Shown here: piece after piece, positions 1 to 64,000 of the stretch
Layout of the letters: every line of letters starts with the position of its first letter
Position numbering within the stretch: position 1 is the first letter of the stretch
NCBI GenBank assembly: GCA_943356435.1
Contig: CALREY010000003.1
Location: 1 to 64,000, forward strand
Length of the DNA: 64,000 nt
Reading direction: 5' to 3'
Origin: Candidatus Altimarinota bacterium
GTDB taxonomy: Bacteria; Patescibacteriota; Gracilibacteria; BD1-5; UBA6164
Program-made: the position numbers and the translations under genes
Notes under the pieces: model-generated
Database searches by the model: none
The model's input: only the letters and a program-made list of their open reading frames with translations
What the model was told of the DNA's origin: nothing

Positions 1-686
1 CTAAATACTAGTTTTTGTTCACTAAGTATTTGTTCTAAATCTGTAACAGCAGTATCATTGCTTATGATAGATGGTACAGCTAATACTTTACATATACTTC
101 AACTAAGAGCTTTAGTAAGCTGTTCATTATAATTACCAGTTACATAAGCTGTAGCTTCAGTTGTTCAGGCAGAAACATCCCTCACCCCTAGTCCATCTCC
201 CCATGATTGATAAGTAACTGCAAATTGGTCTACTCCTTTCTCCCTTGGGGGGAAAGGTTGGGATAGGGGGATGTAAGAAATTTCATCTCCTTCAATCATT
301 CATCCAATTTGGTATTGGTATTTAGTGCTTGTAATTGAGTAAGTATACTCTTTATTATTAACTGGGTCTGTAGGTATTTTGTCCAATCTATCTACATTAG
401 CAAAAACATTTTCACCGAAAGTACCTTGATACCAAACTATTGCTCAACTATAGGTTATTTCTACAGAGTTACTAGGCATAGGATATTTCCCTGCATCTAG
501 TTGAAACAATTCTAAACTAGTTTTCATACTAGATATATCTGATACTCTTGTAGAGTCTCTAGCACTAGTGCTATATCATTGCAGACTGATAAATGCTATT
601 GTTCATAAAATAGCTAAAATAGTAATTACTACTATTAATTCTACTAGAGTAAAGGCTTTAATTACTTGTTTTTTTTGTAGATTCAT
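1..686 (-). CDS. Type IV pilin/pseudopilin-like protein (C-terminus beyond window)
   Basis: Read with TGA as Gly, this gives a prepilin. A short basic leader is followed by the class III cleavage and methylation motif FTLVELIVVITILAILG (F is the predicted mature residue 1) and the usual hydrophobic helix, then a soluble domain with WYQGTFGENVF and YTYSITSTKYQY. The start is ATG at 686. The reading frame runs off the left edge of the window, so the protein is partial. Such pilins are assembled by type IV pilus or type II secretion-like machines. CPR bacteria commonly carry pilin clusters, probably for host attachment or DNA uptake (family knowledge). A GC-rich repeat element lies in frame inside the gene. 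A specific role cannot be assigned. Confidence 0.85.
175..274 (-). repeat. MITE-like GC-rich element embedded in frame in the pilin gene
   Basis: The 100-bp stretch begins ACATCCCTCACCCC and ends GGGGGATGT, so its ends are imperfect inverted repeats. Its core CCTTTCTCCCTTGGGGGGAAA is nearly identical to the intergenic element at 46801-46896. Here it lies inside an open reading frame and is translated through without a stop, adding a peptide containing SYIPLSQPFPPREKG. Confidence 0.7.
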
Positions 687-770
687 AGAATATTATTTTA
701 TAAATTATTTAATAATAATTCTAATATTTTTTAATATTTTTTCAACATAATTTTATTTTTTTACAAAATT

Positions 771-794
771 AAAGCCCTGCTTAGCAGGGCTTTA
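771..794 (-). terminator. Rho-independent terminator for the 844-1812 gene
   Basis: This is a perfect hairpin, AAAGCCCTGC / GCAGGGCTTT, with a TTAA loop. On the minus strand it is followed by a T-rich run and lies about 50 nt past the TAA TAA stop of the minus-strand gene. Confidence 0.85.
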
Positions 795-843
795 AGGTTT
801 CGAACTCTAATCACAAATTATGCAAAGATGCATAAATGGATTA

Positions 844-1812
844 TTATTCGCAAATAGTAGAACTATCAAAAGCTTTTCGACGTGCACATTCTTCTCTGAC
901 CAGTTTTTTTACATCAACTTTCAGAGTTTGTGCTCCATCAAGAGCCAAGTTTGCTTTGTTATCAGCGCTCAGAGCTGTAGTTGTTGCTAATTGTGCTTGA
1001 CTTCCAGCTTGTTCAGCTTTCTTTTCTGCACGTTTTGCAATTTCTTCAGCTCTTAAAGCTATTTCCTCAGCTCTTTTCGCAATTGTTAATGCTGAAGTAT
1101 CTGCCGCTTTAACCTGTTTAGCAGGTTTAATCCCAGTTTTAGCAACAACTTTTGCAGATTTATTTGCCTGAATAGCAACTGCTGCTTTTGCTTGTTTTTC
1201 TGGAGCTTTAGCAACTACTGCAGCTTTAGTAACAGTGACAACTGGTTTTATGGCTTGTACTTTTTCAAGTTTTACGACCTTTTTTTCCAGCTCTTTTTGA
1301 CCGACTTGACCAGCTTTGACTTCTTTGTCCAGATCTGTAAGCATACCACTTAGAGTAGTTTGGTTTTTGTTCAGGTCATTGATAGCACCATTAGCTTGGT
1401 CAAGGTCAGTTCGGATAACCGCCACTTGATCAGTATTCAGTTGTGTAGAACTTCTTACATCATTGATAGCTATCCTTACTGAAGATATCTTGTCATCGAC
1501 ACTATTTAGTTCTTTTTTCATAACACTAATAGCAATCAATGTAAGGATGATACTAAAAACAGCACCAATCAATATTACTCCAAGTCCATTTGTTTTGGTT
1601 TTTTCTTTTTCTCCGCCATTGTAACGATCGGGAGAATTTTTATTTTTTAACTCCTCCTCATCGTCCATGTCGATTTTTTTCAGATTTTCTTCGAGGACAT
1701 CAGGGCCCTCTGAAATCTGGTCCAAATCAAATTCATCATCCTTGCCTGTCTTTGCAACAACTTCGTCGCCAGCAACTACAGGTTTAACATCAGCATTTTT
1801 ATCAGTACTCAT
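844..1812 (-). CDS. Single-pass membrane protein with long Lys/Ala coiled coil (standard-code gene)
   Basis: The 322-aa protein has an acidic N-terminal cytoplasmic part, one membrane segment near residues 76-98 (GLGVILIGAVFSIILTLIAI), a heptad-rich region, and an Ala/Lys-rich stretch with repeats such as RAEEIALRAEEIAKRAEKKAEQ. The start is ATG at 1812 with AAGGA just upstream, and the gene ends in tandem TAA. I recognise no family. It contains no TGA codon, encodes Gly by GGN and uses CGT/CGA for Arg (ATC CGA ACT; GCA CGT CGA), unlike the UGA-Gly genes around it. It therefore belongs with the standard-code gene set. It may span or tether envelope layers, but that is inferred only from its shape. 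Confidence 0.85.
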   Translation of the reverse strand: MSTDKNADVKPVVAGDEVVAKTGKDDEFDLDQISEGPDVLEENLKKIDMDDEEELKNKNSPDRYNGGEKEKTKTNGLGVILIGAVFSIILTLIAISVMKKELNSVDDKISSVRIAINDVRSSTQLNTDQVAVIRTDLDQANGAINDLNKNQTTLSGMLTDLDKEVKAGQVGQKELEKKVVKLEKVQAIKPVVTVTKAAVVAKAPEKQAKAAVAIQANKSAKVVAKTGIKPAKQVKAADTSALTIAKRAEEIALRAEEIAKRAEKKAEQAGSQAQLATTTALSADNKANLALDGAQTLKVDVKKLVREECARRKAFDSSTICE

Positions 1813-1868
1813 TTTAAATTCCTTACACTCGTGTGTGGTGGATTGAAAATTTGGATTAAAGTGCTGAG

Positions 1869-1896
1869 ATAATACTTAAAAATATTTAATTGTCAA
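1869..1896 (-). promoter_or_regulatory. Promoter of the 844-1812 gene
   Basis: On the minus strand, TTGACA (1896-1891) and TATTAT (1874-1869) are separated by 16 bp, about 57 nt upstream of the ATG. The same TTGACA-N16-TATNAT layout occurs at several other promoters in this window. Confidence 0.75.
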
Positions 1897-1931
1897 TAGA
1901 TTTTATATACAAAAAAACAAGTAATATATTT

Positions 1932-3419
1932 TTACTTGTTTTTATCCGATTCTATAAGTATTTTTGTAGATATCATTGCTGATTCATATATTGTTGGTAA
2001 GCCACTTCCTGGATGAGTTCATCATCATACTAAATACATATTTTCTATATCTTCTGATTTATTATGTGGTCTGAAATACAACATTTGAGATATTTTGTGT
2101 GATAGATTGAAAGTTGCTCAATTATATATATTGAATTTATTTTCCCAGTCATTTGGTGTAATTATTAGTTTTTCTTTTGTGTGTTCTCTTATATCATTTA
2201 TTCCAAATCTTTTTTCTATGTATTCATATATTTTGTTTTCTATTTTTTCTTTTTTTGTTTCCCAATCTATTCAGCTGACATTGTTTGGTGTTGGAATTAG
2301 TATATATAATGCACTTTCTCATTCTGGAGCTAGTGTATTATCTAACAAGCTTGGATTGTGTACATAAAAACTAAAATCATCACTTATATCCATATTATTC
2401 CCTATATTATCAACATATTCTTTATATTCTTTATTGAATACTATATTATGGTGATTTAGGTTTTCGTATTTTTTATCTAGTCACAAATATAGCATAAATG
2501 TACTACATGAATACTCTTTTTGTTTTAGTTTTTCATCAGTGTATTTTTTTCTAGCATCATTATCTATTAAATCAGTCATAGCATAAGCAAAATCAGCATT
2601 TACTATTACATGGTCTCCATAAATAGTTTCTCAATTTTCTAATAATACTCATTTTGCTACTCATTTTTCTACTATTATTTTCTTCACACTTGTATTTAGG
2701 TGTATTTTTCCATTATTTTCTTTTACCACTTTTGCCATTGCTTTTGAGATTTGATTCAATCCTCATTTTACATGATGAATACCAAATTTGTGCTCAAAAT
2801 ATGATAATATAGTGAAGGCAGCTGGACAAGTCCATGGTGACATACCTATGTATTTAGCCTGAAATGCCATAGATATTTTAAGTCTTTCATCAGTGAAATA
2901 ACTACTCAATCTAGAATGCAAAGAATTAAATAAATCTAGTTTTGGTAATGCTTTTAAAAATCTTTTTGATAAAAATGCTCCTATATTTGAGTATGGTACT
3001 TCTAGACAAGGAATCATTGCTTCGAATTTTTTACCTTCTTTTTCAATATATTTCAAATAATTATCTTGTTCCCCAGGAAATACTCTAGCTATTTCTTCAT
3101 ATGTATCTTCTATTTTGGCTCTAGGATAAAATAATTTACCATCATCAAAACTCAATTTATATAATGGGTCTATATCTAGAATTTCTAAATAATCTTCGAC
3201 TTTTCTTCCTGATAATTCAAATACATCATCTAATGCTTTTTTATAAATCAAAAATGTTGGACCAATATCGAATTTATAATTTCACAATGTTATATTATTA
3301 TTTCTACCTCAGACATCAGATTGTTTTTCAAATATTTCTACATCATATCATCTACTACTCAATATCATTCAAGCAGATATTCATCAAGGTCCTGCTCATA
3401 CTATTAATACTTTTTTCAT
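1932..3419 (-). CDS. CrtI-like FAD-dependent oxidoreductase (phytoene desaturase family)
   Basis: With TGA as Gly this is a 495-aa protein of normal CrtI length. It opens with the FAD dinucleotide-binding motif VLIVGAGPGGISAGMILSS, followed by FEKQSDVGGRNN, and ends with the family C-terminal FAD motif [12 protein letters not shown]. Four glycines of the N-terminal motif are TGA codons. CrtI proteins desaturate carotenoid precursors, but related amine-oxidase-fold enzymes have other substrates and no other carotenoid gene is visible here, so the substrate is open. The gene lies 12 nt downstream of a UbiB/ABC1-like kinase gene and is probably co-transcribed with it. An older or automatic annotation would show only fragments such as the piece at 2763-3251. 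Confidence 0.88.
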
Positions 3420-3431
3420 TTATTTTAATTA

Positions 3432-4631
3432 TTATTTTATAAATTTTTCGAAATCTTTTATAAACGGTTTTAAATCTTTTATCAAATCTGCATCAGGTTT
3501 GCATTTTATCACCATTCAGTCCAGATACATTAGACTCTTAATTATTGGATACATATCATCATTGAAAGTTGCTCAATTATGCACTGCTGTTTTTATTGTA
3601 TCCATCATTTGTTTAGTTAAGCTTACTTGAGATACATTTTTTCACTCGAAGTCTTTATATAGCAATTCAAATTCTTTATTAAATTTTTCTATATTATTTA
3701 TTTTTGTGATTGACATTTTGAGTAATGAATCTGCACATTTTTTGTAATCATATATTACTAAATTTTTAAAAAATTCAAATAATCAAGCTCTAGTAGATCT
3801 CAATGCTTCACTTATAGCTCAATTATCTATCAAATATATTTTTCAATTTTTGTATATCAAGTTTCCAGGATGCACATCTCAATGAAATATTCACTCTGAG
3901 AACATAAATACTCCATGTATTTGAAAAAATGCTAATAATAGATTGTAATTCATCTTTTTTTCCTCTAATAATCTATCGAAATTTTCTCAATCTATGTATT
4001 CTGAAACAAGAATATTTTCATTTGATAATTCCTTATAATATTTAGGTAATGCAAATCTAGATATATCTATTTGGTCTTTATATTTTTCATATACATTATT
4101 TAATATTTCTGCATTAGATATTTCATTTAATAAATTTAGTTCTGAAATAGTCGTTTTTTTAATTGATTCTAGCACTGAAAGTGGATTTGCTACTTTTTCT
4201 AATTTAGGATAGAAAAAAATAATGAATTTCAAAAATTTTTCAATATTTCTAATATCTTTTATAAATTTTTCTGTGAAATCTTTTTTAATTATTTTTATTA
4301 CTACTATTTCATTATTTTTTAATCTTGCTTTATGTACTTGTCATATAGAAGCGCTAGCAAGAGGAATTTTATCTATAAAATCAAAATTATTATACCAATC
4401 ATTTCCTATATAATTTGAGACTATTTCATCAAATCATAAATCATTGTCATGAAAATTTTGAGAAAAAAGTTTAGATAATTCCATACAACTATCCCTAGAT
4501 AAAAAATCTATTCTCAGTGCAAATACTTGAGCTATTTTTACTGCTAGTAGTCATTTTTTTTGTATTTTTGATATATCAGGTTTTTTACTAAATATATTGA
4601 CTATCAAGAATATAAAGCTTATAAAATTCAT
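3432..4631 (-). CDS. ABC1/UbiB (AarF) family atypical kinase-like protein
   Basis: This is a 399-aa protein when TGA is read as Gly. It shows the family's N-terminal KxGQ-like motif in the form LLAVKIAQVFALR, the Ala-rich nucleotide loop PLASASIGQVHKARL, and VVIKIIK supplying the lysine. UbiB/ABC1 proteins are ATP-binding, membrane-associated regulators of isoprenoid-quinone lipid synthesis (family knowledge). The start is ATG at 4631, and the stop lies 12 nt before the CrtI-like gene. The pairing of an ABC1 kinase with a CrtI-like oxidase suggests both act on an isoprenoid lipid, which is an inference. The Q of the usual KxGQ is present, but its Gly is replaced by Ala. Confidence 0.82.
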
Positions 4632-4712
4632 ATTTTTTTTTATTAGCTAGAATTAAATATCAATCATTATATAAATATTTATTATATTACAAAATTATTA
4701 AAAATCTATGTA

Positions 4713-4740
4713 TTGACTAATTATATATTTATTATATAAT
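4713..4740 (+). promoter_or_regulatory. Promoter of the 904-aa membrane protein gene
   Basis: TTGACT and TATAAT are separated by 16 bp. The transcript would start near 4747 and includes the leader motif TTCATTAAAATCTTTTGAAA (4758-4777), which recurs before the genes at 52531 and 53698. The RBS AGGAGA lies 6 nt before the ATG. Confidence 0.8.
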
Positions 4741-4797
4741 CCACGAGTTGAATTTTGTTCATTAAAATCTTTTGAAAATTTTATTTAGGAGAAACTT

Positions 4798-7512
4798 ATG
4801 TTTTTAGAAAAGTTGCAAGAAATCTATTCTATCCTTTTGGCTAGAAAAGACAAAGAACTTAAAAAAAATAACTACAAAGCATTATTTCCTCTGTTTTTTG
4901 AGGCTAGTGTTTTTTTATATATGATTGTTAATTTCGATAAATATGCTTCTGGTGTGTTGAAAAACTCACATATGAGAAAGTCTAATGGTTCTGAAAAAAG
5001 AGCAGAATTATTAGCTGAATTTATTAATTACTATGAGTCTGAGTCGCATCAAGACATCAGAAATATATGCAAGTTTTACCGGGCGCCAAAAAATCTGAAA
5101 GAAGCTATTCTATGTGAATACCCCTTTGAGAAAATGAGTTATTTAGAAATGGTTCAGAAACTTTTTGATACAAACTTTTTGAATGAAATAGATTTGTTTG
5201 TAACTGAGTTTTATTCTCAGGAAGAAACACGGATAAGTTGTTGTATTCCTTATTCTTTATTTCAAGAAGTACCTACTAATCGCAATTATGAGTATTGGAA
5301 TTTATTGCAAGCTAGAGGATTTTTGAATCTAGTAACCGATATGTATTTGAATTATAAGGCTGAGCATGGATATGAAAATAGACTTGCTCAGACACTGTAT
5401 AACTTCATTACTATTGAATTCTCAAATTATTATTACATGTTTTATCGTAATGATGGATCTACGAATAGGGGTACATATACTCAACATTATTACGATGAGC
5501 GTAGACGATTTTTGTCTATGTTTTTTGGTAATTCTGACCGAGGCTTGGAAATAATTGCTTATAGTTTTGCACTTCCTATAAAAGCTTTTAGGAGTTTTTT
5601 ATGGAATATGAATGTAGATTTGCAGGATTTGGAATCCTACATTCGTCGTATGGGTGATAAACAATTTGCTACATTAAAAAATGCATATTATTTGATATGT
5701 GTTGATTCGATGCCGGAGCTGCATCCTGCTTGTACAAAGGGCTGGAAACATATTTTTCATCGTCCTAGTTTGCAGGAAATCAAAAATGAAGAACTGTATG
5801 ATGAATCAGAACGGTTCAAAAAAAACTGGGCTGTAGTAAAAAATGAAGTAGGTTTGGATATGGGATTTACAATGTATCGTGGTACAAAGGATGATACGGT
5901 AAATACAAATGCAAAATACCTCTCAAAAAAGGATCACAAAAATTTCAAGGAAAAGGGATTTAGTGAATTCTATATTAATCCTGATGGATTTTATGGAATT
6001 TGTACCCGAAAGATTTTTGGTAATTATTTGTGGGGTGATTTCGATGAACAAGAAGTGAGCGGATGGGTATGTCCTAGATTTTGGACTACATTTTTGCTAT
6101 ATTTCACTTTGCTAGTCGTATCGCCTGCTTGTATTGGATTATTGTTGCTTGGAGGAATTGAGAATACTAAAGTAATTGTTTGGTTATCGATATTTGGCTC
6201 ACTATTTCCTCTACTATTATTTGCTTATACGCTTAAGTATTTGATACTAAAAGTAGTTAATTTTCTGCTGTATTTAATATGCGGAACAGATGAAAAAGTA
6301 AAGGAATTCATCGACTTAAGTGTTGAAAAAGTGCAAGAAATTAACGATACAAAATATGGTCCAAAAACCTTGTATTTATTTGCTAAAACTATTTGGTGCA
6401 CTTTATTGCTCTCTTGCTTTAGTTATGCTTATGAGCCGATTTTGGCTGTTAGTTTTACAGTGGTCGTTGATTATTTCGTAAGTAGTTATTTGAAAAAAGG
6501 AGCATATATCCCGCTATCAAATCTGAAATATGCTAAATATGCTATTTTCTTGTTGGTATCGGCTCATTTAATTTTTGTATGGGAGACAATATTTGATATT
6601 TCTAGGTTTTTGTTTGATTTTTTCTTGAACTATTATGCATATCTTGTTTCTTTAAGTATGCTGATTGTACCTGCTTTTATCGTTGTCGGTATTTCAAAGA
6701 AGTATTTTGAAGTTCAGGATAAATACGTAGTAGAAAAATCGAGTATTGAATATAGCTATGTTGATTCATTGTTTGATAAACTAGTTATGGTTGTAATATT
6801 TAGTTTCTTTGCAATTTTTCTCGGAGAATTAATATTTTTTGTAAAGTTTAGTGATTTATCATTGCTGAAGGATGGATTGTATACGATATCAATATTTATT
6901 GGTATAAACTTATTGTTATTTTCGCCTAGTTTGTTTTTGTTTAGAAGACCTGTTGTATTGGAATATGAAAAAACTCAGTATAACAGAGGTAAATCAATTG
7001 TAAACAGTTATGTTTCAGGTAAAAGAGTTATTTTTGCTATTTCAAATAATAAATGGCTTTTTGATAAAAAAGAGCAATTTATTGATTACTATAATTTGTT
7101 TGATAGTTTCTCACCTGACAATGGTCCTAAATTTAAACGATTGTTTGTTAAATACATCAATCGATTAGATGATGGATTTTTGTTTGAAGTGAGGTGCTTG
7201 AGAACAATTTTGAACGAAAGACAAAGAGCTTTTTCATTCAAACATATCAAAAAACTTGTTAATTCACAAATGACTGCTCGAGAAGTGGTTGATTATTTTG
7301 ATAAACTGGAGGCAATCCAAAATAAAATTTTCAAAAAAATAGAGATCGTTTATGATTTCTCTGCAATGATTTACAAAGGTATATGCTATCCATTTATTTG
7401 GATTTGGTCTATTGTTTGTATGTTTTTCGGAGCAATTGTTGATTTATATGAATTTGTTATAGATACATTTCACAAGATTTGTCCTTATAGCAATGCTAGT
7501 GAAAGAATTTAA
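4798..7512 (+). CDS. Large multi-pass membrane protein of unknown function (standard-code gene)
   Basis: The 904-aa protein has a long soluble N-terminal half (about residues 1-420) rich in Tyr/Phe. At least eight hydrophobic segments follow between about 425 and 720, including FWTTFLLYFTLLVVSPACIG, VVIFSFFAIFLGELIFFV and TISIFIGINLLLFSPSLFLF. A soluble region comes next, and a final hydrophobic stretch lies near the C-terminus. I do not recognise the family. All glycines are GGN, arginines include CGG, CGC, CGA and CGT, and there is no TGA, in clear contrast with the neighbours. It is monocistronic, with its own promoter and terminator. Its leader shares a motif with the TPM-protein gene at 53698 and its paralogue at 52531, which suggests membership of the same regulon. 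Confidence 0.85.
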   Translation: MFLEKLQEIYSILLARKDKELKKNNYKALFPLFFEASVFLYMIVNFDKYASGVLKNSHMRKSNGSEKRAELLAEFINYYESESHQDIRNICKFYRAPKNLKEAILCEYPFEKMSYLEMVQKLFDTNFLNEIDLFVTEFYSQEETRISCCIPYSLFQEVPTNRNYEYWNLLQARGFLNLVTDMYLNYKAEHGYENRLAQTLYNFITIEFSNYYYMFYRNDGSTNRGTYTQHYYDERRRFLSMFFGNSDRGLEIIAYSFALPIKAFRSFLWNMNVDLQDLESYIRRMGDKQFATLKNAYYLICVDSMPELHPACTKGWKHIFHRPSLQEIKNEELYDESERFKKNWAVVKNEVGLDMGFTMYRGTKDDTVNTNAKYLSKKDHKNFKEKGFSEFYINPDGFYGICTRKIFGNYLWGDFDEQEVSGWVCPRFWTTFLLYFTLLVVSPACIGLLLLGGIENTKVIVWLSIFGSLFPLLLFAYTLKYLILKVVNFLLYLICGTDEKVKEFIDLSVEKVQEINDTKYGPKTLYLFAKTIWCTLLLSCFSYAYEPILAVSFTVVVDYFVSSYLKKGAYIPLSNLKYAKYAIFLLVSAHLIFVWETIFDISRFLFDFFLNYYAYLVSLSMLIVPAFIVVGISKKYFEVQDKYVVEKSSIEYSYVDSLFDKLVMVVIFSFFAIFLGELIFFVKFSDLSLLKDGLYTISIFIGINLLLFSPSLFLFRRPVVLEYEKTQYNRGKSIVNSYVSGKRVIFAISNNKWLFDKKEQFIDYYNLFDSFSPDNGPKFKRLFVKYINRLDDGFLFEVRCLRTILNERQRAFSFKHIKKLVNSQMTAREVVDYFDKLEAIQNKIFKKIEIVYDFSAMIYKGICYPFIWIWSIVCMFFGAIVDLYEFVIDTFHKICPYSNASERI

Positions 7513-7531
7513 TTAAAAAAAGGAGAAAAAT

Positions 7532-7561
7532 AAAAAAGGGTAAGAAATTACCCTTTTTTTT
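7532..7561 (+). terminator. Terminator after the 904-aa gene
   Basis: The hairpin AAAAAAGGGTAA / TTACCCTTTTTTTT has the loop GAAA. It is preceded by AAAAAAAGGAGAAAAATAAA, a leader also found just before the terminators at 53493-53588 and 57575-57669. Confidence 0.85.
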
Positions 7562-7578
7562 GTTATTAAAAAATATAA

Positions 7579-7605
7579 TTGCAAATATGATAATAAGTGT
7601 ATAAT
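7579..7605 (+). promoter_or_regulatory. Promoter of the RMD1-like gene
   Basis: TTGCAA and TATAAT are separated by 15 bp, about 30 nt upstream of the ATG at 7636. Confidence 0.55.
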
Positions 7606-7635
7606 ATGGCAAAATTTACTAATTAATGAACAAAT

Positions 7636-8433
7636 ATGAATATCAAAATAAAAGCATTACAATTACCAAAAGATGTAAATCTGTCCAGAATAGAAAATCA
7701 TTTCAAGATAAAATTAAATAGATCAATAGATTGAAGTTATTATTCTGAAATAGAGAATGGGAAAAATATATATTTTTATAAGTTTTCAGCATTTATATTT
7801 ATATGATTTGAAGACCAAGAAATAGATTTTCATGTAGAAAAAATAACATCTGATTCACCAGATAAAACTACAATAGTAACTCAAGAGTACGAAATAAAAG
7901 TAGATTCAACTTTAGAAAATCATTTTTCTATAAATGATAATTTCATAACTATCAAGGAGTATAAGTTAAACTACTTTGAGATTATAGCTTTTTCTCTAGC
8001 TCATACTGTAGCTATGGAATACTATGAAAATACAACTGAAAAATTCTTCGAAAAGATAAATTTTTATGATGAAATAAAAAAATTCTGACAAATAAAAAGT
8101 AAAGAAAAAGACTTATTAAAAAATATAGCAGAACTATTATCTATAAAACACCAAATAGTAAATGAATTGTATTTACTAGATAAGCCTGAAGTAGTTTGGG
8201 ATGATATAGTATTAGAAAAATTGTATACTTCTTTGTACTGATTTTTTGAGATAGAAGATAGATTTAAGGCTATAGAATACAAGCTAAATTTCATGAATGA
8301 AAATATTACATTTTTGTATGATGTACTTGATTCTAAAAAATGACATTTTCTTGAATGGATTATTATATTTCTAATAATTTTTGAGGTTATTTTTACTCTT
8401 ATAGATTTTTATGATAGATTTTTGAATCATTAA
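7636..8433 (+). CDS. RMD1/DUF155 family protein
   Basis: This is a 265-aa protein with TGA read as Gly. The C-terminal region matches the DUF155 (RMD1/SIF2) family. It has a helical segment with LEKLYTSLYGFFEIEDRFKA and LNFMNENITFLYDVLDSK, then a single C-terminal membrane helix in HFLEWIIIFLIIFEVIFTLI. The family occurs from bacteria to mitochondria. The yeast members are needed for meiosis or mitochondrial function, and the bacterial role is unknown. The start was chosen at ATG 7636, because the ATG at 7626 is in another frame. The gene has its own promoter and terminator. Confidence 0.8.
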
Positions 8434-8464
8434 AAAAATATGTTTTTTAAAAAACATATTTTTT
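8433..8464 (+). terminator. Terminator after the RMD1-like gene
   Basis: The AT-only hairpin AAAAAATATGTTTTTT / AAAAAACATATTTTTT starts at the stop codon. Confidence 0.75.
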
Positions 8465-8561
8465 ATTGCAAAAAATTTGTATTTTGTCAATTTTTTACTA
8501 CAATTCCCTCACCTTTACTAAAGGGCTAGTGCGGAACTAGTTTTATAATTAATATTTTAGT

Positions 8562-9989
8562 ATGACAAAAAAGTTAGAACTTTTGATGCCAGCATGAGAT
8601 TTCGAAAAATTGAAATTTGCTTATGCATATGGTGCAGATGCATGTTATGTATGAGTTCCAATGTTTTCTCTAAGAGCTAGAACAAATGCTTTTACAATGG
8701 AAACTATAAAAGAAGCAGTAGATTATGCTCATAAACTATGAAAAAAAATATATTTCACAGCAAATATATATGCTCACAATGTGAAAATAAAACCATTTAT
8801 AGCACAATTTAAAAAAATGCTAGAAATGTGACCTGATGCATTTATTATGGCTGATCCTGGACTTATTCACTTAGTTAGAAAAGAATTCCCAGAAGCAGAA
8901 ATACATTTATCAGTACAAGCAAATAATACAAACTGGGCTCAAGCATTGTTTTGGAAAGAAATGTGAATCAAAAGAATCATATTATCAAGAGAGATTTCTA
9001 TAAAAGAAATGAAAGAAATACATGAACAAGTACCAGATATGGAACTAGAAGCATTTGTACATGGTGCTATTTGTATGGCTTATTCATGAAGATGTTTGAT
9101 TTCAAATTATTTATCAAATAGAGATCCAAATCAATGAACATGTAGTCATTCATGTAGATGGGAATACAAAGTATTCAAGGATGAGAGAAGTGAAGAAGAA
9201 CTAGAAACAGTTACCGGTAGACCAGAAGATTATGAAGAATTAACTTGAAATTTTTACCTAGAAGAAAAAGAAAGACCAGGTGAAATAATGGAAATCGACG
9301 AAGATAGTTATGGTACATATTTGATGAATTCTAGAGATTTATGTGCAATTGACTATATAGAAGAATTAAAAGACGCTTGAATAATCAGTTTCAAAGTAGA
9401 ATGAAGAAATAAAACAGTTAACTATATAGCATCAGTTGGTTTAGCTTATAGAGAAGCTGTGGATGCTGTAGAAAGATGAGAAAAATATGATGCAGTAAAA
9501 TTATCAGAAGAATTATTCTGAATCGCAAACAGATGATATATACCAGGATTTTTAGCATGAAATACAAATGCAAATGCTCAATTCTATGAAAGAAATGGTA
9601 GTTTCGGTACGAAATCATTCTTGTGAATACTTAGAGAATACGACTCAAGCGAAAAACTAGTAAGAGTAGAAGTAAAAAATCAATTCAATATATGAGACGA
9701 AATAGAAATAGTATCTCCAAGTGGAATAAGTAAATCAAAAGTAGAAAAAATCTACAAATCTAGAATAAATCACGGAACTAAAAAAGCAAATACTACATTT
9801 ACTGACAATGTGACATTTGATAAAACATTAGCAGAAGAAGTAAATAGTGCTCATGGTGGATGATATGAAGTATGGATAAATCTAGAAGAAAAACCAGAAG
9901 ATTTCAGTCTAATCAGAAAAGATGCTCCTATGATAGAAGTAGATGCTTCTAAATTATGAGATTTTATGAAAGATAGATTGATAGCATAA
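8562..9989 (+). CDS. trhP: U32 family tRNA hydroxylation protein (TrhP/YegQ type)
   Basis: This is a 475-aa protein with TGA read as Gly. It shows the U32 signature with conserved cysteines (EAFVHGAICMAYSGRCLIS, then GTCSHSCRWEYKV), the N-terminal LMPAGDFEKLKFAYAYGADA, and a C-terminal domain typical of the long TrhP branch rather than the short RlhA forms. TrhP works with prephenate-derived substrate to hydroxylate U34 of certain tRNAs to 5-hydroxyuridine (family knowledge). The conserved cysteines are thought to bind an iron-sulfur cluster. Many of its glycines are TGA, making this one of the clearest demonstrations of the recoded UGA in the window. It is a single gene followed by a terminator. 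Confidence 0.9.
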
Positions 9990-9990
9990 A

Positions 9991-10024
9991 AAACATAACT
10001 CACAATTTGTGAGTTATGTTTTTT
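9991..10024 (+). terminator. Terminator after trhP (shared with the convergent gene)
   Basis: The hairpin AAACATAACTCACAA / TTTGTGAGTTATGTTT is followed by TTTT. The convergent minus-strand gene ends at 10023, so the hairpin may serve both strands. Confidence 0.85.
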
Positions 10025-10442
10025 ATGCTACTTTTTGAAACATATTAATTATTTTACCAAATATAGTTTCTGGCTTCCCTGTTCTATATTGTCTGTAATT
10101 AGTATATTCTCTTAATAATTTGTTAGAATTAACTAAAAATTTAGTTTCTTTGTAATGTTTACTTCTATATCATAGTAATAATAATACATCCAAGCTGTAA
10201 AAAGTCTCTGTTTCATCTTTTTTTTGATTATATACTTTTTGGATATTATCTGATAAATCTAGGTTAGAATTGATAATTATATTACTCAATTCTTTTTTTA
10301 CTTCTGATTTAGTTACTCCATAAAATTCAGCTATTTCTTTGATAGTTAGCCATATTTTTCACATACTAAACATTGCTTTTACTTTCAAGTTATCATTTCT
10401 AAGTATGTATTTTCAACTATTTGTTCTGTTTATTGTTTTCAT
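10023..10442 (-). CDS. RhuM-like DNA-binding protein (paralogue 1)
   Basis: This is a 139-aa protein with TGA read as Gly. It resembles the N-terminal part of the RhuM family: a winged-helix-like segment KIWLTIKEIAEFYGVTKSEV, then the family's signature FYSLDVLLLLGYRSKHYKET. RhuM proteins are found in pathogenicity and defence islands, and their function is unclear. A paralogue lies at 15079-15486 with the same motif order. Both are much shorter than full-length RhuM (over 300 aa). The pair may be small regulators, but that is an inference. Confidence 0.7.
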
Positions 10443-10717
10443 ATTTGTATAGTAATGTATATAATGTATATATACACTATATACGGTTTATATATATTTG
10501 CAAATTTATTTTTTATTTTCTTTGGTATTTATAACTTTATCGCTATATTATGAGTAAATATTGTTTTTATAATTATCTAGAAAGTATATACATGAAATAC
10601 TTTAGAATATTATAAATGTAAGATTAATGTAAGAAAATGGAATTTTAGTATGTAAATATATTTTGAATATATTTGTTTATATGTATAGTCTTTGTATTAA
10701 TAATTAACATAATATGT

Positions 10718-11779
10718 ATGAAACTAAAAAATAAATTTATAAATACAATAATAATTTGAAGTATATTTTTTATTTTTTCGTTATCATTTTGATGAGTTAT
10801 TTCATTAAATAATGATAAAATAAATAATTTTTGGGCAGTAAAAGATATTCGTATTGCATGATGATTTAAAGCTTTTGCAGATGACGACGATGATGATTGA
10901 TATTATGAAGATGAGAGTGATGACGAAGATGATTATTATGAGAGAAAATCTAGAAGAAATAGTAGAAATAATTCTACGACAACAACAACTACCACTAATA
11001 ATAGTAGTACTTCAAATACTACTTCATCTAATACACAAACAAAAACTGTTTGTAAAACTGTATATGATACAGTAACTACTGCATCATGACAATCAGTTCA
11101 AGAACCAAGACAAGTATGTGAAACTGTAGATGCTAATACAGCAACTACTACAAATACAATTCAAGAACCAGCTAAAACTCAGAATATTCAAAATAAATAT
11201 ACAACAATAACTGAACAACAAAAAGTTACACTAAAGGATAATTTTAAAAAAGTAGAAGATTTATTAAATAAAAAACATTCTAATGATTTTTTGAAACTTA
11301 CTATATTTAAAAAATTGGATAAAGTAATTGATGAAAAAATTTCTAGTCTAAAAAATTCTAGCGATACATTAAAAGATAAAAAAATACAATTATTTACAGA
11401 AATGAAAACATTGATAAATGATAAAATACTTTTATATTCAGAATCAACAAAAATATTAAAGCAAAAGGCATTAGCAGATGCTAAATTGGCAGCTGAACAA
11501 AAAAAGGCACAAGAAGAAGCACAAAGAATAGCAGCAGCTAAAGCTGCTGCAGATGCACAAGTACAAGCAGCTGCTCAAAAATCTGCACAAGATAAAGCAA
11601 ATGCATTAGCAGCGCAACAAAAAGCTGAAGCAGCACAAAAGGCTGCTCAACAAAAGGCAGCTCAAGCGGCAGCAGCTCAAAAAGCAGCAGCTGCAAAGGC
11701 TCAAGCAGATGCCGCAGCTAAAGCCGCAGCACAAAAAGCTGCAGCAGCTAAAGCTACTACTACAACGAAAGCAAGTTAA
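10718..11779 (+). CDS. Membrane-anchored TolA-like Ala/Lys/Gln-rich protein
   Basis: This is a 353-aa protein. An N-terminal hydrophobic segment (NTIIIGSIFFIFSLSFWGVI) acts as signal or anchor. It is followed by an extremely acidic Asp/Tyr/Glu patch, a Thr/Asn/Ser-rich linker with two similar Cys-containing stretches (TVCKTVYDTVTTASGQ and RQVCETVDANTA), a helical segment, and a long low-complexity Ala-Gln-Lys helix resembling TolA domain II. Only the part from 11291 is open under the standard code, because TGA-Gly codons interrupt the rest. It is probably an exported or periplasm-spanning protein. No catalytic motif is visible. A small lipoprotein gene follows 21 nt later. Confidence 0.75.
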
Positions 11780-11800
11780 TACTTAATTAAGATTTAATTA

Positions 11801-11974
11801 ATGAAAAAAATACTTTTTTTAATCGCTCTATGTATTTTGTGATCATGTGAAATTGATACCAGTTTTGATGATGAAAATAATGATTCAGATGATATAAATT
11901 TAATAGATAAAGTATGAAAACAGTCTTTAGATAAAGCAATAGAAGTATATGATACAAAGACAAAAGCAAGTTAG
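11801..11974 (+). CDS. Small lipoprotein
   Basis: This 57-aa ORF has a signal peptide ending in the lipobox LGSC (MKKILFLIALCILGSC), in which the Gly is a TGA codon. The mature peptide is about 42 residues, acidic and hydrophilic, and ends TKTKAS. The last residues KAS match the end of the TolA-like protein just upstream (TTTTKAS). The gene is likely co-transcribed with that upstream gene. Function unknown. Confidence 0.7.
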
Positions 11975-11991
11975 ATTAGTTTTTTAATTTT

Positions 11992-12094
11992 CATAACTCA
12001 CCCTTGAATTCCCTCTCGCACGCCAGAGAGGGAGGCTCATAAAATTGCAGCCCCTTTATCTTAAGTAAGAGAAAGGATTCAGGATAGAGTTATG
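11992..12094. repeat. MITE-like element with CATAACTC/GAGTTATG ends
   Basis: The ends CATAACTCA...AGAGTTATG are inverted repeats. The right half (AAGTAAGAGAAAGGATTCAGGAT) is the same as one arm of the perfect 60-bp palindrome at 36850-36909. The GC-rich centre CCTCTCGCACGCCAGAGAGG forms an internal hairpin. Confidence 0.7.
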
Positions 12095-12137
12095 ATTATT
12101 TTATTATTAATTTTTTATTATTATTTTAAAAATATTT

Positions 12138-13817
12138 ATGATTAACCTTCTAAAGAAAAATATTATTTTGATATTAAATATATTTTTTTGATTGACTATT
12201 TTACCATTACTTTTTGTTATTAGTGTAGTAAATATAGAAAATATATATCAATTAAATTTTTCAGATATTTATACATCGGTATATTTTTTGTACCTTTTTT
12301 TATGAATTATCTGATTGTTTTTACTAAGGATTTTCAAGATAAACAACGATTTAGTAAATGAAGAATTATTATATACAATTAAACAAGTAGTATTAATAAC
12401 ATTATTAGTAGTACCTAGTTTTCTAATAAATCATAATTTCCTACATGCTCACTTATGAGAATCAAATCTGTATTTGAGATCATACTGAAAAATTGCTTTT
12501 GTATTTTTTGCTCTAGCTTTATCAATTAGTCCAATCCTGAAATTTATAAAAAATTCTAAATTAAGAGATATATTAATACTATCTAGAAAAGTATTTGGTA
12601 TATTATCGTTTATTTTCTTTTTTAAGCATTGATTAGAGTATTTCGCTACAGAATATATTTATCAAGTAAAACAATTAAAAACAACATATCTATGATATGT
12701 AAGTAAAAATATGTTGGTCAGATTTGATGCTCTGAGCTGACTTATAGCTGGTATCATGATGCTACTATTAGGAATAACTTCTAATAAATTCAGTGTTAAA
12801 CTTCTGACTTGAAAATGATGGAAAAAATTGCAATCACTTGTATTTCCTGCATTTTTGATAAGTGTTATACATATTGCTTTTGCTTCTAGATTCGATAATT
12901 TTTATACATTTTTATTTGTATTTGTTATATGAGTTAGAACATTAGCATACTTTGCAAATAACAATAAAGAAACAACAAAAACGGATAAAGCTACTACTAA
13001 ATATATATGTGTACCTTGTGGATATATATATGATGAAAGTAAATGAGATCCTGATTCTGGAATAATACCTGGAACAAAATTCGAAGATATTCCAGATGAT
13101 TGGTATTGTCCTGTATGTTGAGTAGGTAAATCTGATTTCGAACCATATTATGACGATGAAAATACTATTTTTGGTTGATATTTATGACAAGTTGTTGGCT
13201 ATAATATGCTTACAAATGATGTATTAGAATTGGTATTAAAAGTAGATAATATTGTTAAGGTACTGAAATGACAATATGCTATATTGTTATTAAATGACTT
13301 TGATTGAGATTTCTCTAGAGCTTATTCGATAGTTTCATCAGCAAATAACACACTAACATTTTGAATTAAATTAAGTGATACAGGTAGATGATGAAGAGTT
13401 TTGAAGAATATAAAAATATGAGAAACTATAAAAGTTAAGTGAATATATGGACAATTTTTATTAAAAGAAACTACAAATCCAAAAGTATTTATAGCTACAT
13501 GAACAGGTTTATCTCCTATCATGAATATGTTATCAGATAAATTAGCTTCTATGAATAATTATTTATTTATATGAGCACAAACACAAAAAGATTTGTTCTA
13601 CTTAGATAAAATAAATAGTATAGAAAATCTAAGTGTAAATATATATATTTCTAGAGAGCAAACAGAAAAATACAATAATTGAAGAATAGATTTAACGAAG
13701 TTTACTTTTAGTCCTGAAACAGAATTCTATATCTGTTGAAATCCTTGAGTAGTAGCTTCTACAAAAGAATACTTACATGCAGCTTGATTCCAAAATATAT
13801 ATCTAGAAAAATTTTAA
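12138..13817 (+). CDS. Three-domain electron-transfer fusion: ferric-reductase-like membrane domain, rubredoxin, ferredoxin reductase
   Basis: This is a 559-aa protein with TGA read as Gly. Residues 1 to about 280 form six or more membrane helices with His residues suited to haem binding (HNFLHAHLG, FFKHGLEYF, VIHIAFASRF), as in the ferric reductase/MsrQ/NOX group. Residues about 290-345 are a complete rubredoxin with both iron-binding pairs (CVPCGYIYDE and WYCPVCGVGK). The C-terminal part is a ferredoxin-NADP reductase module with RAYSIVS (flavin), GIYGQF, ATGTGLSPIMNM (nucleotide) and YICGNPG. It should pass electrons from NAD(P)H through flavin and rubredoxin to haem across the membrane. 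An ApbE flavin transferase gene follows closely. I do not know this exact domain order as a named protein. Confidence 0.88.
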
Positions 13818-13833
13818 TTAATAATAAATATTT

Positions 13834-13962
13834 ATGCAAAAATTTTCAATAATTTTAACTATAATATTATTAACAGCAGTATTTATATACTCTATGAATG
13901 TATTGTCAGATAATAATAAATGTACTTGAGTCAGAGTTTTTGATTGTGAGAAAGGAAAATAG
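13834..13962 (+). CDS. Small secreted or membrane peptide
   Basis: This 42-aa ORF starts 16 nt after the electron-transfer fusion. It has a hydrophobic N-terminal helix (FSIILTIILLTAVFIYS) and a short tail containing two cysteines (NNKCTGVRVFDCEKGK). One Gly is TGA. Its position between the reductase and apbE genes suggests a small partner of that system. It could also be non-coding. Confidence 0.5.
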
Positions 13963-13970
13963 AAATACAT

Positions 13971-14009
13971 ACCCCTTCCCCCTGCTGGGACTTCCCCTGG
14001 TAGGGGCAG
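13971..14009. repeat. Short GC-rich palindromic repeat
   Basis: ACCCCTTCCCCCTGCTGGGA...CCTGGTAGGGGC forms a hairpin in the reductase-apbE gap. It is closely related to the left half of the element at 45269-45381 (CCCCTGCGGGGACTTCCCCTGG). Confidence 0.6.
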
Positions 14010-14034
14010 AAATAATTAATTGATAGATGAAAGA

Positions 14035-14928
14035 ATGCAATATACTAGAGAACAATATTTGATGTGAACTGATGTGACAGTTACAATTAATGCAAATGTA
14101 AATCCAGTAGATGATATCTACAATACATTTGCTCTTTTTTATTCGCTTGAAAAAGAATTCACTAGATTTTCTGAAAAATCAGATTTAAGCATATTGAATA
14201 AAAACAAGGAATACGAAGTAAGTAATAGATTTGTAAAAGTATTAGAATTATCTAAAGAATTATATAATGATACAGAAAAATATTTCAATCCACTTATAAA
14301 TATATCAAATATATGATATTCTTCAGATTTTTGAAAATGAGTGTTTGAAAAAACAGATGTAGTACAAAATCTAGAACTTGATAAAATAACAATTCTATGA
14401 AATTTTGTCTGTTTGAAAGATGGTCAAAAATTGGATTTCGGATGAGTGGTGAAATGATATGCAGTAGATTTGGCAACTGAGTATTTGAAATCTAAATGAT
14501 ATACTGACTTCATCATAAATGCCTGATGAGATATATATCTATCATGAAATAACAAAAATGGAAAAACTCCAGTAGTAGCAATAGATAGTCCATTTAACAA
14601 GGATGAAATATTTGCAACACTAGAGCTAAAAGATATGTCTATATCTACTTCATGAACATATAAGAGAAAGTGGAATATAGAAGAAAAACAATACAATCAT
14701 ATACTCAATCCAATCTCAAATACTAATAACAATGAAATAATAAGTATTTCTATTATTCATGATAAATGCTACTTAGCAGATGCATATGCTACTACATGTA
14801 TAGCAATGTGAATAGAAAAATCACTACAATTCTTATCTGAGAAAAATATAGACTGAGTAATAATATGAAGTGATGGAAAGCTATATCAAACAATATGAAT
14901 GAGTAAATATAATTTCGAGATAGTGTAG
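14035..14928 (+). CDS. apbE: ApbE family FAD:protein FMN transferase
   Basis: This is a 297-aa protein with TGA read as Gly. The ApbE hallmarks appear in order: MGTDVTVTI near the N-terminus, KLDFGGVVKGYAVDLA, DFIINAGGDIYLSG, SISTSGTYKRKW, HILNPIS and the late DAYATTCIAMG segment. ApbE uses FAD to attach FMN covalently to Ser/Thr of exported redox proteins, with Mg2+ bound by the DAYATT-type aspartate (family knowledge). No obvious lipobox or long signal is present, so it may act inside the cell or be exported by another route. Its position after the reductase-rubredoxin fusion suggests it flavinylates a partner of that chain, but no clear flavinylation motif was found in the window. Confidence 0.9.
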
Positions 14929-14931
14929 GAT

Positions 14932-15069
14932 CACCCCCTACCCCCTCCTTAGTAATGTGTACTTTGATTCTATCCCATCCCCTCGTACCTCGGGACTTCC
15001 CTTGGAAAGGGAAGAAAAATTTGTTTCTCCCTTTTTAAAAGGGAGTACCCCGCAAGGGGGGAGGGATTA
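14932..15069. repeat. Composite GC-rich MITE remnants
   Basis: This stretch contains CCCCTACCCCCTCCTT, then CCCATCCCCTCGTACCTCGG with CTTGGAAAGG. It ends with TTTCTCCCTTTTTAAAAGGG, AGTACCCCGCAAGGGGGGAG and GGATTAG, which equals the right end of the 200-bp element at 39050-39249. At least two element families seem fused. Confidence 0.7.
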
Positions 15070-15078
15070 GTATCTCAC

Positions 15079-15486
15079 CTACCCAAAATAATTAAATAAT
15101 TTAGTGATTATTGATGTTTTATGTGATCTGAATTGTCTTTGTTTTGTATAATCTTTAAGTAATTGATTAGTATTTATAAGCCATTTTGTTTCTTTGTAGT
15201 GTTTTGTTCTGTATCATAAAATCATAAGTATATCTAGGTTGTAATATGTTTGAGTTTTGTCTTTTGCTATATTATATTTCTTTTTTATATTTTTCTTTAG
15301 TTCTTTTTTTCTGTCTGATAATAGATTAGATATTTCTTTTTTGATTTGTGTTTTTGTAGTTCAGTATATATTAGCTATTTCCCTTTTAGTTAACCATATT
15401 TTTCATCATTCAAAAAGAGTCTTTATTTCTATGTTATCTATTTTTAGAATAAAGTTTCAGTTTATTTTTTCGTCTATATTTTTCAT
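15079..15486 (-). CDS. RhuM-like DNA-binding protein (paralogue 2)
   Basis: This is a 135-aa protein with TGA read as Gly. It has KIWLTKREIANIYGTTKTQI (helix-turn-helix-like) and the RhuM signature YYNLDILMILGYRTKHYKET, followed by a helix. It is clearly paralogous to the 139-aa protein at 10023-10442. The C-terminal DNA-invertase-like or catalytic parts seen in longer RhuM proteins are missing. It ends 9 nt from a MITE remnant. Confidence 0.7.
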
Positions 15487-15630
15487 CTGTAAAATATTAT
15501 TTATTAAAAGTGAATTTATATTAACCATATATTAGGTATTTTTCAAATATCTTTTTTTATTTGTGTAAATATTTTGTGAATTAGTTTTTATCAATTTACA
15601 TACCATAACCTAAACCCAAACGAGGAAACA

Positions 15631-15676
15631 GCCCCCCTGCCTTTCAGGCATTCCCCTCCTTACTAAGGAGGGGAAA
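15631..15676. repeat. GC-rich double-hairpin repeat
   Basis: CCCCCCTGCCTTTCAGGCA followed by TTCCCCTCCTTACTAAGGAG makes two small stems. It is related to the elements at 20542-20580, 53493-53588 and 57575-57669 (CCCCCTGTCCTTCGGACAT plus CCCTTATTAAGGG). Confidence 0.65.
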
Positions 15677-15690
15677 ATACTAAAGTAAAA

Positions 15691-15716
15691 AAAGTTTAGA
15701 ATTAATTCTAAACTTT
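15691..15716 (-). terminator. Terminator of the aldehyde dehydrogenase transcript
   Basis: The palindrome AAAGTTTAGAATT / AATTCTAAACTTT is followed on the minus strand by TTTTTTACTTTAG, downstream of the dehydrogenase stop. Confidence 0.75.
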
Positions 15717-15720
15717 ATAC

Positions 15721-15824
15721 AAATGGCTGAAGCCATCTGTTGACATTAGCTTTCTGTGACTGGTTAAGTCTATTTGTTGTTACGCAAATGGCTAAAGCCA
15801 TCTGTTGACATAATTATTCTGTGA
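15721..15824. repeat. Two 39-bp direct repeats
   Basis: AAATGGCTGAAGCCATCTGTTGACA...TTTCTGTGA at 15721-15759 recurs at 15786-15824 with a few changes, period 65 bp. Each copy holds a short hairpin (ATGGCT/AGCCAT). They lie between the dehydrogenase stop and its terminator, so they are transcribed in the 3' UTR. Confidence 0.75.
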
Positions 15825-15828
15825 TTAT

Positions 15829-17193
15829 TTAATACACCACTACTTTTTTATTTGTGAATGATTTTAGTCATTCTGCTCAATTTTCTTTTCAGTATCATGA
15901 ATTTTTTACTCATCAGAATGGTAGATGTGGTTTTGATCATGCTGGTGCATTGATGAATATCATTCATCATTCTAGTTTTGATGCTACTTGTTTGCATTGT
16001 TCTATATCATCACCATATACTACTGCTGATAGTCATAAATCGCTATCATTCGCTATTCTGATAGATTCTTCTATACTTGATGATTTTATTATATTCATTA
16101 CTGGTCAAAATGTTTCTTCTTTGTAGCAAGTCATATCTTTAGTCACATCAGCTAGCACAGTCGGAGCATAAAATTGTCATTTATCTCATATTATTTTTCA
16201 TCATGTGATTAGTCTAGCTCACTCTCATATTGATTTTTGTACTTGATTATCTAATTCTTGCACTAGACTCTGTTTAGCTAATGGTGGTATTTGAGTTGTC
16301 TTATCCATTGGGTCTCATACTACTAGATTTGACATATATTTTCATATTTCAGTTACGAAATTGTCATAGTGTTTTTCTAGTATTATAAATCTCTTTGAAG
16401 AATTACATTTTTGTCATCCATTTGCTATACGACAAGCTGTTGCATCTGCTACCATTTTCGCTGTATCACTATGGTCTAGTAATACAAATGCATCGTTTCA
16501 TCATAGCTCTAACACACTTGGTTTCAAGTATTTTCAAGCTAAAGCACCTATTGTTCTACCTGCAGCTTCTCAACCTGTTAGATTTATTCATCTGATGTGT
16601 TTATTTGCGATTACATATTCAGATTTCGATGCTGATATAAACAAGTTCGTATATATTCATATTGGAAATCAAGCATCTATAAAGAATTTCTCTAGTTGCT
16701 CTGCACACATTGGTACATTTGAAGCATGTTTGTATACTACTGTATTTCCAGCTATTATATTTGCTATTGCTGCTCTAAGTATTTGATTGTATGGGAAATT
16801 CCAAGGTCAAATACCAAATATGACTCCAAGTGGATCGTAGATATATTTCCCATTAGTTCCATATTCTGTGAATTCTTCATCTTTTAATATTCTTCCTGCA
16901 TTCTCCCCATACCATCTCACTAAGTTAACTGTAGAGTTCATTCATGCTAATGATGCATTATACAGCATTCACATCTCAATAGTTTGAAGTCTAGCGTATT
17001 TCTCCATATCTGCTTCTATCACATCTGCTAGTTTGAGAAACAATACTTTTCTATCTTCGAAACTAGTGTCTTTCCACTGCAAAAATGCTTCATGAGCAAG
17101 AGCTATTTTCTCATCTATTATTTCATCTGTAAATAGCTCATACTCAGTATTTAATTCCAAATTGTAAGGATTAATTGATTGTATTTTTGTCAT
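15829..17193 (-). CDS. Aldehyde dehydrogenase (succinate-semialdehyde dehydrogenase-like)
   Basis: This is a 454-aa NAD(P)-dependent aldehyde dehydrogenase with TGA read as Gly. Features in order are the Rossmann region with [29 protein letters not shown], the catalytic-Glu motif [14 protein letters not shown], the catalytic-Cys motif [24 protein letters not shown], and the C-terminal LPFGGVKNSGYGKENG. It best resembles the short SSADH/GabD-like group that lacks a long N-terminal extension. It would oxidise an aldehyde to an acid, but the substrate is not determined by sequence. The ATG at 17193 lies 12 nt after the ftsK stop, so the two genes may be co-transcribed. Confidence 0.9.
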
Positions 17194-17204
17194 TTTTTTA
17201 ATTA

Positions 17205-19427
17205 TTACTCAACATATACTTCCCTTGGTTTACTACCATTACTAGGTCATACAACTCATAATTCTTCTAATATATCTAGTACTTTAGCAGCACGAGCATA
17301 TCATAGTCATAATTTTCTTTGTATTAATGAAGTACTTCATTTTTTTGATTCTTTTACTATTGCTATAGCTTTTTCTATTATTTCTGGATCTTCGTCTTGT
17401 TCTCATTTATAATTCTCCATTATACTTCATTCTAGATTTGATTTACCATTTACGATTTCTGGTATTTGTAGATTGTTCAACATATCTGGGTCTATAGTCA
17501 GTTTCAATTTGTTAACTACAGCTTCTACTTCAGCAGTTTCTACGAATACTCATTGTACTCTTTCTGGCTCTATTGCTCCAGTAGGGTTGTACAACATATC
17601 TCATCTACCTAGTAAGTCTTCAGCTCCAGCTTGGTCTATAACAGTTCTAGAATCTATTTGCGATGCAACTGTAAATGCTATTCTAGATGGTACATTTGCT
17701 TTGATTAATCATGTGATTACATCTACAGATGGTCTTTGAGTAGCGATTATCAAGTGCATTCATACAGCTCTAGCCATTTGAGCTATTCTAGCAATAGATG
17801 CTTCTACTTCTTTTTTGTTTCAGCTCATCATCAAGTCAGCCAACTCATCTATAATCATGATAATATATGGTAGACGGTCGTCTTTTCACATCTTTTCATT
17901 GTATTCTTTTAGATTTCTAGCATTTACCTTAGTTGCTAAATCATATCTTCTAATCATTTCTGCTACACACCATTTCAGTGCATTCAGTGCTTTATCTGGA
18001 TTTGTGATTACTGGTGTCAGTAAGTGAGGTATACCATTGTAAACAGATAACTCTACTCTTTTTGGATCTACCATTATCATCTTTAATTCACTAGGTGAAA
18101 ATTTGTACAATAACGAAATGATGAAACCATTCATTCATACAGATTTTCAACTCGCAGTTTGTCATGCTACTAGTAAATGTGGCATTTTCACTAAATCACC
18201 TACTACTATATTTCCACTTACATCTTTTCAGATTGCTAGAGGGATTTCTATATCTTTTGAATTAAATACTTTTGAGCCTATTACTTCTTTCAATCATACA
18301 GTTTGTCTGTTAGAATTCGGTACTTCTATACCTACTACACCAAGTCCTGGAATAGGTGCTTGTATTCTGATAGATTTAGCATGTAGTGCTAGAGCCAAGT
18401 CTTTTTTCAAGTTTTCTATTCTTTGTAATTTTACTCATTCTTTTGGAGCTAATCTATATTGTATAACTGTTGGTCATACTCTATATCATTCCATACTTAC
18501 TTCTATCTTGAATTGTAACAATTTTTCTTCTATTTCTATTTCTTTTCTCCTGATTTCATTTTCATCATATTTTATTTTTCCTCATCTGTTTGATAATAGA
18601 TTTAGCTCTGGGAATTGCCAGTTTTTGAATTCTGGATTTCTGATAATATGCTCTTCTATTTCATGTGCTTTATCATCTTCATCGTCATCATCTTTGCTAA
18701 ATAATCCTCATAGTATAGATGTTTCTTTTTTCTCTATTTTTATCTTTTTTGGTCTGTCTTTTATTTCTGTTATAGATAATTGTTCTTTTTGCTTCGACAA
18801 TGCTAATTGTTTTTTCTCTTCTTTTAGTTTCATCATCATATCATCTAGCTCTTTTTTCTTTTGGTCCATTCTCTCCTCCTTTTTTGTTTTTGGTGGAGTT
18901 ACTAACTCAGATTTGATACTATCTTTTATCTCGCTTACTTTAGGTGCTAATGCAAATAAACCATGCAAAAATTTAATAGGTTTAAATCTGAATAATATCA
19001 CAAGCGAGCTCAAAAATAACATAGAAAATGTAAATAATGTAGCTTCAGGTCACATAAGTGCTTCAATAGTAAAATATACATTGAAATACCCACTATAAAA
19101 ACCGCTATCATGAAAATATCATATAATAGTAGTAAGAGAAACTAGATATATAAATAAACCAATTAATCTAAATAAATTGAATTCTAGAGTAGTATTTTTT
19201 ATCATAAAAAATGATAATAACAAAACTACAGGCGAAAATATAAATTGATAATATTGTCAGAACAATAAATCAAGCGAACTAAATAAATAAGCTCATATAG
19301 TAGATTCAGGTGTAGCTATCAATGAAAGCACTCAAAAAAACACAAAAAAAGTAACTGCAAAATACTTCTTCATGTCCTGAGTAATATGAAAACCGGCACT
19401 TTTCTTGTATTTTTTCTTTGGTGGCAC
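17205..19427 (-). CDS. ftsK: DNA translocase FtsK/SpoIIIE
   Basis: This is a 740-aa protein with TGA read as Gly. The N-terminal part has four or more membrane helices and is followed by a charged linker. The motor domain shows Walker A (LLVAGQTASGKSV), the [18 protein letters not shown] segment, Walker B ([14 protein letters not shown]), [20 protein letters not shown] and the conserved RVQGVFV. The C-terminal gamma winged helix is present ([20 protein letters not shown]). FtsK pumps chromosomal DNA through the division septum. The start is GTG at 19427, the best in-frame initiator before PPKKKYKKS; the RBS is weak. The linker is short compared with E. coli FtsK. Confidence 0.93.
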
Positions 19428-19524
19428 TGTTTATAATTTTTAAATGATAATTTATTTTTTGTAATATACTTATTTTTTGTATTTAATCAATCAAAAAAGA
19501 GAGAAAAAAGAAAAATAAATTCTC

Positions 19525-19552
19525 TTGACAATTGATAAATAATATGTAATAT
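19525..19552 (+). promoter_or_regulatory. Promoter of the MshEN-like gene
   Basis: TTGACA and TAATAT are separated by 16 bp, with TATG immediately before the -10 box (extended -10), 33 nt from the ATG at 19585. Confidence 0.7.
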
Positions 19553-19584
19553 ATAATATATATTTAATAAATAAATAATATTAT

Positions 19585-20127
19585 ATGTCAAACGATAGTG
19601 ATTTATACGAAGAGATTTCAAAACATCAAATAGTTAAATGAATATATTTACATAATGATAGTGATTTGAATGTTGATTTGGGAATCCAATTTTTACCTGA
19701 GTTTGAATTACTAGTAAATGGTTCTAAAATGAAAGTATGAGAAATACTTGTAGCTTCAAAAATAATTACTCTAGATGATTTGAATAAAAAACTAGTATCT
19801 CAAAGTAGAATAGAGAAATCTACATGAATCAAACCTAGAATATTAGACTTGGTTTATTGAAATGAATTCGATGAAAAAATAGATTTCTTAGTGACTAATC
19901 ATAGAGAATTATTATTATGAGAGAAATTGATAAAGGCTTGAATAATAGATACAAAAATATTATTTTCTATTTTGTTAGCTCAAAAAAAATCACCAAATTT
20001 ATTATTCTGAGAAATATTATTAAAACATACAGGTTACAATCATAATGTAATAAAATTTTTAGAAAATTGTGGTTATTTGACTTATGAAGAATTAGAAGTA
20101 CAAGAAGTTAATACTCATGCATTTTAA
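19585..20127 (+). CDS. MshEN-like domain protein
   Basis: This is a 180-aa protein with TGA read as Gly. Two segments resemble the MshEN/GspE N-terminal fold (VGEILVASKIITLDDLNKKL and LGEKLIKAGIIDTKILFSIL, the latter followed by LLFGEILLKHTGY). In secretion and pilus ATPases this fold binds c-di-GMP or the partner platform protein. No ATPase domain follows, so this is a stand-alone adaptor or sensor. It might work with a type IV pilus such as that suggested by the pilin at the left end. The assignment rests on motif resemblance only. Confidence 0.6.
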
Positions 20128-20128
20128 C

Positions 20129-20163
20129 AAAGACACTTTTGCAATATTTTGCAAAAGTGTCTT
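20129..20163. terminator. Bidirectional terminator between convergent genes
   Basis: The long stem AAGACACTTTTGCAA / TTGCAAAAGTGTCTT is followed by ATTTTTT. It lies between the plus-strand gene ending at 20127 and the minus-strand gene ending at 20162. Confidence 0.85.
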
Positions 20164-20515
20164 ATTTTTTCCCTCATAACTCTATCCATTCTATGAGTCC
20201 ATTTTCTAGTATACCACTATATGCGAAATCTATCCCTTTTGAGATGTAGATTTCTTTTTTTGTATTATTATTTTTTATGTTTTCATATTCTTCTATTCAT
20301 TTCAATTCCTTTACAATTTCTAGATAATCTCACCAATACTTATCTCTAAGTAGATCAATAGTAAATCACTCATAATATGTACCTACTCTCCCCGTAATAA
20401 TATAATTCTCCAATGTAATCAATTCGTAAATATATTGCACATATTGTTTATCAGAGTACGATTTCCCTGCCACTTTTGACTCTATATAGTTACTAGTTTC
20501 TCTTTGTAGTATCAT
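20162..20515 (-). CDS. Hypothetical protein downstream of a SAM-I riboswitch
   Basis: This is a 117-aa protein with TGA read as Gly. It is soluble, mildly acidic and rich in Tyr, Glu and Ile (YSDKQYVQYIYELITLENYI, RVGTYYEGFTIDLLRDKYWG, GIDFAYSGILENGLIEWIEL). I do not recognise the family, and there is no signal peptide or membrane helix. A SAM-I riboswitch with its terminator lies 83-222 nt upstream on the same strand and nothing else intervenes except a small repeat. The gene may therefore be SAM-responsive and linked to methionine, SAM or sulfur metabolism. Confidence 0.7.
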
Positions 20516-20541
20516 AATATAATAAATTAAAAAATAATAGT

Positions 20542-20580
20542 ATCCCCCTGTCTTTCAGACATCCCCCTTGATAAGGGGGA
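20542..20580. repeat. GC-rich double-hairpin repeat
   Basis: ATCCCCCTGTCTTTCAGACA followed by TCCCCCTTGATAAGGGGGA belongs to the same family as the elements at 53493, 57575 and 15631. It lies between the riboswitch terminator and the gene it would control. Confidence 0.7.
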
Positions 20581-20597
20581 AAATTTATATACAAATT

Positions 20598-20631
20598 AAA
20601 AGACAATACTGCTAAAACAGGATTGTCTTTT
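20598..20631 (-). terminator. Intrinsic terminator of the SAM riboswitch
   Basis: On the minus strand the stem AAAAGACAAT / ATTGTCTTTT has a 14-nt loop and is followed by a T-rich stretch, directly after the aptamer. This is the usual expression platform for transcriptional control by SAM. Confidence 0.75.
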
Positions 20632-20638
20632 TGAAATG

Positions 20639-20737
20639 ATATCTCTCCTGTAATCAGGTAGGAATTAGCACCTTGCGTATTTGCAGGTTGCTGGAATGTT
20701 TGGTGCGAGCCTATTCTCTAACATTCTCTCTGGATAT
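20639..20737 (-). promoter_or_regulatory. SAM-I (S-box) riboswitch aptamer
   Basis: Reading the minus strand, P1 is closed by ATATC and GATAT. P2 is formed by GAATGTT and AACATTC and carries the AGAGAAT internal region. The conserved joining AGCAACC leads into P3 (CCTGC / GCAAGG). The core GGTGCTAATTCC follows, and P4 is CCTGATTACAGG. These are the hallmarks of the S-box class, which binds S-adenosylmethionine and, with the following terminator, usually switches genes off when SAM is plentiful. A covariance-model search (Rfam SAM) would be decisive. The downstream gene is the unknown 117-aa ORF ending at 20162. Confidence 0.88.
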
Positions 20738-20853
20738 TTCGGTTTATGTAGGATTAGTATATTTAGTATAAATAATAAGTCAAATCATACGTATCAATTT
20801 ATATTAAATATGATACATATAATGATATATGTATCATATGTGAAACATATTGT

Positions 20854-20910
20854 GTAAACATTTTTATGATTTAGTTTACATATTATATTAATGTGTAAAC
20901 TACGGTTTAC
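20854..20910. promoter_or_regulatory. Operator-like array of GTAAAC/GTTTAC half-sites
   Basis: GTAAAC at 20854, GTTTAC at 20874, GTAAAC at 20895 and GTTTAC at 20905. The same four half-sites with identical spacing (20, 21 and 10 bp) occur at 22554-22610 upstream of the fic gene. Here the array lies upstream, on the minus strand, of the SAM riboswitch. Confidence 0.7.
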
Positions 20911-20942
20911 GTGTTAATATTTTGTTTTTATTAGTATTTGTA

Positions 20943-21080
20943 TCTCTTACTTTTGTGACCAAAAGTAACAAAAGACTTAGGGGGGAGAAGCTCCAGCTGT
21001 TAATATCATGTGATTTTAATATGTATTCACCTCGGTTCTCCCCCCTAAAACCCCCAAGTGTTTCTAAGGGGATTTTAGGA
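20943..21080. repeat. 138-bp repeat, copy A
   Basis: The sequence begins TCTCTTACTTTTGTGACCAA and includes the palindrome TTACTTTTG TGAC CAAAAGTAA. It also holds a long stem TTAGGGGGGAGAA...TTCTCCCCCCTAA around a 45-nt loop. Copy B at 22727-22863 is nearly identical and in the same orientation, and the fic gene lies between them. Confidence 0.85.
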
Positions 21081-21149
21081 TTTTGTTTTTTGTTTTTTGT
21101 TTTAATGTTATATATAAAATCATACTTTTGAGGTTTTTGGCTCCTCCGC

Positions 21150-21347
21150 CTAGAAGTGTTCATTTGTATCGTGTTTGCTATTAATACAAGAAATTTTTGC
21201 TTTTTCTATTACTCATGCAAATTTTCTCCACTCAATGTATCACAACACTTTCATCAAATCTCTTGCACTCCAAAAATCAAATCAAGTTTCATCTTCCAGT
21301 TTTATAACTTCAAAAGATTTCTATACTATTTTAGTAATATCTTCCAT
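21150..21347 (-). pseudogene. dinD (DNA-damage-inducible protein D) N-terminal remnant
   Basis: With TGA as Gly, the minus strand encodes FEVIKLEDETGFDFWSARDL, then MKVLGYIEWRKFAGVIEKAK and a CINS...NEHF end. This closely follows the DinD/BRO-N-like pattern (SFESI, WSARDL, LGY..W..F, EKA..AC, DHF). A TAG stop interrupts the frame 9 codons after the ATG at 21347, and the coding similarity stops at a TAG at 21150, right where GC-rich repeat sequence begins. The rest of the gene is absent. It is a relic, probably broken by the repeat insertion. Confidence 0.75.
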
Positions 21348-21419
21348 AACTTATACATTATATTTTAATTACATATATTATAAAATTATAAATAAATTAA
21401 GTAGATATATCTTAGTCTT

Positions 21420-22490
21420 TTATGTTAATAAATTTACAAAATCTTTAATATAAATAAGTTTATTTTTTCAGATTTTTATAGATGAAATTATATTGTCTTT
21501 TTCTAATATATTTATATATTTAGTAGATGATTGTCTTGATAGTCATATTTTATTAGTAAAATCAGATACAGTCATAAATGGATTTGAAAATAGAATATTT
21601 ACTAATTTATGATTATCCATATTTATTTTAGATAATTTTTGTTCTATTTCATTTATTAAATCTTTTATTTTTATTATTTTTTTACTAGTGTTTTTAGCTT
21701 GTGATATAACTCATTCAAGAAAATAGATTATAAGTTCTCAGTAATCTCATGTTTCACTAGTTTTGTTTAAAATTTTATAATATTTTTGCTTAGTTTTATT
21801 TATATACTCACTTAAAAACAAAATAGGAAAATCTAGTTTTTTAGCTAATACTAAATATAAAACATTTAAAATTCTTCAAGTTCTCCCATTTCAATCATAA
21901 AATGGATGTATTGATTCAAATTGATAATGTATTACTGGCATTTTTATAAGTGCATCAATATCATCTTCAAAATTATTTATAAATTTTTCTAGATTAGTTA
22001 ATAGTCTAATTATATTATCTTCTCAAACTGGAGGAGTATATAAGACTTCTCAAAGACTATTTGCAATAACAGTTCAAGGAATTTTCCTTATTCATGATTT
22101 ATTTGGTTCTATAATACTTTGTAATTTAACAATAAAATTAAATCATATTCATCCTTGTTTTTTTAATTTTTCAAATCATTTTATAATAGCATTGTGATAA
22201 TGAATTACTTCTTTTTCTGGTCATTTGATATTTTCAAAAGAAAGTGCATTTGATTGTAAAACCTTTAGAGTTGTAGTGTTTATGTTTTCTATAGCTGATG
22301 ATTCTACTGATTCTTTTACCAAAAGAGGTGAAATAAGTATTTCGAGATTTGGAACAAGATAAGATAATCAATTAAGTTTTGAAATCTCTTCACTAGCTTT
22401 AATTGCTAGTTTTAAAAAATCTTTTTGTTCAAAGTCAAAAGATCCTGGTAATAAAGGTAAATCATTGAAGGGGATTTTATTATTAAACAT
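21420..22490 (-). CDS. Fic family protein (AMPylase, class II with inhibitory helix)
   Basis: This is a 356-aa protein with TGA read as Gly. It contains the full Fic active site HPFYDGNGRTGR, a preceding flap region (IANSLGEVLYTPP), and the N-terminal inhibitory helix motif SSAIEN that marks class II Fic proteins. A C-terminal winged-helix segment follows (FMTVSDFTNKIGLSRQSSTK). Fic enzymes transfer AMP from ATP to target proteins, and the inhibitory glutamate keeps them in check. The conserved Gly residues of the active site are TGA or GGG codons, strong proof of the UGA-Gly code. It lies between two copies of a 138-bp repeat, with an operator-like array upstream. Confidence 0.92.
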
Positions 22491-22553
22491 AATTTAAAAT
22501 AACATATAATATATAAATAAGGTACCCATTTAGTATTAAAAGTCAAACAATAT

Positions 22554-22610
22554 GTAAACTATTTAGTAATTTAGTTTACATATAAGATAAATATGTAAAC
22601 AATTGTTTAC
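22554..22610. promoter_or_regulatory. Operator-like GTAAAC/GTTTAC array upstream of fic
   Basis: The half-sites start at 22554, 22574, 22595 and 22605, matching the spacing of the array at 20854-20910. It begins 64 nt upstream of the fic ATG, so it likely overlaps or flanks the fic promoter. Confidence 0.7.
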
Positions 22611-22678
22611 ATATTATTACTATTTTAATAGAATATATACATATTATATACAATAATAAAATAAGTCAAGTAGATAGA

Positions 22679-22712
22679 TAAAAAACCAAGTAAAAATGTT
22701 ATTACTTGGTTT
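22679..22712. terminator. Hairpin with terminator-like features
   Basis: The stem AAACCAAGTAA / TTACTTGGTTTT has a short loop between the fic upstream region and repeat copy B. Confidence 0.5.
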
Positions 22713-22726
22713 TGATTATTGTTTAT

Positions 22727-22863
22727 GTCTCTTACTTTTGTGACCAAAAGTAACAAAAGTCTTATGGGGGAGAAGCTCCAGCTGTTAATATCTTGTGATT
22801 TTAATATGTATTCACCTCGGTTCTCCCCCCTAAAACCCCCATGTGTTTCTAGGGGGATTTTGG
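22727..22863. repeat. 138-bp repeat, copy B
   Basis: Direct repeat of 20943-21080 with few differences. Short chance ORFs inside both copies look like related proteins but are a consequence of the repeat. A second hairpin with a T-run (AAAAGCAATATG / CATATTGCTTTTT) follows at about 22889-22922. The rest of 22864-23114 is AT-rich with no gene seen. Confidence 0.85.
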
Positions 22864-23114
22864 TATTTAGTTTATTTAGTAAACAAAAAAAGCAATATGT
22901 GTTTTTTGCATATTGCTTTTTAGGGACCCATTTAGTACTAGATTATTTTAATATTATTAAATTTTATTTAATAATACTCTAATTTAGCTTTATTTTAAAG
23001 CAATGTTTTAGGGACCTAATTTGTGATACTTTTAAATACTTTTACATTAATTTATCTCTAACATAATTTGAAACATTTATGTAATCACTTATACTCATAG
23101 TTTATATTAAGAAA

Positions 23115-23807
23115 TTAAATTAATTTTAAAATTTCTCACATACATTTTCAATCTCAAATACTTACACCTAGTTTTTTCATAGGTTCAGATTTATATGATA
23201 ATTTTTTTAACTTTTCTCAATTTTCTTTTGGTATTTCAGATAATGTTTTATCTATCATTTCTCTTTCTTCATCACTTAAATAAATATAAGTTATATCTTT
23301 AATTCATTTTTCATTTTCTATAGAGAAAAGTTTTTGATAATCATATACTTTTTTATCAAATGGTCCAAAATGATATCTGATGTATTGATAATTTGAAATT
23401 TGTTTGTGAAAAATTTTAGTTGCATTTATATCTACAAAATATGGAATTTTCATAAATTGCATAATGTCTGGAGTATTTTTTAATTTTGATAATAAATAGT
23501 TATATAGTTCTACTGTTTTTCTAGATATACTATCGTATAATAGGTATTCTATTTGTATATTTAAAGCGTTTGCCAACCTAAGTAATAATTCTAATCATGC
23601 ATCACCATAAGTACCACTTTCTAATTGGCTTATTTTATTTTGTGGAATATTAGATAATTTTCATAACTCTTTTTGAGTAAGTCATAAATCTTTTCTTCTA
23701 GTATAAATTTTTTCTCATAGATTTATCAATCTATTAAAGTCTAATTGTTGTTTAGTAAAATCAGGAGAATTTATTAGACTTTTTAAATCTTTAATAGAGT
23801 AGTTCAT
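23115..23807 (-). CDS. XRE-type HTH plus Panacea (DUF4065)-like antitoxin protein
   Basis: This is a 230-aa protein with TGA read as Gly. The N-terminal XRE helix-turn-helix (RRKDLGLTQKELGKLSNIPQ, then LESGTYGDAGLELLLRLA) is followed by a segment like Panacea/SocA (MKIPYFVDINATKIFHKQIS, then YQYIRYHFGPFD). Panacea-domain proteins act as antitoxins to diverse toxins, often from an adjacent gene (family knowledge). No typical small toxin gene lies directly next to it. The closest effector is fic (minus strand, about 620 nt downstream). It may instead regulate the hsdR operon end just upstream. Confidence 0.75.
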
Positions 23808-23910
23808 AGTCTTGATTATTAATAATATATTCCAAATTTGGAATAAATACTAATATATAATAATAGTAATAAATAAAAAACCAAGAAAATTTTGGTTTTC
23901 TTGATTTTTC

Positions 23911-26796
23911 TTATTTATGCTCATTATATATCATATGAAATAAATTTTCTTTTAATCTGCTTTTAATTTTCTCATTATCTACTATTTTTTTATAAAATCA
24001 TGTATTATTATTTAGTATTTCTACCATAACATCATCAAAATATCAATCAAATACAGCTAATACATTTTCTTTTGAATTGTTTTTTATTTTATTCTTTAAA
24101 TCTTCATTTTTTTGTAAATTATTCATCATTCTTCCTACAAATACTCTATCTTCATCACTAAATTCTGTTCAAAATGTATCATTTAAAGATTTTATTATTA
24201 CTGATAATTCTTCTTCTTTCATTATTATAAATCATCATCATCAAGATGACATAGATTTTAGTTCTCATTCAGTTTCAAGTACTATAGATTTTTCTCATTT
24301 ATTAACTATTTTATAACTATCAATATCTGCATCTTCTAATATTCAAAATGGTAAAGGCTCATTTATAGTTGGTAATTTTTTTAATAAAAATTTTCAAAAT
24401 ATGTATAACTTTTCTAGTGATATATCTGAAAATGGAATTAATTGAGATAAGAATCAATAAATATTTTGGTATCTTTTTAATGTTTTTTTGAAATCAACTT
24501 GTATATCTTTTTCTTTCTTTTTAAAAGTAAATACTACTCAATTTAATATATTATGAAGATTTGCTTGATTTGCTTTATTATTTATCTGTTTAATATATTC
24601 TTCTACTTCTCATAAATCAAATATTAAAAAATTAAATAATTTTTCATATAACTCATATAGTTTATTATAATCTGTTCATTCATGAAGATATGTTTCTTCA
24701 TAAAATGGATTAAATGATTTTTTTATTATTTCTGGATCATTAGCAAAATCTAATACTAGTGTATCGTTTTTTCATTTGCATATTCTATTTGCTCTACTTA
24801 ATGTTTGTACAGCTGTAATTCCATTAAGTATTTTATCTATATACATTGTATGAATAAGTGGTTGATCAAAACCTGTTTGAAACTTATTTGCTACTATTAA
24901 AATTTTATATTCGTCATTTTCAAATGTTTTAGCAATATCTTTTACTTCCGCTCAATTAAGCATATTTTCTGTATATTCTACATCATCATGTTTAACTTTT
25001 CCTGAAAAAGCTACAAGTGTTTTTATATTTAATCATTCTGATTTGAGATAGTTATCAAATGCTTTTTTATATAATAATGCATGTAGTCTAGAACGAGTAA
25101 CTACCATTGCTTTTGCTTTTCATTCAATTTTGTGAATAGTAGATGAATTAAAATGATTTACAATTATTTCTGTTTTTCTTGCAATAGTATTTGGATGTTT
25201 TTCTACAAAATTTCTAAGCAATAATTTAGCTTTTTTTTCATCGTATTTTGGGTCTGATTCTACTTTTTTATATAGTGCAAAATATGTATCATAATTTAAA
25301 AAATTCTTTAATACATCCAATATAAAGCCTTCATCTATAGCTTGTTTCATACTATATAAATGATAAGGTTTATGTTCTCATTCACTATTTTTTGTACCAA
25401 ATAATTCTAATGTTTTATTTTTTGGTGTAGCTGTGAAAGCAAAAAAACTAGCATTAGTAAGGTTTTTTGATTTAGCCATTTCTTCAAGTAATTTTCTATC
25501 ATCTTCATTTTCATCAGCTATATCAAGTTTTTCTGCATCTTCTAATGAGTTTGTAGCTAATACTTGTTTCATCTTTTTAGCATTGTTTCAAGTCTGACTT
25601 GAATGAGCTTCATCTATAATTATAGCATATTTTCTATCTTCAAAATCCTTCATCTCTTCCATAATAAATGGAAATTTTTGTATTGTTGTTACTATTATAT
25701 TAGATCATGACTGAAGAGCTTCTTTTAATTGTTTCGAATTTTTATCAATTTTTTCTACTACTCATTTTACTTTTTCAATAGCTTGTACTTGATCTTGTAA
25801 TTGTTTATCTATTACTTTTCTATCTGATACAACTATAACTATATCAAATAATCTTTCATCATTTTTATCAAATTTTCCTAGTAATCAATGAGCTAGCCAT
25901 GCAATAGTTTTTGTTTTACCACTTCAAGCACTATGTTGGATTAAATAGTTATTACCTAAATCCACTTCATTTAGAATATTATTAACACAATCTAGTTGAT
26001 GAAATCTAGGAAATATATTTATTTGCGTTTTATTTTTTTCATCTACTTCTAGGTATATAAAATTTGATATTAATTTTGATAATTTATTTTTTTGCAATAC
26101 ATCTTTATATAAATAACTTGTTTTGAAATCTCATTCTACTTCTGGGTTTTCAAATCATTTATTAAATGGTAAAAATCTAGTTTTTTCACCTGCTAGTTTT
26201 GCTGACATGAATATTTTTTCATCACTCATAGCAAAATGAACTATACATCTATTAAATAATAATTCCCTAGGATCTCTATCATTTTTATATTGATTTATAG
26301 CGTTTTCAACTCATTGAGAAAATGTATCTTTTAGCTCAATTGTTATGATAGGTAGTCAATTTATAAATAAAACTAAATCTATCCTATTTCACATAGCTTT
26401 TTTCTCATATTCCAATTCTTCTATTACAGAAAATATATTTGATTCATACAATTCAAATAGTTCAGGATTTTTTGAGTTATTTGGTTTAGAAAAAAATAAT
26501 TTAAAATGACATCAACTATCTTTGAACCCATTCTTTAGGATTTCAATTGTTCATTTTGTTTCTATTTGGCTATTTAACCTATTTATAAATTTCAAGTCTG
26601 CATCCTTTCAATAAAGTCATACATACCTATTCCATAGTTTGCTTTGACTTGATTTTATAAACTCTAAAACTATTTCAATATCCAAACAAACATCTTTATT
26701 AAATAAAGATGTTTTTCTAATTTTGTATCAAGTATTTCCAAAATGTTCTAATATTTGTTTTTGAAAGTCTTTTTCAGTTGTGTTTGTATTATTCAT
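23911..26796 (-). CDS. hsdR: Type I restriction enzyme R subunit (HsdR)
   Basis: This is a 961-aa protein with TGA read as Gly. The N-terminal PD-(D/E)xK nuclease appears as [20 protein letters not shown] (Asp, then E-x-K). SF2 translocase motifs follow: [18 protein letters not shown] (Walker A), [14 protein letters not shown] (DEAH) and [17 protein letters not shown], then the helicase C half with [16 protein letters not shown] and [14 protein letters not shown]. HsdR translocates and cuts unmodified DNA in complex with HsdM and HsdS. Its ATG overlaps the stop of the HigA-ImmA gene by one base (TAATG), so translation of the two is probably coupled. Confidence 0.93.
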
Positions 26797-27914
26797 TAAT
26801 AATTAATTAGTTTTAAAGGTGTTCTTAATTTTGAAATTTCTCATCAAAATATATCATGGTCAAATCACAATCTTCAAGCAACAATATTAGATCAAACTCA
26901 GTTTTTATTTGAAAATTCTACCAATTTATCTATTGTTATATTTCAACTATTTAAAAAGTCTCTATAATCTTTCTCATTTATAAAATAATTACTTGCCCAT
27001 TTATTAGCTTCTTGTTCTTTATTTTCTTCATTATCATTAATATTAATTAAGATATCATCTTTTTTATGTAGATGTAATTGAACATGTGCTAATTCATGAA
27101 ATAATGCAAACCAAAAAGTATCATTTCTTTTACCTCTATCACTTACTTGTACAAATGGAATTCATTTATATCTTCTTGTAATTCAAAATACAGGTACATT
27201 TGTAAATCATTCTACAAATGAGAAATATATTCCTACATTTAATAATAGTTCTTGTATTTTAGATATATTTATAAATTCATTATTAGTCATAGATTTTAAC
27301 TCTGGTAAAACTTCTTTTAATCTATCTTTAGAATATTCTCATATAGATAAATCTTCAATCTTTTTTTCTCATGCTCTTAGCCAACAAGCTAGATTATATT
27401 TATTTAGTTTTAATGATTCAGTTTTTTTGAAATTTAATCACATTTTATTGATATTAAATATTTCTAAAATATTTTTCAATGATGAGAGTCAAAAGAAAGA
27501 ATATAGATTATTTAAAATTATTTCTTGATTTTTTTCATTATAAACAAGTTTAGGAAAAAATCATAATAATTCTAAATTTTTATATCAGTCTTTTATTTCA
27601 GATAATATTGATTTTTCTTCTTCTATTCTATCACTCATCAATGCTTTTTCTTCAATCCTAGCTAAGTCTTCATCATATGCCTTTTGTAAATTATTCCAAA
27701 AATCAGATGATATTCAAAATACTTTTTTTAATTTTAATGCTGTATCTGGGGTAATACTTGCTTTTGCTTTTATAATATTACTAATATGCTTTTCACTTAT
27801 ATCAGTCCTAAGACTTAAATCTTTTTGAGTCATATCTTCTGACTCTAATATATCCTTTAAACTCATTCATGGATGAATTAATATTTCAGGATAAAAACTT
27901 CTTTTGTATACCAT
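26796..27914 (-). CDS. HigA-type antitoxin with ImmA/IrrE metallopeptidase domain
   Basis: This is a 372-aa protein with TGA read as Gly. The N-terminal HigA-like helix-turn-helix (PGMSLKDILESEDMTQKDLS, LRTDISEKHISNIIKAKASI) is joined to a C-terminal ImmA/IrrE peptidase with the zinc motif HELAH (FWFALFHELAHVQLHLH). The closely linked upstream gene encodes a HigB-like toxin, giving a complete HigBA pair. ImmA/IrrE proteases cleave repressors in response to DNA damage or stress. The stop overlaps the hsdR start codon, which links the antitoxin-protease to the restriction subunit. Confidence 0.88.
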
Positions 27915-27954
27915 AACCTTTTTTATAATAATTTTTAATATCTATATATAATTT

Positions 27955-28302
27955 TTAATGAGTTTTATCAGTAACTTCTAATATTTTAATTTTAGTAACT
28001 AATTCAAATTTTTCATCATTTAAATAATCATTACATACAGTTTCCTTAGGAACAGTTTCAAAAATAATTCTAAATACATTTTTCCTTCAGTCTATGTCTA
28101 TAGATAATTGATATTTTCTATTTCAAGTTAAGGGGTGCAATTTCAAAGCCTTATTTCGCTTTATATCCGACAATGTAGGAGCTTGTTCTAATTCTCTTAC
28201 TCTTTGGATTAATTTTGTATTCATGTGAACATCTTTTTTTTTGAAAAAAGATCATGTTTCACATTTTTTTCTCAAAGTTTCAGATTTAAAAACAAGTTCC
28301 AT
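27955..28302 (-). CDS. HigB/RelE-like toxin
   Basis: This is a 115-aa protein with TGA read as Gly. The RelE-superfamily pattern is visible: a helix with KLIQRVRELEQAPTLSDI, then LKLHPLTGNRKYQLSIDI and NVFRIIFE. It lies 40 nt upstream of the HigA-ImmA gene. HigB toxins cleave mRNA on ribosomes. One in-frame CGA (codon 49, 28156-28158) is among the very few CGA/CGG codons in the UGA-Gly genes, and its decoding (Arg or Trp) is uncertain. Confidence 0.8.
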
Positions 28303-28453
28303 TCATAATATTTAAATTATAAAATAATATATTCAATAGTAAATAGTAAAATAATTTGCATTTTTTCAATTTTCTGTTAATATTATATTGATCAAATGAT
28401 CACGTATCGATTGCTTAGGGGTTCATGAAAATGAATCCCTTTTGCTATATTTA

Positions 28454-29191
28454 CTAATCTTTGTCTATTTCTCTATTCCAACAAATAAAGTTTTTTATTT
28501 TTTTTAAATCATATACTATAGCATGAGAATCATTTAATTCTTTTGAAATTTTTCAAGCAGTTGAAAATATAAAAATCTTATTTGAATTTACATTTAATTG
28601 TTCAATAATATCATAAAAATCACTGTCTCAACTAAGTAAAATAAAATTTTCTATATTTCAATTTCTCATATCTTCATGCATTTGTATTCATATTTCAACA
28701 TCAAAATTACACTTCCTATCTTCTATATATTTTAATCATTGTTTGTTTAATTCTAAAAGTTTTTCATTCAAGTATTCTATAGTAGATACTTTTAACTCGA
28801 TTAGTAGTGACTTTCTTATAAAATGATCTAATATCGCAGTACTACTTGGATCTATACTTGTAGTATCTATCGATTTTTTCATTATTTTTACAGGTTTTGT
28901 AATAACATCATATCAATAACTAGTTACATCTTTTATTAATGCTTCTGATTTTTCGTTTCACTCTAATGTTCAGTAGAAAAAATAAATTTTATCAACGTTT
29001 TTGAAGCTCCTAAAAAATTGGTAAAATCTCTTTAAATCTATATTAAAGTGTAATCTATCATTCCAGGATAATATATTTGCATAGTCTATATAAATATTTG
29101 TCTTTTTATCAAATATTTTTTCAAGTTCCACAATCCTTTTTGGATATTTATCAGCAAGTTCTTGAATTTTTTTTGTTTTGGCTTGAAACAT
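28454..29191 (-). CDS. NYN (PIN-like) domain nuclease, LabA/DUF88 type (paralogue 1)
   Basis: This is a 245-aa protein with TGA read as Gly. NYN motifs with the acidic residues appear in order: NIYIDYANILSW, NFDVEIGIQMHEDMR and NFILLSGDSDFYDIIEQL. NYN proteins are Mg2+-dependent RNases related to PIN toxins. It lies within the type I restriction gene run, between HigB and DUF4145. A second NYN gene is at 37664-38170. Confidence 0.85.
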
Positions 29192-29289
29192 TGTAAAAAA
29201 ATAAAGAGTAAAGTACTTTTTATATACTTTACTCTTTTTAAAAACAATTGCAAATTTATTTTGTTATTTTATTAACCAGTATGGTTAAT

Positions 29290-29961
29290 TTATTTTATAT
29301 CTCTTTTTTCAATTGCATCTTTTGCTCATTCTGGTAGTCAATCATATAGAAAATCTATCTCTTTAGGTTCAGTAATCATTTTTTCTGCAATTAAATTTAT
29401 TAAGTGAAATAACTTTAAAACAATTTCAGAATTTTCTTCAAGATTTATTTCTCATGGATGGACTGCATTGTTTCACGTAATTCTTAAAATATCTAATGAT
29501 TTTTGTATTTGTGATGATAATCATATAGTAACAAGAAATCAAATATCATCATTAATATTTTTTCATTTTCATCATAATTGAATACAAAGTTTTTGTAATG
29601 CTAATCTCAATAATGCTGCTGATGCTCTTACAGAATCTTGAAACACATTTGCAGCCTCCATATAAATTTCTTTAATATCATCTTCTAAATCATCATTTGG
29701 TAATGGAACTATTATTTTTTTAGGATAAATAATATTTCACTTATACCAAAACATTATATTATAACAATGGCTACACTTAGAAACAAACCAATCAATTCAA
29801 AATTCTTCTGAAAATAACATATTATGTCTTAGAAATGTTCATGAATAAACTGACCTATCTGTTGAAATATGAGACCATTGTTGTTTAGAATATACATTAC
29901 AATGAGGACAATGAAACTCCGTTTTTCAATATTCTGGAGGAAAATATTTTTCTTTGGACAT
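29290..29961 (-). CDS. DUF4145 protein with zinc-ribbon-like N-terminus
   Basis: This is a 223-aa protein with TGA read as Gly. Two cysteine pairs lie in the N-terminal half (FHCPHCN, SKCSHCYN), followed by the helical DUF4145 segment (VRASAALLRLALQKLC, GFLVTIGLSSQIQKSLDILR, GNNAVHPGEI). DUF4145 proteins or domains are often found in type I restriction loci or fused to HsdR, and their role is not established. It is located 17 nt downstream of the hsdS stop. Confidence 0.8.
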
Positions 29962-29978
29962 AAAAAATAATTTAATAA

Positions 29979-31316
29979 CTAAACCTCAACCTTACCCGTA
30001 ACCACATTATAAATTAAACTTTTCTTATACTCTTCATAAAGCCTAATTCTCTCTTCTACTTTCTTTACATGACTATCTATTTTCTCAGTTTCTCTATCCA
30101 AAAAATCTACGATTTTTTGTTGTTCTATGTCACTTGGTAATGGAACAGGAATATTAGATAAATAATCTAAATTTAATCAATCCCTTTCTCAATCTCAAAC
30201 TAATCATCTTATATTTTTATAATTACTCTTTAACCAATAGAATATAAATTTTGAATTATATTTATTTGAAATTTCTATAGCCCCTAATGATTGATTACAT
30301 GTACTTTTAAATTCTAAATATCAAACAGTTCACTTTGTTTTTCATTGTCATGCTAATGCCATTAAAATCGATCATTTTTTTATCATTTTAGCACTTGAGC
30401 TATTAAATCATACTTTTGTAATATAAGTTGTAGGATATTTTATATATTCTTGATTTACTTCTCAAGAGGCTATCCAAGGAATAGTTCAATTTTCCCAATA
30501 TTCTTCTAATTTACTTTTATCAGGAGTTCATCATGAAAATATTTTAGAAAGAAATTTTAATCTAGTATTGCTCCACCCCTCAGGAATCTCCCCAATCCAA
30601 TCAACTCCACTATCTTTCATCTTCACATTATCATCAAGTCCTTTTGTAACAGCTTTATTTATTAAACTAACTCTTCTTTCTTTTAAAAGTCCTATTAATT
30701 TTTTATCTTTTTCTATAAGTTTTTCTATTTGCAGAGTTTTTGAATCTAGAAAAGATGAGATTTTTTGTTGTGTTTGGAGTGGTGGAAGAACAAAACTTGA
30801 ATCTTTAAAATCATATAATCATAAAGTCATTCTGGTAGTTCATGTTGCTTTACTTGATAATTGATTTAAAAAATAATTATTATTAAAAATATATCTCTTA
30901 AATTCATTATCAATAATTTCATTATTATTAAATCTTAATCTCAAAATATGATAACTGTATACAACTCATTTTAAATCTTCTGTAACTACTGCTGAATGTC
31001 ATATATCATCAGATGTTTCTGATGATGGAGTAAAATATAAATCTCATTTTTTGACATTACTACTAACATATTGACTTGGTTTTATTGTAACTTTCATAAA
31101 ATCAATATCTTTAGTTATACTTTTATTTATTGATTTATATACATCCATATAATTTAAGAGTAATATTGGTTTTTCAGTTGTGGCACTTTTTTTATCTACA
31201 CTACTTGTAGATAAATTTCATATATTTTTTATTTTCCTTACTTCCCACTCTACAGGAATCTCCCCAATCCAATCAATTCATGAGCTTTTGTATTTTGAAT
31301 ATCTTTTTAGTTTCAT
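29979..31316 (-). CDS. hsdS: Type I restriction enzyme specificity subunit (HsdS)
   Basis: This is a 445-aa protein with TGA read as Gly. It has two target-recognition halves, each introduced by the same motif (SGIDWIGEIPVEWEVRKIKN and SGVDWIGEIPEGWSNTRLKF). Each ends in the conserved spacer helix (LPPLQTQQKISSFLDSKTLQ and LPSDIEQQKIVDFLDRETEK). HsdS recognises a split DNA target and directs HsdM and HsdR to it. Its start overlaps the stop of the small nuclease-like gene upstream by 10 nt. Confidence 0.93.
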
Positions 31317-31765
31317 AGTTGTTTTCAGTCACTAAAATAAATTATTTTTGCTTCTTGATCTCAAAAATCTATAAACACTCATAATTTATATCAATATCAT
31401 TTATTAATATCTGTAAAATTAATTAATTTATTATAATCTTTGTTTCTAGCTTCAGAATTAGTTAGTTTTTTAATTTCTATACATATTAAGTTGTCTTTAT
31501 CATTTCATCTTTTATGAATCAATATATCAGGTCTTACTTCTGTTCAATCTAATATTTTAGGATTATCTATATGTTTATTGTATTCAGCATCTACATCATA
31601 TTTTGGAAACATTCTAAATAGATATTGTGATAGTTTACAGCTTATTGTTACTTCATAGTTATTTCTATATATTAGGTCAGAATCATATTTATAGAGTTTT
31701 TTTATAGCTTTTTTTATTTTGTAAATATAAATTTTCTTATACAAATTATTTATTGATTTTATCAT
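31307..31765 (-). CDS. Small PD-(D/E)xK nuclease-like protein inside the hsd operon
   Basis: This is a 152-aa protein with TGA read as Gly. A basic N-terminal helix is followed by VRPDILIHKR and NLICIEIKKLTN. This matches the PD-(D/E)xK arrangement (Asp, then E-x-K) of restriction-type nucleases. It starts 15 nt after hsdM and overlaps the hsdS start, so it is an integral part of the operon. It may be an accessory nuclease of the restriction system, or a domain of unknown type; no experimental homologue is known to me. Confidence 0.65.
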
Positions 31766-31779
31766 AATTTCATAGTTAT

Positions 31780-33786
31780 TTATAATTCTTCCTTTACCAA
31801 TTCATCTATTTCTGCTGTAAGTTTAAAAATATCAGCTTCTATATCTTCTAAATTTCTTGGTGGTTCATATTTATAAAAATACTTTGTGAAATTTATTTCA
31901 TAACCTACTTTGTCTTTACTTCTATCCATCCATGCTTCATGATAATATGGGATTACTTCTCTTTTGAAATAGTCTTCTATATCTTCATTTAGTCTTATCT
32001 TTTCATTATCTCTCAAAGCACTATTTGCTTGTTTTTTCTTTTTATTATCTAGAATAAATGGTGCATTATCATCATGCTCTGATAAAGCCATAACTATTTG
32101 TTTTACAAATGCTGGTTTGAAATCAAATCATGATAATATATTTTCTACTTGTGAGTAAAATTCATCATAATTTGTATACAATTTATCTCATATAGTTTTT
32201 AAGTTTCCTATAATTGTTTCTTGTAATTCTACTCATTTTTGTTCTTCTGATTCTTTTATTTCTATATCTTTTGATTTTGATACTGAAAATTGGGCAAATG
32301 CTGAAATACTGTATAGATTTTCTAGTCTTTCATCTGTAATTTGGAAATTTAATTGAAGAGGTCTTTCTACTATTACTTTTGTATATGCAAATTCATTATT
32401 ATTGAATATTTTTGAATACTCATTTTCTTCAAAATTATGATATAAATCAATTATTTTTTGTTGATGTTCTTTAGGGTCTAATTCTCTTCTCTTATCTCAT
32501 AGAGATTTTCTCATCTTTTTCCAAAAACTTGATGCATCTATAAGTTGTATTTTTCATATTCTTTCTTTTTTCTTTTGGTTTGATAAAATCCAAATATAAG
32601 TCGTTATACCTGTGTTATAAAATAATTGTCATGGTAGAGCAATAATTGCTTCTAAATAATCATTTTCTATTATAAATTTTCTGATTTCACTTTCTCCACT
32701 TCATGCATCTCATGTGAAAAGAGGAGAACCATTTGTAATAACTGATATTCTAGATTTTTCTCAGTTTGTTTTCATTTTTGAAATCATATGTTGCAAGAAT
32801 AATAATTGTCAGTCATTTATTCTTGGAGTACCTGCTTGAAATCTTCCTTGTTCTCATAATTCTGCTTCTGCTAATACTTCTTCTTTATCAGCTTCCCATT
32901 TAGTTCCATATGGTGGATTAGATAGTATATAATCAAATTTTTCTCAAGTGAAAGCATCTTTTCATAGAGTAGAATATGGTCATCTAATATTATTTGCTTC
33001 ATCTCATTTTAATAGCATATCTGATTTAGATACTGCATATGTTTTTGGGTTGATTTCTTGTCAGTATAATATAAGTTTTGCTTTTGGATTTATATTTGTT
33101 TCTATATATCTTTTTGCATTTGTTAGCATTCATCCTGTACCACAAGCTGGATCATATATTCTTTTAATAATATGTTCTCATTTTATTTCTGTTTCATCTT
33201 CTATAAACATTAGATGAGTCATTAAATCAATTACATCTCTAGGTGTGAAATGTTCTCATGCTTCTTCATTTGAGCTTTCAGCGAATTTTCTAACTAATTC
33301 TTCAAATATTAATCACATTTCATGATTATCAACTTTACTAGGATGTAAATCTATTTCTGTATTATTAAATTTTTTAACAAGTTTAAAAAGTAAATTAGCT
33401 TTAGCTAATTTTTCAATTTCATTTTTTATTTCAAAATTTTCGAATATATCTTGTACATTTTTAGAAAAAGAATCTATATAATGGAGTAGATTTGATTGAA
33501 TATGGTCAGGATCTTGTAAAAGTGATTTGAAATCATATTTAGAATAATTATAAAAACCAGTTTTAACAACACTCCTAAGCATATGATCAAAATTTTCTAT
33601 TCATCTATCTTTTGCATTTTCATATTCTTGTAATACATCTTTTTTTGTATCAGCTAATACACTATCAAATCTTTTTAGTACTACAAAAGGTAATATTACA
33701 TTTTGATATTCACTTTTTTTAAATGGTCATCTAAGTAAATCTGCTAAATCCCATATAAAACTTACTTTTTCATTAAAATTAGACAT
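31780..33786 (-). CDS. hsdM: Type I restriction enzyme methylase subunit (HsdM)
   Basis: This is a 668-aa protein with TGA read as Gly. The N-terminal HsdM helical domain (FIWDLADLLRGPFKKSEYQN, VILPFVVLKRFD) is followed by the N6-adenine methyltransferase. The latter has the SAM-binding motif YDPACGTGGMLT and the catalytic motif YILSNPPYGTKW (NPPY). HsdM methylates adenine in the HsdS-defined site to protect self DNA. A long C-terminal extension is helical. It is translated ahead of the small nuclease-like gene and hsdS. Confidence 0.93.
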
Positions 33787-33874
33787 ATATATTTATTAAG
33801 AAATATTTATTTTAATATAATTAAAAGGAGTAAAAAGTCTAATAAAAATGATTTTTATAAAATAATATAAACAA

Positions 33875-33905
33875 AAAAACTCTAGAAAATTTTCTAGAGT
33901 TTTTA
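33875..33905 (-). terminator. Terminator after the DUF262/AlbA gene
   Basis: The perfect palindrome AAAAAACTCTAGAAAA / TTTTCTAGAGTTTTT lies at the end of the minus-strand gene that stops at 33903, with a following T-run. It separates that gene from hsdM. Confidence 0.8.
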
Positions 33906-36203
33906 CCAGTTTGTTTCTTTATATTCATTGAATTCTTTCATAGTCATCTGTCTTGTTGAAGAACCTGCTCTTATGAAAAATAATTCTTTTCCTTCATTTT
34001 CTATGAATATTGGTTTATTAGATGGTTCTACAATTACAACAGCAATATCTTTTCAATTAATATGTTCAATTTGAATATTAATGAATTTGTGTAATTCTTT
34101 TCATAAATTGTTATCTATTAAGTTGTCCATTTGAAGTAAAAATCAATCTTGGTCTTTTTTACTTAATGAATTATAATCATTTTCAAGTCATAATATATTT
34201 CAATTATCTTCAACTCAAATTAAAAGTGTTCATCAATTAGAATTTAAAAATGCTCATATTGTTTTTGTGATATTGAATTCTAATTTTTTGTTTACAATTG
34301 ATTCTCTTACATCCCATCTCAAACTAGATTTAAATTCTAATTTATTTGATTCTCAATATTGTATCAATGATAATACATCAATACTTTCTTTTTCTTCTAC
34401 TATTCATCAATTTGATATTATTTCAAAATATTTTCTAATAGATAAAACCATTAATTTTCTTCTTTCTAATAGAAATTGTTCATATGATAATTCATAAAAA
34501 TTTAGAGGGATATCATTATCAATTAATCATTTATTTACTTTATCCTTTCAATATTTTACAACCATTTCATCATAATATTCCTGAGGTGATTTATCTGATA
34601 TTTTTATGTTATCATTATAGCCTAAATACACCATGTTTGCTACTTGATTCGTATCCTTTATATCGTTTATTCAGAAATATGTATTTAGGTAATTTTTTGG
34701 AAATATATGATGCCAATCTAGTAATTGTTTATTTAATACTAATTCATCATTAATTAAATCTCAGAATAAATTATTTGAGAAAAGTATTCTTGTATTATTA
34801 AATATTTTAGAAGCTAAATATATCATATATCAAGTATTTTTTGCATATGATGATTTTATTTCGTCAATTAATTTATTATTCCAAAAATCTTCTCATATAT
34901 TTATTGAAATTTGATTATCAAAATATTCTAGAAATTCTGCTGATGTCTTTAATTTTTCAATTGTTTTTAATTCTTCTTCTAGTGTAGATTCTGTACTAGT
35001 ACTATATTTTCAAGATAATAGAGTAAATACATAGTATTTTCATATATAACATTCTAATAAATTGTAATCTACTTTAAATTTATATTTTCATAGTAAATAT
35101 AGTATATAAGTAAAAAGTAGAGTATTATCACTATTTATAAGTTTTCTACTTTTAAATCATATTCAAATAATAATTTTAAAAAATCATGCCCAATTTGTAG
35201 TATCTAGTACTTTATCTAGATTAATTTTTAGTAATTCTATTCTTTCATTTTTAAGATTTTCATCAAAAGATCTAGTCTCTGTATCTCTTCATCTTAGGAG
35301 ATTATACATATCCTTTAATCTTCATCTGTAAAAAGTGTATGATACTAATACTTTTACGATATCATCAGGAAGTGGTGATAATAAATAATTGAAAGGACTT
35401 TTTTTATTGTAACAAAAATTTTCTATTCTTTCTCTTCATTCTTCCCAATACACAGAAAGTAGGGTTAAAATAAAATCAGCTTGAGATAATTGTTTTCATT
35501 TTGAATTTATTCTCATAAATATGTCTGAAATTTCTTCAATTCATACTGTGTTAGAAATTTCTAGTGAAGTGAAGTTGAAATTTTTTATTTCATATAGATT
35601 TTTTATTCTATCCTTTATTTCTCTTTTATTATCTTTTGTAAACTCATATTTACCTTCTAATCATTCAAAATATGAATCAACTAAATCAAAAATTTCTCAG
35701 TCAAAGAGTTTATTATTGTTTTTATATTCATTTTTGCTTATTGTTTTTGGGTTGTGTAAGTTTTTATCTTTAGTCCATAAATTAGTAATGTTTGAAATCC
35801 ATTCTGGAGATCTTTCATGAGCAGGAGTTGTAACTTCTATTTTGTTTTCAATAGGATTAAATGCTAATCTTATTTTTATCCAATTTCAATCACTATCTTT
35901 TACTCTTTCTCATTTTATAATTGAGTATAAACTTGTAAGTCTTTGTTGTCAGTCTATTATTACTTTCTTAGCTGTATTTTCTTTATCTCATCATATACTA
36001 TGAGTATTTTCTGGTGTATCAATATCCCAAAGTAAAAAAAATCAAACAGGATATCATTGATATAGACTATCAAATAAGTCTCTTACCTGAGATGTTTTCC
36101 AAACAAATGGTCTTTGTAAATCCGGAAGTCATATAGTTCAATTATCTAAAAATGTTAATATCCCTCAAATTGTGTAGTTTGTAGTTTTATAAAGTTGCTC
36201 CAT
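33903..36203 (-). CDS. DUF262-DUF1524 (GmrSD-like) protein fused to an AlbA_2/Schlafen-like domain
   Basis: This is a 766-aa protein with TGA read as Gly. The N-terminal DUF262 part shows LPDLQRPFVWKTSQVRDLFD and the DGQQRLTSLYSI motif that binds and hydrolyses nucleotides. A DUF1524-type HNH motif follows (HHIFPKNYLN). The C-terminal domain is AlbA_2-like (LEFKSSLRWDV, GAFLNSNGGTLLIGVEDNGN). DUF262/DUF1524 proteins such as GmrSD are modification-dependent restriction enzymes acting on phage DNA. AlbA_2 domains occur in Schlafen-type nucleases and regulators. It heads the defence island with its own terminator. The triple fusion is unusual. Confidence 0.85.
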
Positions 36204-36297
36204 AATGTTTTTGTATAGAATAAATTATTTTATTTTAATATATTTATTAATTATAGAAAGTCTATAAAATTAAAAAAAAATAATACCCCCCCATACA

Positions 36298-36326
36298 AAA
36301 AACAGCACATCCTGTGCTGTTTTTCA
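36298..36326 (-). terminator. Terminator of the YiaA-like gene
   Basis: The hairpin AAAAACAGCACA / TGTGCTGTTTTT, with a T-run on the minus strand, lies just past the stop at 36343. Confidence 0.85.
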
Positions 36327-36342
36327 ACTCTCCCCCTTTTAT

Positions 36343-36765
36343 TTATATAAAACTCAAATATACGAAAGCAAGCACTATAAGTATAGAGTCTGCTATTAAG
36401 GTGTATTTTTCTTTAAATATATTATTTAAAATCAAAGTCGTAGCATTTACTATTGCAAATACGCTCATGCAAAACAGAGATATTTCAAGTGTTTCATTTG
36501 CATCCTTATTAGATAGGATAAATATGAAGCTGATACTTGAGATCATGCTAATATTTACCAATCCATAAAATGTTAGGATGTTTTTCTTGTACATCGTCAC
36601 CATTACGAATAATAATATCTCTAACAAAAATATTTGCATAACAGCAATATTATTGACTTCAAAGTTTACGATGAATTTACAAACTGTAAAACTAAGAGAT
36701 ATACAGATTGAAGTCCATGCATAAAACATGAACATCCATGGTGAATCATTTCTTAAAATATTCAT
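36343..36765 (-). CDS. YiaA/YiaB-like small membrane protein
   Basis: This is a 140-aa protein with four predicted membrane helices (WMFMFYAWTSICISLSFTVC; IAVMQIFLLEILLFVMVTMY; LVNISMISSISFIFIL; SLFCMSVFAIVNATTLIL). The start at 36765 is preceded by AGAGGT. An upstream in-frame ATG (36825) would add 20 residues without an RBS. The first helix resembles YiaA/YiaB proteins. It has no TGA and only one Gly (GGA), so it cannot be assigned to either code group. YiaA/B genes often accompany envelope-stress clusters, which would fit the standard-code module at the right end. Confidence 0.55.
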   Translation of the reverse strand: MNILRNDSPWMFMFYAWTSICISLSFTVCKFIVNFEVNNIAVMQIFLLEILLFVMVTMYKKNILTFYGLVNISMISSISFIFILSNKDANETLEISLFCMSVFAIVNATTLILNNIFKEKYTLIADSILIVLAFVYLSFI

Positions 36766-36849
36766 TTTTATTACCTCTATTGAAATTTTGTAATTATATG
36801 ATAATAATAAAATATAAAATGTCAATATAAAAACGCAAGACTAGTCTTT

Positions 36850-36909
36850 CATAACTCAATCCTGAATCCTTTCTCTTAAGTAAGAGAAAGGATTCAGGAT
36901 TGAGTTATG
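36850..36909. repeat. Perfect 60-bp palindrome (29-bp arms)
   Basis: CATAACTCAATCCTGAATCC continues to TTTCTCTTA, then AG, then the exact reverse complement. The arm matches the right part of the element at 11992-12094. Confidence 0.85.
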
Positions 36910-36938
36910 AAAAATATACAATTATATATTACAATAAA

Positions 36939-36960
36939 AAAACACAAGACTAATCTTGTG
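36939..36960 (-). terminator. Terminator at the end of the 180-aa gene
   Basis: The hairpin AACACAAGA / TCTTGTGTT is followed on the minus strand by TTTTTATT. It overlaps the stop codon region of the gene ending at 36950. Confidence 0.7.
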
Positions 36961-37492
36961 TTTCATGTTTCTTCACTATTCAGTATTTCGTATTCAATCC
37001 TTGTATTCATTTAGCTAATAAATCATAGTTTTTGTATGCATTGTTTGAGACTCATTCGTTTTCATAGAAATTGTTTGCTACTTTTACATAGACATAGATT
37101 CACTTTTTAGTAAATGATTCTTCTATCAATTTCAGATAATAACTCACACTATCAAAAGTAGATAAAAATCTGTATGCTATTCATCTGACTTTGCTTCATT
37201 GTAGCTGATTGATGCTGATATTAGCATCTTCATCTGAATCCATAGACAATGTTACAGCAGGGTAATAAGTATCGTCTTTTTCTCTCTTGTATCTGATGAC
37301 TAGTGCATATTGTCAGTCCAAAAGTAGCTTGTTGCTAAATGTCCCCTGTTCATATTCACTCTGAGAATACTGCGTTCATCATAGTATTTCCACCATTAGA
37401 CGAGTAGAGTCTATGGCTTGGCACATAGGATTGTTAGGAGTGAGTTTGTGATTTTTGAATTCGGGTATATGTATGTTCTCTAGTAGGTTCAT
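36950..37492 (-). CDS. Hypothetical protein
   Basis: This is a 180-aa protein with TGA read as Gly. It is soluble, with segments LLLDGQYALVIRYKREKDDT, KVRGIAYRFLSTFDSVSYYL and KKGIYVYVKVANNFYENE. No family recognised and no signal peptide. It uses one CGT codon; the other arginines are AGA. It has its own terminator. Confidence 0.7.
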
Positions 37493-37663
37493 AGGGCAAA
37501 TTATATTTTTAAGAAAAATATAATAATAGAAATATCGTATGAGTCAATAGGATTTTGAATAATTGTAAATTAAATTTGACTAATATGAATAAAATGATAA
37601 CATTAATATGTTCACGACAAAAGAGTCTCCTAAAAGTGTAAGTGCTTCCGGACGACTCTTTTT

Positions 37664-38170
37664 TTATTGTTTATATTTTAAAACTTCCCTGATTCTATCT
37701 TGTCACAAATTCATTCAATATTTATCTTTAGTAGGTTTATATAATGATGAATATTTATTATTTGGGAATAATATTTTTTTTAATCTATCTTTTTCAATCA
37801 AATAATTAACTAATTTTATATAATCTCAATCTCAAGTAACTAATACAATTTTATCAAAATCATCTTGCTCTAATAATCTATGCATAATTTCAAATACTAT
37901 ATCTACATCTACATTTCATTTTTTAGTTCATTTCATATTAGAATTATGTTTTCTAAATTCTAATTTAAATCAAGAATTTTGTATTTTTAAATACATTTGT
38001 TGATGATTTTCGTCAATAAATCATAAAAAAATATAAGCATCAATTATGTTGAATTTATCTTTTAAATAAATTCTAAATTTTTTAAAGTCTACTTTCCAAT
38101 TATCTGATGTTGTTCATAAATGAAGGTTTTGTCAATCAATAAATGCTATATTACTTTCTTTGTTACTCAT
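37664..38170 (-). CDS. NYN domain nuclease (paralogue 2)
   Basis: This is a 168-aa protein with TGA read as Gly. The NYN/LabA motifs are clear: NIAFIDGQNLHLG, GNVDVDIVFEIMHRLLE and KIVLVTGDGDYIKLVNYLIE, giving the acidic metal-binding set of a PIN-like RNase. It is shorter than the paralogue at 28454-29191. A hairpin AAAGAGTC...GACTCTTT at 37619-37660 may terminate it. Confidence 0.88.
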
Positions 38171-38238
38171 ATCATACTTGTTACTTAATATATAAACATA
38201 TTATATACATTAATAAACACAAATCAAGTTCATATTAA

Positions 38239-38268
38239 AAAAAATGCTTATTAATAAGCATTTTTTTT
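38239..38268 (-). terminator. Terminator of the DnaC-like gene
   Basis: The hairpin AAAAAATGCTTATT / AATAAGCATTTTTT spans the stop codon region, with T-run on the minus strand. Confidence 0.75.
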
Positions 38269-38893
38269 AACTAAAATATCCACTGAAAATATCTTTTGTT
38301 TCTTCTCATATTTGTTGACGATAATCTTCCCCATCCATCTCTATATCTGGACATATTCATATAAATTCGCTTATTCTAGATAAGAGTAATCCTCTTTCAT
38401 CATATTTTTTGATAAATTCTACTAGTTCTTTTAATGAAAAATTTGAAGTAAATATTAGTATTTTTTTGTTCTCATATATATCAAAAAATAAATTTTCTAG
38501 ATATGTGTAGTCCCATTTTTCTAGTTTTTCTACATTGTTTTTCCCTGCAAATAAATCATCCAAAGCCATTATTTGGAAATTTTCTACTCTATAATGCATA
38601 GCAGTATTTGGCTTATAGTCATATTTATAGCTAAGTCCTGCTTTTGCTAATTCATTTAAAAATGATTTCAGTAAATGAGTCTTACCTCTACCTGCTTTAC
38701 CATGTAATGCAAACACGACTGGTTTAGGTGGTTTTCATTTGAAATCTATTGCCAATTTAGCTAATCCTGCTATATTATTCTTTGCTCTTTCTTGAATCTC
38801 TGTTTGAGGTTTGAATCAATCTAATGTTTCTTCATATGGTAATTTATTTTCCAAAATCTCATCTATTTTATCTGACAAGTTATCTATTCACAT
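38267..38893 (-). CDS. DnaC/DnaA-like AAA+ ATPase (helicase loader-like)
   Basis: This is a 208-aa protein with TGA read as Gly. Walker A is VVFALHGKAGRGKTHLLKSF and Walker B is FQIMALDDLFAGK. Sensor regions follow (KKILIFTSNFSLKELVEF, RGLLLSRISEFI). Size and motifs match the DnaC/IstB-like group of AAA+ ATPases that load or assist the replicative helicase. The N-terminal part (EETLDGFKPQTEIQERAKNN) resembles the DnaC-type linker. No transposase neighbour is present, so an IstB role is unlikely. Confidence 0.75.
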
Positions 38894-39049
38894 AATATAT
38901 ATTATTTTAAATACTATAATTTTACTTAATTGTAAATAAAATACTATTTTAGTCAAGGGTAAAAGAATTTTTTTCTTCTCTTCTATTTTAGTATAATCTA
39001 AATATTGGTGGAATAAAAAAATATAATAAATATAATAGTATAAGTTAAC

Positions 39050-39249
39050 TAATCCCTCCCCCTTCGTTGCACTACGGGTACTCCCTTTTAAAAAGGGAGA
39101 AATATAAAATAAACAAATATGAAAATATCTAATATAATAAAAGAGACTTCAAAAAATAATATTAATAATGTTTTAAAAACTATAAAATCATAATTGTAAA
39201 AAATTTCTCCCTTTTTAAAAGGGAGTACCCCGCAGGGGGGAGGGATTAG
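39050..39249. mobile_element. 200-bp MITE-like element, copy 1
   Basis: The inverted terminal sequences are CTAATCCCTCCCCCTTCG...TACTCCCTTTTAAAAAGGGA and, at the other end, TCCCTTTTTAAAAGGGAGTA...CAGGGGGGAGGGATTAG. The AT-rich centre (AAAGAGACTTCAAAAAATAA) is shared with copy 2 at 40622-40830. The cca gene lies between the copies. No transposase is encoded, so it is a non-autonomous element. Confidence 0.8.
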
Positions 39250-39323
39250 AATAATAGTACACAAAAATTTAGATTATACCGTTATTTTTGCTATACTATT
39301 CTCAATTATTGTTAAAAGTATCT

Positions 39324-40577
39324 ATGCAAAACCTGAAATCCATCTCTCACAAACTAGCTAAAATCGGCAAAAAGATATATATTGTCGGTTGATTTACTAG
39401 GGAAAAAATCATGTGACATGAATATGCTGGAGATATAGACTTGGCTACGGATGCTTTACCTAGCGAGATAGCTATGCAACTCAATGTGATAAAAGAAGTA
39501 TGAAAAAAATACGGCACTATGATAGTAAATGAATGAGATGAAGTATTTGAAATCACGACTTTTAGGCAAGATATATGAATACTGAATAATAGAAAACCTG
39601 TCGAAGTAGAGTTTACGGATAGTTTAGATTTGGACTCTGCTAGGAGGGATTTCACTTGTAATTCTATATATTATGATATAGAATTGGGTGAATACATAGA
39701 CCCGCAAAATGGTATAGATGATATTAGGAATAATCTAATCAGGTTCGTATGAAATCCTAGTGATAGGATAAATGAAGATGCTCTGAGAATACTTAGGTAT
39801 ATCAGGATAAAAAACAAGTTTTGATTTGAAAATGCTTTGACTGATACATTTGAAATACTCTCTCTAAATATATGATTATTAAAAAATATAAGTATAGAGA
39901 GGATAAAAGAGGAATTTGATAAGATATTGTTATTGAAAAATAATATAGAAGCTTTAAATGACTTGAAAACTATCTGATTTTTTAAGATATTTTTATCAGA
40001 TGTAGATAATCTGGAGCTGACTCTATGATGACCATGACACCACCTAGAGTGAAATGTATGGGTGCATACTTTGATGACTATTAGAGAGTTAAATAATGTA
40101 TTTGATAATGGATTAGTCTTGAGTGATATGCAATGAAATGATGAGATAATCAGATATGACTATCTAGAAAAGCTAGACTTTTATCGGACTATGTTATTGC
40201 ACGATGTATCCAAATATGAGACTTACAGAATAGATGAAAATGGAAATGTGCATTATTATAATCATGAAACACTATGAGCTATAAAAGTAGCTGAAATACT
40301 GAAAAAATACAAGTTTCCAAACAATTCTAGCAAAAAAATAATCTGGTTAATACAAAATCATCTAAGAATATTCAAGGTAATCAAAATGAGACCACTCAAA
40401 TCTAGAAAACTCATGATGCATAAATATTTCCGTGATTTGATACTAGTCTGAATAGCAGATCATCTAGGTAGAATCCCCGCAGATGCATTATTAATAGATG
40501 AGTTGAAGCTGTTTTATAAACAATTTATGATTATCTTAAAAGATAAAGTATTCTATAAATGATGAGATATTGATTAA
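39324..40577 (+). CDS. cca: CCA-adding enzyme (tRNA nucleotidyltransferase) with HD domain
   Basis: This is a 417-aa protein with TGA read as Gly. The nucleotidyltransferase active site shows YIVGGFTREKIMG and GDIDLATDALPSEIA, then EFTDSLDLDSARRDFTCNSI and the RINEDALRILRYIRI helix. A C-terminal HD-type domain has TMLLHDVSKYET and NHETLGAIKVAEIL. It adds or repairs the 3' CCA of tRNAs. Codon 288 is CGG (40185-40187), in the place where relatives commonly have Trp (RWAALLHDIGKP-like), suggesting CGG is read as Trp here. It is framed by two copies of a 200-bp repeat element. Confidence 0.92.
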
Positions 40578-40586
40578 ATAAAGAAT

Positions 40587-40614
40587 AAACCACTATCAAA
40601 TTTGATAGTGGTTT
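40587..40614 (+). terminator. Terminator of cca
   Basis: The hairpin AAACCACTATCAAA / TTTGATAGTGGTTTT is followed by ATTTTT, 10 nt past the stop. Confidence 0.85.
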
Positions 40615-40621
40615 TATTTTT

Positions 40622-40830
40622 CTAATCCCTCCCCCTTCGTTGCACTCCGGGTACTCCCTTTTAAAAAGGGAGAAATATAAAATAAATAACTATGAAAATA
40701 CCTATATAATAAAAGAGACTTCAAAAAATAATATTAATAATTTTTTAAAAATTATAAAATCGCTCCTATAAAAATTTCTCCCTTTTTAAAAGGGATGACC
40801 TAAAGGCCTCCCTCAATGGGGAGGGATTAA
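40622..40830. mobile_element. 200-bp MITE-like element, copy 2
   Basis: It begins with the same CTAATCCCTCCCCCTTCG end as copy 1. The middle is near-identical (AGACTTCAAAAAATAATATT). The right end has diverged to GGGATGACCTAAAGGCCTCC before GGGGAGGGATTAA. Confidence 0.8.
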
Positions 40831-40848
40831 TTAACTTATGCTATTTTA

Positions 40849-43200
40849 TTAATTTCCATAAAAATATATAAATAGATTTACGAGTAAAAATATGATAAAC
40901 AAAAATAATATAGAAGAAAAATAGTAAAATAATGATATATCGAAATAATTTATAAATGAGAATATTATAAATAAGATAATAGATCAAAATACTAGGCTAA
41001 ATATCAATCATATAAGTATCAAATAAAAGTATTCAAATTTCACTCATAGAAATAATTTCCTCTTTATTCATCATAGAATATGTAGTATTTTTATTTTGTA
41101 TTCTTTGAAGCTTTTTAAGAATAATATAGAAACCAAAAAACTTATAAATGAAAATATAAATATATAAAATAGAGAAAAATATACTACTTTTAATATTTTA
41201 TCTGCTACTCATAATACTATATCTATTATATCTTTTGTATTTATAAATGTCAGATTTGATTTTGTTTCTTTTGCTAATATAGTTTCTAGATCCTTTATTT
41301 TTTCACTTTGTTTATATGATAATATGTATGATTTCGGATACTTAGAGAAATCATCTGTATCGAGCATAAAGTAAAAAAATGGATTGGTTCAGTTTCTAAT
41401 TGCTTCTCTGAAATTAGTGACTACTAATTCTTTTTCTAGTCATGCTACTGTGAATTGTATCTTGTCTCATAGCTTCAGTCATAGTCTATTTGCGAATTCT
41501 ATATCTACTGAGACTCATCATTTTTTTAATTCACTTCATTGTATTATTTTGTTATCTAGTTTCTTAGTAGTGGAGAAAAATTCACGTGTATATTCACCAC
41601 TTACTTTGTCTGTATTGAAATATTGTTTCAAATTTTTCCCATTTATTTTGTTTATTCTCAAATTTGTTATTTCAAATATTTCATCACTTACAAAATATTT
41701 ATTTATAGTTTCTATATCAATTTTTTGAACATTTATAACAAACATATCATTACTATCTTTTGTTATGTTATTCAAATATGTGATAAAACTTCATGAAAAT
41801 ACAAAAAATATAAATATACTCAAAAATGATACAATACTAGAAAATACAATTAGAAAAGATATATTTCCAGGTTTAATAGTAGAACGAATAGCATCAAATA
41901 AATAGAAACTAGATATTTTTTTGGATAAGATATTATAATTGAAATCGAGTAAATATTTGATAAATATATAAAATAATACTACTATAATCAAACTAGAAAT
42001 AGTAAAAATAATACTATAAAATACTTCTACTCATGAAATAAAATTTATGAAGAAAAATCAGAAAAAAATCAGTAATAAATATATAATATAATCTTTTTTC
42101 GTGAAATTGGAGAAATCACTAGTATCTTTTAATAAGTCGTTTATTTTACTTTTTCTTATTTTATAAATAGGTGAAAATAATCAAACAATTAGTAATACTA
42201 GCATGATAAGAAATCATTTGTAATATGATTCATCGAAAAAAGAGAAAAATGTAAATCTAGATTGCAATAGTTCAAGAATAGCATAATTTAATAATATAGA
42301 TATTATATATGCAAATAAAAATATAGATAAAATAGACATAAAACTATATAAATATATCTTGGATTTACTTAAACCAAATATATTTAATAATCAAAAATTG
42401 CTTTTATTTTTTTTGAAAAAACTCTCAAGTGATAATATGATAATAAAAAATGTGAGGATAAATACTACTAGATTAAATCAATTTATAAATAAATAAAATC
42501 TATCACTTATTTGACCAATACTATCTTGTCTATCGTTTATTGTTCTGACTCTATAGGATTTAGTTTCTCATATTTGTTTTATACTTTGTACTATTTTTTC
42601 ATCATATTTATCTAAAAAATTTAAGTATAATTTATAAGTCATTCTAGAATTAGTTTCATTTAATTCTTTGTCTAATATTTCTATAGGTAGATATATATTT
42701 TTTTCATTTGTATATAGAGATATTTCTCATAGAGGCTTTTTATTTATTATTCATTTAACCTTTATTTTTTTATCAAATATTTCTATATAATCTCAAAATG
42801 TATCATAAGTCAATTTATCTACTACTGCAAATCAATCACTATGAATAGTGTCATAAGAAAATGAATCATAAAATGGATAATTGTCACTATGATAAATTAT
42901 TTCATACAATATAGACTTATTATTTTTATCAAAAATAGTAGAATTAATTTCTATTGTTTTAGCTTGTTTGAAATACTTGATATAATCACTGAAGTATTTC
43001 GTATCTATTGGTTCATCTTTTGATATCACTATATCAGCTCAGACTAATGGCTTAGTTTCTTGTTTCAAGTATTCTTTTACACCTAGTATTACATTATTTG
43101 AAAGAATATATGAAAAAATACTCAAACATACTGCTATAAATATAAATAGAAAGTATTTTTTTTCTTTGAAAAATATGATTTTTATAAATTTTTTAAACAT
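40849..43200 (-). CDS. ybbP: FtsX-like ABC transporter permease (YbbP type)
   Basis: This is a 783-aa protein with TGA read as Gly. It has an N-terminal membrane helix (FFKEKKYFLFIFIAVCLSIF), a periplasmic MacB-like part, and two sets of membrane helices separated by a second extracytoplasmic domain, as in the FtsX/DUF214 permeases of YbbP size. It is followed on the same strand order by the ATPase and tesA-like genes, reproducing the tesA-ybbA-ybbP set known from many bacteria. The system is thought to extract or move lipids or lipoproteins, powered by the ATPase. ATG at 43200; the ATPase stop lies 2 nt upstream. Confidence 0.85.
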
Positions 43201-43201
43201 A

Positions 43202-43861
43202 TTATTTTGTTACTAGATTATAATCTTTCATTTCATATACTGTATCTGATTTGTTTGCTACTTCAGTATCATGAGTTATTAATATGATTGTATTTTTTGT
43301 TTTGTTATGTAGTTTTTCTATTAGGTCTATTATTATTTTTTTATTTCTTTGATCTAGAGAACCAGTTGGTTCATCTGCTAATAATAATTTTGTTTTTCAG
43401 ACAAAAGCTCTAGCAATAGCAACTCTCTGTCTCTCACCTCCACTTAAGTTGAATACATAATTTTCACTTTTATTTTTTAGTCATACTATTTCTAGTATTT
43501 CATCTGTAGAAAAATTCCTTTCAAGTCAGTTTAGTTCTATTATTAGATCTATATTTTCTCTCAGTGTTAGATTGTCTATCAATTTGAAATTTTGAAATAT
43601 ATATGAAATATTTTTTCATCTAAAAAGAGTTATTTCATCTTCACTCATATTATTATATTGTGTTCAAAATATTTCTATATTTCATGAATAATCTGTATCT
43701 ATACCTGATAGCATATTTAAAAAAGTAGATTTTCAGCTACCACTTGGTCCAATAATTGAGATAAAATCTCAAGAATTTATTTCTATGCTCATATCTAGAA
43801 ATATCTCTACTTTTTCTTTGTTTTCTCAGAATATTTTACTTAACTTATTTATTTTTATCAT
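43202..43861 (-). CDS. ybbA: ABC transporter ATP-binding protein (LolD/YbbA type)
   Basis: This is a 219-aa protein with TGA read as Gly. Walker A is SIIGPSGSGKSTFLNMLSG, the Q-loop is ISYIFQNFKLIDNLT, the signature is NLSGGERQRVAIARAF, and Walker B is LLLADEPTGSLDQ with the switch histidine in ILITHDTEVA. It belongs to the MacB/LolD group. It lies directly between the permease gene and the TesA-like gene and should power the FtsX-like permease. Confidence 0.93.
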
Positions 43862-43870
43862 TTAATTATG

Positions 43871-44530
43871 TTATTTTTCTAAAATATTATTTTTTATCAA
43901 AAAGTTGTATAGATTATTCACTACTATATCATATCATGCACTATTCGGATGTATTTTATCACTATTATTTAATTCTCTTACTCATCATACTCATTCTAAA
44001 AAATAGTCTATTAAATATATATTTTCTTTCTCTTTTTTTATTTCTTTGTAAATACTTTTGAATTCATTTCTGTATTTTGGTCACAAATTCATAGGTATAT
44101 CCATTCATCATAATACTATTTTTGTAGTTGGTGGAAATGCGTCTATTATTTCTATTATATTAGTTTTTAAATCACTAGTAGATAATCATCTAAGTCAATC
44201 GTTTCCTCATATTACTAGTATTACTATATCTGGCTTTGGCTCCAAGTACAATCATACTCTAGATTTCAATCAATCTGAAGTATCTCATGATACTCATGCA
44301 TTTACTACTTTGTATTTGTATCAATTTTGTGTTAATTTTTTCTCCAATTTACTAGGGTAATTATCACTTACATCTACTCATAATCAAGCAGTTAAACTAT
44401 CTCATAGCGCTAGAATAGTTTTTTGTTGTTCTATTACAGTATTTCAAGTTTGAGTGTTTGTTTGCTCATTTTTACTTGTACAAGAAAATAAGAATAAACT
44501 CGTTAATAATAGTATAAAAATCTTTTTCAT
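43871..44530 (-). CDS. tesA: TesA-like SGNH/GDSL hydrolase lipoprotein
   Basis: This is a 219-aa protein with TGA read as Gly. The signal peptide ends in the lipobox LFSC (MKKIFILLLTSLFLFSC). The SGNH blocks are present: ILALGDSLTAGLG (nucleophile Ser), VNAGVSGDTSDG, VILVIGGNDGLRG and the catalytic Asp-His in NNSDKIHPNSAGYDI. TesA is an acyl-ester hydrolase and lysophospholipase of the envelope. Its linkage with ybbA-ybbP genes is conserved in many bacteria. Confidence 0.9.
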
Positions 44531-44535
44531 AAAAA

Positions 44536-45222
44536 TTATGTTAAATCACTAAATATAATTAAATTCTCACAATTCTTAACTAATTTAATAGGGCAATCAT
44601 CACTACTCACACTCTCATCCATAAATTTATTATAAGCCTCTATCTTCCCTTCTCACATAAAAAATGCAGATGCGAAATCTATGTCATATAACATATTTAC
44701 AGATATAGTTATTCTATCACTTGGTGGCTTAGGTGAATCAGATATTTTCAAGTATCAAAATGTCGTATCTCTGAGTAATGCATGATTTGGAAAAAGTGAG
44801 CAAGTGTGACAATCAGGTCATACTCAAAAAAGTCATATATCTATATGTTTCACTTGATTGAAATAATCTGTTTCATAGTCATTTAAATTGAAATTTGGCA
44901 AGAGTATTTGAGTTTGTTTTACATATCATTTGCTTATTAATTCAGCTAGAAACAACTCTTTTACTAGTTTGTAATTACTATCTATACTATCGAAATCTAC
45001 TACCCTCTCATCCAAAAAACAAAAATATATCTTGTCTCTCAAACTAGAATCAATATTCTCAAATATATTTGCAAACTCTGCATAATATATATTCAAAGAG
45101 CTTCATCCTGATAATCATATGACTATTCTGTCTCTATTTTGCAGACTATTAAAACAATCTAATATATAATTATTAAATTGTTTTTTTAGAGTTTCTGGAT
45201 TATTGTTTGTTATTGTTTGCAT
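44536..45222 (-). CDS. pgl: 6-phosphogluconolactonase
   Basis: This is a 228-aa protein with TGA read as Gly. NagB/DevB-type motifs are RIVIGLSGGSSLN, KIYFCFLDERVVDFDSIDSN and IDIGLFGVGPDCHTCSLFPN (catalytic loop of Pgl). It hydrolyses 6-phosphogluconolactone, the product of the Zwf enzyme encoded next upstream, giving the oxidative branch of the pentose phosphate pathway. A MITE-like element separates the two genes. Its stop is 5 nt before the tesA-like start. Confidence 0.9.
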
Positions 45223-45268
45223 ATTTTGGGATATAATTTGTAATTTAGATACTATAATATATTTATAT

Positions 45269-45381
45269 GTACTCTGGTTTTACCCCTACCCCCTGCGGGG
45301 ACTTCCCCTGGAAGGGGCAGAAATATTTCTTCCCTTTCCAAGGGAAGTGGCCTTTAGGCCGATGGGATAAAACCAGAGTAC
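45269..45381. mobile_element. 113-bp MITE-like element with 14-bp perfect ends
   Basis: It starts GTACTCTGGTTTTA and ends TAAAACCAGAGTAC. Internal palindromes are CCCCTGCGGGGACTTCCCCTGG and TTCCCTTTCCAAGGGAAG. It sits between zwf and pgl and could form a hairpin in their transcript. Confidence 0.85.
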
Positions 45382-45404
45382 ATATTCAAATTTACATCCT
45401 ATAC

Positions 45405-46781
45405 TTACCCATACCATTTCCTTCTATCATTCTCTAATAATATATCACTAGCTATTGGTCCATTTGAGCCTTTTTCGTATTTGTGTATTATTGGACAATT
45501 ATTTTTGCAGTTTACTAGATTATCTACTATTTTCCATGTTTCTTCTAGCATTTCCCAACTTGTAAATAGTGTTTTATCTCATACTATAGCGTCTTCTAAT
45601 AATTTTTCGTAGGCTTCTTTTGATTCTATTTCTTTTATGAATTTTGATTTCACTCTTTCTACTTCTTTGCTGTTTCAGTTTTCTTTTATGTTGAAATGTA
45701 TATCTATTCCTTCATTTGGTTGTATTTCTAGGATTATTCTGTTTTTTGAGATTGGTCAGAATTTTTTGAATAATATGTCTGGTACTTCTTTGAATTCTAT
45801 TACTATTTGTGTAGATTTTTCTATAAGTGCTTTTCCAGTTCTTAAATATATAGGTACTCATATGAAATTCCAGCTATTTACTTCTAGTTTCATCGCTACA
45901 AATGTTTCTGTTCTGCTATTTTGAGCTACATCTTTTTCTCATAGATATCAGTCATATTGACCAAATACTATGTTTTTTTCATAGTCGTTTCATAGCTTGA
46001 TACTTCTAAATACCTTTAGTTTTTCTTGCCTGATTCATTCACTATCTATCATAGATGGTGGATTCATAACTACTAGTGAAAGTACTTGAAATAGGTGATT
46101 TTGCACCATATCTCTCAGAGCTCAACTATTATCATAATATCATCATCTATCTCCTACTCCGACTGTTTCAGAAGCCGTTATCTGAATATTATCTATATAA
46201 TTATTGTTCCAAATCGGCTCAAACATGATATTTGCAAATCTGAATGCTAATATATTTTGAATTGCTTCTTTTCATACATAATGGTCTATTCTATATACTT
46301 GTTTTTCTCTGAATACTTCCATGATTTTAGTATTGAGTTTTTTTGCTGTTTCTAGGTCTGTACCAAATGGTTTTTCAAATATGATTTTTGCATCTTTGAT
46401 ATCTATGTATCTATAATTATCTACAAATGCATCGAAATACTCTGGAGAAATAGATAAATAAAATATTACTTGTGTTTCTTTTTTCTCGTATTTATTTATA
46501 TCTCCTCTCAATTTGCTATAATCTTCGCTTTTAGTTAGTTCTACTTTTGAGTATGTAATTGTATTCAAAAATGCTTTAAAATCAGCTTCTTTTTCTATAA
46601 AATCACTTGTTTCTGTATCTATATATTGGATAAATTCCTCATTTGAAAAATCTCTCCTCCCAACAGCTATAATATCTATGTTTTGTTCTTTTTTGTCTTT
46701 GAAAATATTATAAAGTGCTGGAAATAATTTCCTCTTCGCTAAGTCTCATGTAGATCAGTATATGATAAATATTGTTTGCAT
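45405..46781 (-). CDS. zwf: Glucose-6-phosphate 1-dehydrogenase
   Basis: This is a 458-aa protein with TGA read as Gly. The NADP-binding motif is [20 protein letters not shown], and the substrate and catalytic motif is [20 protein letters not shown] (RIDHYxGK). [10 protein letters not shown] follows. It oxidises glucose-6-phosphate to 6-phosphogluconolactone with NADP. pgl follows on the same strand, suggesting NADPH production for biosynthesis or redox defence in an otherwise minimal metabolism. Confidence 0.93.
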
Positions 46782-46800
46782 GTTTATTGTTTATAGAAAT

Positions 46801-46896
46801 AATCCCCCTCTCAATCTCCCCCCAAGGGAGAGAAGAAGCTACAATTTGTTCTATTCCCTTTCTCCCTTGGGGGGAAAGGGTAGGGATAGGGGGATT
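46801..46896. repeat. GC-rich inverted-repeat element
   Basis: AATCCCCCTCTCAATCTCCC...GGGTAGGGATAGGGGGATT forms imperfect inverted ends. The core TTTCTCCCTTGGGGGGAAAG is shared with the element inside the pilin gene at 175-274. Confidence 0.75.
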
Positions 46897-46966
46897 TCCT
46901 CAACTCTACACAAAAACTAAAATAAATCAAATAAATAATGAGAATAATTCTTATTATAATAAACAA

Positions 46967-47008
46967 AACCCTTAATAGAGACATGTTTAAATGTCTCGAT
47001 TAAGGGTT
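46967..47008. terminator. Bidirectional-looking hairpin terminator
   Basis: The stem AACCCTTAATAGAGACAT / ATGTCTCGATTAAGGGTT with loop GTTTAA lies between the zwf promoter region and the end of the 118-aa gene. It serves the minus-strand gene ending at 47073. Confidence 0.75.
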
Positions 47009-47072
47009 ATTTCAAATGTAAAAATATTATGTAAGTATTTGTAATTACTGCAAATATATTATCAAATACATA

Positions 47073-47429
47073 TTAAGCTGCTTCTAGAACATCAAATCTA
47101 GATAAAACAGACTCTATAGATAATGCAGGTTTTTTGTTTAGTTGCATCATTTTGTCATATGTATTTTTTCAGAAATAAGCTGCCAATTGTGCTTCTATTG
47201 TATTTACTTCTTGCTCGTCTGAAAGTTTTTCAGACTCAATTCTAGCATTGTGTATTGCTTGTTCCTTTTCTGAGAAGAATTGGTTCTCTAGCTTTCTAGT
47301 CACGTCTTGCGACATGCTCAATGCTCTATCTACACTGAATTTTGTTTTATCACCTTGTCTATATACGGGTGACTCAGTTAGATTTGGTTTTCTATCTGAA
47401 TAGAAAATTTGTGTTTCTATATTACTCAT
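47073..47429 (-). CDS. Hypothetical small protein
   Basis: This is a 118-aa protein. Only one internal TGA (Gly in FGKNTYDKMMQ) separates the main part from the C-terminal tail ALSIESVLSRFDVLEAA. It is hydrophilic and largely helical (QDVTRKLENQFFSEKEQAIH). No family recognised. It lies downstream of a tiny ORF and the M23 peptidase gene. Confidence 0.65.
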
Positions 47430-47475
47430 AATTCTATAATTAAAAATTAAAATATATATTTAACTATTACCTCAA

Positions 47476-47598
47476 TTAACCTAGTATCTCAATTAACCTT
47501 TTCATGAATAATTCATGTTCTCTTTCAATATCTTGGCTCATTTCACTTGTGTTAAATGGTCTTGATTTGTGGTGAGATTTGTTAGCTTTATTTTTCAT
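47476..47598 (-). CDS. Possible small basic protein
   Basis: This 40-aa ORF begins MKNKANKSHHKSRPF and ends in a helix (FMKRLIEILG). Its position between two real genes on the same strand supports it, but the length makes it uncertain. Confidence 0.4.
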   Translation of the reverse strand: MKNKANKSHHKSRPFNTSEMSQDIEREHELFMKRLIEILG

Positions 47599-47625
47599 AG
47601 GACTTTTAAATTATTAATATTTAAA

Positions 47626-50091
47626 CTATTTAAGTGTTAGATATGCTTGTGCATTTTTTTCTAATGTTTTAGATAATAGATAAGCTCATTCTCATCTAGT
47701 TATCTCAGAATCTGGTCTGAAATAACTCTGACCAAATTGATCTTTCCATGTAGTTTTTTCATCAAAAATTTGTGCTAATTTTTTACTTGTTTCTTCATCT
47801 ATATCTTTGTATGTTTTTTTCCCTGCTCATGCAGGATTTAATACTAGATATTTGTAACTCAGATTCAAGAATTCTAATCTAGTAATAGTTTTGCTTTTAC
47901 TTGCATTTAGTTTAGCTGTTTTTATATCGTATAAATTGTTGTTTATTGTAGTATTTGTTTGATTGTCATATACTTTTTTTTGTATTTTTGTTAATGAGTT
48001 TTCTATCCATGTAAGTGCATCTTTTTGAGTCAATCATCTAGCTTCCATGAAATATCATTTATTTATTCAATCAGCTATTCATTGCTCTAACATAGATATT
48101 ACTTCATTTTTATATTCGTAATTACTTGCTAGTCATTTAGGATTTGTTACTGTGTATTTTTTTTCTGATAATATTTTTCAATCATAGTTATTTTTTACTA
48201 CTATATTGAAGTCTTTTGAAGTAGCTTTGTAGTCAAATACTAACATTCATCAAACAGTATTATCATAAGTAAAATTTGCTTCATTTTTATAATCACTTTC
48301 ATTACAAGATACTGTATAAATCTTTTTTAAATCTTTTATACTTCATTGTTTTATACATATTTTGTTGTCACCTGACGCTTTTATGTTGTATGTAGATCCA
48401 TACTTCAAGTTGATCATATTTTTATTATTAGCATCTTTGAACACTACTACTCATGTTTGTTTTCATCATAGTACTGTACTATTTGCTCATATAATACTCG
48501 AACTTTTTGGGTATTGAGCTACTTGAGAGTTGTAAACTTTTAGAGAAATAGTTTTGATTACTTGATTTCATACTTTTACATACAAATTTGTATCTCATTC
48601 TTTTACTCATGTAAGTTTAATATCTCTTTGTCAGTCTGTGAAAAAGAATAATTTTTCAGGAAATACATTTACTTTTTCAGTGTTTACTACAAATGTCATA
48701 CCTCCAGGCATTTCTCATTTGAAAGCTACTCATTTTCTATTTGTAATATTTAGTTTCAGAGTTTCTGTATTTCATTTTTGTATATTTCATCATTGATTTA
48801 TTAGTCTCAAGTCGATGTTATACAATCTCAGAAATTCTTCTACTTCTCTTTTTTCTATTTCTTCTCTAGACATCAAGTTTGTTTTTTCTATTTTTTGTGT
48901 TTCTACTTTGTTTGATACGACTACTTGTACATTATTATTATTGCTTGTATTTGTATTAGTGTTTGTTGTACTAGTTATACTTGTTCATCATCCAGCTAAA
49001 TATGCTAAATAATCTTGTTTTGTAGTGCTTCTTGTTTTTGGGCCAAACCATCCAGCTCAGCTATCGCTCTTTTTAGCTAATATTCATTTAGATACTTGAT
49101 ATTGGAATACTGAATCCTCAACATCTTCATATTTTCAATTTATTGCTCATTTATAAATACCTATTTTTTGATAGATTTCTTGTACTTTTTTAATATCTTC
49201 TTCATCGTATCAAATATAAACAGTTCTATCAAATATACTTAAGTCATTTGAACTATTATTTGTAGTATTTGTTTTTGTACTTGTATTTGTTGAAGTAGAA
49301 GATTTTGGTATTGTAACTGTTTGAGTAGATATATTATCTAATACTGCTCAAGAAGTTTCAAAGAATTTTAATGGATCAATAGTATTTTGAGCCAATTCAT
49401 TAAAACATATTCATTCTTCAGTTATTTTGTAATAACTATATGGACAAGAATTGTATCCATAATAAAATGGGTGTACATTTGTTGTATCCAAATCTATTTG
49501 TACATGTAAATGATTACCTGTACTATTTCATGTAGATCATACTTCTCATATTTTAGTTCAAACTGTTAATGTTTGTCCTACTGTTACATCTGTTTTTGAT
49601 AGATGCATATATGTAGAAAATATTTTCTTTCATTTAATTGTATGTTCTATTGTAATATAATTTCATTCCATTACACCATTTTTTACAGTTGTTACTTTTC
49701 AGTCAGCAATAGTATAGACAGGAGTTCATTTTGCAGTTGCTATATCTGTTCCAATATGTCAACCGTATCACATATCCCATCAGTATTTATAACTTGCTCA
49801 CCATAAAACTGTATAAAGTCTAGTATAATCATTATAACCTCAATTTAATGTAGCGTACTTTTGATAGTCGCTAGTGTGTAGAATCGGTAATTCCTGCTTA
49901 CAATCATCTGTAAGTTCGGAAAAATCATTGAATCTACACTCGAGTTTTGAGACTTGTTTCAAAGGATATATTACTTTATCAGATTCTCATTGCGCTATTG
50001 CTATTGCTGGTACGGGATTTATATTTGTTACCAGGAATATTCATAGCATCAACTCTGACAAAAACCTTTTAAAGTCTTGTGTTGTTTTCAT
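47626..50091 (-). CDS. Secreted M23-family peptidase with peptidoglycan-binding and SLH-like regions
   Basis: This is an 821-aa protein with TGA read as Gly. The N-terminal signal has SELMLGIFLVTNINPVPAIA. The LytM/M23 zinc motifs are GGHIGTDIATAKGTPVYTIA and GNHLHVQIDL, followed by a Ser/Thr/Asn linker. A peptidoglycan-binding-like segment comes next (IKKVQEIYQKIGIYKGAING), and a long beta-rich region with several Gly/Asn turns. The C-terminus (YKDIDEETSKKLAQIF, FRPDSEITRGEGAYLL) resembles an SLH-type surface anchor. It probably cuts cell-wall peptides of self or of the host cell. Confidence 0.85.
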
Positions 50092-50352
50092 AATAACTTT
50101 ATTTTTGAAATAATTTGTTTTAAATAATCATTTTTTACATATAATGGGAATAAATATTTACAATTGCAGTCATAAATACTTTTATATATAGCTTGACATT
50201 TAAATATTTGTATACTTAAATTATTTCCGTACATATATTACAACATAAAATAATAATAATGTCAAATATTATATACTACTAATTAAATAAATATAAAGTC
50301 AATACTTGAAAAATGGCTTTATATAAATAAAATATAGATGAAATATAAAATA

Positions 50353-50380
50353 TTGACAATTTAATAAAATATTTGATTAT
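50353..50380 (+). promoter_or_regulatory. Promoter of lgt
   Basis: TTGACA and GATTAT are separated by 16 bp, about 24 nt from the lgt start. The rest of the 50092-50352 gap is AT-rich with no other gene seen; it should also hold the M23 gene promoter on the minus strand. Confidence 0.55.
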
Positions 50381-50403
50381 ATAGAAAAATAACCAAACCA
50401 CTT

Positions 50404-51204
50404 ATGACTATTTTTGAATTACATATATTTTGAATAACTCTTTCTCCTACTTATTACTGACTTATGTACGCTTTGTGATTTATGGCATGATATCAGATAA
50501 TAAAAAATAGATGAATTATCCCCTTTGAGAGAATGGATAATTTATTTATGTATATATTTTTGGGGGTAGTAGTGTGATGAAGACTAGGTTATATCTTGTT
50601 TTATAATTTTTCTAGTTATTTATCCCATCCTGCTAATATAATCAAGTTTTGGGAGTGAGGGATGAGCTTTCATGGTTGAGTAATTTGAGTTTTGTTAGCT
50701 ATGTATGTGTTTTCTAGGAGATTTCAGATAAATTTCTTGGTACTTGCTGATCAAATCACTTTGATTTTACCTATATGACTTTGACTAGGGAGAATATGAA
50801 ATTACTTAAATAAAGAACTTCTTTGATATTCACCTTATAATTGAATACTTGCAGTAGAAAAAAATGGTATATGATATTTCCCTTCACCACTTTTGGAAGC
50901 ATTTTTAGAATGAGTTGTTTTATATTTTGTTTTGTTATTCTTTTATAAGAGGATGATAAAATGAAATACCAGTTTCAATAATATATTTAATGATAAATAT
51001 CACAGGTGACAAATATGAGCATTATTTCTAGTATTTTATGCTATATTTAGACTAATAGTAGAAATATTTTTTAGAACACCAGATCTACATATATGATATA
51101 TAATGTGATATTTTACTATGTGAGAAATACTTACACTTCCTATGCTAATAATATGATTGATATTGTATTTTAGATTTAAAAATAATTTATGAACAACAGA
51201 TTAA
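50404..51204 (+). CDS. lgt: Prolipoprotein diacylglyceryl transferase
   Basis: This is a 266-aa protein with TGA read as Gly. Seven-helix layout with the Lgt motifs: GGMSFHGGVIGV (HGG), the signature ILPIGLGLGRIGNYLNKEL, and a late RLIVEIFFRTPD segment. Lgt attaches diacylglycerol to the Cys of lipobox proteins, consistent with the lipoproteins encoded in this window (11801, 43871). Its end overlaps the rhomboid gene start by 16 nt. Confidence 0.93.
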
Positions 51205-51755
51205 CAGTTTCAAATACTCTTATAATTATCTCATTTATAGCAACTATTTTAGCCACTTTTATGCCTAGTTTGTATATTTTTGGTATTAGCAATGAGTTTT
51301 TGTTACAGTGAGCATATCATATATATTTCTTACAGTTTTTTACTGGTACTTTTTTGCATATTTGATTTTTACATTTGTTATCCAATTCTATTTTTGTTTT
51401 TTATTTTTGAAATATTGTTGAGTGACTTATGTGAAAGACTAAATACATAATATTTTTTGTGTTTACTACTATATTTATATGAGCTTTAGTTACTTTGTTA
51501 ACAGATGTAAATACTGTATGAATAAGCTGATTTTGTATGGCTTTATTATCGTATTATACTTTGGAACTGAGATCTAGAAATAATCCTGAGTATAAATGAT
51601 GAATAACAGCGATAGTAATAAATGTATGAGTATGATTTATGCCAGGTATAAGTTTGTACTGACACTTATTTTGAGCAATTGCAGGAGTAATATTTTATCT
51701 ACTTACCAAGGATTTCTTTAGACCAAAATATGTTTGATTGGATGTGGAAGTGTAA
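51189..51755 (+). CDS. Rhomboid-family intramembrane serine protease
   Basis: This is a 188-aa protein with TGA read as Gly. Six membrane helices, with HIGFLHLLSNSIFVFYFGNI (the conserved H...N loop), the catalytic serine in GISGFCMALLS, and the catalytic His in YGHLFGAIAGV. Rhomboids cut other membrane proteins within the bilayer. The start codon lies inside lgt, so translation is likely coupled. Confidence 0.9.
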
Positions 51756-51769
51756 AATCTATTTTTAAG

Positions 51770-51797
51770 AACTAGTTAAGAAAAACTAGTTTTTTTG
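51770..51797 (+). terminator. Terminator of the lgt-rhomboid operon
   Basis: The hairpin AACTAGTT / AACTAGTT-like arms with loop AAGAAA are followed by TTTTTTT. Confidence 0.75.
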
Positions 51798-51866
51798 TAA
51801 AAAAAATTTTTAAAATAGAAAAAAATGAGTATAGTAAAGACTTCTTAGTAATATGGAGGATCCCAT

Positions 51867-52388
51867 GTGGAAATTCGACAGAGACTTTTAACATCAATTA
51901 TTTTGTTTTTTCTCATCATTATTCCTGATACATCATTTGCATTCGTGAATAAAAAAACGGATTTTATTTCTAGTATTTTACCTGAAATAGAAATGGCAAA
52001 AGATCGCGTAGGTGGAATTGCGGATAAGATTCCAGCTAGTCTTGTTTTAGCTCAGGCTATTCATGAATCTGGTTGGGGTACATCAAATTTCGCAAAAGAT
52101 AGGAAGAACTTGTTTGGTGTTAAAACAGTAAAGGTAATTCGTAAGAATAAATCAGTACGAAAAGTAATGGTTTACAAGTCATTTAATCGTGTAGGCGAAG
52201 GTATTCGTTATTATTTGAGTAACTACGCGTCGAATGATGATTACGAAGAGTTAAGGAGATATGTTTCTAAAGGCTCCGGTACTCATACTTTAATCAAGCA
52301 TCTGGGCAATTACGCGCAAGATCCAGAGTATGCAGGAAAACTGAAGAAAATCATAGACGACAATCATCTATTGAAGTTCGACAGTTGA
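51867..52388 (+). CDS. Secreted glucosaminidase-type peptidoglycan hydrolase (standard-code gene, TGA stop)
   Basis: This is a 173-aa protein with a signal peptide (LLTSIILFFLIIIPDTSFA) and a glucosaminidase/FlgJ-like domain: ASLVLAQAIHESGWGTSNFA, NLFGVKTVK, VGEGIRYYLSNYASNDDYEE and NYAQDPEYAGKLKKII. The catalytic Glu is in AIHESGWG. The start is GTG at 51867 with GGAGGA upstream. There is no internal TGA, CGN arginines occur (CGA, CGT, CGC), and the gene ends with TGA followed 5 nt later by a terminator. Read with the UGA-Gly code, the protein would gain 15 residues encoded by the terminator hairpin and stop at 52431. Confidence 0.85.
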   Translation: MEIRQRLLTSIILFFLIIIPDTSFAFVNKKTDFISSILPEIEMAKDRVGGIADKIPASLVLAQAIHESGWGTSNFAKDRKNLFGVKTVKVIRKNKSVRKVMVYKSFNRVGEGIRYYLSNYASNDDYEELRRYVSKGSGTHTLIKHLGNYAQDPEYAGKLKKIIDDNHLLKFDS

Positions 52389-52393
52389 TTTAA

Positions 52394-52424
52394 GGGAGTG
52401 AGGCAGAAATGTCTCACTCCTTTT
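52394..52424 (+). terminator. Terminator right after the TGA stop
   Basis: The hairpin GGGAGTGAGGC / GTCTCACTCC is followed by TTTT. It starts 5 nt after the TGA, which argues that this TGA was meant as a stop. Confidence 0.85.
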
Positions 52425-52439
52425 AACTTATAAATACTA

Positions 52440-52467
52440 TTGACAATTAATAAATATTATGTACAAT
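52440..52467 (+). promoter_or_regulatory. Promoter of the 290-aa gene
   Basis: TTGACA and TACAAT are separated by 16 bp with TATG before the -10 box. The leader then carries CTCATTAAAATTTTTCGAAT (52498-52517), a variant of the motif before the genes at 4798 and 53698. Confidence 0.8.
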
Positions 52468-52530
52468 ACAAATATCTAATCTATTTTTATATAGATGCTC
52501 ATTAAAATTTTTCGAATATAGGTAAACACA

Positions 52531-53403
52531 ATGAAACTATTTAAAGCATGTTTAACTATTCTATATATTTTATTTGTTGTAAATAATTACTTTGCTAATT
52601 TTTCTAGCACTAATGTTTCAAACAAATTGAATGTAGAATTGCCGGTTTCAAGTCAGATAAATATTGATTTGAATAACACTAACACTAATGTATTAATAGC
52701 AGATTTGTATAAAACATTGGATAATTTGAATAAACCTGCAAAAAATCTGAATGACAAACATATTTCAGTCAGTCAAAACGATGTGTATGAAAAGGTATGT
52801 GATTTTGTATTTATTACGATTAAAGGTTTTTTAGTTTTAGTCGTTGTATTGTTTATTTTATCAACGATTAGTAATCAAATAAAATATTTCAAAACAAAAT
52901 CAAAAGCAAAAAAAGCAAAAAAATATTGTTTGTATATGATTAACAGTTTCAATACTATTCATGATTTGTTATACAAAGACTTAAGTGTATTATCTGAGTC
53001 TTTCAAAAAAGAAAGATTGTTAAACGAATTATCAGGTGTGAAATGTGATTTCGATAAATATTTATCATTATATGAAAATATTCTACGAATAGGCAGAGAT
53101 CCTGAATACTCTAAATTGCTTTCTGGCGAATATGAAATTGTTATAGAAGATTTTACAAACATTTCAGATAATATTAGTTTTTTGATCAGTGTAATGAATG
53201 AAATACTTCAAGATTCAAAAAATCCTGATACTCAAGATTTGCATTATACTGGTAGAATTGGAGAAGTTGATACTAGCAATGTTTATGGATTAAATCATCT
53301 ACAAGTTAAATCAGTTCCCTATTCAGAAAGAGTTATTGAGAATTTGGGCTTGGATTTTGACTTTAGTGCTGTTAATTCAGTGTCTGATGCTGATCATTTA
53401 TAG
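52531..53403 (+). CDS. Membrane protein paralogous to the C-terminal half of the TPM protein (standard-code gene)
   Basis: This is a 290-aa protein with an N-terminal hydrophobic signal (LFKACLTILYILFVVNNYFA), a membrane helix near residues 91-113 (ITIKGFLVLVVVLFILSTIS), and a helical cytoplasmic part. The last part aligns in pattern with the protein encoded at 53698 (KAKKAKKYCLYMINSFNTIH vs. AKKRKAQ...TTAINSF; LSGEYEIVIEDF vs. LSADEYEQMSVHF; both end in ISVMNEI / FDIMNDI). No TPM domain is present. Gly are GGN, no TGA, stop TAG. Probably a partner or decoy form of the TPM protein. Confidence 0.75.
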   Translation: MKLFKACLTILYILFVVNNYFANFSSTNVSNKLNVELPVSSQINIDLNNTNTNVLIADLYKTLDNLNKPAKNLNDKHISVSQNDVYEKVCDFVFITIKGFLVLVVVLFILSTISNQIKYFKTKSKAKKAKKYCLYMINSFNTIHDLLYKDLSVLSESFKKERLLNELSGVKCDFDKYLSLYENILRIGRDPEYSKLLSGEYEIVIEDFTNISDNISFLISVMNEILQDSKNPDTQDLHYTGRIGEVDTSNVYGLNHLQVKSVPYSERVIENLGLDFDFSAVNSVSDADHL

Positions 53404-53492
53404 TATTTGTATGTCTTACCTAATTCGAGAAATTAATAAAAACAAATATAAAATGATGATTTTGAATCAAGTTTGTAGTATTACAAAATATT

Positions 53493-53588
53493 CAAATCCC
53501 CCTGTCCTACGGACATCCCCCTTAATAAGGGGGACTCAAAAAAAAAGGAGAAAATAAAGACACTGTAACTAGCTTACAGTGTCTTTTT
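53493..53588 (+). repeat. GC-rich repeat plus terminator cassette, copy 1
   Basis: CCCCCTGTCCTACGGACATC and CCCCCTTAATAAGGGGGACT are followed by AAAGGAGAAAATAAA and the terminator AAGACACTGTAA / TTACAGTGTCTTTTT. Copy 2 is at 57575-57669. Both copies lie at the ends of standard-code transcripts. Confidence 0.85.
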
Positions 53589-53605
53589 AATTGATAAAAA
53601 ATATA

Positions 53606-53633
53606 TTGACAAATATAATATTTTATGTATCAT
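53606..53633 (+). promoter_or_regulatory. Promoter of the TPM protein operon
   Basis: TTGACA and TATCAT are separated by 16 bp, with TATG just before the -10 box. The leader motif TTCATTAAAATTTTTTGAAA (53663-53682) lies 35 nt before the ATG. Confidence 0.75.
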
Positions 53634-53697
53634 CTCGCCAATCTGGTATTTTGCTGGAGAAGTTCATTAAAATTTTTTGAAATAGTGAGGAAAAACA

Positions 53698-55338
53698 ATG
53701 AGTAAAATCAAATATAGTTTTGCTTTACTGCTTTTTTTGTTTTTTAGTAATTCATTTGCTGCAAATTATTGCAGTGACTTGATTTATGACGAAACTGGAA
53801 GCATAGAATCAGCGAAATCTGCCCAGTTAGAAACTGCTGCAAATAAGCTGGTTCAGCAAGGTGTTGATGTAAAAGTCAGAATATTAAAAGACCTAAAAGG
53901 TTTTCAAAGTCTGGCTGCTCTAAAAAACAGTGCTCTGGAAAAATGCGGAAGCTGGAAAGGTGGTTCTTCAGGAATGAAAAACAACCTGATGGTTTTCTAT
54001 TATGTTCCAAGCGCTGGTAAAATGGCCTGGTTTTATGGTGATAGCTTAATAAGTAAGTTTGATCCGCTTGAAAAACAAGTTCAAAACGTAATGGCAGGAA
54101 TGTTTCGTGATAAATTGGTTGCTGATGGTTTTATTGCTGGTTTGAATTCTGCAGCAGATGTGAACTCTATTCCATTGGCTCAGCAGAATGCTAAACAATT
54201 AGTAATTAATCAAGCGGCTGATAATTCTCAAGCATGGAGTTTGTTGGGATGGATAGTTTCAATATTTGTTGCATTCATCCTATTTTGGGTTTTAACTATA
54301 GTTTTGTCTAATCGTGCTAAAAAACGTAAGGCACAAGTATCTGCTAAGACTCAAAGAGCTCGTTGCACAACGGCTATTAATTCTTTCGATGAAAAATATG
54401 CCATTTTGAAGGCCAAGTTGAATAAACTTGAGTCTGAGAAAAGAAAGGGTGATTTATTAGCTAGAATGCTAAAAGTAAGATCGAACTTCGATTTATACTC
54501 TGCAAATCTCGATTCGTTGATTCGTGGTGGAAATGATACTGATAATCCGAAACTTTCTGCTGATGAATATGAGCAGATGTCAGTTCATTTTTACGAACTT
54601 GCTCGGAAATTTGAAGCATTGTTCGATATTATGAATGACATCGAGCGTGATTCATTGAGAAATGAAGAAACTGAAGTAAAAATCGATACAGATTACACTG
54701 CTGGAAAATCTGGCTTTGCTGAACAAGTAAGTAAAGTAGAACCAGAAAAGCCAGTAGAAAATCGTCAAGGTCAACATGGCGGAACTTCTACGACTCAAAA
54801 TTATAGTAGTGGTCGAAATGATCCACCAGTTGTTCATCATACCACAGTAATTCATGAACGTGATAGTGGTAGTGATTTCACTACTGGTCTAGTTTTGGGT
54901 AGTATTTTGGCTGATGATGACCGTGAGGTACACCATCACCATCATTATGATGATAATGGTGATGCTAATCGTCAACCTGACTATGGACATCACTCAAACA
55001 ACGATGAGCAACAAAACACTAGTGGTGGAGGTGAAGAGATAGATCTCGGTGAATCTACTAAAGGTGGTGGTTCTGAAATTGATTTGGGTGTAAGTAGTAA
55101 TGGTGGCGGTTCTGAACGAAGTATTTTCGATGAACCAGAAGAAGATGATTCTAAAGGTGGTTCTGAATCGAGCATATTTAGTCGTGATCCAGAACCAGAA
55201 CCTGAACCAGAGCCTGAAGAAGCTCCTGATTTTGGTAGCTCATCTTCGAATGACGATGATGATGATTCGAAACCAGCTGATTCAAATTGTGATTGTGACT
55301 GTGATTGCGATTGTAATTGTGATTCCAGTAACGATTAA
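53698..55338 (+). CDS. TPM-domain membrane protein with Gly/Ser repeats and Cys-Asp tail (standard-code gene)
   Basis: This is a 546-aa protein. A signal peptide (SFALLLFLFFSNSFAANYC) precedes an extracytoplasmic TPM-type domain of about residues 25-165 (SIESAKSAQLETAANKLVQQ, KNNLMVFYYVPSAGKMAWFY). A membrane helix at about 183-205 (LLGWIVSIFVAFILFWVLTI) and a helical cytoplasmic domain shared with the 290-aa paralogue follow. The tail is long and disordered, with His/Asp runs, three GGGSE-type repeats (EEIDLGESTKGGGSEIDLG), EPEPEPEPE, and a final NCDCDCDCDCNCDSS run. TPM domains occur in envelope-stress proteins. The gene directly downstream encodes a radical SAM/SPASM enzyme, so the Cys-Asp tail is a candidate modification site. 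No TGA; stop TAA. Confidence 0.82.
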   Translation: MSKIKYSFALLLFLFFSNSFAANYCSDLIYDETGSIESAKSAQLETAANKLVQQGVDVKVRILKDLKGFQSLAALKNSALEKCGSWKGGSSGMKNNLMVFYYVPSAGKMAWFYGDSLISKFDPLEKQVQNVMAGMFRDKLVADGFIAGLNSAADVNSIPLAQQNAKQLVINQAADNSQAWSLLGWIVSIFVAFILFWVLTIVLSNRAKKRKAQVSAKTQRARCTTAINSFDEKYAILKAKLNKLESEKRKGDLLARMLKVRSNFDLYSANLDSLIRGGNDTDNPKLSADEYEQMSVHFYELARKFEALFDIMNDIERDSLRNEETEVKIDTDYTAGKSGFAEQVSKVEPEKPVENRQGQHGGTSTTQNYSSGRNDPPVVHHTTVIHERDSGSDFTTGLVLGSILADDDREVHHHHHYDDNGDANRQPDYGHHSNNDEQQNTSGGGEEIDLGESTKGGGSEIDLGVSSNGGGSERSIFDEPEEDDSKGGSESSIFSRDPEPEPEPEPEEAPDFGSSSSNDDDDDSKPADSNCDCDCDCDCNCDSSND

Positions 55339-55365
55339 TTGAAACAATAGTAGGGACGGACCTGT

Positions 55366-55470
55366 GTGTCCGTCCTGATACGAAACTGTGTCCGTCCTGA
55401 TACGAAACTGTGTCCGTCCTGATACAAAAAAAGTGTCCGTCCTGATACAAAAAAAGTGTCCGTCCTGATA
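55366..55470. repeat. Five tandem copies of a 22-23 bp unit
   Basis: GTGTCCGTCCTGATAC plus CGAAACT or AAAAAAA starts at 55366, 55388, 55410, 55433 and 55456. Just before it, GGACGGACC...GTCCGTCC (55354-55374) can form a hairpin. The array fills the gap between the TPM gene and the radical SAM gene. Confidence 0.85.
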
Positions 55471-55495
55471 ACTAGATAAATATTTTGGAGTAAAT

Positions 55496-56815
55496 GTGAA
55501 AGAGCGAATTGTAACAGAATTAGGAAATGGGTTTTATGTTGTAGTTAATCCGCATGCATCTAATCCAAGAGATTCATTGCAAGTTCTTAACCAATTACAA
55601 CTAAATGTTTTATCTAAACAATTAAATGGTGTTATAAATTTCGATACTCTGACAGAGAATGAAACTATAGCATTTTACAATCTAGAAAAACGAGGTGTAT
55701 TAAACGATAAAAATGTTGAAACAAACAAGTATCCAAAGACTCTTTCGATATGGCTTCATGTCACTGATCAATGCAATATGGCTTGTACTTACTGCCATGT
55801 AGTAAAAAAGGATCAGCACATGCATGATGCTATGTTGAATGATTTTGCTGATATGTTATTCAGGACAGCTCAAAATAAAGGACTTAGGGAAATAACTCTT
55901 CGTCTAGCAGGTGGAGAACCTGTTCTGAGATTTGCTTCTATTCATGATTGGATTGAAGAAACTAGGAATAGATTAGCGAGTCTGGATTGTAGCTTGAAAA
56001 TAGCTATGTTATCTGGATTAGCTAGCTTGCCAACTCAAGTAGTTGAGTTCGTAAAGAAGCCAAAAAATGGTATATCTGTTTCTATGGATGGGATCGGTGA
56101 AGTACAAGACAAATCTAGACCCTTAGTAAATGGTGAAGGTAGTTTCGAAAAAGTCAGAAAAAATATTGAGAAATTGAAAACAAATGGAGTAAATCCATAT
56201 ATTCTCACTGTTATATCTGATGAAAATATTGAAGGTCTGGTTGATTTCACTAAATGGTTGATTGACGAAAATCTAGGTTTTCGTTATTCTTTCCAAAAAG
56301 GTGGTGAGCTCAACAGATTGAGAGTTGCACAAGTGCTTATAGAGTGTTATGACTTGATTGAGTCTGCTGTTTTGTCTGGTGAATACACAGAGTTTCACAG
56401 ACATAGATTGGCTGATTTATCGACTTTTAATGCTCAAAAAACAGCTTGTGGTGCTGGTAGAAATACTTGTTCAGTTTATCTGGATGGAAATATTTACATG
56501 TGCCAAATGCAACATGGGAATACAAAACCACTCGGAAATGTAACTGATTCAAATGATTTATGTGAAATATTGGTAGATAGGTCAGAGCAGAATGATTTTC
56601 ATGATTTGGATGATACTTGTAAAAAGTGTCACTTGCGTGCTAATTGTTCTGGTGGATGTCCTATTGATAGACAAGGAGGACATAATCCAAATTGTAGTTT
56701 ATTTAAAGAGTTTTTACCAAGAATCCACAAGATTCATGGTTTAAAAAAATTGAAGAAAATTATTGGTGAAGATAAATTCTATCAAAAGTTTTATTCAAAC
56801 AACGCAGTAAATTGA
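55496..56815 (+). CDS. Radical SAM/SPASM peptide-modifying enzyme (standard-code gene, TGA stop)
   Basis: This is a 439-aa protein. The radical SAM cluster motif CNMACTYC lies at about residues 93-100, followed by LAGGEPVLRF (GGEP). The SPASM/twitch auxiliary cluster cysteines are in CGAGRNTCSVYLDGNIYMCQ and CKKCHLRANCSGGCP. This layout fits maturases that cross-link or otherwise modify ribosomal peptides or proteins. The start is GTG at 55496 with TTGGAG before it. The stop is TGA at 56813. Read as Gly, the frame continues for 11 codons without a stop straight into the ATG of the next gene, which would make a 687-aa fusion. Confidence 0.88.
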   Translation: MKERIVTELGNGFYVVVNPHASNPRDSLQVLNQLQLNVLSKQLNGVINFDTLTENETIAFYNLEKRGVLNDKNVETNKYPKTLSIWLHVTDQCNMACTYCHVVKKDQHMHDAMLNDFADMLFRTAQNKGLREITLRLAGGEPVLRFASIHDWIEETRNRLASLDCSLKIAMLSGLASLPTQVVEFVKKPKNGISVSMDGIGEVQDKSRPLVNGEGSFEKVRKNIEKLKTNGVNPYILTVISDENIEGLVDFTKWLIDENLGFRYSFQKGGELNRLRVAQVLIECYDLIESAVLSGEYTEFHRHRLADLSTFNAQKTACGAGRNTCSVYLDGNIYMCQMQHGNTKPLGNVTDSNDLCEILVDRSEQNDFHDLDDTCKKCHLRANCSGGCPIDRQGGHNPNCSLFKEFLPRIHKIHGLKKLKKIIGEDKFYQKFYSNNAVN

Positions 56816-56845
56816 AATTTCAACAACCTATATAGGAAAAACAAA

Positions 56846-57559
56846 ATGTCACAATCTATTTTAGATAAATTGCGCGTTATCTCTCTATCCAACTTGCATT
56901 CATTTTTGGATGCAGTAAAGGCAATGAACTCAATCGGTGAGCTCGAGCAATATATTCGAGATATTACTACCGTACGTAATAATCTAGATGATCAATCGGC
57001 ATCACTACGTGGTCGCAAGTCGTATCTGGAAACTCAAATCTCATCGGCTGAAGCAAACATCGCCGTTGCAAATGAAAACATCGATCTGGTACTCGGTGAC
57101 GATGATCCTGAAAACGATCACATCGCTGTTGGACTGCAGGTTGAGATGGATGCAGCCGAGAAAAAGATTGCTAGTGCTCAAGCTGAGCTCGATACAATCC
57201 TACCACAGGTTGCACAGTTCGACGAAGCAGTCATAAAACTGAACACCAAACTGCAAGAATCCAACATTAAGTTGGAAACTCTCAAATCACTTGAAGACAC
57301 AACCAATGCAAAAGAAAAGGCTGCAAAAGCTCTTTCTAGCATTGATTTCGGCGATGAGCCTGATACCAGCGGTGTTGAGTCAAGACTGCATCAAAAAGCA
57401 GCGGTTGCCGATAATGCTTTGCAACGTTCTCTTGGTGAAGTAACTGCAAGTATTGGTATTTCTTCGAGTCTAGATATGGCCAAGGTCAAAATCGAGCAAC
57501 GCAAAAAGCTCTTGCAACAGAAAAAACAAGGTGATGCCACAATTAATATAATCACCTAA
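56846..57559 (+). CDS. PspA/IM30-like coiled-coil protein (standard-code gene)
   Basis: This is a 237-aa protein, almost all helix, with the PspA/Vipp1 style: a short amphipathic start (ILDKLRVISLSNLHSFLDAV), then ELEQYIRDITTVRNNLDDQS and a long coiled coil (AEKKIASAQAELDTILPQVA). A more variable end contains ASIGISSSLDMAKVKIEQRK. PspA-type proteins polymerise on the inner membrane to repair it (family knowledge). It follows the radical SAM gene by 30 nt. CGN codons and GGN glycines only; stop TAA. The PspA assignment comes from pattern and context, so a different coiled-coil family is possible. Confidence 0.65.
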   Translation: MSQSILDKLRVISLSNLHSFLDAVKAMNSIGELEQYIRDITTVRNNLDDQSASLRGRKSYLETQISSAEANIAVANENIDLVLGDDDPENDHIAVGLQVEMDAAEKKIASAQAELDTILPQVAQFDEAVIKLNTKLQESNIKLETLKSLEDTTNAKEKAAKALSSIDFGDEPDTSGVESRLHQKAAVADNALQRSLGEVTASIGISSSLDMAKVKIEQRKKLLQQKKQGDATINIIT

Positions 57560-57574
57560 AAATCAAAACAAAAA

Positions 57575-57669
57575 CAAATCCCCCTGTCCTTCGGACATCC
57601 CCCTTATTAAGGGGGACTTAAAAAAAAAGGAGAAAATAAAGACACTGTAAGAAATTACAGTGTCTTTTT
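57575..57669 (+). repeat. GC-rich repeat plus terminator cassette, copy 2
   Basis: CCCCCTGTCCTTCGGACATC and CCCCCTTATTAAGGGGGACT, then AAAGGAGAAAATAAA and the terminator AAGACACTGTAA / TTACAGTGTCTTTTT. Nearly identical to 53493-53588. Confidence 0.85.
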
Positions 57670-57692
57670 ATGTGAAAAAATTATTAATATAA

Positions 57693-57720
57693 TTGACAAA
57701 ATAGATAAATATTTTATTAT
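57693..57720 (+). promoter_or_regulatory. Promoter of the 550-aa UGA-Gly gene
   Basis: TTGACA and TATTAT are separated by 16 bp, 30 nt before the GTG at 57751. Confidence 0.75.
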
Positions 57721-57750
57721 ATCTTTAATTTAATTTTAATATACTTTTTT

Positions 57751-59403
57751 GTGGATAAAATAGAGATAATTGAGGGTTTACAAGTTTTGAGTACTTATGA
57801 TAGAATGAGTATAGATGAAAAAGTTGTAGATGCAATGGAAGAAACTATTGATGATTATTATGATTTGATGAAAAATCCACAGGAAAATCAATTAGATATT
57901 TCACCTATAGATTATTATCAATGAGTAAATTGAGTATTGGTAAAAAAAGAATCAGAAAATCAATTCGTAAATCAATATAGATTTGAAACATATGACTATT
58001 TATGTAAAAAATATTCTAAAAAATGGATGGATAATTTATTTATGGTATTAAATACCTCAAATTCTGGTACTTATATAGATAAAATGTTAGAAATTATCTA
58101 TGATATATGAGACTTAGAAATGATCCATACATTAGTTTATATAGACTCTGAGCTTATCTGAAAATCACTTTTATACAAACATTATTTATCTAAAATACAA
58201 AATGATTTGGTATATAGTGAGTCAGCTAAAATATTATGATTATTTTTGTATGAAAAAGTAGAATATAGAAAATCATATGAGTTTATAAGTAAAATAAAAG
58301 AAACTAATTTAGTTATTTTAGATAAAGATTTATTATGTATTTATATCATATTAAATAAAGTAGTAAATAATGATGTATGATCTGATGAATTATTGGAACA
58401 TTTATCTAATATTATCAGTAAAGAATATGACAAATGAACAATTGATGATGAAAAATTCAAGGACGATCTATCTTTTATATTTTCTAATTATATAGATTTT
58501 TATCTGAAATTTGACAAAAAATATGATAATTTGATTCAATCTGCTGAACAATCTGTTATATTATGAGATGAAAATGCAAACTATCATTTGGTTTATTGAT
58601 ACATTCAAAAATGAGATTTATTAAATGCTACCCATGCATATAATAAATGGAGATGATACAGAAAGAATAAAAAATCATTTTTATGAAAGAATCCTATCAA
58701 TTCACTTGAAGAATTTTATTTGTATTGATGTGAAATCTGAATAATTTGAGCAAATGAATTATTAATCAATTTTTATAGAGAAGAATTTGAAAATAATTGA
58801 TATAATGATGACTATTTCGAGAAAATATTATTTTATACTATAGATTGAGAATATGAATTTTCTGAAAAAGATAATATATTTTTTGAATGTTTCAATAAAT
58901 ATGTAGATAGTTTGGATAATGACAAGAAACAATTTTGAATGATTGATATGTTGTTTACTAAATATATAGATACATGATTTGCTCTATATCTAGATAAAAT
59001 TTTATCTATATGTTCTAAAATACTTAGAGGATGATATGCTTGAAATCCAGAATTGAAGAAAAAAGTATCTGCATGGATAGAAAAAATGGCAGTTATAGAC
59101 GCAAGTCGTGATAATCAAGAATTATCAGAAACATTAAATGAAGAATATTTGAAGAATAAAATATCATTATTAAACGATGTAGATTATTTGGATGCTAGGT
59201 TTGATGAATTGTTATTAATTATGTGTGTACATAATCTACAATATGTAAATACATTTAGTAAAATACTAGATATACCTACTACACTGGCTTCAATTTTTGA
59301 TTATTTTGGAATGTACAATGAAACTAATCTTGCTCTTCAATTCGACGATTTTTTTCAAAAAAATAATACACCAATTACTAACGTAAAAAAAGCTCAAAAC
59401 TAA
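57751..59403 (+). CDS. Hypothetical helical protein (UGA-Gly gene embedded in the standard-code block)
   Basis: This is a 550-aa protein with TGA read as Gly (for example GGYAGNPELKKK and YQGVNGVLVKK, where several Gly are TGA). It looks all-helical and acidic (LEMIHTLVYIDSELIGKSLL, NYHLVYGYIQKGDLLNATHA), with possible TPR-like or Sel1-like helix pairs. No family recognised. The start is GTG at 57751 after its own promoter. It is the only UGA-Gly gene between the standard-code genes ending at 57559 and those ending at 59532, which proves the block is not a single contiguous foreign insert. Its function may be tied to the module. Confidence 0.75.
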
Positions 59404-59424
59404 TTTTAGTTTTGAGCTTTTTGA
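59390..59424 (+). terminator. Terminator of the 550-aa gene
   Basis: The hairpin AAAGCTCAAAACTAA / TTAGTTTTGAGCTTTTT overlaps the stop codon. Confidence 0.8.
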
Positions 59425-59432
59425 AAATAAAA

Positions 59433-59458
59433 AAACTTCTAGGTTTAACCTAGAAGTC
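59433..59458 (-). terminator. Terminator of the TelA-ABC operon
   Basis: The palindrome AACTTCTAGGTT / AACCTAGAAGT is followed on the minus strand by TTTTTTATTTT, downstream of the ATPase gene ending at 59532. Confidence 0.75.
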
Positions 59459-59531
59459 TTAACCTCCTTTTGATTGTATTAATTTGTTTTGGTTTTTCAA
59501 TACTATTTTGTATTTGTTTTTCATTTTGTTT

Positions 59532-60467
59532 TTACATTTTGTTTTTGTTTTCCTCTTCTGTTAACGTTTGAAAGGCATTTTCGCTATTTAGCTTAAATGT
59601 CTTCACATGTTGTTTGTAATCAGGATCCAATCCAGCTTTGTCAGCTTCGCTTAAAAGTGGTTTTATGAGTGGAATATATCCATCATAGCCCAATGTGCGT
59701 CTTTGAGGTAAATATTGCTCAAATGACACATCATGTACTATTTTTGAACCTCTTTTAAAGTCATCACCACGATCATCGGTATAATATTGTGACAAGACCA
59801 CTAGACGCGACCCAAGAAATCCAGCTTCGTGAATATCATGAGTGACAAATAGTATAGTCATACCAAATTCTTCCCATAATTCTAGCAAATACAACTGTGT
59901 ATCTCTTCGAATGTTTTGGTCCAATGCACCGAATGGTTCATCCATGAGTAAAATATCATGTTTTGCCATAAGTGCTTGAACTATTGCTACTCTTTGTTGC
60001 ATACCACCTGATAATTCATGTGGTTTTTTATGTGCTGCTTCAATGAGTCTGACTCTTTCTAGCAACTCCATTGCTTCATCTATATATCTTCCCTTTTCTT
60101 GTTTCCACCAGTTTCTATGAAGTGCTATTTTCCAGAGCGGTGTTGACCAAACTTTGGATAAAATAACATTTTCTAAAACTGTTTTGTGCGGTAAAAGAGA
60201 GTATTTTTGATAAACTATTCCACGATGTTTGTTAGGAAAATCAGCATCTTTACTATCAATTAGTACTTCACCGGTTTTTGAAACGAATTCTTGACCGACA
60301 ATCAGACGAAATAGTGTACTTTTACCAGATCCAGATGGACCTAGTAGAGTCACGAGTTCACCTTTTTCAATTGATAGATCGAGATTATCCAATATGATTT
60401 GCTTATTGTAACCATGCATTACATCTTGAATATGTAGTTTGTTAGTTCGGAGTTCTTGTATATCCAT
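59532..60467 (-). CDS. ABC transporter ATP-binding protein, NitT/TauT type (standard-code gene)
   Basis: This is a 311-aa protein from the ATG at 60467, which sits 5 nt after the permease stop; an upstream in-frame ATG at 60548 would overlap the permease gene. Motifs are LVTLLGPSGSGKSTLFRLIV (Walker A), RGIVYQKYSLLPHKTVLENV (Q-loop), HELSGGMQQRVAIVQALM (signature), and ILLMDEPFGALDQNIRRDTQ (Walker B/D-loop). The codon for the conserved R in QNIRRD is CGA, so CGA is read as Arg here. It powers the permease encoded directly upstream. No TGA; stop TAA. Confidence 0.9.
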   Translation of the reverse strand: MDIQELRTNKLHIQDVMHGYNKQIILDNLDLSIEKGELVTLLGPSGSGKSTLFRLIVGQEFVSKTGEVLIDSKDADFPNKHRGIVYQKYSLLPHKTVLENVILSKVWSTPLWKIALHRNWWKQEKGRYIDEAMELLERVRLIEAAHKKPHELSGGMQQRVAIVQALMAKHDILLMDEPFGALDQNIRRDTQLYLLELWEEFGMTILFVTHDIHEAGFLGSRLVVLSQYYTDDRGDDFKRGSKIVHDVSFEQYLPQRRTLGYDGYIPLIKPLLSEADKAGLDPDYKQHVKTFKLNSENAFQTLTEEENKNKM

Positions 60468-60472
60468 TTGAT

Positions 60473-61294
60473 TTACTCTTCGTGTTTGATTTTTTCGTAA
60501 ATTAATTTCAGACCATAGTCCATCAAATATGCTAGATAAGCTGTCCAAATACCGTACGGAATAATGATATCCATATTCATTTGTCTTTTGTTTATAGCTA
60601 CTTGATGTCCTAGACCAGTTTCAGATGTAGAAAATTCTGCCATGATAAGAAATATCCAAGCTGCACCTAGACTAAAACGTATAGCATTTATCCATTTCGG
60701 AAGTAGAAGTGGTATAACCATTCGATGAACGATACCAGCATCTGACAAACCTAGTGTTGCTGCTTTGACTGCATAAGCTTTTCTTATATTTTCTGCATTT
60801 AGTAACATATCTCTAGCAATAAAAAATACGGTACCCAATGCAATTAGTGAAACTTTACCCACATCTTCAAATCCAACCACATATGAAATAATAGGTTGAA
60901 AAATAGGTATAACGATAACAGAAAGTACAATGGTAAAAGTGCCGAACATTTGTCTCAAACCTGGATATACACCCATGTATAAGCCCCATATTAAGCCTAT
61001 TACTACACTAATACTTACTCCTGAAACCAACCTAACCAGACTGTCATATGTATCTACCCAGAAAGTGTATTGTTCTGAGTATTGATCTTTGGTGAATGCG
61101 AGATTCTTCATTGATTCATACATTTGACTGAAGTATGGAAACAATCGATCGTCAGGATTTATTTGATGCCTAGAATATGCAAAATACATATATAATACCA
61201 AGCAAAAAATAAATGGCCATAAATTGCACAACACTGCAAACCATCTTTTTTGAGATGGGTCTGCATGAATTCCTAAGAAAAGTGGTTTTTTCAT
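60473..61294 (-). CDS. ABC transporter permease, NitT/TauT type (standard-code gene)
   Basis: This is a 273-aa protein with six membrane helices (FIFCLVLYMYFAYSR; VSGVSISVVIGLIWGLYMGV; FTIVLSVIVIPIFQPIISYV; and others). The cytoplasmic EAA-like loop is VKAATLGLSDAGIVHRMVIP. It belongs to the SsuC/TauC type. It lies 5 nt upstream of the ATPase gene and 55 nt downstream of the binding protein gene, completing an importer. No TGA; stop TAA. Confidence 0.88.
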   Translation of the reverse strand: MKKPLFLGIHADPSQKRWFAVLCNLWPFIFCLVLYMYFAYSRHQINPDDRLFPYFSQMYESMKNLAFTKDQYSEQYTFWVDTYDSLVRLVSGVSISVVIGLIWGLYMGVYPGLRQMFGTFTIVLSVIVIPIFQPIISYVVGFEDVGKVSLIALGTVFFIARDMLLNAENIRKAYAVKAATLGLSDAGIVHRMVIPLLLPKWINAIRFSLGAAWIFLIMAEFSTSETGLGHQVAINKRQMNMDIIIPYGIWTAYLAYLMDYGLKLIYEKIKHEE

Positions 61295-61349
61295 ATTTCA
61301 CCTATCTTGCAAATGTACTCATCCCTGAGCACATTTACGATTAAAAAAT

Positions 61350-62372
61350 TTACTTGATTAATCCTTCGTCAAGCATTTTTTGTGCATAACTAGCATCAAA
61401 AGTCAGCGAAACATTATTGGCATTGCCGATAACAGTTCCATTTGGAAATTTGACACCTATTTTGTCAACATCACTTGCAGTCAGACCGGTAGAGAACAAC
61501 CAATTGTGAACACGACCACTCATGTTTTGAATGAATGCATCAGAGCTCATAAAAGCAATTGCATCTTTTGGGTTATCCAATCTGAATGTTGTTGATAACT
61601 GATCTTTGTAGCTATCAAGTGAATCGTTTGGCACAGCAGCGATATTTGTTAGTACTTGATCGTTGTTCATAGAAGCAACGACTTCATACCAGATCCCAAC
61701 CAATGCTTTAATTGCATTTTCCGGCATTTTTGCATCGACAGCTAAGCCGTCAACGATATAACCAGGAAATTGAGCTGAGCTACACAGACTAGTGACATTT
61801 TTCACTTGGTTAACAAATGGTTTCCAAGTAACACCTGAAGATTTTTTAGCACCTTCAAATGCTAGAACAATGTCACTTTCTGCCGCTTGGATAGCTCCAA
61901 CAGAACGAATATCAACACTAATATCACCCAAACAAGCAAACAGAAGCATATCGGATACCGAATCGTTATCGTATCTGAATTTCACTTTTTTCTTCACGCA
62001 TTCTTGGAGCGTTGTGCACTCGTTTGAAAATGCGACATCATTACCGTTTGAAAAGTCTCCAGCAATTGGAAAAATGACTTTTTTCGATGTAGCAACTGAC
62101 CAAGCGTCACCGTTGGTAATAGTTACTGCATCGATTTTTCCATTACGAAATAGGTCGAGAGAATCAGTGTACGACGAAGCTTGAACGATGTCGATTTTGA
62201 CCCCCATCTTTTCTTCCCATTTCTTCACAATACCTTCTCTTTTTGCGTATTCCCACTGATACCAGTAGGCATAGTATGACCAGCCGACTTTGATAGTAGG
62301 AACTTCCGCTTTCGCGATTGCTGTAGAAAACAGAGCAATAAGTGTAAACAAACTAATAATAGTTTTTTTCAT
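61350..62372 (-). CDS. Periplasmic binding protein of the ABC importer (urea-carboxylase-region-like family)
   Basis: This is a 340-aa protein from the ATG at 62372, with the signal peptide KKTIISLFTLIALFSTAIAKA and RBS AGAGG. The mature part starts EVPTIKVGWSYYAYWYQWEY, then VQASSYTDSLDLFRNGKIDA and VTITNGDAWSV. This matches the NMT1/TauA-like binding proteins, closest in my judgement to the group described as associated with urea carboxylase (TIGR03427-like). The true ligand is unknown. No TGA; CGA and CGT arginines; stop TAA. Confidence 0.82.
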   Translation of the reverse strand: MKKTIISLFTLIALFSTAIAKAEVPTIKVGWSYYAYWYQWEYAKREGIVKKWEEKMGVKIDIVQASSYTDSLDLFRNGKIDAVTITNGDAWSVATSKKVIFPIAGDFSNGNDVAFSNECTTLQECVKKKVKFRYDNDSVSDMLLFACLGDISVDIRSVGAIQAAESDIVLAFEGAKKSSGVTWKPFVNQVKNVTSLCSSAQFPGYIVDGLAVDAKMPENAIKALVGIWYEVVASMNNDQVLTNIAAVPNDSLDSYKDQLSTTFRLDNPKDAIAFMSSDAFIQNMSGRVHNWLFSTGLTASDVDKIGVKFPNGTVIGNANNVSLTFDASYAQKMLDEGLIK

Positions 62373-62400
62373 TAGTATATACCTCTTTTGGATTGAATGA

Positions 62401-63615
62401 TTAGATTTTTTCAGCAGCCGCATCCATATTTGCTTTTTTGATGGATGCGTCAACTTGATTTTTCAGTTTAAGCAACAGGTCTTCGGCGGCACGACGATTT
62501 TCAGCTGATTGTTTTTCGTTTTCACGATCAGTTTCAATAGCTGTAATAGTAGATTCCACCAAAGACTCAATTTCTTGAGCTCTTTTCAAAGCAAGACCTT
62601 GACTTTCTTTTGCCACATTTACGACTTCATCGACGATTTCGGTAGTGTGCTTGTTCAGTCTAGATTCCACTTCATCGAGAGCTTGACGGTCTTTTTGAGC
62701 TTCTTTCGTTTCGTACAGAGCAATCAGCTCGACTATTGAGGCTTTGAGTTTCGGTATTACGAATAGAATACCTCTGACAATGCCTTCGATTTCGATTTTG
62801 ATTGCGTCCTGTGTTCTACGAACACGAGGAATAGTGACAGATGAAGCTTCCACATAGGCAAGTTTCAGCTGTATAAATCTCGTGTCAAAACTTGCTATTT
62901 GTTGGTAAATGTCTCTTACATCTTGTAGTTTGAGTGTATCGTTACTTTGTAATGCAGCCTTGGCAAGTTCATCGTACTCAGCTTTGGCTTTTTTCAGAAT
63001 GTCTTCACCGGCTGCAATGTAGATGCGGATACCGTTGATTTGCTCGATTGTTGCATTGCGCAATTTATCGAGTTTATCACTTTCATTGGTCAGTGTTTGG
63101 ATGCGATTGTTGTATTTCTCAACCAGCTCATCAAACTTTTGAACAATTGTATCTTGACTTTGCATCAGGTAATTTACATAGTCAGCGATACCACCGAGTG
63201 CTTCGATAATACCAGAAAACAACTTTGTAAGTTTCCCTTGACCATGTATAATTTGCTCTTTGGTTTGATCCAATTTCAGTAAATCTATGCCGTCATTGAG
63301 TTCGATTGCCAATTGACCAGCCAGACCAGCGTCTTTTGTCTTAATACCAGCTAAGAGTTGATCCAAAATGCTATTGAATGCATTTTGTGGTGCAGCACCG
63401 TAATACAAGTTTGCAGCAGTGTTCATGATGTCATGACCAGCTACAATTTTCTCGACTTCAGCCAAATCAGAGGGTGACATCTCATCGCGATTGATGAGTT
63501 CATCGTCACCTTTGGTTTCGATTACCATCGGTAAATTTGCTGTACCACCAGTAGCAAATACATTAGCGTCAGCGATAGTGGCAGATTCAGTAGTTGATTG
63601 TTGTTGTTCACTCAT
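62401..63615 (-). CDS. TelA/KlaA-like toxic anion resistance protein (standard-code gene)
   Basis: This is a 404-aa protein, nearly all helical, of typical TelA length. Typical TelA segments are DLLKLDQTKEQIIHGQGKLT, LYYGAAPQNAFNSILDQLLA (N-terminal), FIQLKLAYVEASSVTIPRVR, RTQDAIKIEIEGIVRGILFV and EIVDEVVNVAKESQGLALKR. TelA proteins are linked with tellurite and other envelope stress, and often sit beside PspA or TPM-type genes. It is transcribed first of the visible run: TelA, binding protein, permease, ATPase. Start ATG at 63615 after AAGGGGC. No TGA; stop TAA. Confidence 0.88.
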   Translation of the reverse strand: MSEQQQSTTESATIADANVFATGGTANLPMVIETKGDDELINRDEMSPSDLAEVEKIVAGHDIMNTAANLYYGAAPQNAFNSILDQLLAGIKTKDAGLAGQLAIELNDGIDLLKLDQTKEQIIHGQGKLTKLFSGIIEALGGIADYVNYLMQSQDTIVQKFDELVEKYNNRIQTLTNESDKLDKLRNATIEQINGIRIYIAAGEDILKKAKAEYDELAKAALQSNDTLKLQDVRDIYQQIASFDTRFIQLKLAYVEASSVTIPRVRRTQDAIKIEIEGIVRGILFVIPKLKASIVELIALYETKEAQKDRQALDEVESRLNKHTTEIVDEVVNVAKESQGLALKRAQEIESLVESTITAIETDRENEKQSAENRRAAEDLLLKLKNQVDASIKKANMDAAAEKI

Positions 63616-63616
63616 T

Positions 63617-64000
63617 TTAAGCCCCTTTTTCAGGTAAATAAAGATTGGTTTTGTTTGCTAAATCAGATGCTTGATTTCTCAAGTTTTCCAGAGCTAGTGC
63701 TTTGGACATATCTGAAATATTAGCTACTTTTACAGTTAATTCAGCCAGACCTGTGAGGGTCTTTTCTACTTCGTTTATTAGTATTTCAACTTCATTTTCT
63801 TGTGTTTCCTTTAAATTTATTTGGTTTAAAAATGGTTGTTTTTCAGCATCATTATCAGCTGAATTGATAGATCTATTTAAACTATCTACATCAATCGTTT
63901 GAACAGAGCGGTACTTCGATAGAGCTTCCATTAGCTTGTTTAGTACTGCTAAATTTATTTGTTCAGCAATACTTAAATACTCGCCATGGCTAATACTGTT
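63617..64000 (-). CDS. Helical protein upstream of TelA, 5' end beyond the window (standard-code gene)
   Basis: The frame is open from the right edge of the window, with SHGEYLSIAEQINLAVLNKL before the first visible Met at 63931. The C-terminal part reads LAELTVKVANISDMSKALAL and LANKTNLYLPEKGA and is mostly helical. No family recognised, although in many bacteria an XpaC-like gene stands before telA and this could be such a gene. It ends 1 nt before the telA ATG, so it is translationally linked. Partial. Confidence 0.65.
   Translation of the reverse strand, partial: NSISHGEYLSIAEQINLAVLNKLMEALSKYRSVQTIDVDSLNRSINSADNDAEKQPFLNQINLKETQENEVEILINEVEKTLTGLAELTVKVANISDMSKALALENLRNQASDLANKTNLYLPEKGA

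Follow-up and report, generated by a model that had tools for sequence, protein, structure and literature searches.

Gene content of the cluster

The window, by which we mean the whole stretch of 64,000 nucleotides analysed (contig CALREY010000003.1, positions 1 to 64,000), belongs to a Gracilibacterium genome where UGA is read as glycine. Its end carries the following genes:

51867-52388, + strand: glucosaminidase (80.5 bits, cut-off 30.2), with a terminal UGA followed by a terminator-like hairpin
52531-53403, + strand: paralog of the C-terminal part of the TPM-like protein of the next line, found in this genome only
53698-55338, + strand: secreted TPM-like membrane protein, 41 GGN codons and no UGA
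55496-56815, + strand: radical SAM/SPASM enzyme, ending in UGA
56846-57559, + strand: PspA/IM30-like protein (PF04012, 41.6 bits, cut-off 33.9)
57709-59403, + strand: recoded gene (UGA=Gly) in mid-cluster, 21 in-frame UGA
59532-60548, - strand: ABC ATPase of a NitT/TauT-like importer
60473-61294, - strand: ABC permease
61350-62369, - strand: substrate-binding protein (SBP), TIGR03427-like, below the cut-off
62401-63615, - strand: TelA family protein (PF05816, 76.3 bits, cut-off 30, positions 54-393)
63617-64000, - strand: hypothetical membrane protein of 268 aa, cut by the window end

An earlier note, which saw here a possible 12-kb envelope-stress module, located these genes correctly, and glucosaminidase, PspA_IM30 and TelA all score above their Pfam cut-offs. 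Nevertheless, the cluster is longer, since it extends beyond the window to around 70.4 kb, and it has a recoded gene in its middle. Past the window end, the rest of the 268-aa hypothetical protein is accompanied by an OmpA/SBP protein (543 aa), a VWA protein (242 aa) and an SBP/OmpA-like protein (601 aa), so far as contig position 69108 for the operon itself; a putative channel gene follows at 69159-70442.

Two TPM-related proteins had also been proposed. The TPM domain (PF04536) in the 53698-55338 product reaches 17.4 bits, under the cut-off of 22.1, and the 52531-53403 product has no TPM match, although the two are indeed paralogous, the latter being 25% identical to the middle and C-terminal part of the former. 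Regarding the radical SAM/SPASM enzyme, its top NCBIfam match is a PapB-type maturase, under the cut-off. If its terminal UGA were read as Gly, translation would continue in frame into PspA, with 247 further codons and the junction peptide FYSNNAVNGNFNNLYR. The glucosaminidase copy of a congener keeps the UGA stop and has an unrelated tail beyond it, and the permease ortholog of the congener G002 has a UGA stop 3 codons ahead of the ATPase start. The recoded gene at 57709-59403 occupies the matching place in G002 and therefore serves as an internal control against misassembly. There were no RNA-family matches within the window.

Conservation of the operon

The right half of the cluster is matched gene for gene on Vibrio plasmids. 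The order SBP/OmpA-VWA-SBP/OmpA-hypothetical-TelA-'urea' SBP-permease, plus an ABC ATPase, is found on these plasmids and in one congener, and we treat it as a recurring type of operon. The likeness to the TelA/SBP-OmpA/VWA/ABC operon of large Vibrio plasmids lies in the gene families and their order, including both SBP/OmpA-like proteins, whereas the identity is only 25-43%, the ATPase is at the opposite end in Vibrio and the copy studied here sits inside a recoded genome. Sphingomonad loci have only SBP-permease-ATPase, without TelA. The TelA ortholog of G002 is 69% identical, and none was found in the other relatives searched.

The families of the cluster had been expected to recur together. 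This is right for the TelA-centred operon, but not for the TPM/radical SAM/PspA part (52531-57559), which is absent at both the congener locus and the Vibrio loci and cannot be counted as part of the recurring operon. The TPM protein was found in this genome only, among 49 relatives, and the TPM and PspA proteins have no plasmid relatives. A literature search on TelA/PspA/TPM neighbourhoods gave nothing relevant. Envelope stress is probably not the main story of the cluster; the main finding is the code style, which the earlier note took merely as a grouping clue.

Two types of genes in one chromosome

We read 1.526 of the 1.550 Mb of the genome, and its completeness is around 90%. UGA represents around 70% of the Gly codons genome-wide, and a UGA-decoding tRNA (anticodon TCA) is encoded. 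The recoded majority of the genes uses UGA as Gly, lacks Shine-Dalgarno sites and avoids CGA. However, around 44 genes scattered through the genome, the 52-70 kb operon among them, have no internal UGA, permit UGA as a stop and show Shine-Dalgarno sites, CGA codons and TTGAC-type promoters, with elevated GC and GC3. We call them standard-type genes; none has UGA as Gly within the gene, as code 25 would imply. Two remote genes of the window, and perhaps a third, had been ascribed to the style of the cluster, and their features agree with this:

844-1812, - strand: membrane-anchored coiled coil, standard-type; no UGA, Shine-Dalgarno site aagga, TTGACA promoter, 2 CGA
4798-7512, + strand: membrane protein of 904 aa, standard-type; no UGA, Shine-Dalgarno site aggag, TTGACT-TATAAT promoter, 6 CGA
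36343-36765, - strand: small membrane protein, probably standard-type; no UGA, agagg site, TTGACA promoter, 1 Gly only

The 'YiaA-like' label of the last one is unverified, because a Pfam search with it gave no match.

Shine-Dalgarno sites precede 35 of the 44 standard-type genes vs 22 of 960 recoded genes (p ~3e-41), and almost no intermediates exist among the genes with such sites. One gene, C22:6584, is mixed: it has a CGA codon and a Shine-Dalgarno site, but also 3 in-frame UGA. CGA is 54-fold enriched (36 of 15099 codons in standard-type genes vs 17 of 387019 in recoded genes), and the ortholog has Arg at the aligned position in 11 of 15 cases. TTGAC promoters were found in 39% of the standard-type and 7% of the recoded genes (shuffled, 1.4%). 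A terminal UGA is present in 6 of the 44 genes and is kept in two orthologs, with unrelated tails; outside the cluster, ThrC and an antiporter gene have one. RF2 was not found: the sole match to the prfB family, a UGA-rich gene, scores below the cut-off and is presumably RF1. None of the 348 Gly codons of the module is UGA, for which a two-state estimate gives a chance of ~10^-50, or ~10^-10 when the UGA rate is taken at one fifth.

Highly expressed genes are poor in UGA too (zero in L10 and L7/L12, 5/40 in EF-Tu and 9/57 in EF-G). Nevertheless, contrary to the standard-type set, they have a GC3 of around 0.1, no CGA and no Shine-Dalgarno sites, and on this ground we rejected high expression as the reason for the absence of UGA.

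The 16S of this genus is missing from the assembly. In related genera, the 16S tails retain UCUCC, and their ribosomes could pair with many of the standard-type Shine-Dalgarno sites. The idea that the parasite ribosome is unable to use these sites was dropped for this reason. GGAGG and GGAGA were counted 8 and 14 times, too few to tell the matched anti-Shine-Dalgarno. We also discarded CCCCCTGTCC and hairpin repeats as a mobile-cassette signal, because CCCCCTGTCC has 3 copies only, one of them adjoining a recoded gene. A viral origin of the standard-type genes was discarded as well, because no viral relatives were found: viral contigs contained no relative of TelA or PyrD, and phage records no PyrD.

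UGA exclusion and divergence

Standard-type orthologs lie at matching loci in two congeners. Between the module and its congener copy, 174 conserved Gly sites contained no internal UGA, even though 85 of them had differing GGN codons. In the recoded flanks, the partner had UGA at 60 of 130 GGN sites (46%), and four-fold differences were 0.51 in the module vs 0.43 in these flanks. For PyrD, PyrF and IlvC, 175 pairwise comparisons gave no UGA and 79 differing GGN codons. The PyrD of G003 has a fully ameliorated GC3 (0.12), yet it is preceded by a Shine-Dalgarno site and contains 33 GGN codons but no UGA. In other genera, PyrF, PyrD and IlvC homologs with UGA exist. The divergence at the PyrE/F locus is ordered as in the recoded neighbour (0.90/0.67/0.67 against 0.75/0.59/0.59 and 0.85/0.56/0.55), which suggests vertical co-divergence of both.

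The little divergence expected after a recent arrival was not seen in the operon, PyrE/F, PyrD or IlvC. This check covers the syntenic genes, and no copy of the 52531-57559 part was found outside this genome. Since the loci are the same and UGA is mobile in the neighbours but absent from the standard-type genes, the exclusion is selected, and its long-term maintenance is strongly supported by these sequence comparisons.

Products of the standard-type genes

Many standard-type products are either isolated biosynthetic steps (PyrC/D/E/F, PurC/M, IlvC, ThrC, Asd and Dap) or diderm envelope proteins. The companion enzymes CarA, CarB, PyrB, ThrB, IlvD, DapA, PurD, PurL and PurH gave no match in this ~90% complete genome with E. 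coli queries, which can miss divergent enzymes. Pathway neighbours (IlvI-, IlvE-, IlvA-, PurF- and PurN-like) are encoded in recoded form. The genome encodes products with an OmpA domain and PEP-CTERM products, yet neither Omp85 nor an exosortase was found. Regarding secretion, where the coupling protein alone was examined, a recoded VirD4/TraG-like protein at C5:31489 scores above the PF02534 cut-off.

Possible explanations

We propose, with a probability of around 0.5, that the standard-type genes are kept for translation in a standard-code host. UGA would be excluded by selection because the genes are read by standard-code machinery in the cytoplasm of a bacterial host, into which DNA (or RNA) would be delivered, perhaps by a type IV secretion system. 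The host would be able to read the standard-type genes but not the rest of the parasite's genes, because the recoded genes stop at UGA and have no ribosome-binding sites. The enzymes may complete or boost those pyrimidine, purine and amino-acid pathways of the host that supply the parasite. The TelA/OmpA/VWA/ABC operon may act in the host's diderm envelope. Both the host expression and the DNA delivery are what we infer. The complete scenario, put forward tentatively and at slightly under even odds, would be that a parasite with a reassigned code keeps dispersed chromosomal genes in the language of its host (code, ribosome-binding sites and promoters) and delivers them, that the host makes enzymes and envelope proteins by which the association is fed or stabilised, and that the code difference sorts expression by cell. 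Some observations go against delivery to a host: the standard-type genes are scattered rather than joined in one segment that could be transferred; relaxases are seldom found in Patescibacteria, and those who surveyed the type IV secretion systems prefer roles different from conjugation, for instance import (PMC12102498); and there are the UCUCC of the relatives' 16S tails, the mixed gene C22:6584 and the recoded pathway neighbours.

Anciently acquired genes could instead work inside the Gracilibacterium as a second lexicon, where UGA is excluded because its decoding as Gly is inefficient or error-prone when the genes are expressed, and where Shine-Dalgarno sites are a separate control. The tRNA for UGA is present, the UGA-poor highly expressed genes show that selection against UGA is possible in this cell, and its own ribosomes might use the Shine-Dalgarno sites, since UCUCC is kept in the 16S tails of the family. 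We consider it rather unlikely, however, as those UGA-poor genes share neither the Shine-Dalgarno sites, the CGA codons nor the GC3, terminal UGA would be read through in the absence of RF2, in one gene for 247 codons, and the enzymes are isolated steps and the OmpA and PEP-CTERM products are without partners in this cell. An always foreign look might also come from repeated refreshing with standard-code host DNA, through natural uptake and homologous replacement. This would agree with the patchy distribution (just G000 and G002 have the TelA operon, and IlvC occurs in G000 and G003) and with the gain of genes by transfer in Patescibacteria (PMC12455944), but the order of divergence of PyrE/F is that of the recoded neighbour and the nearest standard-code relatives are distant (SBP 37% in named genomes, TelA 25% and IlvC 58% in plasmids), which makes it quite improbable.

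Ordinary recent transfer, with too little time for UGA gain, seems very unlikely to us as a general explanation. The elevated GC and GC3 and the patchy presence would fit it, and the TPM/radical SAM/PspA part, in this genome only, could be recent. For the syntenic genes it is already contradicted by the alignments, barring independent insertions at one site, since the operon and PyrD/PyrF/IlvC are well diverged at synonymous sites with zero UGA, the G003 PyrD was ameliorated without gaining UGA and the Shine-Dalgarno genes have almost no intermediates. Finally, a standard-code organism mixed into the bin by assembly or binning is hardly credible. The genomes are drafts, and contig C12 of G002, with a wholly standard-code look and an O-antigen-like cluster, is probably foreign and was left out as probable contamination. 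Nevertheless, standard-type and recoded genes alternate inside contigs, with junctions common to two or three diverged species, and the single-contig genome G021, from a different genus, carries standard-type genes as well.

Known systems and meaning of the finding

Agrobacterium T-DNA consists of genes borne by one organism and written for expression in another. It may offer a works-like analogy, but the case here would be bacterium-to-bacterium and the genes are scattered, with no border-flanked segment. In phage auxiliary metabolic genes, too, a parasite carries isolated steps from the nucleotide and amino-acid pathways of its host; the carrier here, however, is a cellular parasite that has ribosomes of its own and reads another genetic code. 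Genes that entered recoded genomes recently also lack the reassigned codon and have a foreign composition, but the standard-type genes are syntenic and long diverged and the codon is still absent. Code-11-compatible phages of Gracilibacteria and Absconditabacteria likewise have genes without in-frame UGA in UGA=Gly hosts, standard-code readability being the proposed benefit; they do without UGA as a stop and depend on the other stop codons, and the prophages there all use UGA as sense (PMC10746230). Unlike them, the genes described here are chromosomal and cellular in function, have Shine-Dalgarno sites and no viral relative found, and end in UGA in 6 of 44 cases.

Should the standard-type genes be used by the parasite itself, one cell would have a second lexicon with initiation signals of its own, and the literature that we found describes no such case. 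If they are translated in the host, selection can favour the translation of genes in a cell other than that of their owner. A criterion taken from sequence alone (no UGA, a Shine-Dalgarno site, an isolated pathway step) would then point out which genes of uncultured epibionts may be expressed in the host, and host exploitation by Gracilibacteria would become testable in existing metaproteomes.

Genetic code of the genome

The standard code closes most of the window, and reading UGA as sense opens long genes there. The source organism is a Gracilibacterium; the same locus occurs in a congener, JAQTXG010000014.1, named 'Candidatus Gracilibacteria bacterium STC_129'. About 70% of the Gly codons are UGA (1.526 Mb of the 1.550 Mb genome read). 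A tRNA with anticodon TCA was found, and the sole match to the prfB family is a UGA-rich gene scoring below the cut-off, presumably RF1.

The TelA cluster

All the genes that the earlier note had assigned to a possible envelope-stress module (TPM, PspA, TelA, radical SAM and ABC importer proteins) are present. They belong to a cluster in two halves:

51867-57559, left half, no internal UGA
57709-59403, recoded gene (UGA read as Gly), 21 UGA
59532-70442, right half, running past the window end, no internal UGA

The right-hand operon encodes, in order, an SBP/OmpA-like protein (601 aa), VWA, SBP/OmpA (543 aa), a hypothetical protein, TelA, SBP, permease and ATPase, and a Vibrio plasmid operon has the same gene order at 25-43% identity. 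Among the relatives searched, TelA was found only here and in the congener G002, whose locus is syntenic, with cluster, recoded flanks and recoded middle gene alike. The TPM/radical SAM/PspA part of the proposed module is absent at that locus, and TPM was found in none of the relatives searched.

A near-identical double hairpin (CCCCCT...AGGGGG, then ACACTGTAA...TTACAGTGT and a T-run) lies at 53498-53582 and 57580-57664, each time 3' of a standard-type gene. Directly upstream of the radical SAM gene, a 22-23-bp unit (GTCCGTCCTGATAC...) is repeated four times in tandem (55368-55449).

Standard-type genes

Leaving out ribosomal and surface-layer-like genes, we catalogued 44 genes that lack UGA and have six or more GGN codons. 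A Shine-Dalgarno site precedes the first start in 35 of them, versus 22 of 960 recoded genes; when downstream starts are permitted, our count from the list is 41/44. CGA codons number 36 in 15,099 versus 17 in 387,019; the tRNA set, which is incomplete, contains neither anticodon TCG nor ACG. TTGAC-type promoters (39% versus 7%) and the AAAACAAA leader motif (18% versus 2%) are also more frequent in the standard-type genes. Several of these (C1:20880, C2:5763, C4:649, C4:122404, C7:20324, C7:36707, C13:18587 and others, as contig:position) have in common a leader similar to CAAAAACAAAAT ahead of the Shine-Dalgarno site, suggesting that they may form one regulon.

Across genes, the UGA fraction has two sharply distinct modes, and what lies between them is mainly genes for ribosomal proteins and elongation factors, which lack both Shine-Dalgarno sites and CGA, so UGA avoidance by expression is distinct from the standard-type set. 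Genes for ribosomal proteins, EF-Tu, EF-G and one surface-layer-like protein (C1:19661, C1:20399, C5:41412, C5:64266 and C17:3533) have little or no UGA for Gly and no Shine-Dalgarno site, a sign of selection against UGA in highly expressed recoded genes. The sole apparent intermediate between the two gene types is pseudouridine-synthase-like (C22:6584-7159), with a Shine-Dalgarno site, a CGA codon and 3 in-frame UGA.

Regarding the products, PyrC, ThrC, PyrF and Asd (the last by a subfamily model) exceed curated cut-offs, while PyrD, PyrE, PurM, PurC, DapD and DapB fall below equivalog cut-offs and are homologs only. Pfam matches cover IlvC, a GGDEF-EAL protein, a Na/H exchanger, a Bax1-I protein, a CDP-alcohol phosphatidyltransferase, a subtilase and a PEP-CTERM protein. 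Queries from E. coli K-12, searched under code 25, found no CarA, CarB, PyrB, ThrB, IlvD, DapA, PurD, PurL or PurH, and therefore the standard-type biosynthetic enzymes look like isolated pathway steps. OmpA-domain and PEP-CTERM products are encoded in a genome where searches found neither Omp85 nor an exosortase.

UGA exclusion over divergence

We show that the standard code of these genes is upheld by long-term selection. Of the 174 Gly sites conserved between the module orthologs of this genome and G002, none has an internal UGA and 85 carry differing GGN codons; in the recoded flanking genes UGA makes up 60 of the 130 codons partnering a GGN. The share of four-fold sites that differ is 51% in the module and 43% in the flanks. 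A two-state estimate predicts GGN to UGA change at about 28% of ancestral GGN sites per lineage, which gives a probability of about 10^-50 for 0/348 UGA, or about 10^-10 with the rate cut to a fifth. PyrD, PyrF and IlvC likewise show no UGA in 175 pairwise comparisons across this genome, G002 and a further congener, G003. At the PyrE/F locus, the divergence order of PyrE/F is that of the recoded neighbour. This UGA exclusion despite divergence, together with the PyrE/F co-divergence, contradicts a recent transfer of the operon, PyrD, PyrE/F and IlvC. In the family's other genera, UGA occurs in most PyrF homologs.

Spread and precedent

A 280-kb sample of G021 (loci L128, L130, L131, L199, L201 and L203-L205), a single-contig genome from another genus of the family, has about 9 UGA-free genes that are scattered, carry Shine-Dalgarno sites and differ in sequence from the present set. 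As none with such sites was found in the samples of G010, G013, G033 and G053 from other genera, the trait seems lineage-specific. An 11-kb contig of the G002 bin (L190, G002:C12), standard-code throughout by look and with an O-antigen-like cluster, is probably a contaminant.

The nearest precedent is that of the code-11-compatible phages (PMC10746230); these are viral and rely on stops other than UGA, unlike the standard-type genes, 6 of 44 of which end in UGA. For TelA and PyrD, our search turned up no relatives among viruses. A literature search thin on subscription journals and preprints returned no account of a standard-code gene set on the chromosomes of these bacteria.

Where the genes may be read

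The main rival to translation in another cell is a second lexicon inside the parasite's own cell. The 16S tails of relatives (GGACTATCTCCTTA) retain UCUCC, so the parasite's own ribosomes could use these Shine-Dalgarno sites. The 16S 3' ends (L137-L141) read GGACTATCTCCTTA in four genera of the family and GGACTATCTCTTTA in one of another family, which, as read from these ends, is an altered anti-Shine-Dalgarno in place of GGATCACCTCCTTA.

A homolog of the T4SS coupling protein was found, written in the parasite's own UGA=Gly code. T4SS are widespread in Patescibacteria, where the authors of a survey prefer roles other than conjugation (PMC12102498). We infer that translation of the standard-type genes would take place in a cell using the standard code, most likely the host, with the T4SS as a candidate, unproven route of delivery.

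Follow-up and report, generated by a model that had tools for sequence, protein, structure and literature searches.

A Cys-Asp tail of a TPM-like membrane protein as a probable substrate of the adjacent radical SAM/SPASM enzyme in a Patescibacteria genome

Can a RiPP-type maturase use the tail of a membrane protein as its substrate and leave the product attached? The question is raised by one locus in the 64,000-nucleotide stretch of DNA analyzed here (the window), where the gene of a 546-aa TPM-like membrane protein ending in a run of Cys and Asp (53698..55338, + strand) is followed, 157 bases downstream, by the gene of a 439-aa radical SAM/SPASM enzyme (55496..56815, +) and then by that of a PspA/IM30-family protein (56846..57559, +). 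On balance, we consider it probable that the enzyme is a maturase of this type, acting on the Cys-Asp tail of its neighbor, and that the modified product remains part of the protein.

As judged from the open reading frame, Pfam and hydropathy, the TPM-like protein comprises a signal peptide, a weak TPM domain (residues 29-154), a helix (residues 186-204), a cytoplasmic helical region and an acidic low-complexity tail. The original prediction had called it a TPM protein, but the TPM assignment is weak, the Pfam match (PF04536; E 0.0046, 17.4 bits) falling short of the gathering cut-off of 22.1. The C-terminus reads ...SNCDCDCDCDCNCDSSND (in another excerpt, ...DSKPADSNCDCDCDCDCNCDSSND), and the alternation of Cys and Asp is exactly as had been described. 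The proposed substrate segment, NCDCDCDCDCNCDSSND, is encoded at 55285..55338 (+) and is suggested by its sequence, its codons and the same motif beside all five closest enzyme homologs; six of the nine Cys of the protein lie at residues 531-541 (55288-55320), and the strictly alternating run offers Cys-to-Asp spacings of CX0D, CX2D and CX4D. Since the tail comes after a basic stretch and the sole hydrophobic helix past the signal peptide in the computed hydropathy profile, it should be cytoplasmic, on the same side as the enzyme, in agreement with the location that had been proposed.

GGGSE/IDLG repeats do precede the tail (about 55024..55185, +) and may represent a linker or a built-in leader. 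The suggestion that they act as a recognition sequence fared less well: a position-specific scan built from four free-peptide leaders (ELGI type) passed over the IDLG repeats, whose score is not like that of the free-peptide leader motif. Within the 64-kb window, other matches to C[DE]C or CxCxC fell only in short or chance frames, and a scan for candidate substrates found no further Cys-rich ORF near the enzyme. A partial paralogue encoded upstream (52531..53403, +; 31% identity over 137 aa, E 4e-12) has the helix and the helical region and lacks both the TPM domain and the Cys tail. Plasmid and phage sequences yielded no match for the TPM-like protein itself, and other TPM proteins of the phylum with readable tails have Gly-rich ends and no Cys run. 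Between the tail and the enzyme gene, at 55365-55476, there are five tandem repeats of 22-23 nt (TGTGTCCGTCCTGATACGAAAC) that are absent elsewhere in the window.

The enzyme gene starts with GTG, and its complete frame (55496-56812) encodes CNMACTYC (CX3CX2C), C318, GX4C, CX2CX5CX3C and a final C400, so that the SPASM cysteine set is full and the gene is indeed of the SPASM type that had been recognized next to the TPM gene. Its computed domain make-up agrees with this description: Pfam Radical_SAM was matched with an E-value of 1.4e-12, and SPASM scored above its cut-off in the genome search. The enzyme is not a PapB family member: PapB (NF047865; 6.2e-37) is its top NCBIfam match, but it reaches only 127.6 bits where the cut-off is 340. 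Its QhpD score is 90.7 bits, the cut-off there being 453. Genome and viral contigs scanned with the window enzyme alone yielded no relative, and its plasmid and phage matches were generic radical SAM proteins, with approximately 22-27% identity among the matches listed. In the same genome (G000), six more SPASM-type genes, most of them with in-frame TGA, are clustered at 10-31 kb of contig C14 (L001-L003, L005-L007).

The N-terminal domain of the enzyme (55496..55723, +) is predicted to be RRE/PqqD-like, that is, of a leader-binding type. In the model of residues 1-83, it resembles RiPP leader-binding domains: TigE, CteB, lasso B1, PqqD, McbB and other RRE domains were matched with modest Z-scores (2.9-6.2), and most of the leading matches were leader-binding domains. 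Pfam PqqD was matched in only one clade member, with an E-value of 0.075. The model of the whole enzyme (mean pLDDT 68.7, six sequences) matched anSME, ChlB, CteB and TigE; no PapB structure was among these matches, which is no argument against kinship.

Does the enzyme travel with the motif? The co-conservation of the Cys-Asp motif with the radical SAM gene in homologous loci had been proposed beforehand as the check on the prediction, and it was found in all of the closest relatives. When 380 genomes of the phylum were searched, five homologs stood out as clearly closer (L053-L057; E 1e-37 to 1e-46, the next being 3e-20); they come from four families and form a clade with the window enzyme (support 99/94; 200/200 bootstrap trees). 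A small Cys/Asp-rich ORF lies within 500 bp in each of the five loci (e.g., VDCDCDCTDADD). The neighboring ORF is MAAELGIFSSSSNAGMTTQCLDECTSPVDCDCDCTDADD in L054, MQIISDQLTNSSHLGDCGNPSGSECVECTDCDCPDGDCEDN in L053 and ...GAQCDCACSPGRITFI in L055, the weakest case of the five; two such ORFs adjoin the enzyme in L056, and one long ORF does so in L057. In all partner ORFs, Cys occurs together with acidic residues. A CDC-bearing ORF at a distance of at most 500 bp was counted in 5/5 loci, compared with none in 79 kb of surrounding DNA, and this computed co-occurrence corresponds to a Poisson P of about 1e-11, with the reservation that the motif had been noticed in the five loci before the test; with two loci of one genus counted once, P is about 1e-9 by our own reckoning. 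Support for this pairing of enzyme and motif is good.

Two findings had been named beforehand as speaking against the prediction, and neither was seen. No enzyme homolog was found beside a Cys-free TPM protein, and the sole clade member without a Cys-Asp ORF has a truncated enzyme. The latter locus (L074; G232 contig C1, 63.9-67.3 kb), from a congener of two of the members, retains the gene for an HExxH protein but no Cys-Asp ORF; the peptide ORFs and most of the enzyme went in one deletion, so this co-loss is a single event. Searches around the clade members revealed no additional full-length member. HExxH proteins are encoded near four of the five free-peptide loci; two of them are homologous to each other (27% identity, E 3e-18), none of the four scanned matched a Pfam family above its cut-off, and none is encoded in the block that contains the window locus.

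Of 140 more distant radical SAM hits, 14 lie no more than 500 bp from a C[DE]C ORF; these ORFs include chance frames as well as Cys-rich peptides of other kinds. CDCDCDC alone does not predict a neighboring radical SAM enzyme and is common elsewhere without one: an A1-type radical SAM gene at E <= 1e-10 accompanied 4/236 CDCDCDC loci among the matches listed (2/116 cellular, 2/120 viral). Some of the more distant radical SAM genes in the phylum also adjoin small Cys/Asp-rich ORFs, at 1679-1930 in L068 (ADCEDCDCYDCVCQCDYC) and at 1057-1215 in L069 (CYGDCQDDCDCYCESYC). In three viral contigs (L095, L113, L147), Cys-rich ORFs of a repetitive kind lie near radical SAM genes; the CNFCPCNCNFCPC repeats in L113 are an example. 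In eight loci of gut Clostridia (L169, L170, L181, L193, L215, L219, L226, L242), CDCDCDC runs occur beside zinc-ribbon-like CPxC motifs, and the stretches read around these loci contain no A1-type radical SAM gene.

Such clostridial zinc-ribbon-like proteins lend some credit to the idea that the tail stays unmodified and serves a PspA-partner protein in metal binding or redox sensing, the enzyme having another substrate and being there by chance. The same idea draws on known PspA-TPM operons (ydjFGHL), which, according to a survey, encode zinc-ribbon proteins (PMC11237479). We consider it unlikely, since the association of enzyme and motif is specific to the clade and the window contains no alternative Cys-rich candidate substrate. 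Besides the single locus with the membrane-protein form, the CDCDCDC runs elsewhere that lack such an enzyme and the IDLG repeats unlike the peptide leaders, two features count against the proposed reading: the window enzyme is the deepest branch of the six-enzyme clade, with approximately 26-29% identity to the others, and the whole tail is acidic and of low complexity (DDDDD, EPEPEPEPE), as if prone to slippage. With these points taken into account, it is still quite likely that the tail is the substrate of the enzyme. Because the nearest enzyme relatives all stand beside small Cys-Asp peptides, a substrate of the peptide type has probably been incorporated into a membrane protein here, as its tail.

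We propose that part of the cytoplasmic tail would serve as a built-in leader, held by the N-terminal domain of the enzyme, and that the radical site would then join Cys sulfur to the side chains of nearby Asp (or Asn) residues. The links would most likely be non-alpha-carbon thioethers of the PapB/QhpD type, up to six in number and each lowering the mass by 2 Da. In the relatives, the motif is found in small free peptides, which an HExxH protein may trim at four of the five loci; here, where no such protein is encoded nearby, the modified tail would be kept on the membrane protein, on the cytoplasmic side and next to PspA. We put the chances that the product is in fact a Cys-Asp thioether at about even. 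SPASM enzyme chemistry varies widely, and both the structural matches to anSME, ChlB, CteB and TigE and scores far from those of every characterized family leave some room for another reaction on the tail, whether epimerization or the formation of S-to-alpha-carbon thioethers, of carbon-carbon bonds or of different links. That the tail is modified in such a different manner seems to us rather improbable, however, as PapB ranks first among the curated families for all six clade enzymes and Cys is paired with acidic residues in every partner ORF. The notion that the tail is a functionless by-product of repeat slippage, with the enzyme as a passenger, may take comfort from the EP and D repeats directly upstream and from CDCDCDC in many unrelated frames, but it is highly improbable given the clade-wide association of enzyme and motif and the mixed synonymous codons of the run (TGT/TGC, GAT/GAC), which show that it is not a pure DNA microsatellite.

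The genetic code of the host adds a further aspect to the locus. TGA accounts for 424 of the 575 glycine codons (74%) in the 17 surrounding genes, a model search for RF2 in the 90% complete assembly found only RF1, and the host genome reads TGA as glycine. The region picked out by the original prediction ends at 56815, with the stop codon of the enzyme gene; this codon is TGA (56813-56815), at which the frame continues in this host. Under code 25, this TGA is in frame with the ATG of PspA, and the frame 55496-57559 encodes 687 aa. As TGA is read as Gly and no RF2 was found, translation should read through to yield a 687-aa enzyme-PspA protein; PspA may also be made alone, since AGGA precedes its ATG. 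The PspA protein scores above its Pfam cut-off (PspA_IM30, PF04012; 1.4e-10, 41.6 bits against a gathering cut-off of 33.9). That the tail works together with PspA in envelope upkeep is a possibility that we put forward tentatively.

The locus belongs to a block from which TGA is absent: codon counts gave no TGA among the 164 glycines of eight counted genes (P 8e-76). The block extends from 51867 to 64000 of the window and on to about 70.4 kb of the contig (L286), and it encodes a glucosaminidase, the TPM, radical SAM and PspA proteins, an ABC transporter (putative-urea-type), TelA, and OmpA-like and VWA proteins; a TGA-rich gene (57751-59403) interrupts it. A TGA-free block in a TGA=Gly genome was most likely acquired from a donor with the standard code, as far as its codon content indicates. 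The original prediction had included neither this acquisition nor the PspA read-through, the leader-binding type of domain or the relatives with standalone peptides. The donor was not found, the ABC binding protein showing at most 36% identity to plasmid proteins. A hairpin repeat, of which two copies are 90% identical (53495-53600, 57577-57680), flanks the TPM-radical SAM-PspA cassette, and contigs C4, C7, C12 and C27 also contain parts of it; these repeats shared with other contigs and the TGA-rich gene inside the block make a chimeric assembly less likely. Two more long TGA-free genes, without a Pfam match, lie at 844-1812 (-; 322 aa) and 4798-7512 (+; 904 aa).

More speculatively, an uncurated Cys-Asp radical SAM peptide system of Patescibacteria might have become a modification of a membrane stress-type protein, with the core as a permanent cytoplasmic tail and the read-through joining the enzyme to PspA and thereby bringing it to the membrane; we hold this scenario to be less likely than not. 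If the tail is modified as proposed, then Cys-Asp radical SAM chemistry, so far a matter of free peptides and of one small enzyme subunit (QhpC), would also take in a membrane-protein tail. The loci further suggest that the candidate phyla radiation has a family of Cys-Asp peptide systems that is not yet curated; the membrane-protein form is known from the window locus only. The window locus also illustrates what can happen to standard-code genes in a host with TGA=Gly: a stop codon becomes a linker between an enzyme and its neighbor. In the literature, which we covered in part, we found no description of Cys-Asp alternating peptides in these bacteria.

How does the locus compare with known systems? 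Classical RiPPs have a small precursor with a leader that is cut after modification, whereas here the motif ends a 546-aa membrane protein. PapB and PapA offer the likeness of a radical SAM/SPASM enzyme beside a Cys/Asp substrate, and PapB, a maturase of ranthipeptides that links Cys to Asp or Glu, is the top curated match of the six clade members. Ranthipeptides are defined by a non-alpha-carbon thioether, from S to Cbeta or Cgamma, in the product. PapA, however, carries CX3D motifs in a free peptide, and the CX3D/E motifs that characterize the partner peptides of the PapB family are absent from the window tail, in which Cys and Asp alternate. PapB processes CXnD at spacings of n = 0-6, although conversion is incomplete for 0 and 6, and it can also form nested links (PMC9413430). 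The radical SAM enzyme QhpD, which depends on a leader, installs Cys-to-Asp/Glu thioethers in a protein (PMC7876137), and it thereby sets a precedent for protein-borne links; its substrate QhpC differs in being a small exported subunit whose leader is removed by a protease. TPM beside PspA is a known arrangement, as described for YdjH in the B. subtilis ydjFGHL operon (PMC11237479), and the likeness includes a TPM-like protein with a low-complexity tail encoded beside PspA; the main text of that survey mentions no radical SAM gene, and the TPM match in our locus is below the Pfam cut-off. The loci L053-L057 belong to no curated family; they share the enzyme clade and the adjoining Cys-Asp motif with the window locus and differ from it in that the motif resides in small standalone ORFs, with an HExxH protein near four of the five.
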